Shown here one piece after another: positions 1 to 26,242 of a stretch of 26,242 bases of DNA (its first letter is position 1; every line of letters begins with the position of its first letter). The notes beneath the pieces were generated by a model. That model had not been told where the DNA came from, did not search any database, and saw only the letters and a list, made by a program, of their open reading frames with translations. The stretch comes from a virus. Location: positions 1 through 26,242 of IMG/VR virus record IMGVR_UViG_3300042691_015779; one strand, 5' to 3'. The position numbers and the translations under genes are program-made.

Positions 1-66
1 CGATCAGTGTCTTCAGGTATTCAACCGCAGTTTGCAGCATCAGCTTTAGTAGTAACAGAAGATTAA
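1..66 (+). CDS. 3' end of an upstream gene, product unknown
   Basis: The frame beginning at base 1 is open for 21 codons and stops at TAA 64-66, one base before the next ATG. The visible C-terminus ends in LVVTED and is small-residue rich. Tight spacing to the following structural genes suggests it belongs to the same virion operon. Too little is visible to name a family; it could also be a chance open frame at the window edge. Confidence 0.55.
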   Translation, partial: RSVSSGIQPQFAASALVVTED

Positions 67-67
67 T

Positions 68-244
68 ATGTATACATGTAGTAAATGTGGTAAGGGAGTT
101 TTAGTAAATGACTTACCGGAGCCAATCAGAGCTTGTAATTGTACTCAAGAAGTAATAGTTGATGGGGTAACAATAGTTAAACCTGCTGCTATTACAATGG
201 ATTTAGAAGGACATGCTTATGGCAGAAGTCAATTTAGTAACTAA
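68..244 (+). CDS. Small zinc-ribbon-like protein, 58 aa
   Basis: The ATG at 68 opens a 58-codon frame whose stop TAA (242-244) shares its last A with the ATG of the next gene (TAATG), so the two are probably translationally coupled. The protein begins MYTCSKCGKG and has a second cysteine pair, RACNC, so C4, C7, C23 and C25 form a CxxC...CxC pattern that could bind one zinc ion. The N-terminal half with the DLPEPIRAC stretch resembles short zinc-ribbon proteins seen among phage structural genes (from memory). The C-terminal half has no recognisable motif. Function is unknown; the location suggests a minor virion or assembly role. Confidence 0.7.
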   Translation: MYTCSKCGKGVLVNDLPEPIRACNCTQEVIVDGVTIVKPAAITMDLEGHAYGRSQFSN

Positions 245-1107
245 TGAGTGGATTAAAAACCATAGGAGAAACAGTTAATTGTGAACTTGATGGAAGGGTA
301 AGAAATTATATTTGGCGTAAAACACCTTCACAAGCTACAACAGCAGGTATTTGGTTTGATTTAAGTATGTCACCGGGTATGCCTGTTCCTAAATATTGGT
401 TTGACGCTGCGCCTTTAACAGCTAAAGCTATTTATCAAAGTACTGATGGTGGTTTTTATCATGGTCCTAATACTACAGGAGAAAAGTATTTAAGAAGTAT
501 AACTACAATGGCTAATGCCGCAACAGCATTACCAATGAATGCTATACTTTGTGATTATTTAATGTACTATCCAACTACTGATGATGGTACTACTGATGAA
601 CAATTAATGGATAATACTGTTACCTTACCAAGATATACAGATGGTAAAGGTGTACAAATATTAGCAGTTACAGTAGGAGCTAGAACAGGTGGACAAACTT
701 TTACAATTAGTTATACTAATTCTGATGGTGTTGCCGGTAGAACAACTGCTGCAACTACTCAAAATACATCAACTGCTTTAGGAAGTGTGACAGGAAGTAA
801 TACAGCTACTATTAATGCGTCTAATCCATTTATAGGATTACAGGCCGGTGATAGTGGAGTAAGGTCAATAGAAAGTGTTACTATGCAAGGAGTAGATGTA
901 GGATTGATGAGTTTAATATTAGTTAAACCATTAGTTCAAATTTGCTTTAGGGAAATAACAGTTCCTTATGAAAAAGACTTTTTAGTACCAACAACAGATT
1001 TAATAAAAATAGAAGATAATGCTTTTTTAAACTTTTTGGTATTGCCAGGTGGTACTTTGGCAGCAACAGTTTTAAGAGGTGATTTAAAAGTAATTTGGAC
1101 AAGTTAA
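244..1107 (+). CDS. Virion structural protein, paralogue A (287 aa)
   Basis: This is a beta-rich, Thr/Ala/Gly-rich protein without signal peptide or membrane segment. From about residue 128 (LPRYTDGKGVQ) to the C-terminus it aligns by eye with the next gene: a shared LPRYT motif, SYTNS, LQAGDSG against LQAGDAG, a late LILVKPL against LLIKEL segment, an ending with (E)xxFL, and a final W close to the stop. The two genes are therefore tandem paralogues. Their place between a zinc-ribbon gene and the repeat-fibre and lysis genes points to a surface, capsid-decoration or tail protein, but no catalytic motif is visible. The start at 244 is chosen from the TAATG overlap with the upstream gene. Codon use is more AT-rich than in the genes after 3147. 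Confidence 0.75.
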   Translation: MSGLKTIGETVNCELDGRVRNYIWRKTPSQATTAGIWFDLSMSPGMPVPKYWFDAAPLTAKAIYQSTDGGFYHGPNTTGEKYLRSITTMANAATALPMNAILCDYLMYYPTTDDGTTDEQLMDNTVTLPRYTDGKGVQILAVTVGARTGGQTFTISYTNSDGVAGRTTAATTQNTSTALGSVTGSNTATINASNPFIGLQAGDSGVRSIESVTMQGVDVGLMSLILVKPLVQICFREITVPYEKDFLVPTTDLIKIEDNAFLNFLVLPGGTLAATVLRGDLKVIWTS

Positions 1108-1125
1108 TAATTAAAAACAAACAAT

Positions 1126-2301
1126 ATGAGTTTTGCAAGTAATGATCAAATAATAAATGCAATGTCTTTAGGACAAACATGGAATGCTCCTTTTGGAAAG
1201 AACATGCAACCTACAACAGTATGTATTGCCAATGAGTGGCATTCACTAGCTAGAGGTGCAGGAAATCCACCAGCAGATGCTATATTTGATTCTGGCGCTA
1301 ACTTAACCTTTATACCAGTAGAAGATACAACTGCTTCGGCTGGATGTTTACAACATGGAGGAAATGTTCAGGCTAGTAGTTATAATAAACACTTAATAAG
1401 TGGACATGCAGTAACAGCTGCCGCAACTATGGCTCCAGGTACTTTAGTTGTATGGGATGTTATAGGATATTATCGTGTAACATCAGTAACTACAACATCA
1501 GCTCAAGCAACTACAAATACTATATCAACACGTACAGCTACATTTACTGCTGATGATACAACAGATATTTGTACCTATACATCAACAACTTCTTTACCTA
1601 GTAATTTATTAACAGGTACAAGAGTTAGATTTACAACTACTACTACTCTCCCTGCTCCTTTAGCATTGGCAACAGACTATTATCTAATAAGATTATCAAA
1701 TACTACATTTGAAGTAGCTTCAAGTTATGCTAATGCAATTGCAGGAACTCAAATAGATATTACAACTACTGGGACTGGTACACATACTATTAACTGGTTA
1801 TTACCTCGCTATACAAATGGAGCAGGAGTACAAGCAATTATAATTAATCCAGCTTCTACTGCTTTAGGTGCAGCTACTCCTAACATGAGTTTAGGTTATA
1901 CTAACTCAGCACAAACAGCATCAAGAGCTACACCAACTGTATTACCTATTGGTAAAACAGCTTGTCCTAACTCTCAAATTATTTATACAGGAGCAACTGG
2001 AACTGGAAAATACAATTATGTTATGCCTTTGCAAGCAGGCGATGCTGGAATAGCTGAGATTAATACTATTCAAAACTCTACCTCTTATATAAGTGGAACT
2101 TACACAGTTTTATTAATAAAAGAATTAGCACGTTTTCCAATAAGTACTTTAGGATTAGCTAGTGAACGTAACTTCTTATTTGAATATCCAAGTATGCCAC
2201 GTATTTATGATGGAGCTGCAATTTATTTTGGCTGGGGTTCTGGAGCAGCAACACCAGTATCAAGTGCTATATCAGGACAATTAAACTTTGTTTGGGGATA
2301 A
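1126..2301 (+). CDS. Virion structural protein, paralogue B with inserted domain (391 aa)
   Basis: The C-terminal part, from LPRYTNGAGVQ at about residue 226, matches paralogue A and keeps the LQAGDAG and C-terminal W landmarks. Between a shared 'YY' site and LPRYT it carries an extra block of about 85 residues (about 138-222) containing TFTADDTTD, TGTRVRFTTTTTLP, DYYLIRLSNTTFEVA and TGTGTHTI. This block has the pattern of a small beta domain found as an insert in many unrelated phage structural proteins (from memory). An A-rich leader without Shine-Dalgarno site (AAAACAAACAAT) precedes the ATG, as is usual in Bacteroidota. Likely an exposed virion protein; the exact structure it belongs to cannot be told. 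Confidence 0.75.
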   Translation: MSFASNDQIINAMSLGQTWNAPFGKNMQPTTVCIANEWHSLARGAGNPPADAIFDSGANLTFIPVEDTTASAGCLQHGGNVQASSYNKHLISGHAVTAAATMAPGTLVVWDVIGYYRVTSVTTTSAQATTNTISTRTATFTADDTTDICTYTSTTSLPSNLLTGTRVRFTTTTTLPAPLALATDYYLIRLSNTTFEVASSYANAIAGTQIDITTTGTGTHTINWLLPRYTNGAGVQAIIINPASTALGAATPNMSLGYTNSAQTASRATPTVLPIGKTACPNSQIIYTGATGTGKYNYVMPLQAGDAGIAEINTIQNSTSYISGTYTVLLIKELARFPISTLGLASERNFLFEYPSMPRIYDGAAIYFGWGSGAATPVSSAISGQLNFVWG

Positions 2302-3089
2302 TGTTAATCTGTAATTACTCATATATAAATCAAATTTGTGGCCATAATCATTCAGGGGTTACTAATCCTGTTTGGATTATTCAACCACATTCTATGAGGG
2401 GTTATTATGGATTAGCTCAAGATAGTGATGTTATAGAACAGATTAAAAGAGATAGTTTTCCAACAGGAACTGAATCTCCATATTCTTTAATAATGGGAGA
2501 TAAAGGATTTTTATTAAGTTCTACTACTACTAGTAATGGTGTAGGAACAATAACATCAGGACTATCTATGGGTAAAGCTTGTGAAGCCGCTCTTACTGGA
2601 ACAGGTACTATATCAGCAGCTAATTTATCACTAATCGTTCAGCTAGCCGCATCGCTGTCCGGCTCCGGTACTATTACAACCGCAAGTTTAGTTGGAGTAG
2701 TAGCATTGGCGGCATCGTTAAGCGGTACCGGTAGTTTAACGGCCGGGCTAAATGTAATAGCGTTTATGACTACTACATTAAGTGGAACAGGTAGTTTAAC
2801 TGCTGACTTAAAAGGTACACTATCAATGTCTGCTTCTATTTACGTTAACGAGTCGGAAGCTACGGTTCAGCAAATTGTTGATGGAGTATGGAATGGATTA
2901 GCTACAGTGTATAATAATCCTGATACAATGGGGGAGCTGCTTAATAACACAGGTGGCGGAGCAAGTCCAGCTACTATCGCTGATGCCGTATGGGATGAAA
3001 TATTAGCAAGCCATAGCATTTCAGGAAGTACGGGCGAGAAGCTATCTAAGCTTTTGGAAAAGATACAGTTCTTGTATTTAAAAGATTAA
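2301..3089 (+). CDS. Repeat-containing phage structural protein (262 aa), fibre/appendage candidate
   Basis: The start is the ATG at 2301, overlapping the stop of the previous gene (TAATG); a TTG nine bases upstream also opens the frame but is less likely. After an N-terminal region there are four repeats of 20-21 residues (about residues 88-175) with the core LSGTGSLTA: LTGTGTISA, LSGSGTITT, LSGTGSLTA, LSGTGSLTA. The C-terminus carries the phage-type motif IADAVWDEILASH followed by STGEKLSKLL, and a weaker copy (IVDGVWNGL...MGELL) lies before it. Such repeat plus VWDE architectures are common in phage appendage and structural proteins (from memory). Repeats 2 and 3 use visibly GC-richer codons than the rest of the gene, suggesting recent shuffling or duplication. 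Confidence 0.75.
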   Translation: MLICNYSYINQICGHNHSGVTNPVWIIQPHSMRGYYGLAQDSDVIEQIKRDSFPTGTESPYSLIMGDKGFLLSSTTTSNGVGTITSGLSMGKACEAALTGTGTISAANLSLIVQLAASLSGSGTITTASLVGVVALAASLSGTGSLTAGLNVIAFMTTTLSGTGSLTADLKGTLSMSASIYVNESEATVQQIVDGVWNGLATVYNNPDTMGELLNNTGGGASPATIADAVWDEILASHSISGSTGEKLSKLLEKIQFLYLKD

Positions 3090-3132
3090 TTATCAACATC
3101 TATTTGTTAAATCAATATATTACATAAATAGT

Positions 3133-3140
3133 TATATTTG
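3133..3140 (+). promoter_or_regulatory. -7 promoter box TATATTTG for the lysis cassette
   Basis: TATATTTG fits the Bacteroidota sigma-A -7 consensus TAnnTTTG. It ends six bases before the ATG at 3147, so transcription would start at or next to the start codon, giving a leaderless or nearly leaderless message. No TTG lies at the usual 19-21 base spacing; the nearest TTTG (3103-3106) is 26 bases upstream. Confidence 0.5.
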
Positions 3141-3146
3141 TGTTGT

Positions 3147-3386
3147 ATGGAACATATTTCTAAACAAGAATTTAAAAAACTTACTGACTCTGTAAAGAGG
3201 ATTGAAACTGCTTTATTAGGCGATCCGCAGATGAAAATTGTCGGGGTAGTCGATAAAATTGAAAAACACGAAGACTATATTGATAAGGCTAAAAAACGTC
3301 ACGCTTGGGTAATAGGAGCTTCGGGCGGAGCTGGATTTAGCTTAAGTTTAGCTTGGGAGTATTTTAAACATAAATTAGGACTATGA
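3147..3386 (+). CDS. XhlA-like small membrane protein (79 aa), lysis cassette
   Basis: The ATG at 3147 is preferred to an in-frame TTG nine bases upstream because it follows the -7 box directly. The N-terminal 55 residues are charged and helical (EFKKLTDSVKRIETALLG), predicted coiled-coil-like, and the C-terminus has a single hydrophobic segment (WVIGASGGAGFSLSLAW) followed by a short basic tail. This matches the layout of XhlA/hemolysin-type phage proteins that sit next to holins and endolysins. The stop overlaps the endolysin start (ATGA), which supports a shared lysis role. Holin-accessory function is inferred from layout and context. Confidence 0.65.
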   Translation: MEHISKQEFKKLTDSVKRIETALLGDPQMKIVGVVDKIEKHEDYIDKAKKRHAWVIGASGGAGFSLSLAWEYFKHKLGL

Positions 3387-3883
3387 AACCAAAAGACTTT
3401 GTAACTAAATATTTGCCTTACGCTAAAATGACTGAGGCTAAGACAGGCATTCACTCTATTGCTATATTAACCCAAGCGGCTTTAGAAAGCGGATGGGGCG
3501 AAAAGGCTCCTGGAAATATGTTTTTTGGAGTTAAGGACACTGATGGTATTAACGGCAACGAACAGCTTTTAACCACTACAGAGTATTCTACTAAAGAAAC
3601 TTTAAAAGTTCCTCAAATCATATCTAAAACACTTATAGACCCCGTTAAAAAGCTTTATAAGTACGTGGTTAAGGATTATTTTCGGAAGTATAACACCCCG
3701 GAAGAAAGCTTTACAGATCACGCGAATTTCTTTTTAAAGAACAGTAGATATAAAGCAGCTTTGGCCGTTAAACACGATTATAATAAGTTTTTTGAAGAAA
3801 TACACAAAGCCGGATACGCGACTGGTCCTAATTACGCGGACACATTAAAAGCAGTTGCTAAAACAATAGTACAGGCGATATGA
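3383..3883 (+). CDS. Endolysin, N-acetylglucosaminidase domain (166 aa)
   Basis: The protein is a single glucosaminidase domain of the FlgJ/LytG type (Pfam Glucosaminidase, PF01832), which cleaves the glycan strand of peptidoglycan. Landmarks are IAILTQAALESGWG at about residues 27-40, where the Glu of ALESGWG is the expected catalytic acid, then NMFFGVK, and later FRKYNTPEESFTDHANFF and a terminal YATGPNYADTL motif, all in the usual order. There is no signal peptide, so export would rely on the holin made from the neighbouring genes. Both ends overlap neighbours by four bases (ATGA), indicating translational coupling within the lysis cassette. Length is typical of single-domain phage glucosaminidases. 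Confidence 0.9.
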   Translation: MKPKDFVTKYLPYAKMTEAKTGIHSIAILTQAALESGWGEKAPGNMFFGVKDTDGINGNEQLLTTTEYSTKETLKVPQIISKTLIDPVKKLYKYVVKDYFRKYNTPEESFTDHANFFLKNSRYKAALAVKHDYNKFFEEIHKAGYATGPNYADTLKAVAKTIVQAI

Positions 3884-4140
3884 ACTCTTTTTTGCAAAAA
3901 TTAATAGCGTCATTAGATACGCATTCAAAAGGGTTTTCCGCAAGGAAACTAGCAGCCTTTACTGTTATAATTTTGGTAGTCATACTTCACATTAAATGGT
4001 TTAATTCTAATCATTGGGAATACACTGAGGGGATTTTAGTAGCTGATTATGGCTTTATAGCCTTATGCTTAGGTATGACTACTTATGAAGCAATAAAGAA
4101 AAGACAAACAGAACCAACAAATGAAAACCCCCAGCCGTAG
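3880..4140 (+). CDS. Putative holin, two membrane helices (86 aa)
   Basis: Two hydrophobic segments can be read: LAAFTVIILVVILHI (about residues 24-38) and a weaker one, LVADYGFIALCLGM (about 53-66), followed by a charged tail rich in K, Q, E and P. Size, two-helix layout and ATGA overlap with the endolysin gene fit a holin that lets the endolysin cross the inner membrane. The stop lies inside the next gene (20-base overlap). Holin families diverge quickly, so the call rests on layout and neighbours. Confidence 0.65.
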   Translation: MNSFLQKLIASLDTHSKGFSARKLAAFTVIILVVILHIKWFNSNHWEYTEGILVADYGFIALCLGMTTYEAIKKRQTEPTNENPQP

Positions 4141-4459
4141 AGATATTGGATTGTTATTAGTGTCCGCCGTTTGCTTTATGGCAATAGGATGGGCTATCAA
4201 AAGTATTTTTACACCTAAACCTGTTCAAAACTTTCCTATTGACTTAACTCCTTACAATCGGGCGATCGATAGCTTAAAGGCTTTAAATTCAGAAAAAGAC
4301 ACTAAAATCTTACTTTTAAAGGTTAGATTTGATAGCTTAAATATTGCTAAAGAAATCAATCACTCAAATCTAAACCACAATGTTGCTAAAACGCGGACTT
4401 TTACTCCTACTGCTTCTAAGCGGTACATGGATTCAGTCTATAGGGCAGAATCAAGATAG
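4121..4459 (+). CDS. i-spanin-like membrane-anchored protein (112 aa)
   Basis: After a short basic N-terminus (MKTPSRRD) comes one membrane helix (IGLLLVSAVCFMAIGWAI), then a helical, heptad-like domain with IDSLKALNSEKD and IAKEIN. One N-terminal anchor plus a periplasmic coiled coil is the layout of Rz-type inner-membrane spanins. The gene overlaps the holin candidate by 20 bases and the following gene by 80 bases in another frame, as spanin pairs often do. There is no sequence-level match that I can name, so this is a role inferred from topology and context. Confidence 0.5.
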   Translation: MKTPSRRDIGLLLVSAVCFMAIGWAIKSIFTPKPVQNFPIDLTPYNRAIDSLKALNSEKDTKILLLKVRFDSLNIAKEINHSNLNHNVAKTRTFTPTASKRYMDSVYRAESR

Positions 4460-4787
4460 CACAGTAACTATCACCAATAAACAGGCTCAGTTCTTCATAC
4501 AGTGGCATTTAAGGGCTAAGTCCTTAATGGCCGACACATCTATACTTAATAAGCAGATCAGTGATTTAAACGGTATTATCGTACTTAAGGACGAACAGTT
4601 AGCTAACGACAGAATGATGTTTATCCAAAAAGACAAAGCCATGGAGGTTTACAAGGAATATTATAACGACTTGTATAAAACTTACAACAAAAGCCAAAAG
4701 AGGCTGAAATTCTTTAAAAATACTACGGTTATATTTTTATCCACCACCGTTCTTTTGGGCGGATTGTTCGTATTGGTTAATAAATAG
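4380..4787 (+). CDS. Exported coiled-coil protein with C-terminal anchor (135 aa), spanin partner candidate
   Basis: The N-terminus is a clear signal-peptide-like stretch (KRGLLLLLLLSGTWIQS) ending near SIGQ. A long helix rich in K, E, D and Q follows (about residues 55-110), then a second hydrophobic helix near the C-terminus (TTVIFLSTTVLLGGLFVLV). The first 80 bases lie within the preceding gene in a different frame. Position suggests partnership with that gene in disrupting the outer membrane, but a classical o-spanin is a lipoprotein and no lipobox cysteine is present, so an unusual spanin or a separate envelope protein are both possible. Confidence 0.55.
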   Translation: MLLKRGLLLLLLLSGTWIQSIGQNQDSTVTITNKQAQFFIQWHLRAKSLMADTSILNKQISDLNGIIVLKDEQLANDRMMFIQKDKAMEVYKEYYNDLYKTYNKSQKRLKFFKNTTVIFLSTTVLLGGLFVLVNK

Positions 4788-4812
4788 CTTACCCGGAATT
4801 AACCTTAAGATT

Positions 4813-4820
4813 TATATTTG
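4813..4820 (+). promoter_or_regulatory. -7 box TATATTTG without a downstream ORF
   Basis: A second exact TATATTTG lies 25 bases after the lysis cassette stop. No ORF starts between it and the terminator at 4869-4902, so any transcript would be a short RNA of about 75 nt. A -33 TTG is not present at standard spacing. Confidence 0.35.
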
Positions 4821-4868
4821 AACCATTGTTTTGTCGCAGCCACGATAAATCATAGTTAATGTAACAGT

Positions 4869-4902
4869 CCCCTTTTGATAAAAAGAAAGGGGATTTGTTT
4901 TT
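4869..4902 (+). terminator. Rho-independent terminator after the lysis cassette
   Basis: CCCCTTT (4869-4875) pairs perfectly with AAAGGGG (4886-4892) around a 10-base loop, and the stem is followed by ATTTGTTTTT. It is the clearest intrinsic terminator in the window and separates the lysis cassette from the ring/muzzle operon. Confidence 0.75.
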
Positions 4903-4910
4903 ATAAATAT

Positions 4911-4918
4911 TATATTTG
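4911..4918 (+). promoter_or_regulatory. -7 box TATATTTG for the ring/muzzle operon
   Basis: TATATTTG lies directly after the terminator and only four bases before the ATG at 4923. The arrangement copies that at 3133-3149, which argues for a real promoter giving leaderless mRNA. A TTTG occurs at 4894-4897, but the 13-base spacing is shorter than usual. Confidence 0.5.
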
Positions 4919-4922
4919 TCTA

Positions 4923-5780
4923 ATGGCAATCACTAAGAGAAACATATCGGACGACATAATCAATTTACTTACACGATTTAAGTTAACTGACGATAGCCGA
5001 TTTGCTACTATTGATCAGTGGCTTTCATGGAAAATTGATCAAGTACGCGCTCAATTAATTATTAAACAATACAATGAAACCGGGGTTTTAGATAATTCTT
5101 GGCTTACGGATTTAGGGTTAGTTGGATTTCATGAAGTTAATTTTGCCGACGATCCAAATGTTACTTATTGTAAGTGCGATATAAGTAAAACCTTTATCCC
5201 TTCAGTTGTAGAACTAGCTTCCCCTAGCGGAGGCAATCCTGATTTAGGGTTATACTCAATAATTTCAACTTGCGGAAAGAACGAATATTATTCTTATCCA
5301 ATGACTACTTGGAGAAACATTCCTTCCGAACATACAAGGTCTAAATTTCACTATTATCAGCGAAAAAACACTGAGCTATATGTGAATAAAAAAGTACAGA
5401 ATTTACTCATTACAGCTATTTTAAACAACCCGGCCGAAGGATATATCATAAGCTCTACTCCTGTTACCACGATCGCCACAGGAACAACATATATAGTTAA
5501 ATTCAATCAGATTGTTTATAACGGAACTGTTTATAGACCAGACGATACATTTGTTGGAGTTGCGTCCGCGACCACTTTTTCGGGTACCGGGAAAGTTGTT
5601 TTACAGGATCAGCTTACTGCTTTGGATGAAACGCAGCCTTATCCCGTTAGCGGAGACATGGCAAGGATGATCACACTTGAGATACTTACAAAAGAGTTTG
5701 GAATTGAATCTAAACAAATTACAGACATTCAAAACGATTCGGCGGACGATGAACAAAAAAGCGAAGCGGGGAACCGATAA
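4923..5780 (+). CDS. Ring/adaptor-like virion protein with small beta insert (285 aa)
   Basis: The ATG at 4923 (MAITKRN) is used; an in-frame TTG at 4875 lies inside the terminator and can be excluded. The N-terminus is helical, with DQWLSWKIDQVRAQLIIKQY at about residues 31-50, a layout I associate with crAss-like connector ring proteins. Around residues 187-222 is a small beta module (TYIVKFNQIVYNG, YRPDDTFVGVA, FSGTGKVV) that also recurs in the 1490-aa protein. The C-terminus is helical and acidic. It overlaps the HU/IHF-like gene by 32 bases and heads the connector operon. By order it could match a ring protein of phiCrAss001; sequence identity was not tested. Confidence 0.6.
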   Translation: MAITKRNISDDIINLLTRFKLTDDSRFATIDQWLSWKIDQVRAQLIIKQYNETGVLDNSWLTDLGLVGFHEVNFADDPNVTYCKCDISKTFIPSVVELASPSGGNPDLGLYSIISTCGKNEYYSYPMTTWRNIPSEHTRSKFHYYQRKNTELYVNKKVQNLLITAILNNPAEGYIISSTPVTTIATGTTYIVKFNQIVYNGTVYRPDDTFVGVASATTFSGTGKVVLQDQLTALDETQPYPVSGDMARMITLEILTKEFGIESKQITDIQNDSADDEQKSEAGNR

Positions 5781-6198
5781 TCAATTTGATATTAGAACTG
5801 TATGCAAACAGTCTAAGTACAAATTACGTAAGTTAGGAGTTAAGGTGACTAACAGGCAAATTAAAGAAGTAGTAAATAAATGGATTGAAGATTTAAAGAA
5901 GGATGTAATAGCAGGGAAACGCGTAATGATAGATAAAAATAGTTACATACAGGTTATAGGAACGCCGATCTTAAAGCATAAGAGTGCCGTTAAATTGATC
6001 AGCAACGGTAAATATGTTACAAGATCAGGGTATGTCAAACCCGCGGACAATATGAATTTCAAACGTAATGATTTTGTTTATGGTATTAAATACGAGAATA
6101 AGAATAAACTTATTTTCACCCCTTCCAAATCATTCTCTAAATCAGTTAATCATTCATTAACTAATACTAACACTTATTATCACTTAAATGTCAATTAA
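5749..6198 (+). CDS. HU/IHF-fold DNA-binding protein (149 aa)
   Basis: The start is the ATG at 5749 (MNKKAKRG); a TTG 72 bases upstream would only add residues overlapping the previous gene. The segment VTNRQIKEVVNKWIEDL, then IAGKRVMIDKNSYIQVIG, aligns by eye with the helix and 'GEKVQLIGFGNFEV' strand region of HU. After a middle part corresponding to the DNA-contacting arms, FTPSKSFSKSV aligns with the terminal 'FKPGKALKDAV' helix of HU. The order of elements is complete. crAss-like phages carry IHF-type subunits among their structural genes (established), so DNA bending during packaging or in regulation is the likely role. The C-terminal extension (about 20 residues, Ser/Thr/Asn-rich) is additional. 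Confidence 0.75.
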   Translation: MNKKAKRGTDNQFDIRTVCKQSKYKLRKLGVKVTNRQIKEVVNKWIEDLKKDVIAGKRVMIDKNSYIQVIGTPILKHKSAVKLISNGKYVTRSGYVKPADNMNFKRNDFVYGIKYENKNKLIFTPSKSFSKSVNHSLTNTNTYYHLNVN

Positions 6199-6970
6199 TA
6201 AACTCATATCTTATAAAAACGTACTATTAGATCTACTAGACGAACTAGCTTTAGATCATACTAAATACACCCCTATGTTTGCCCGTTGGATAGAAAAGGC
6301 GGAAAAGAAAATAGGGAGCAGGTATCAGTACAAAAAGAAAATAGCCGTTTTAAATATTTCAGGATGTACCGCGGAGCTACCAAGTGACGCGGCTTATGTT
6401 CAAAGAGGTATCATGGGTAACCAAGGATGCGATTGTCAAGACTTGTTTTTAAACGTAGGGGGGAGCATAGCCAGTAAAGCAGTATCTATAAGCAGCTCTG
6501 CTAACGCTGCATTCAACAATTTATCCTTCCTTATCGTGGACATCGTACCTGCCGGACAATTTACAGATGCTTCTAATTTCTATTATATAGATTACGAGAT
6601 CCAAGGCAATAAGATCATTTTCAAACAAAATTACAACGGTAGTCAAATCACTATCCAGTACTTGGGCATAGAAACCGATTGTGATGGATTAATGTTAATA
6701 GGAGAGAACCACGTAGACGCTATTATGTGGTATTGCAAATGGAAATTTTATGACCGCCGTATAAGAAGCGGAATTGATCTAGGTAAGGTAAGGGATTATA
6801 AAATGGAATGGGAGCGTCAATGTTTAAATGCAAGAGCCGTGGACGCTACTTTAACCGAACCGGAAAGACAGTCTATTTTACAATACATCCACGATCCTTA
6901 TGTTGGATGGGGACTCCGTTTACAGCCTACTTTAGGCACATGGGGATCTGTAATGAACGGAGTTTGGTAG
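6188..6970 (+). CDS. Connector/ring (tail adaptor) protein (260 aa)
   Basis: It starts 11 bases inside the preceding gene and ends one base before the 1490-aa gene. The N-terminal half begins with helices (LLDLLDELALDH, FARWIEKAEKKIG), followed by ELPSDAAYVQRG, a pattern common in head-tail connector proteins such as P22 gp4-like adaptors, where 'LP.D...' follows an opening helix. A cysteine cluster (GCDCQDLF, about residues 79-86) is unusual. The C-terminal half is mostly beta then helical (ENHVDAIMWYCKWKFYDRR). In phiCrAss001 a ring protein directly precedes the muzzle protein; this gene has the same position and approximate length. Assignment is by layout and motif, from memory. Confidence 0.65.
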   Translation: MSINKLISYKNVLLDLLDELALDHTKYTPMFARWIEKAEKKIGSRYQYKKKIAVLNISGCTAELPSDAAYVQRGIMGNQGCDCQDLFLNVGGSIASKAVSISSSANAAFNNLSFLIVDIVPAGQFTDASNFYYIDYEIQGNKIIFKQNYNGSQITIQYLGIETDCDGLMLIGENHVDAIMWYCKWKFYDRRIRSGIDLGKVRDYKMEWERQCLNARAVDATLTEPERQSILQYIHDPYVGWGLRLQPTLGTWGSVMNGVW

Positions 6971-6971
6971 T

Positions 6972-9900
6972 ATGAATTTAGACGCACAAACACATATAAA
7001 TACCTTTTCCGGAGGAATGTACCGGGACGTAAACGTAATTCATCAGCCGGACGGAACCTATAGGTATGCTAAAAACTTTCAAGTAGTTAGCCATGATGGG
7101 AATAACGTCTCTTTAAAAGACAGTTTAGGAAACAGGGTTGTTTTCACCCTTCCAGCTCCATATAACGCGATAGTTGCTAATACCCAAACAGAACCCACAG
7201 CGATCGGTATGTTATCGTTCCCTGATACTATTGTAGTGTTTAGTACCAACTATAACGGGGCTACAGGTACAGCGTATGGCGAGATCGGATATTTAAAATA
7301 CTTACCGTTTGGGGAATCTATTGAAGGAACCACTACTACTGTTGGGGGATATACTTACGGCGGATACGTCCCTTTGTATCACCATTTAAGTTTAAACTTC
7401 CATAAAGGATATGAGATAAATAACGAAGGGTTTGGGTATCAGGAAAATGAATACGTAAAGCGCGTTTATTGGACAGATAATTTAAACGAACCAAGGGTGT
7501 TTAATATCGCCGATCCTATTTTCACTACTTATTATGCGTCAGGGACATTAAGCGCGGTAGCTGGAACATACTATATGGTACTTGGCGGAGCTATCACTTA
7601 CAACGGTACTAATTATGGACCGGGACTTACAGCAGGAAACGTATTTCCAACATCAGGAGGAATTCAAGTATATGCACAGGCCGCCGGGACACCTTTAGTT
7701 ATTAAATACTATCCATATCAGTTATTAAACTGGACTCCAAGCAGAACTTTAGGAGGGATACATTTTAGTGACTATGGAAGCGGGAGTGTTACCACGGGTG
7801 GTAAAATGTATTTTTATCGTTTAGGGCTTAATTCAGGGTACTTTACAAGCTGGTCTTATGGTTGTCCGCCGATTCATGTAGGGATGGCTAATACAGTCGT
7901 AACAGGTATAGCTTATCATAATTTTGTAGGTAACGGTGGGCTTGGCGTAACGCCCGTAAATAGCGGTAAATCAGTTAAAATCGCTATCGATAATATTGAC
8001 ATTAATTTTGATATAATCCAAATGGCTTGTTGCGAATTTGATCAAGCGGTCGAAGTTCCAACAAGTATTAGTATAGTTCAACAAGCTACCATTACCGGGA
8101 CATCCATGGTGCTTGAGCATTTAGGAGGCACCAATTTAGGTACGCTTACTACAGATGATATTACCACGTTCCCGGCTTCTATTATAACCGCTAAAACTAT
8201 ATGTACTAACAAGAACTATAATTTAGTGGGTAATTTAACGGAAAGAAAAGAATTCCCTGCTTTTGATAACTCTACCATAGCGATCAGCTCTGTTGATTAT
8301 CCTATCATACAGGCATCGGATCCGCGATTAGGGGTAAACGACTTTATATATGCTTCCCCTGACCCTACAGTTGGTATTAACCCGGCGGCGACAACCATCC
8401 GCCCTTATTCAAGGTGGCTTGTAACAGCAGGTAACGATGCAGGTAATAGGGTTGAATATCCCGTTGCTTCAGGAACATATTATTATTTAGGTGATGTGTT
8501 TGTAGGGGTAGCAGGTAGTACCACGGCTACATTTACAGGAACGGCGGCCGCAAGACCATGTACGTACAAACGTAGATATACCCCTATAACTTCCTTAAAT
8601 CCAAACACTACACAAAGAAATGACGCTATTGAATTTAAGACTCAAAATATAGCGTTTTGGAATTATAAGAACCCGGCCGTAGCCGCGCATAACCGCGGAT
8701 ACTGGAGTACTGAAAAATACAGATTTGGTATTTTATTTTATGATAAAAAAGGTAATCCTTTTTATGTTAGACACTTAGGCGATTATACAATGCCTAGCAT
8801 TAATACTAAGGGGGGATTGATGAGATCAGGAGCTTATGCTCCGGATAACTCAGCTCACGCGCCAGTGGCTCAAATATACGCATTGAATCCAAGCGGAGTT
8901 AATATAGACGGAATTAACATCCCTCAAGAGATTGTTGATCAATGCAGTGGATTTAGTATTGTAAGAGCAGAACGCGATCCGAGGGTTTTAATGCAAGGAT
9001 TAGTATTCCCTTGTACGGCCGATACTGTAACAACTCCGGGATTAACGATTATACGCCCTATGGCTACTATGTTTCTTTCGGGAGATGCCTATTTAGACAC
9101 GGCTCAAGGATGCTACTCTTATATTGTACCAGATTACAATGTGTGCGATTGGACTGTATCTAAATTGATTAGGGGATTAACAGGAACACCGGGATCAGGG
9201 AACCCAACAATAGAACAAGCTTGTTGGTTAACTGCTTTTGATTTTGCCGGAGGAGGAGTGTGTCTGGCCACTCAAGCAGACTATTCGGTACATGGCACAT
9301 TATTCGCGGACGCATTACAAGTAGGAGCGGCCAGATCAGCTACTATTGCTTATTGGAGTGGCGTAAATGAAGCAGATTATATTACTGGATTTTTACCTAA
9401 TCAAGATTTTGCTAATGATGGAATTCAAGCGGCTGCCGTAACCGGAGCCATAGTTGATAACTTTTATGGCGGACAAAATCAATTAAACGCAAGGAGAGGT
9501 ACGGGAGGTAAAAAGATATTTATCAGCTTAAATTCTGACTTTAATGCTTTTGACAATACTAGTTATTATTCTCAAATAGGTACAGGCACCAGCGAGAAGA
9601 TCCTTATGAACTATATCAGGGACAACACTAATCCTTATGGGGGATCAGGAGCGGTTGCCTTAGCTAATACTCTTTACATTTCCACAGGTCATTTTCAGCA
9701 GTTTGATGCAACTGTTTTAGCAGAAACATTAAACGGTACTTTTGCCACAGGCGTATATGCTGGACAGAATAAATATACTTTTAATGGGGTACACGTATTT
9801 GGCGGGGATTGTTATACAAATCTAATCGATTACGGATACGAATTATACAATGACACCATCACGGCAAATCCGTACAGTTATGGATTGTTCTTTCCATGTG

Positions 9901-11444
9901 AAAATAACGCTAATTACGATCTAAGAAGGGGAAATAAGATCTCTAACTTGGGAATGTTAGCTGTCGGCGGAGCGTATCCTACAGGAATTCAATACAGCGG
10001 TCCCGGACCATTAACAGTCCTTGAGTCTTACAGTTATAATGAAGGATATTCAAGTGAAGGGGATGTGTTTCAATACCCGGCCCTTCCGGTTAATTTCCTA
10101 AACGCCGGACGCTTCCCTGAAAGGATAAGATTTGCAGGTGAGAAATTTATAGGAGAGATACTAGACTCCTTTAGGACGTTTTTAACCAATGATTATAAAG
10201 ATGTAAACGTAGTTTATGGCGAGATCAATAACTTGCGCCCTAAAGGTGATTATGTATATTATTGGCAAAACAATGCTATCGGTGCTTCGCCTATAAAGCA
10301 ACGCCAATTAATATCAGGAGCCAACGGATCCGAAACCGTTTTAGGAACAGGTGGTGTGATCGATTATTATCAGACAATTAGTACGGTTTGGGGAAATCAA
10401 CATAGACATGGGCTAACCGAAACAAAAGACGGATGGATATGGTTTGATATGCGTAACAAATCAGTATGCGTATTGAATTATAACGGCGGAGCTAATGACA
10501 TTACCGTCCCTTTAGGGTTAAAGAGTTGGTTTAACGAAATATTTGTACAAGTATCTAATTCAAGCCTTATTACGATAGGCTTAATCGATGATCCTACTTT
10601 TGGAGTCCAAATGGATCAACCTTTATTAGGAGTGGGTATTTGCGGGGTGTATGATCCTAAAACTCAAACATCTTACTTGACCTTTAAATTCAAGAATGAG
10701 CCGACATCCACTACAGTCACAGCTAAGGACTTTACGATCGGATTTAACCATCAAATAAATAAATTTACCGGGTTTTACGATATGTATCCGGGGATATGGC
10801 ACAGGCATTATCAGTTTGTGCTGTCGTGCAATAACCCAAAGAACATTCAGAAGTACTACGGAACAGGTATGGCAAGTACTGATTTTGTTGTCGGTGATGT
10901 TATAGCTGATCTTAATAACGAATATATCTGTACCACCGCCGGGACCGTGGCCGCTTACGCCACCCCTCCAAGCGGAGCTATATTTACGTCCATAAATAAG
11001 ACTAATCAAATTTGGGTACAGAACGAAGAGGTAAGTTATGCTACCCCGCCTCCGGGATACGTTTATAATAAAATGTACGGAAGAGTTGTAGATAATGAGC
11101 TTATCGTTATAGTTAACCCTAAGTCTGGCCGTCCTTTTAGCGTAGACACTATAGCTCAGCAGGATTATAACGTGAACTTTACCGATATTTACTATTCGAA
11201 TACCAACCAGACAGGGGCCGACAATTCAATTACAGGCACTAATAGAGACTATCAATATGTGGATGGGGAATTATGGGGGTCGGTTCCGAACGCTAATGGA
11301 AGTTACGGGAAATCAGGTAGATTTACAGATCTATGGCTTCAGGTTCGAATGGTTAAGAAGAACTGGACTACTGTTCCGACAACTGTAACAACATCGGTTA
11401 AGATACTAGGGTATCTCAAATCCCTATGGAGGCTTAAATTTTAA
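6972..11444 (+). CDS. Very large tail stabilisation/'muzzle'-type protein (1490 aa)
   Basis: The N-terminus has the pattern THINTFSGGMYRDVNVIHQP, followed by YRYAKNFQV, which is the opening typical of crAss-like stabilisation/muzzle proteins: a 'GGM..D' motif and the 'N' of a nucleus-like beta-propeller strand. The body is beta-rich with many Gly, Tyr and Asn and no membrane segment. Near the C-terminus, around 10380-10700, are propeller-like strands (LTETKDGWIWFDMRNKSVCVL). At least two and perhaps three copies of a small YNG/GVA beta module occur (about residues 197-230, 497-520, 1303-1340). The final 30 residues are a basic beta segment. As the longest tail gene after the ring protein, it most likely closes the distal tail barrel. 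Confidence 0.7.
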   Translation: MNLDAQTHINTFSGGMYRDVNVIHQPDGTYRYAKNFQVVSHDGNNVSLKDSLGNRVVFTLPAPYNAIVANTQTEPTAIGMLSFPDTIVVFSTNYNGATGTAYGEIGYLKYLPFGESIEGTTTTVGGYTYGGYVPLYHHLSLNFHKGYEINNEGFGYQENEYVKRVYWTDNLNEPRVFNIADPIFTTYYASGTLSAVAGTYYMVLGGAITYNGTNYGPGLTAGNVFPTSGGIQVYAQAAGTPLVIKYYPYQLLNWTPSRTLGGIHFSDYGSGSVTTGGKMYFYRLGLNSGYFTSWSYGCPPIHVGMANTVVTGIAYHNFVGNGGLGVTPVNSGKSVKIAIDNIDINFDIIQMACCEFDQAVEVPTSISIVQQATITGTSMVLEHLGGTNLGTLTTDDITTFPASIITAKTICTNKNYNLVGNLTERKEFPAFDNSTIAISSVDYPIIQASDPRLGVNDFIYASPDPTVGINPAATTIRPYSRWLVTAGNDAGNRVEYPVASGTYYYLGDVFVGVAGSTTATFTGTAAARPCTYKRRYTPITSLNPNTTQRNDAIEFKTQNIAFWNYKNPAVAAHNRGYWSTEKYRFGILFYDKKGNPFYVRHLGDYTMPSINTKGGLMRSGAYAPDNSAHAPVAQIYALNPSGVNIDGINIPQEIVDQCSGFSIVRAERDPRVLMQGLVFPCTADTVTTPGLTIIRPMATMFLSGDAYLDTAQGCYSYIVPDYNVCDWTVSKLIRGLTGTPGSGNPTIEQACWLTAFDFAGGGVCLATQADYSVHGTLFADALQVGAARSATIAYWSGVNEADYITGFLPNQDFANDGIQAAAVTGAIVDNFYGGQNQLNARRGTGGKKIFISLNSDFNAFDNTSYYSQIGTGTSEKILMNYIRDNTNPYGGSGAVALANTLYISTGHFQQFDATVLAETLNGTFATGVYAGQNKYTFNGVHVFGGDCYTNLIDYGYELYNDTITANPYSYGLFFPCENNANYDLRRGNKISNLGMLAVGGAYPTGIQYSGPGPLTVLESYSYNEGYSSEGDVFQYPALPVNFLNAGRFPERIRFAGEKFIGEILDSFRTFLTNDYKDVNVVYGEINNLRPKGDYVYYWQNNAIGASPIKQRQLISGANGSETVLGTGGVIDYYQTISTVWGNQHRHGLTETKDGWIWFDMRNKSVCVLNYNGGANDITVPLGLKSWFNEIFVQVSNSSLITIGLIDDPTFGVQMDQPLLGVGICGVYDPKTQTSYLTFKFKNEPTSTTVTAKDFTIGFNHQINKFTGFYDMYPGIWHRHYQFVLSCNNPKNIQKYYGTGMASTDFVVGDVIADLNNEYICTTAGTVAAYATPPSGAIFTSINKTNQIWVQNEEVSYATPPPGYVYNKMYGRVVDNELIVIVNPKSGRPFSVDTIAQQDYNVNFTDIYYSNTNQTGADNSITGTNRDYQYVDGELWGSVPNANGSYGKSGRFTDLWLQVRMVKKNWTTVPTTVTTSVKILGYLKSLWRLKF

Positions 11445-11476
11445 TTTTTTGTAATGAAATCGAGGATAAAAATTCT

Positions 11477-11514
11477 GTTACAAATCTTTAAATAGTTGTA
11501 ACTTTTATACAACT
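11477..11514 (+). promoter_or_regulatory. Mutually exclusive hairpins in the leader of the lipoprotein gene
   Basis: GTTACAA (11477-11483) can pair with TTGTAAC (11496-11502), but AGTTGTA (11494-11500) can instead pair with ACAACT-type TACAACT (11508-11514). Both stems are perfect 7-mers that share bases, so only one can form at a time. It lies in the 109-base gap between the 1490-aa gene and the lipoprotein gene and might be an attenuator or a regulator site. No clear promoter is visible nearby. Confidence 0.35.
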
Positions 11515-11553
11515 CCTATCGTATAACTAATAAACCGATAAAACTTAGAAACC

Positions 11554-12057
11554 ATGGAAGCTTACAGAAAAGACAAAAAAGTAGGATTAATCACTTTTAT
11601 TTTAGGGATTATATTTATGATGGCCGCCTGTCACATGACGGCGCAGGAGAAATGTATTAACAGGGGTAAGTTATATGAGTTACACCCAGAGGTTTCAACA
11701 TTTTGGGCGTGTTCTTCCATGTACACTAAAAGCTCTTATTTAATTATACAAGCAGACAGTATAGACCCTAGCAAATACAGGTTTCATATAGTTGTTACTT
11801 ATCCGAAAAAAGACACAATAATTAACCCTGAACTTCAGATAACTATAAATAATCACGGAGTTTACAAAATACGAGATAAAGACGCTTTTGTTTTTGACAA
11901 TCATGTGTATTTTAATGTATCTCAGGCCATATATTACTTATTAAAAACAAGCGATGTCGGGGATGTTATTTCTATTAATAATAATAATAATTATCATTTT
12001 GATAACACCCATAGTCCCGATTACTTTAAAAATTTTATCAAATCATTGGGTTTTTAA
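11554..12057 (+). CDS. Putative lipoprotein (167 aa), moron-like gene
   Basis: After a basic start (MEAYRKDKKVG) there is a hydrophobic stretch and a lipobox-like FMMAAC ending at Cys about residue 26, the arrangement of a lipoprotein signal. The mature part is beta-like with charged segments (DPSKYRFHIVVTYPKKD). A run of AAT codons near the end encodes INNNNNYHF. No structural-gene similarity is visible, and the gene sits alone between two virion genes with non-coding flanks on both sides. Envelope lipoproteins of this type in phages often serve lysogenic conversion or exclusion of other phages; that role here is inference. Confidence 0.65.
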   Translation: MEAYRKDKKVGLITFILGIIFMMAACHMTAQEKCINRGKLYELHPEVSTFWACSSMYTKSSYLIIQADSIDPSKYRFHIVVTYPKKDTIINPELQITINNHGVYKIRDKDAFVFDNHVYFNVSQAIYYLLKTSDVGDVISINNNNNYHFDNTHSPDYFKNFIKSLGF

Positions 12058-12115
12058 TATTCATGCTTTCATAACTATTTCAATATCATTATGTGAAATA
12101 ATGGCTTTTTTGTGT

Positions 12116-12123
12116 TATTTTTG
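12116..12123 (+). promoter_or_regulatory. -7 box TATTTTTG for the cargo operon
   Basis: TATTTTTG fits TAnnTTTG and ends 17 bases before the ATG at 12141. A TGTG at 12092-12095, 20 bases upstream, is only a partial -33 TTG match. It would give the large cargo genes their own transcript. Confidence 0.4.
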
Positions 12124-12140
12124 GAGTAAATTCATTATCA

Positions 12141-14663
12141 ATGAGAAAAGCTCCAAAACAAAAAATCAAATCATATCAAGATGGCGGTCCAATAGGGAGT
12201 AAGAAAATGACTCCTGAAGAGTGGGATGTTTATAATAAATCAAAAGGATATACTATAGATCCTCGCAATCCAAAGAGCGCAAAAGGATACGGAAACTATT
12301 ACGATCCTTCTCAGATATTAATAAATCCAAGTAAGGCGCACGAAAGTGGATATGAGATTATAGGAAAAGCTCCCGGAGCCGTGGATGCTTTTGGATCCCC
12401 TTTAGCGAGTGCCTTTAGTGCATATTCTTATACGCCTCCGCCATCTACGTTTACTCCTACAGTACAGAAAAAAATAGTTACGCCGATTGAAGGAAGAAAG
12501 CCATTAGAGCTGAATAATCCGGGAGTTTGGGTAAATCCCAATGATAGTACGTATATTAACCCACTTACAAATAAACCAATCACTCCTGTTACTAAAAAAG
12601 ATGGAGGGATGATTAAGGGATACGCTAATGGCAGTTGGGTGAATGCTCAAGGACAGCCATTGACTGCTGATGAAATGACTTACAGTGATGCAGACAAAGC
12701 ATTGCTTGGTTATAAGCAAAGTGGCGGACAAGGATTTAATACTAGTCAATTAGGATCCGCTGCTTTAAGTACAGGTATTGGAGCTTTAAGCGGATTAGCG
12801 CAAAATAAACTAACGCAGGAGCAAAATCCGTACGAAACATATAGTGGTACTAATAAAGCAGTACAAGGCGGTGCTTCGGCTGCTTTAAATGCAGCGGTAC
12901 CGGGCGCAGGAACAGCTTTAGGATTAGGCTTAACTGCTAAAGACACATATCAATCAAAAGCATCAGAAATTGATCCCACTACAGGAAAATACATAGATAA
13001 AGATAAAGCAAAAAGAGCAGGATTGGCAGATGTAGCATTGAGTTTTACTCCAATAGGAATGGCGGATACCCTTACCGATAAGAGTTTAAGTTGGAAAGAC
13101 AAGGGACTGTCTTTAGCTACTCACGGATTATTTAACGATACAGACGCTTTAAAATCAGCTTTTCAAAACAAAGATTTGTCATTAGGCGATAAGCTTAAGA
13201 CAGCAAGTATGTTTGGAAATGTAGACAGGAATGAAGCTAAATGGGCAGGAGATGTAACAAGAGCTAATAATTTAGAAAAATCAACCGAGAATATAAATGA
13301 AGCCATGCGTAAAAGAGCCATGGGTGAGTTTGCTGATGGAGGAAAGATCACAGGTAAAGGTGGTCCTAAATCTGATGACATTAAGGCTAAAATGAAATCA
13401 GGATCGTTTATTGTCCCGGCAGAGAACGCGGACAAAGCAGAAATGCTTCGTGAGAAAGTGCTTAAAAAAGCTCCTAATAAAAAAGCTAATTTACAACAAA
13501 AAGGAGGAGTGGATGTTATGCTTTCGAACGGAGAACACGCATTTAGCCCTGAAGAGGTAGCTGAATTAAAAAAGTATGGATATGACGTGGATGCTTTAGC
13601 TCCCAATTCAGATGATAAAAAAGCAATGAAGAGCGGAGGATTAACACCGGAAAAGGCTAAAACTATGCTTAGAGATAATCAAGCGAATGGTAAGCCACTA
13701 ACTCCGCTTCAAAAAAGATATTTTGGATTTATCGCAGGTGGCGGACATCCACACAAAGCAGAAGGTGGTTTACTTTACAGCGATGGCGGACGAGTAAGAC
13801 AGAAAGGTGAAACAACTCAGCAGTACGTAGCCCGTATGAAAGAACTTGATAAACAAGAAGCTTCTAAGCAACCTACAGCTAAACGCGCCCCTGTAAAAAC
13901 AAAACAAGATCAATTACCGGATTTAGCTACACGTCAAGTTTTATTACCAAATAATGAAGATGCTTCCGGAGCAGGAGGGTTATTAGGGCAAGAAAAACAA
14001 GTCCCTTTAAGCGGAGCTGGACAAATAACTTCAAGAGAAGTTAATGAAGCCGCCGTTGACTCCCCTCAAACCGTTATTCCTAAAACTACAAAGGAACCTA
14101 AAGTAGACTGGATGAACGTTCTTGAATATGGAGCGGCCGCTGGACAAATAGCTTTAGGGTTAAATCAATTAGGCAAATCTAAACGCCCTGTTTACAGTAT
14201 GGATAAAACATTTGAATCTAATGTAAACAAAGCTTTAGCCAATGCTCAATTTGGTTATACCCCTCAGCAACAATTTTTATTAGATCAACAAAATCAAGGC
14301 TTAACAAATGCAGGTAGATTTTCTGCCCGTAATTTAAGTGGAGGGAACGCTGCCAGTGCTTTAGCTAACGAAAGATCTGTTTTAAACGATGCCTTTACCC
14401 GCGACATTAACGCGGTAGTTGGCGGACAACAATTACAGCAATCCAAACAAGCTAGAGCAGATGCTTTATTAGCTGATAAAATGGCTATTCAACGTCAAAT
14501 CTTTTCTAATTCACTTAACGCGTTTAATCAAAAACAGCAAAGCGGAAGTGCGTTATTGGGAGCAGGGATCAGAAACATTATCGGAGCTAACCGAGTACAG
14601 CAAGAATTAGCAGCTCAGGAAAAAGCAGCAAATTTATCTAATTCTTGGATGGGAAATATATGA
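12141..14663 (+). CDS. Large virion cargo-like protein (840 aa)
   Basis: The protein is rich in Gly, Ala, Lys and Gln and has no export signal. Around residues 210-300 it contains Ala/Gly segments (LGSAALSTGIGALSGLA, GGASAALNAAVPGAGTAL) that could be membrane-active helices. The middle holds the motif GKITGKGGPKSDDIKAKM..GSFIVPA followed by MLSNGEHAFSPEEVAELK, a pattern of phage ejected or structural proteins, and then PLTPLQKRYFGFIAGGG. The last 150 residues are helical and Gln-rich. In phiCrAss001 a cargo protein follows the muzzle gene; order and size fit. It is probably packaged in capsid or tail and released with the DNA. Confidence 0.6.
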   Translation: MRKAPKQKIKSYQDGGPIGSKKMTPEEWDVYNKSKGYTIDPRNPKSAKGYGNYYDPSQILINPSKAHESGYEIIGKAPGAVDAFGSPLASAFSAYSYTPPPSTFTPTVQKKIVTPIEGRKPLELNNPGVWVNPNDSTYINPLTNKPITPVTKKDGGMIKGYANGSWVNAQGQPLTADEMTYSDADKALLGYKQSGGQGFNTSQLGSAALSTGIGALSGLAQNKLTQEQNPYETYSGTNKAVQGGASAALNAAVPGAGTALGLGLTAKDTYQSKASEIDPTTGKYIDKDKAKRAGLADVALSFTPIGMADTLTDKSLSWKDKGLSLATHGLFNDTDALKSAFQNKDLSLGDKLKTASMFGNVDRNEAKWAGDVTRANNLEKSTENINEAMRKRAMGEFADGGKITGKGGPKSDDIKAKMKSGSFIVPAENADKAEMLREKVLKKAPNKKANLQQKGGVDVMLSNGEHAFSPEEVAELKKYGYDVDALAPNSDDKKAMKSGGLTPEKAKTMLRDNQANGKPLTPLQKRYFGFIAGGGHPHKAEGGLLYSDGGRVRQKGETTQQYVARMKELDKQEASKQPTAKRAPVKTKQDQLPDLATRQVLLPNNEDASGAGGLLGQEKQVPLSGAGQITSREVNEAAVDSPQTVIPKTTKEPKVDWMNVLEYGAAAGQIALGLNQLGKSKRPVYSMDKTFESNVNKALANAQFGYTPQQQFLLDQQNQGLTNAGRFSARNLSGGNAASALANERSVLNDAFTRDINAVVGGQQLQQSKQARADALLADKMAIQRQIFSNSLNAFNQKQQSGSALLGAGIRNIIGANRVQQELAAQEKAANLSNSWMGNI

Positions 14664-15727
14664 TCGGTATTTATAAAATAACTAATCCGAAAGGAAGGGT
14701 ATATATTGGGCAGGCTTGGGATATAGAAAAAAGATGGGCAGTATACAGAAGATTTGGATGTGTAAATCAGCACAAAATACTTAGGTCTTTAAAAAAATAT
14801 GGCGTAGATAAGCATAAATTTGAAGTTGTAATAGAATGCGAAAAAAATCAATTGAATGAATTAGAAAGATATTATCAAGAGCTGTATAATTGTATAGGAG
14901 AAGGAGGATTAAATTGTTTATTGGCTAAATCTGAAAACGAAAAATCAAAATTTTCTGATGAAGTTAGATTAAAGATGAGAAATAGTCAATTGGGGAAAAA
15001 AAGACATCCTGACGTGATAAGAAAAATAGCAGACATGAAAAGAGGAGTTAAAAGACCCCCTCATGTAATTGAAAAATTAAGATTGGCTAATTTAGGCAAA
15101 AAGCATTCAGAAGAATCTAGAAAAAAAATGAGTGAATCTCAAAAGACTAGAAAATTATCTCAAAAAACTTTAGATAGGTTAGCTTTAAATAAAAGATTAA
15201 GAGAAGAAAAAAATATTTTTGATAAATTAAATAAAAAGCCTCATGGAAATAAAGGTAAAAAAAGGAATACTCCTATTTCAGACGAAACTAGACATAAAAA
15301 AAGAATGGCTATGCTTGGAAGAAAAATGCCAAGAGAAGGTGTTTTAAAGAGTGCTGCTTCAAGAACAGGATTGAAGCGGTCTACAAAAACAATAGAAAGA
15401 CTCAGAGAAATAGGGAATGATCCTAAAAATATAGAAAGAATAAGAGAGATGGGAAGGGCATGTAAGGGTAAAAAATTAACTCCAGAACATATTAAAAAAG
15501 TAGCTGATAAATTAAGAGGAAGAAAACGTGCGCCTTTTTCAACAGAAACAAGAAAAAAAATATCTCAAAATAGTGCAAGTAATACTCTCGTGATAAATAT
15601 AGAAAATGGAATATTTTATGATTCCGTTAAACAAGCGGCAGAATCAATAGGGATGTCTAATTATTTATTAAATAATAGACTGTGTGGACATAAAAAGTAT
15701 AACGAAACGTTAATTAGATACGCTTAA
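14660..15727 (+). CDS. Free-standing GIY-YIG homing endonuclease (355 aa)
   Basis: The start is the ATG at 14660, giving a four-base ATGA overlap with the upstream gene; a TTG at 14645 opens the same frame but is not needed. The catalytic domain begins MIGIYKITNP with VYIGQAWDIEKRW, showing the GIY and YIG motifs and the following Arg; NELERYYQ supplies the expected Glu. The middle is a chain of NUMOD3-like DNA-contact repeats (SQLGKKRHPDVIRKIAD, LGKKHSEESRKKMSES, later KGKKLTPEHIKKV). The C-terminus (FYDSVKQAAESIGMSNYLL, then RLCGHKKY) is a NUMOD1/intron-endonuclease HTH. The gene is much more A-rich than its neighbours and sits exactly between two cargo genes, as expected for an invading selfish element. 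Confidence 0.9.
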   Translation: MIGIYKITNPKGRVYIGQAWDIEKRWAVYRRFGCVNQHKILRSLKKYGVDKHKFEVVIECEKNQLNELERYYQELYNCIGEGGLNCLLAKSENEKSKFSDEVRLKMRNSQLGKKRHPDVIRKIADMKRGVKRPPHVIEKLRLANLGKKHSEESRKKMSESQKTRKLSQKTLDRLALNKRLREEKNIFDKLNKKPHGNKGKKRNTPISDETRHKKRMAMLGRKMPREGVLKSAASRTGLKRSTKTIERLREIGNDPKNIERIREMGRACKGKKLTPEHIKKVADKLRGRKRAPFSTETRKKISQNSASNTLVINIENGIFYDSVKQAAESIGMSNYLLNNRLCGHKKYNETLIRYA

Positions 15728-15728
15728 C

Positions 15729-17174
15729 ATGGAACTTAATCAAGGAATTTTATCTGGGCTTGCTCAGGATTTTGGGAGCGAATCACGACTCCAAGATTTA
15801 CGTTATCAAAATCATTTGTATAAACAGGCTCAAGCGGAAAGTGCGGCCAAGGCACAAATGTTTAGCGATGATCTTGACTTTCAGAACGCCGCGAATGCTT
15901 ACGACAACCCTCGGATCAAAGAGTTCGCTAAGAACAAAATAAAAGAGATTGGTTCTTTTGTCCGCGAGAATCCTGATTGGCAATACAATCCAGATAAGCT
16001 AATGCAGATCAAATTAATGAAGCGTGATTTAAAAGATAATCCGGAATTGATCAGAGGGGTGGCTTCGGATAACGCTTTTAAACAACTTAATGCTGATCTA
16101 GCGGAAGTAGCCAAAGCCCCTGAGCAACATGACGTAGATGCTTATGAAGAATTAGATAAGCAACGTCAAAACTATTTACAGTACGGTAATCAATTTGGCC
16201 CGGAAGCTTTTGCTAAACAAGGGGCGCAACCTTTTGTTTACACTAAACCTAAGAACTTCGTTAATCTTCCAAAGGCTTTACAGGAATTAGGATCAAGTAT
16301 TAAGAATTACAATGTAGAGAAAGGTAAAACGCCGGGAGAATGGTGGAGTACCCCTAAACAAGAAGATGTACAAGCTGTTAAACAAGCAGCTTATCAAGAA
16401 CATAAACGTCAGATAGAAGTTGAAGCTAAGAGGTTAGGTATGACGGATCCTGCTCAAATAGATAAATGGGTATCCGATCAAATAGCCAGTGGTTTTCAAA
16501 AACACTATGATGCCGGGGACGTGAATGCTTTATGGAACAGAGGTATGCAATTAAGAGCTTTAGCAGAGAAACAAGGTGGCGGACAAAAACCAGCTTCTTA
16601 CACTCCTTGGGATGATTTATTTGACCCTCGTAAACCAGCAGGGAACGTTCCTACAGAGCTTGTCCGTAAGGTGTGGAATGATAACCCTAAGATACAAATA
16701 AGCGGTATAGGAGGCGTTAAAGTTGATTTAACGGGCCATCAAATGAATTATGACGGGCGGTACGTTACCAACGCACAGGGCCAGAGATTTCTTACCGGAT
16801 ATGTTAATTTACCTTTAGAAGTAGCAAAAGAAAAGGGAATATATAACGACGAGGCGGACGAAGATACCCCTAACCTTAGAATCAAAGGACCATTCTTGGG
16901 TAAAGCAAGGGTGCAGAAAAAAGAGGATAAGGACGGGGTGGTTACCGAATATGTTCGCGTAGATTATCCATTACCTATCGACCCTCACGATGGAACTGGC
17001 AGACAGATGTACAACGCGATCGCACAGCCGGATAAATTATCTCAGCCTTTAGAGTACGATCAATTAGGTAACCAACAAGAAGGAACCTATCAAGGGTTTA
17101 AAGTAGGAGCGGTAGTTAAGAACAAAGCGGGGAATAAATTTTTAGTTACAGCTAATGGATTAATACCTCAATAG
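15729..17174 (+). CDS. Cargo-module protein, function unknown (481 aa)
   Basis: It begins MELNQGILSGLAQDFG and is helical and Gln/Lys/Asp-rich in its first 320 residues, with coiled-coil-like stretches such as QAAYQEHKRQIEVEAKRLG. The last 150 residues look more beta-like (GIGGVKVDLTGHQMNYDGRYV, then VVKNKAGNKFLV). There is no membrane segment, signal peptide or catalytic motif that I recognise. Its place between the 840-aa protein and the polyvalent protein suggests a second packaged protein. It would originally have followed the 840-aa gene directly before the homing endonuclease arrived. Confidence 0.6.
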   Translation: MELNQGILSGLAQDFGSESRLQDLRYQNHLYKQAQAESAAKAQMFSDDLDFQNAANAYDNPRIKEFAKNKIKEIGSFVRENPDWQYNPDKLMQIKLMKRDLKDNPELIRGVASDNAFKQLNADLAEVAKAPEQHDVDAYEELDKQRQNYLQYGNQFGPEAFAKQGAQPFVYTKPKNFVNLPKALQELGSSIKNYNVEKGKTPGEWWSTPKQEDVQAVKQAAYQEHKRQIEVEAKRLGMTDPAQIDKWVSDQIASGFQKHYDAGDVNALWNRGMQLRALAEKQGGGQKPASYTPWDDLFDPRKPAGNVPTELVRKVWNDNPKIQISGIGGVKVDLTGHQMNYDGRYVTNAQGQRFLTGYVNLPLEVAKEKGIYNDEADEDTPNLRIKGPFLGKARVQKKEDKDGVVTEYVRVDYPLPIDPHDGTGRQMYNAIAQPDKLSQPLEYDQLGNQQEGTYQGFKVGAVVKNKAGNKFLVTANGLIPQ

Positions 17175-17176
17175 TC

Positions 17177-20100
17177 ATGGGAAAGAAAGAGAAACTAATA
17201 ACTTCATTTAATCCCAATGATTTTGAAGTAGTACAGGAACCTAGCGTTAAGCCTATAACTGAATTCGATCCTAATGAATTTACGGTAGTGTCCGCCCCTA
17301 AGCAACCTTTATATAAGGATACTTTTACGCAAGTTAAAGAAGCTCAGGACGCTCAAGTAGAAGTTAAGAAACCGTCCCCTGACGAAGTATTAGCTAACGT
17401 TAAGACAAACAACGATTCAGAAAAAGAATTGCTTAAAAACATAGCTTTAAAAGTTAATGAAGGTAAAGCAACTCACGAAGAGTTAACAGATGCTATTTTA
17501 ACCATTCAAGGACAACATCCAAAACAAGAAGGACAAGGAAGTTATTTTGTAGAGAATAGCGGAGGGGTTTATATTCCGCGTCCTTTAAAGAAATATGAAG
17601 TACCTAAGCAAAAGAATGTAACTAAGATTTTTAGTGATAAAAGTACTATAGAGACATTTGCTGATAGTTGGGAGAGAGGCAAAGCTACTTTAGCAGAAAA
17701 CCTTGTTCGTACCCCTGAGTTTTTATATGACTTGGCGGTTAATGAGAATATTAATAAAATCCCTAACATATATAATCCCTTAGTAGAGAATTACAATAAA
17801 GTAGCTAAAAAAGAAGGATTAAAAGAACTTCCGGTAATTACTAAAGCACCGACATCTTCTGAATTAGGAGATATTACAGGTATTCATAACGAATTAGCTG
17901 ATAGTATTTCAAGGGAGAAGGAAAAGCTAAGTAGAGATTTTCAACAAAAATATGATAAAGGAATTACTGAATACGCTAAGAATGGTGAATACGGAAAAGC
18001 CATTGGTTTATTGAGTAATTCAATTATCGAATCCGCTCCAACAACAATAGGCATCGCTTTAAGCGGAGGTGCTGGAGCTACCGGAACCGCGATCACACTT
18101 GCGGGTGGTGCGGTATTTGGAGCTGGAAAGAAAGCCGAATTGGACAAAGAAGCTCAAGGGATGAACGAAACCCAAAAGTTAGGTAACGCAGTTGTTACAG
18201 GACTTGCAGAAGGGTTTTTTGAACAGTGGGGTATTACTAAATTAGGAGGCATAGTAGCGGACGTATTTAAGAAAGAGGGGAAAGACGCTGCTAAATTATT
18301 TGCAGAACAGGCCTTTAAAAAGACGTATGCTCCAGCGGTAGGTAAATACTTAGGTATTACAGCAGAAGAAGGATTAGGGGAAGCCGCCACTCAGTTTGCT
18401 CAAAACGCAGTGGATAAATATTCGGGATATAAACCAAATATTAAATTAAGCGATGGCGTTGCCGATGCTTTAATTGTGGGTGTTGGGGCCTCGGTAGCTA
18501 TGGGAGCAGGAGTGGCTAAAGTAGAGAGCGCGGTAGAGAAAAAGATTAAAAGAGCAAATGAGCAATCACAATATTTATTTGATACTGCTAAGAAGGGAAC
18601 AGAAGCTGTTAATGCTTTTAAAGCAGATATAGACAATTCAGTTAGAACCGGGCAGATCAGCAAGGAAGCGGCCGACAAAGCTAAATTCCAATTAGATACC
18701 TATAAAGAGTATAATGATCAAACGGCTGATCTTAATATCTCGGATAATCAAAAGAGAGAGATATTTGATAAGACCTTCCAAAAAGCAAATTTAGAAGAAC
18801 ATATCAAAGGACTTGATCCTGAAAAAATGAATGGCATTGAACTTGCCAAATATGAAGGGTTAAAGAAACAAGCTAAACATTTACAGGAAGATATTAATAA
18901 GATCGTATTAGAGGCTCAAATTAAAGAGGAAACCATAGCGGGTGAGAAAACTATTGAGGAACATGAAGAAGAGCCTGTAATTAAAGGTAAAGAAGAAAAA
19001 AAGCCTATTTTAAGCCCGGAACTTCAGGCATTAAAAGATAGGTATAAAAAACCCGAAACCGTTAAGGAAGGTAAGCTACCGGAGCAACCAAAGCCGGAAG
19101 AAGATACTCGTACTATAGCGGAGATCCCTAATGAGGTATGGAATCATTCTCAATTTAACGCGCGGACAAAACACGCTAAGTTAGCGGACTATTTAGAGAC
19201 TGTCCCTGATAAAAAAACTTCAGGGGTGTTAAAAGAGAATGTTTACACTTACGCTAAAAAGAAGAACAGAACTTATGAAGTTGAACTGCCGGACGGAAAG
19301 AGAATCCGTTTAGCCAGTTCCATGCTCCGCGATACAGGCATTAGCGGTCACTTCAGAACAGAACATATTAAAGGAAAGATCGCTGAATTCCCGGTAGGAG
19401 TTAAAGTAGAATATTTACCGGATGGTAAAAAGGCGATTAAGATATTTAACGGCAAGACGGGTAGGTTTTTAAGCTGGGCTAAGGCCACTAATACAAGCAA
19501 GAAAGATGAATGGACGGATCTGCAAAAAGATCAGTTAGAGCATTTGTCTACCATTGTAGAACCACCTATCATTCCTCCTACAGAGGAAGGGGAAGGACCT
19601 ATAGAGCCTGTTAAACCTACAGAGCCAACGAAACCTATTACGCCAACTAACGTACAACAGATTAATGAAAAAACCACTACAGGAGAGAAAACTGTCCCCG
19701 CAACAACTTCAGAAGCTGTTGAAAAAGGTGAACGAAAAGCTAAAGCCCTCAGAGCCGGGACCAAAAAAGCCAACCGTAAAATAAGGCACCCTGAGCTAAT
19801 TCAGGCATTAAATCATGATGTATTCGAGCCTCATGGTATTGCTATGCAGTACTTTATCGGCGGAGGCGAAATAGGAAGTCAGGCGGTTAAGGATATGTTT
19901 AAGAACGCTAAAGGTGAACTTAACGCCCGTATTTCTTATATCCGCAAGAACGGCCCTACGATCGATGAGATAGCCCATAACTTATGGGAACAACACAGTG
20001 AGCTTAATTTTGACACTCAAGATTACGCTAATGCAGTGGAGGACGTTGTATTAAGTTATAACAGCTCGACAGCCATGGCTAAGGATATTAACAAACAGAT

Positions 20101-22189
20101 GTCTGAAGGTCAGGATATGCGTTTTAACCCCCTTGAGGAAGTTATTAATACAGAAGCCGAGATCGCGGACAATAATGGATTAGGAGAACAATTCGACAGA
20201 GCCATTGACTTTTTAGAAGGGATGAATGATGAAGAGCTGATTAAGTTAGCTAATGATCAAGAAGCTTTTAATAACTGGTACGAAGAGAATGAAAATAAGA
20301 TCGAGGAGGGTAAAGATATTATCCGTGATGACGGAGAAGGTGACCAGTTTCAGAAGCCTAAGTCTAAAAAAATAATTAAGCCAAAAAAAGAAGAAATAGG
20401 TGGTGGCGAAAAAGCTTATGAAAAATGGAAAGGCGAAAATAAAGAATATGAGGGTGCGGAAATTGAAGAAGTAAAGACTGGAGAAAAAGTAATGTTAACC
20501 GTATATCACGGAACTACTAATGAGTTTTATGAGTTTGACAGTTCGGTTAAAGGAAACATAGAAGGGCATTTAGGTAAAATTAATTACTTCACTTCCGATA
20601 AAGGAGATGCTGAAATGAATTATACATCAAGTGGTCCTGATTTAACCTCTCGTATTGAACAAAGAGCCGAAAGATTAGAGTATGATCTGGAAGGTAAAAC
20701 AGATAAGGAAATAGCTACTGAATATGGCGTAAAAGTTAAAGATTTAAAAGGAAAATCTAATGTAGAAAAAGGAAGGGTAATCGCCGAAAAAGAGCTTAAG
20801 GGAGGGGAAGAAAAAGTATTAAAGCTTCATGTTAAATTAAATAACCCTGTTGTGTTAGGAAAAAAAAGCACTTGGGTTGATGTAATTCCAGAAGCAGAAT
20901 ACGCGGACCATATCCCTGAAGCAGAAGAACAGATTGCTGACGAAAACGGTATTAGTATAGAAGAAGCTAGACAGGATTATTCTTACGACATTAGAAATAG
21001 GGCGATTGAAAATTCTTATACTGAATCCCCTTTATTAACGGCATTACAAGACGCTCTTAATGAAAATGGTTATTCGGACAAATCAGCATCAGAGTTATTA
21101 CAAGACTTTCTTTATGAAGAGGAAGTAGATTTGAGTAATTTAGAAAAGGCTCTCCGTAAAGCAGAATTGTATGAAAATGAAAGCGGAGATATAGCTTCTT
21201 CTCAAGTCATAGCTGATTTTTTTAAAAATTTAGGTTATGACGGAATTATATTAACTGACGTATCGGAAAGATTTAAAAACATGGGAATTGGTTCATATAC
21301 TTCCCATATACACGTATTTGATGAATTTGCAAATCAAATTAAACTTGCGGACGGAACAAATAAAACTTATAACGAAGAAACTAAAGACATACGTTTCCAA
21401 AAACAAAAGCAAGATAAAGGGAGCGTAGAAGTCGGTAGTCACGAAGCTGTATTAAAAGTTACTCAACATATTCAAAAAGTATTACCTAAGATCAAGGTAA
21501 TATATAACAACAAATTAAAGGCAGCGGGTAAGTTAACCGCAGACGGAAGGACCATCGAGATCAACCCTTATTACGCAGGTAGTGACACTCCTATCCACGA
21601 AGCCGGACACGTTCTAATTGACGCTATGGGTTATGGCCACGTAGCTATTCAAGCAGGGATCAAACAGCTTAAAAAGACCGATCTGTACAAAGAGACTAAG
21701 GAAAGGTACCCTGAGTTAAGCGAAGAGATGCTAAACAAAGAAGTATTAGCCGAGGCCATAGGAAGAGAAGGGGCGGACATCTTTGATTCAGAAGTCGAGA
21801 AATCGAAATTTAAGCAGGTTTTAGAGCATATCTTTAACTGGCTGAAGCAAAGATTAGGTTTGGATAAGAACGTGGCTAAGAGCTTAGCTAAACAGATTAT
21901 AGGAGGCATTGGAACTAAGAAGTTAGGCGGAGTAAAAGGGGAAGAGCAAAAGGAAATCGTTGGACAAAAAGGAATACAAGAATCCCGCGAATCTTCCGAA
22001 AAAACCAGCGAAGCAGTTAAAGCTTTTGACGAAGCTAATTCTAAGCGCGGAATCAACAGAAACACCGCTATGAAGGAGTTTAAAAAGAATTTCCCTAACT
22101 TAGCTCCCACTATTAAGTTAGTAACTGACAATTTTAAAGAAATAGTAAATCAATTAAAACAAACACATAATCTAATAGAAAAATGTTAA
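17177..22189 (+). CDS. Polyvalent virion protein: ART-like domain plus zincin metallopeptidase (1670 aa)
   Basis: The N-terminus carries two short repeats (FNPNDFEVV, FDPNEFTVV). Gly/Ala-rich segments near residues 285-320 and about 435-450 could insert in membranes. A Pro/Thr/Glu-rich linker sits at about 800-830. At about residues 1105-1415 is an ADP-ribosyltransferase-like domain: VYHGTTNEFYEFD, INYFTSDKGDAEMNY, LHVKLNNPVVL, LGYDGIIL, and a terminal DIRFQ, the order seen in ART-PolyVal domains (Iyer, Burroughs and Aravind). At 1474-1478 the HEAGH motif gives a zincin, with EVLAEAIGRE downstream supplying the third ligand. The remainder is helical. Polyvalent proteins are delivered with phage or plasmid DNA; modifying host targets early in infection is the likely role. 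It ends 7 bases inside the ferritin gene. Confidence 0.85.
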   Translation: MGKKEKLITSFNPNDFEVVQEPSVKPITEFDPNEFTVVSAPKQPLYKDTFTQVKEAQDAQVEVKKPSPDEVLANVKTNNDSEKELLKNIALKVNEGKATHEELTDAILTIQGQHPKQEGQGSYFVENSGGVYIPRPLKKYEVPKQKNVTKIFSDKSTIETFADSWERGKATLAENLVRTPEFLYDLAVNENINKIPNIYNPLVENYNKVAKKEGLKELPVITKAPTSSELGDITGIHNELADSISREKEKLSRDFQQKYDKGITEYAKNGEYGKAIGLLSNSIIESAPTTIGIALSGGAGATGTAITLAGGAVFGAGKKAELDKEAQGMNETQKLGNAVVTGLAEGFFEQWGITKLGGIVADVFKKEGKDAAKLFAEQAFKKTYAPAVGKYLGITAEEGLGEAATQFAQNAVDKYSGYKPNIKLSDGVADALIVGVGASVAMGAGVAKVESAVEKKIKRANEQSQYLFDTAKKGTEAVNAFKADIDNSVRTGQISKEAADKAKFQLDTYKEYNDQTADLNISDNQKREIFDKTFQKANLEEHIKGLDPEKMNGIELAKYEGLKKQAKHLQEDINKIVLEAQIKEETIAGEKTIEEHEEEPVIKGKEEKKPILSPELQALKDRYKKPETVKEGKLPEQPKPEEDTRTIAEIPNEVWNHSQFNARTKHAKLADYLETVPDKKTSGVLKENVYTYAKKKNRTYEVELPDGKRIRLASSMLRDTGISGHFRTEHIKGKIAEFPVGVKVEYLPDGKKAIKIFNGKTGRFLSWAKATNTSKKDEWTDLQKDQLEHLSTIVEPPIIPPTEEGEGPIEPVKPTEPTKPITPTNVQQINEKTTTGEKTVPATTSEAVEKGERKAKALRAGTKKANRKIRHPELIQALNHDVFEPHGIAMQYFIGGGEIGSQAVKDMFKNAKGELNARISYIRKNGPTIDEIAHNLWEQHSELNFDTQDYANAVEDVVLSYNSSTAMAKDINKQMSEGQDMRFNPLEEVINTEAEIADNNGLGEQFDRAIDFLEGMNDEELIKLANDQEAFNNWYEENENKIEEGKDIIRDDGEGDQFQKPKSKKIIKPKKEEIGGGEKAYEKWKGENKEYEGAEIEEVKTGEKVMLTVYHGTTNEFYEFDSSVKGNIEGHLGKINYFTSDKGDAEMNYTSSGPDLTSRIEQRAERLEYDLEGKTDKEIATEYGVKVKDLKGKSNVEKGRVIAEKELKGGEEKVLKLHVKLNNPVVLGKKSTWVDVIPEAEYADHIPEAEEQIADENGISIEEARQDYSYDIRNRAIENSYTESPLLTALQDALNENGYSDKSASELLQDFLYEEEVDLSNLEKALRKAELYENESGDIASSQVIADFFKNLGYDGIILTDVSERFKNMGIGSYTSHIHVFDEFANQIKLADGTNKTYNEETKDIRFQKQKQDKGSVEVGSHEAVLKVTQHIQKVLPKIKVIYNNKLKAAGKLTADGRTIEINPYYAGSDTPIHEAGHVLIDAMGYGHVAIQAGIKQLKKTDLYKETKERYPELSEEMLNKEVLAEAIGREGADIFDSEVEKSKFKQVLEHIFNWLKQRLGLDKNVAKSLAKQIIGGIGTKKLGGVKGEEQKEIVGQKGIQESRESSEKTSEAVKAFDEANSKRGINRNTAMKEFKKNFPNLAPTIKLVTDNFKEIVNQLKQTHNLIEKC

Positions 22190-22671
22190 AGAAATCGCTT
22201 TTATCATCCGCCACAAGGAAACTCCTAAATGAAGCCGCCGGGCATGAATTATATGCTTCTAATCTTTATAAGCACGTAGCTAACACCCTACAAAACATGG
22301 GTCTGTTTGGGTCCCAGAAGTTCTTTTTAAACGAATCGGCCGACGAGCTAACCCACTATCAAAAGATCGCTGACTTTATGAACGATCGCTTTGACCAAGT
22401 GATTGTCGCCGAAGTCCCTGAAATGGAAGAAAAGATCGATTCTCTTTTGTCGGCCTTTGAACTGGCTTTAGAAACAGAAATGGAACTAGGAAAGTTCTAT
22501 TCTAAGTTCTATTCAGATTGTGATTGTGAAGTTACTAAACAGTTTCTATTACAGTTTATAGAGATCCAGCGATTATCTGTAGGAGAATACGGGGACTTTG
22601 TAGCTACCTTAACTTTTGTCGGCGATGAAAAAGGCGGACAATTACTATTCGACCAAGAAATAAATGGCTAA
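22183..22671 (+). CDS. Ferritin (162 aa)
   Basis: The sequence aligns by eye with bacterial FtnA along its whole length. LNEAAGHELYASNLY supplies E22 and Y29, ADELTHY supplies E55 and H58, LETEMELGK supplies E99, and QFIEIQ supplies Q129; together these cover the ferroxidase di-iron A and B site ligands. The family's terminal GEGLYFIDKEL is matched by GGQLLFDQEI. The extra C-site glutamates of FtnA near its residue 130 are replaced (RLSV), so iron entry may differ. Length is the family norm for subunits that build 24-mer shells. It overlaps the polyvalent gene by 7 bases and the next gene by 8, so it is expressed as part of the cargo operon rather than by an iron-controlled promoter. A ferritin-like rubrerythrin relative is less likely because of the C-terminal match. 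Confidence 0.85.
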   Translation: MLKKSLLSSATRKLLNEAAGHELYASNLYKHVANTLQNMGLFGSQKFFLNESADELTHYQKIADFMNDRFDQVIVAEVPEMEEKIDSLLSAFELALETEMELGKFYSKFYSDCDCEVTKQFLLQFIEIQRLSVGEYGDFVATLTFVGDEKGGQLLFDQEING

Positions 22672-24322
22672 TAACTGTGTTTATACTATAGACGGTAAGA
22701 AGTACTCTTATGAGGAGTTTAGGGCTTATCTAGCGGATAATATCGATTCGCTAGGGTTAGATCAATCTAAACTTACCGGGAAACTCCGTCCTTTAGAACA
22801 ATTCCAAAAGCCTAAAATCAATAAAGAACTTAATGATTTCCGGGAAAAGGAATTGGGGCGCGATTTAGAGCAGGAGCAAAAGGATCTGGACTATGTAGAG
22901 GAAGAGTTATCAAAACGCCTACCAAAGGACGCTAGGGAGGAATTAGAGGCCATTAGGGACACTATCCTAGAACAGCGAACCGCGGACAGAAAGATATACG
23001 AAAAGTCACTTGATGATAAAAAACTTACAGCTAAAGAACGAATAGCTCTACAAGAAGAGAAAGAACGCGCAGACTACGAAGAAAGCCTAAGAACTAGAAG
23101 CCGTGGAGAAAAAGCAAAAGATGTTATGCTTGGCATTATCGGCATCCCACGAGCTTTACAATTAGGGTTAGACTTATCAGCCATAGGCGTACAGGGAATG
23201 AGAAGATTAGCCACTTCCCCTATTCAGTCCTATAAAGCCTTTACCGATATGATGAAACAGGCATTTTCGGAGAAGGAACAAGAGAAATGGCATAAGACCT
23301 TAAAGGAACAAGACTGGTACCCTGTTTTAAAAGATTCCGGATTGTCTATTACTGAAATGGACGGGGAGATAAGTAAGCGGGAAGAGAACTTTAGTAACGA
23401 TTATATTAAGATGATCACTAACAAAGCCTTTGGTAAATACGACCCTTACGAGGCTTCAAATAGAGCCTTTAGCGGGTATCTAAACTCTTTAAGGGTACAG
23501 GGCTTTTTAGAAGGAATGACAGCTTTAGAGGCTCAAGGAAAGACTTTTGAGAGCCATCCACAGGACTTTAAGTCATGGGCGGATTATATCAATAACGTCA
23601 CTGGCCGTGGATCATGGAGCAAAGAAGTAAACTCTTCGAAACTAGCTCAGATATTATTCCTGTCCCCGCGTAAGATCATGTCGGAGGCTAACCTTATTAA
23701 CCCGGTATATTGGGGGAACTTATTTGCTAAGGACAAAGGTAAATCTTATGAATATTCGCTTACCCCGACCGTGGCCCGTAAAGCCTTTGCTGACTTTAGT
23801 TTAGGGATGGGAGTGCTGTTTACCGCCTCGTTACTTGCTAAGGCCGCCTTTGGCGATGACGATGAAAAGAGCGATAAAGACTTTTGGAACCCTACCAGCT
23901 CTAATTTTATGAGTATTCAGGTAAAGGATAAAAAGGGTGGTAAAACGGTTATTAATCTATTTGGAGCGTTAAAATCTGAGATAGTGATGCTCTCGCGTTT
24001 AATATCCGGGAAAGACACTAACGCCATGACGGGTAAAACTACCAAGATCGGCGACAAACAAGGTCATACAAGGACTGATATTTTCTTAAACTGGTTGGCT
24101 AATAAACTTGGTCCGGCCGCCCATTTAACTTATGCCGCGGGTAAGCAGACCAAAGCTCATCCTTTAGATGTGAGCGATGAAGCAGTTAAATTTGTTCTTC
24201 CTTCTTGGAGCCAAGGGATTGTAGATACTTACAAGGATTATCCTACCTCTACGGCACTTGCTTTAACACTTACTTCTTTGTTTGGGGTACAGACCACTCA
24301 TTTACAGAAAAAGAAGAAATAA
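22664..24322 (+). CDS. Polyvalent-type protein with membrane-like C-terminal region (552 aa)
   Basis: The N-terminus (CVYTIDGKKYSYEEFRAYL) has the short beta-hairpin 'GKxYSYEEF' opening used by many phage polyvalent proteins. Residues about 50-140 are a highly charged coiled coil. The rest resembles C-terminal ends of large polyvalent proteins: GIIGIPRALQLGLDL, ASNRAFSGYLNSLR, FLSPRKIMSEANLIN, then LGMGVLFTASLLAKAAFGDDD, FWNPTSSNFMSIQ and FGALKSEIVMLSR. The hydrophobic GVLFTASLLAKAAF helix could span a membrane. It reads as a piece that in other phages is fused to the ART/peptidase polyprotein (inference). It is the last gene of the operon and has no clear terminator after it. Confidence 0.65.
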   Translation: MANNCVYTIDGKKYSYEEFRAYLADNIDSLGLDQSKLTGKLRPLEQFQKPKINKELNDFREKELGRDLEQEQKDLDYVEEELSKRLPKDAREELEAIRDTILEQRTADRKIYEKSLDDKKLTAKERIALQEEKERADYEESLRTRSRGEKAKDVMLGIIGIPRALQLGLDLSAIGVQGMRRLATSPIQSYKAFTDMMKQAFSEKEQEKWHKTLKEQDWYPVLKDSGLSITEMDGEISKREENFSNDYIKMITNKAFGKYDPYEASNRAFSGYLNSLRVQGFLEGMTALEAQGKTFESHPQDFKSWADYINNVTGRGSWSKEVNSSKLAQILFLSPRKIMSEANLINPVYWGNLFAKDKGKSYEYSLTPTVARKAFADFSLGMGVLFTASLLAKAAFGDDDEKSDKDFWNPTSSNFMSIQVKDKKGGKTVINLFGALKSEIVMLSRLISGKDTNAMTGKTTKIGDKQGHTRTDIFLNWLANKLGPAAHLTYAAGKQTKAHPLDVSDEAVKFVLPSWSQGIVDTYKDYPTSTALALTLTSLFGVQTTHLQKKKK

Positions 24323-24325
24323 AAC

Positions 24326-24356
24326 TTGTACATTAATTACAATATACTTATTTTTG
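24326..24356 (+). promoter_or_regulatory. Complete -33/-7 promoter in front of a structured element
   Basis: TTG (24326-24328), a 20-base spacer and TATTTTTG (24349-24356) form the best-matched Bacteroidota promoter in the window. The predicted start, about 24361-24363, falls at the first base of the outer stem of the element at 24361-24530, linking the two. Confidence 0.6.
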
Positions 24357-24360
24357 AAGC

Positions 24361-24468
24361 ATGAAATTTTTAAAAAGGCTATTTAACATAATTCCGCATT
24401 ATGGTTTTGAGAGGAGCATAGTGTGGGGCATCGAAAACCATAATCGATATTATGTCTCAATAGCTTAG
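24361..24468 (+). CDS. Possible 35-aa peptide overlapping structured element A
   Basis: The ATG at 24361 opens a 35-codon frame ending in YYVSIA and stopping at TAG 24466-24468. It stands four bases behind a -7 box, the same spacing as the leaderless starts at 3147 and 4923. The peptide (MKFLKRLFNII..) is basic and amphipathic at the front. It conflicts with the RNA call above, because its start codon forms the outer stem. Coding evidence is weak. Confidence 0.25.
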   Translation: MKFLKRLFNIIPHYGFERSIVWGIENHNRYYVSIA

Positions 24469-24530
24469 CTTGTGAGGCAGGGAGCGCAGATAGTGCGAGA
24501 GTAGAGAAAGGGCGGTTATAAAAATTTCAT
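24361..24530 (+). ncRNA. Candidate structured RNA A (170 nt), closed by a 12-bp terminal stem
   Basis: ATGAAATTTTTA (24361-24372) pairs perfectly with TAAAAATTTCAT (24519-24530). Inside, ATTATGGTTTT (24398-24408) pairs perfectly with AAAACCATAAT (24434-24444) over a 25-base loop, and CGCA/TGCG (24485-24488/24494-24497) form a small hairpin. A consensus promoter starts at its first base. No family is recognised: there is no tRNA T-arm, hammerhead core or nearby reverse transcriptase. A 35-codon ORF overlaps its first two-thirds, so it may be a coding leader instead. Confidence 0.5.
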
Positions 24531-24537
24531 CTACACG

Positions 24538-24744
24538 ATGGATGAAAAACCAAATTACAGATTTACACAAGAAGAAATAAATAAAGATTGTGATAAGCTC
24601 CAGTCTCTTTTTGATGCTTTTAATACCGAAAAAGAGTTATTAATAAAAAAATATGGCTCAAAAAGTTTTTCCGTTCATGTGTTTAAAGAGGAAGGAAAAT
24701 TCAAATTCATTATAAGTATAGGTAGTGAGCTAATTACTCATTAG
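24538..24744 (+). CDS. Hypothetical acidic/basic small protein (68 aa)
   Basis: The ATG follows 7 bases after structured element A. The protein starts MDEKPNYRFTQEEINKD, is helical with high charge, then ends in a beta-like stretch (KFKFIISIGSELI). It has no membrane segment. It overlaps the end of the minus-strand gene convergently by 11 bases. It is not recognised; if element A is transcribed it would share that transcript. Confidence 0.6.
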   Translation: MDEKPNYRFTQEEINKDCDKLQSLFDAFNTEKELLIKKYGSKSFSVHVFKEEGKFKFIISIGSELITH

Positions 24745-25045
24745 TCACGAAGTCTTTATATCTCAAATCGAAATCTTCTAAATTTATTCTAAGCAATCTG
24801 TTTGAGTTAATAGTGCTTATAAAATAAATATCATAATCAGTATAGTGGTTAGGCGTAATGAAATCTGGATTATTTTCAATTTCCTTATTATATTCATTAA
24901 TAAATATATCAAATTCATTTTCTAAAGTCGGAGATATAATCACGTATCTTATAAAGAATTTATCTCCTTTACCTAAAAGCCTACAAAATTTGTCTTTATA
25001 AAACTGATATTCCTTATGTTTTTGTAAAGCTTCTATATAAGTCAT
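24734..25045 (-). CDS. Hypothetical protein (103 aa), minus strand
   Basis: One of only two genes on the minus strand that can be supported. It begins MTYIEALQKHKEYQFYKDKF and is rich in Tyr, Phe, Ile and Asn with no membrane segment or motif I know. Its start codon overlaps the stop of the 37-aa gene (ATGA), so the two are a small operon. It runs against the direction of the phage operons and meets the 68-aa gene tail to tail, suggesting an early or accessory gene rather than a virion part. Confidence 0.65.
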   Translation of the reverse strand: MTYIEALQKHKEYQFYKDKFCRLLGKGDKFFIRYVIISPTLENEFDIFINEYNKEIENNPDFITPNHYTDYDIYFISTINSNRLLRINLEDFDLRYKDFVTNE

Positions 25046-25155
25046 TTTTTATTCTTTTTAGCTAATAATTTAGCATTGAGTTTTTCAAGTAACTTCTTAA
25101 CCGTTTCGGCGGACAGGTTACGTTCGGATAGTGGAATTTTGATCGGTTCTTTCAT
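25042..25155 (-). CDS. Small basic protein (37 aa), minus strand
   Basis: The frame runs from an ATG at 25155 to a TGA at 25042-25044, sharing the ATGA overlap with the 103-aa gene. The sequence begins MKEPIKIPLSERNLSAETV and continues with a lysine/leucine-rich helix (KKLLEKLNAKLLAKKNKK), amphipathic and strongly basic. It is too short for the usual gene finders. The coupling to the next gene is the best support that it is real. Function unknown; nucleic acid or membrane binding would fit its charge. Confidence 0.55.
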   Translation of the reverse strand: MKEPIKIPLSERNLSAETVKKLLEKLNAKLLAKKNKK

Positions 25156-25170
25156 CTAATAAATATGCTA

Positions 25171-25335
25171 AAAACAGCGTGAGGGATTGAAGTGGAAATC
25201 CTTTTTGTTTTTCACAAAAAGATTGGAGCGGAAAGCCCGACCCGAAGGGGCACGCCCAAATGTCAATTCAATGGGTGGTGGGTGGGTTTTTAGCCCACAG
25301 TATGTTAAGAAGTAGCTAATTACTAACGCTGTTTT
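25171..25335. ncRNA. Candidate structured element B (165 nt), bounded by 10-bp inverted repeats
   Basis: AAAACAGCGT (25171-25180) and ACGCTGTTTT (25326-25335) are a perfect inverted repeat. Inside are GATT/AATC (25185-25188/25197-25200), CTTTTTGT/ACAAAAAG (25201-25208/25214-25221), CCC-GAA-GGG (25241-25249) and GTGGG/CCCAC (25282-25286/25294-25298). A 17-base unit GATTGAAGTGGAAATCC is repeated as GATTGGAGCGGAAAGCC (14 of 17). This pattern of gaaGcGG..ATCC, a T/A hairpin and gGAGCGGAAAGCC matches an intergenic element very common in Flavobacteriia genomes (from memory). Strand cannot be fixed from the sequence. Confidence 0.5.
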
Positions 25336-25377
25336 ATTCGAGTAAGATATTAGGTTGAAGTAACTTTATATAAAGCG

Positions 25378-25407
25378 AAAGACCCAGTATTGGACTACTG
25401 AGCCTTT
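25378..25407 (+). promoter_or_regulatory. Hairpin in the leader of the 61-aa gene
   Basis: CAGTA (25385-25389) pairs with TACTG (25396-25400) inside AAAG/CTTT (25378-25381/25404-25407). It lies 30 bases before the ATG at 25438 and could be a leader structure or a weak terminator. No T-run follows it. Confidence 0.35.
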
Positions 25408-25437
25408 CTATTAACCACAATTTAAAACGACTAAACT

Positions 25438-25623
25438 ATGGGAAATCTTGGAAGTAATTTTCAAACATTAAAAGCAGAATTTAAGAGGGAAACAAAATTA
25501 GATGCTGATACCAATTTAGCTATGTATATTCAATACTACGGAGCAAGAATGGCTGATTTAAGTTTTCAGCAAATCAGTAAGGTATTAATCGCGGTTGAAA
25601 ACATAGATAATAAAAGGGCTTAA
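25438..25623 (+). CDS. Hypothetical small protein (61 aa)
   Basis: The protein starts MGNLGSNFQTLKAEFKRET and is helical throughout (NLAMYIQYYGARM, FQQISKVLIAVENI) with no membrane segment. An A-rich region (CAATTTAAAACGACTAAACT) precedes the ATG, the usual Bacteroidota start context. It is isolated, with structured non-coding DNA on both sides and a hairpin after it. It is not recognised; a small DNA-binding or host-takeover protein is possible but unsupported. Confidence 0.6.
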   Translation: MGNLGSNFQTLKAEFKRETKLDADTNLAMYIQYYGARMADLSFQQISKVLIAVENIDNKRA

Positions 25624-25644
25624 TCTCCCATATCAAGTTTAGTT

Positions 25645-25673
25645 CCTAAATGGGTAAAATACTCCGTTTTAGG
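25645..25673 (+). terminator. Hairpin after the 61-aa gene, possible terminator
   Basis: CCTAAA (25645-25650) pairs with TTTAGG (25668-25673), and GGGTA/TACTC inside can extend it with one wobble. TTTAATTT follows, a weak U-tract. It lies 22 bases past the stop codon. Confidence 0.4.
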
Positions 25674-25979
25674 TTTAATTTGAGGGGGGGTCGAGCGACA
25701 ACTAAAAAAGCTCAAAAAACTTTCCAAAATTTTACAAATTAAAGACGTTTTTTGTCCTTTGCGAACTACACGCTTTGTCGTTGCGTAGGGTTGGAATTGG
25801 GTGGGGCTATTTAACATAAAACGAAATTATAGACTTTTTATTAAATTACAAAATAAAATAGTGTTAAAAATGAAAATAAAAACTATAATTTCTATTATGT
25901 TACTTAGCTGTCTTAGGCGCGGACTATCGTGTGGCGGGATAACGTGTTGAGGTTTTAAACATTGCTGAGGTAAAAACTT
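25674..25979. other. Non-coding stretch with no supported gene
   Basis: It contains a seven-G run (25684-25690), nested GAGC/GCTC and TTTGAG/CTCAAA pairings, an ACGC/GCGT hairpin near 25770-25787 and a GTTTT/AAAAC pairing near 25952-25976. A 26-codon frame at 25870-25950 (MKIKTIISIMLLSC..) looks like a lipoprotein signal but stops at once. The structure suggests further RNA or degraded mobile DNA, but no family can be assigned. Confidence 0.35.
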
Positions 25980-26013
25980 TTGGGTAACCTACTCATTCTA
26001 TTGGTTATATTTA
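25979..26013 (+). promoter_or_regulatory. Promoter for the last gene
   Basis: TTTG (25979-25982), a 23-base gap and TATATTTA (26006-26013) resemble the Bacteroidota promoter with slightly long spacing and a final-base mismatch. Start would be about 26018-26020, ten or so bases before the ATG at 26030. Confidence 0.4.
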
Positions 26014-26031
26014 CGGTAAAATTTAACCAAT
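26000..26031 (+). promoter_or_regulatory. Palindrome over the -7 box and start codon
   Basis: ATTGGTTA (26000-26007) and TAACCAAT (26024-26031) are a perfect inverted repeat; the two 16-base halves agree at about 12 positions. It covers the -7 box and the A and T of the start codon, so it could be an operator or a start-hiding RNA hairpin. Confidence 0.4.
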
Positions 26032-26242
26032 GGCAATTACAGTTCGCGTAGGATTAGCTTGTACAATAACTGTTTCAACAGACGGAACGGATCTTAACTT
26101 TATCGATACAACAGGCACGTATAACGCTACCACAAATCCTACGGGTTACGGTTTAACAGGCGGAATAACGTCTGCTAGTGTTACCCAATTTACATTAGTA
26201 CTTGGTTGGGGATCTCTAGGTACTTCGATCACTTATACTTTT
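26030..26242 (+). CDS. 5' part of a new gene, beta-rich protein (71 codons visible)
   Basis: The frame from ATG 26030 stays open to the window end. It begins MAITVRVGLACTITVSTDG and continues with LNFIDTTGTYNATTNPTGYG and SVTQFTLVLGWGS, a Thr/Gly/beta pattern typical of phage surface or tail proteins. Codon use resembles the structural genes before 3089. The gene has its own promoter and palindrome, so it starts a new operon. The family cannot be named from the N-terminus. Confidence 0.7.
   Translation, partial: MAITVRVGLACTITVSTDGTDLNFIDTTGTYNATTNPTGYGLTGGITSASVTQFTLVLGWGSLGTSITYTF

Follow-up and report, generated by a model that had tools for sequence, protein, structure and literature searches.

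Ferritins assemble into 24-mers of about 12 nm in width, and in eukaryotic H-chain ferritins the ferroxidase pattern is present without a C-site. Dps proteins are of the 12-mer type, lack helix E, and have a ferroxidase site that is shared between two subunits. Viral genes of the ferritin superfamily are already known. The handling of iron by phages has been much discussed, although few concrete genes have been put forward. In crAss001, the muzzle gene (gp44) is followed by gp45, gp46 and gp47, whose products have been detected in virions as cargo, and the tail contains constrictions of under 5 nm (PMC10172136).

The window (the whole stretch of 26,242 nucleotides that was analysed, from an IMG/VR virus record) is a fragment of a crAss-like phage, as judged from ring and muzzle proteins that exceed the Pfam cut-off of 27 bits. 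These are crAss tail ring protein 2 (4875..5780; PF25702, 30.2 bits), crAss tail ring protein 1 (6188..6970; PF24228, 52.1 bits) and a crAss-like muzzle protein (6972..11444; PF25731, 300.8 bits), and like all other window features given with coordinates here they are encoded on the plus strand. A crAss-type portal was not matched within this 26-kb fragment. A glucosaminidase lysin (3383-3883; PF01832, 93.4 bits) is located near the tail ring genes.

After the muzzle gene, the order is a 167-aa gene, an 840-aa protein (12141..14663), a GIY-YIG endonuclease, a 481-aa protein (15729..17174), a large polyvalent-type protein of 1670 aa (17177..22189), the ferritin (22183..22671) and a 552-aa protein (22664..24322). 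The 840-, 481- and 1670-aa proteins hold the positions of the crAss001 cargo proteins gp45 (842 aa), gp46 (534 aa) and gp47; position and rough size agree and no sequence match to gp45, gp46 or gp47 was detectable, so the cargo assignment of these genes is by position. The 1670-aa protein contains a weak match to ART-PolyVal (19.6 bits, below the cut-off of 31.2) and a HEAGH metallopeptidase motif spotted by eye, and the 552-aa protein is approximately 28% identical over 434 aa to the product of the gene that follows the ferritin in L028, a further crAss-like contig. No ferritin is annotated across the corresponding cargo stretch of cr10_1 and crAss001. No relatives of the 481- and 552-aa genes came up in single-protein scans, and accordingly no ferritin-free sister locus ('empty site') could be identified.

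Other elements were also observed around these genes. The endonuclease, a GIY-YIG/NUMOD3 homing endonuclease (14645-15727), is inserted between two cargo-position genes. The 840-aa protein matches phrog_11341, a family of unassigned function. Three phages that otherwise differ encode a member ahead of the ferritin cassette (L081:3729-5477, L085:4634-6601 and the window), and it is possibly a conserved pilot or cargo protein. A Flavo-1 RNA (25172-25246; RF01705, 59.2 bits against a gathering score of 42) was found in the gap that follows the cassette; it is consistent with a Bacteroidota/Flavobacteria host and unusual within a phage record.

The ferritin and its ferroxidase site

The open reading frame at 22183..22671 starts with ATG, and its 162-aa product matches the Pfam ferritin profile PF00210 with 59.6 bits against a cut-off of 24.5 (E 4e-16). 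PDB ferritins were also matched in a sequence search (E 7e-11, range 1e-10 to 1e-11), and the matches listed are named ferritins, none of them bacterioferritin. Both results greatly exceed what chance would give. The AlphaFold2 model, computed from an alignment of 25 phage homologues, has a pLDDT of 95.5 and contains helices A-E at residues 9-38, 42-68, 88-112, 116-146 and 150-160, the last being a short helix E. Using Foldseek, the whole chain could be aligned with solved archaeal and bacterial ferritins at a TM of ~0.92-0.94. The gene had been called a ferritin by the first-pass annotation, and this call has held in both the HMM search and the structure prediction.

Residues E22, Y29, E55, H58, E99 and Q129 correspond one-to-one to E17, Y24, E50, H53, E94 and Q127 of Escherichia coli FtnA, and are located at the positions and in the order that the first-pass annotation had given. 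In the alignment of 84 family members, they are conserved in 84/84 (E22), 84/84 (Y29), 83/84 (E55), 84/84 (H58), 83/83 (E99) and 83/84 (Q129) sequences. The C-terminal family signature recognized earlier is likewise present, as the block LLFDQE within the predicted helix E (residues 150-160) is the counterpart of YFIDKE in FtnA. Taken from sequence and model together, the product is a true non-haem ferritin with a complete intrasubunit A/B ferroxidase site, and apparently it is catalytically competent.

The C-site glutamates of FtnA (E49, E126, E129 and E130) are replaced by D54, I128, L131 and S132. It had been suggested that this loss may alter iron mineralisation. The loss itself is real and is common to the whole phage family in the 84-member alignment; since it is family-wide and gives the same layout as in eukaryotic H-chain ferritins, it provides no argument for lost activity.

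A ferritin family in uncultured phages

Single-protein scans, and then alignment scans, of IMG/VR retrieved 1, then 30 and then at least 81 loci with the phage ferritin. The 84 loci analysed comprise 81 IMG/VR contigs, two misbinned metagenome-assembled phage contigs and the window, and form 40 clusters at 90% identity; all records with the family are uncultured contigs. In the GTDB genome collection only two contigs with the family were found, both in a phage context, and in the isolate-phage collection no member was found at useful similarity. Intact phage members score 145-290 bits with the phage model, versus at most ~80 bits for cellular ferritins. A quick maximum-likelihood tree, with few cellular rows and long branches, separates the phage set from seven cellular ferritins by a branch with 99% SH-aLRT support. 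The nearest viral ferritin structures in BFVD are only 22-25% identical to the window ferritin, and members of the family diverge from it to about 41-55% identity. By these comparisons the family, which had not been annotated before, is phage-specific and remote from every cellular ferritin sampled. With dN/dS values of 0.04-0.30, the family is under purifying selection.

Several candidates were set aside. Matches in Staphylococcus and human-faeces 'phage' records are cellular-type ferritins of about 59 bits with the phage model, and probably represent host DNA in unverified records. Capture from a Burkholderiales host, the bin of two of the phage contigs, was rejected with 198/200 genomes giving no match, and one of the two genomes that did match contains the misbinned phage contig itself. 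A truncated ferritin ORF of 94 aa with the UpC motif (see below) upstream was observed in a Zoogloea MAG contig (L033:10001-10285), and may reflect gene breakage or else faulty assembly of this misbinned phage contig.

The ferritin is closely packed between its neighbours. In the window, it shares 7 bases with the upstream ORF and 8 with the downstream one, in agreement with the first-pass annotation, and across the family a same-strand gene is present within 20 nt upstream in 78/84 loci and within 30 nt downstream in 78/84, the remaining loci being mostly contig ends. The possibility that the three genes are fused, or joined by programmed frameshifting, was considered and rejected, as in most loci the junctions range from a 14-nt overlap to a 12-nt gap, and a fused ORF was not observed.

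Nearly all of the loci with readable neighbours are late structural clusters from several unrelated lineages, in which the ferritin either is flanked on both sides by large proteins of polyvalent type or adjoins genes for a portal, minor-head or neck protein. The largest group has the order large protein, ferritin, large protein, and consists of contigs that are podovirus-like as judged from L020, which encodes a T7-like head-tail adaptor, a terminase and a capsid gene. A crAss-type portal (phrog_6547) is present on four other ferritin contigs. In two of these, L021 and L028, the ferritin is located between two large proteins as in the window, which answers the earlier proposal that other crAss-like genomes be searched at the same position. 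In L025 it directly follows the portal, and in L084 it lies among virion structural genes, with a muzzle-like match a few genes further on. In this last crAss-like phage, the gene immediately preceding the ferritin encodes a GroES-like co-chaperonin (L084:9126-9989; phrog_13932, 7.5e-9). The ferritin follows a portal of another family in L024, and likewise in L027 by the same gene cluster. In L029 it follows a minor-head/pilot protein, which itself has a portal-like gene before it, and a neck protein is found two genes on; L030 has the same gene clusters.

In relatives, the large neighbours contain ART-PolyVal, LPD38, zeta-toxin, helicase and methylase domains, which are typical of polyvalent proteins (PMC5512222). 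One such zeta-toxin domain (44.6 bits) is located near the C-terminus of a large protein upstream of the ferritin (L003:3179-9991). Portal-adjacent and similar members (L024, L025, L027, L029, L030 and L082-L084) have something other than a polyvalent protein upstream, and no UpC was seen in them, so these partners are not required by the ferritin in every phage.

Terminal domains of the flanking proteins

Upstream proteins with differing bodies share their last ~60 residues, ending in '...NFxDILxxLexxGxVKINC(K/D)', and downstream proteins share their first ~40 residues, 'M..CTYxF..G...I.G..A.KAYL..'. In the window, the upstream region, named UpC, is formed by residues 1581-1670 of the 1670-aa protein (21917..22186); it is a helical domain, conserved ahead of the ferritin in phages that are not related, whose last residue is an invariant cysteine. 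The downstream tag, named DnN, is an N-terminal stretch of ~33 aa, MANNCVYTIDGKKYSYEEFRAYLADNIDSLGLD, with a cysteine at residue 5 (22664..22762). A UpC model built without the window matches the upstream protein of the window at residues 1611-1662 of 1670 (E 6e-5 among 1135 proteins), as well as the upstream proteins of L001, L081 and L085. The UpC regions of L021 and L028 were not significant in the leave-out HMM, nor was the DnN of the window, which matches other phages by pattern only.

The terminal cysteine is the sole invariant column in the UpC alignment of 40 sequences. Its codon overlaps the ferritin ATG in the window, so that this particular cysteine is partly forced; at loci with a gap of 8-11 nt, the cysteine is also kept. 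UpC is predicted to be a compact helical domain with a pLDDT of about 90, and no match to it was obtained in the PDB, either by sequence or by fold.

When IMG/VR was scanned with DnN only, 54 loci were found, and the ferritin directly precedes the tag in all 53 that have upstream DNA (53/53), ten of these being on contigs outside the ferritin-derived list. For the scan with UpC only, a closer subset of the sequences was used, since the initial alignment proved too divergent; 34 loci were found, all with both ferritin and DnN (34/34). These loci are mostly from related podoviruses, mainly of one lineage, and the counts of 53/53 and 34/34 are therefore not independent events. In the scans made here, the terminal domains of the flanking proteins occur only next to ferritin.

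Possible roles and relation to known systems

Three lines of evidence bear on the role of this ferritin. The gene cluster and the cargo precedent of crAss001 argue for a location in the virion, the conserved terminal domains speak for a partnership of the ferritin with the large proteins, beyond shared timing, and the intact ferroxidase site under selection argues for real iron chemistry. The best reading is that an active ferritin and its two neighbours form a late cargo or ejection module, with the ferritin packaged or associated with the portal, and we consider this to have about an even chance of being correct. The earlier description of the gene as embedded in a phage cargo operon rests on homology and on gene order, between two polyvalent-type proteins and recurring in many phages; the presence of the ferritin in virions is what we infer from these.

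The cassette would consist of a large polyvalent protein with a helical C-terminal domain and a terminal cysteine, the ferritin, and a large protein with an N-terminal cysteine tag. These three proteins would be translated late, from overlapping or abutting genes, alongside the virion proteins. During particle building, UpC and DnN would most likely bind the ferritin, or bind one another together with it, and the ferritin would be packaged with its neighbours or held at the portal vertex. There it may oxidise and sequester Fe(II) and thereby use up peroxide or oxygen, and the presumed outcome is protection of the packaged DNA and cargo. Alternatively, the free iron of the new host could be tuned, if ferritin subunits were ejected unfolded. 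Since a 24-mer of ~12 nm exceeds tail constrictions of <5 nm, a cage filled with mineral would be retained, either by the capsid or by the producing cell, and ejection would be limited to unfolded subunits. It is unlikely that an intact mineralised 24-mer is exported through the tail, which counts against the earlier idea of iron delivery to the new host in so far as an assembled, iron-filled cage is meant.

The main rival explanation, for which we see a real but clearly lesser chance, is that the ferritin acts as an iron and oxidant buffer in the producing cell. The late-expressed protein would bind Fe(II) freed by the turnover of host enzymes and shield replicating DNA and virion proteins, the structural operon giving only timing and dose. 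The intact ferroxidase site and the ordinary role of ferritins agree with this, placement in a structural cluster would give late and high expression, and the portal-adjacent members without UpC are as expected if timing alone counts. Phage Dps and other ferritin-like genes have also been read as oxidative-stress tools (PMC8008677). However, timing alone leaves unexplained why UpC and DnN are found only beside the ferritin.

The strict linkage to UpC and DnN is also what would be seen if the ferritin shell or its subunits did no more than give the polyvalent proteins a platform for assembly or docking, with vestigial iron chemistry; this is very improbable, as all six residues of the ferroxidase site hardly vary among the 84 members despite the divergence of the family. 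A role in supplying iron to metal-bearing virion parts, or in assembling them, such as the iron of a tail spike or tip (the 'Ferrojan horse' idea), is unlikely too. The ferritin is located in head-tail and ejection gene clusters, and iron in phage tails has been proposed by others, as cited in PMC10892097. On the other hand, the members occur in phages with differing tail or portal types and no iron-binding tail protein was identified beside the ferritin. The one published virion 'ferritin' that was checked, Sajous1 gp217 (117 aa, assigned by Phyre2), does not match the phage family and was rejected as a precedent.

A broader form of the packaging hypothesis can be put forward only tentatively: several unrelated phage lineages might build particles with a ferritin, in which two giant cargo proteins dock through cysteine-bearing terminal domains and a ferroxidase is packaged in the capsid together with effectors. 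What is described here is a widespread and well-conserved phage-only ferritin, tied to virion morphogenesis and ejection genes and provided with testable partner domains. The family opens a direct experimental route to the questions of whether iron is carried or controlled by phages in their particles, and of how polyvalent proteins are picked for packaging. The open-licence PMC papers searched gave no report of a ferritin family that is confined to phages and fixed in a late cassette of three parts with polyvalent proteins.

Compared with the bacterial and archaeal non-haem ferritins (E. coli FtnA, Archaeoglobus fulgidus and Pyrococcus furiosus), the phage ferritin has the same five-helix fold with helix E, the A/B site and a similar length, whereas identity over the fold is only about 20-27% and the C-site glutamates are lost. 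Eukaryotic H-chain-type ferritins ('Ferritin heavy chain' entries) are among its best PDB sequence matches at about 22-27% identity, and the phage protein differs from them in being shorter and of phage origin. Unlike Dps, it possesses helix E and an intrasubunit pattern of ferroxidase residues. With other viral ferritins and Dps proteins, such as BFVD entries, gut-phage Dps (PMC8008677) and those of Lactobacillus phages, it has in common that a ferritin-superfamily gene is carried by a virus. Its flanking genes resemble the phage polyvalent proteins (Iyer et al. 2017, PMC5512222, the text of which does not contain 'ferritin') and the crAss001 cargo in being very large and located among late virion genes, and share with the polyvalent proteins ART-PolyVal (in the window a match below the cut-off), LPD38 and an MPTase-like HEAGH motif, as well as helicase and methylase domains in relatives. 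If the packaging hypothesis is true, a packaged phage ferroxidase would be a virally encoded parallel to ferritin-loaded encapsulins.
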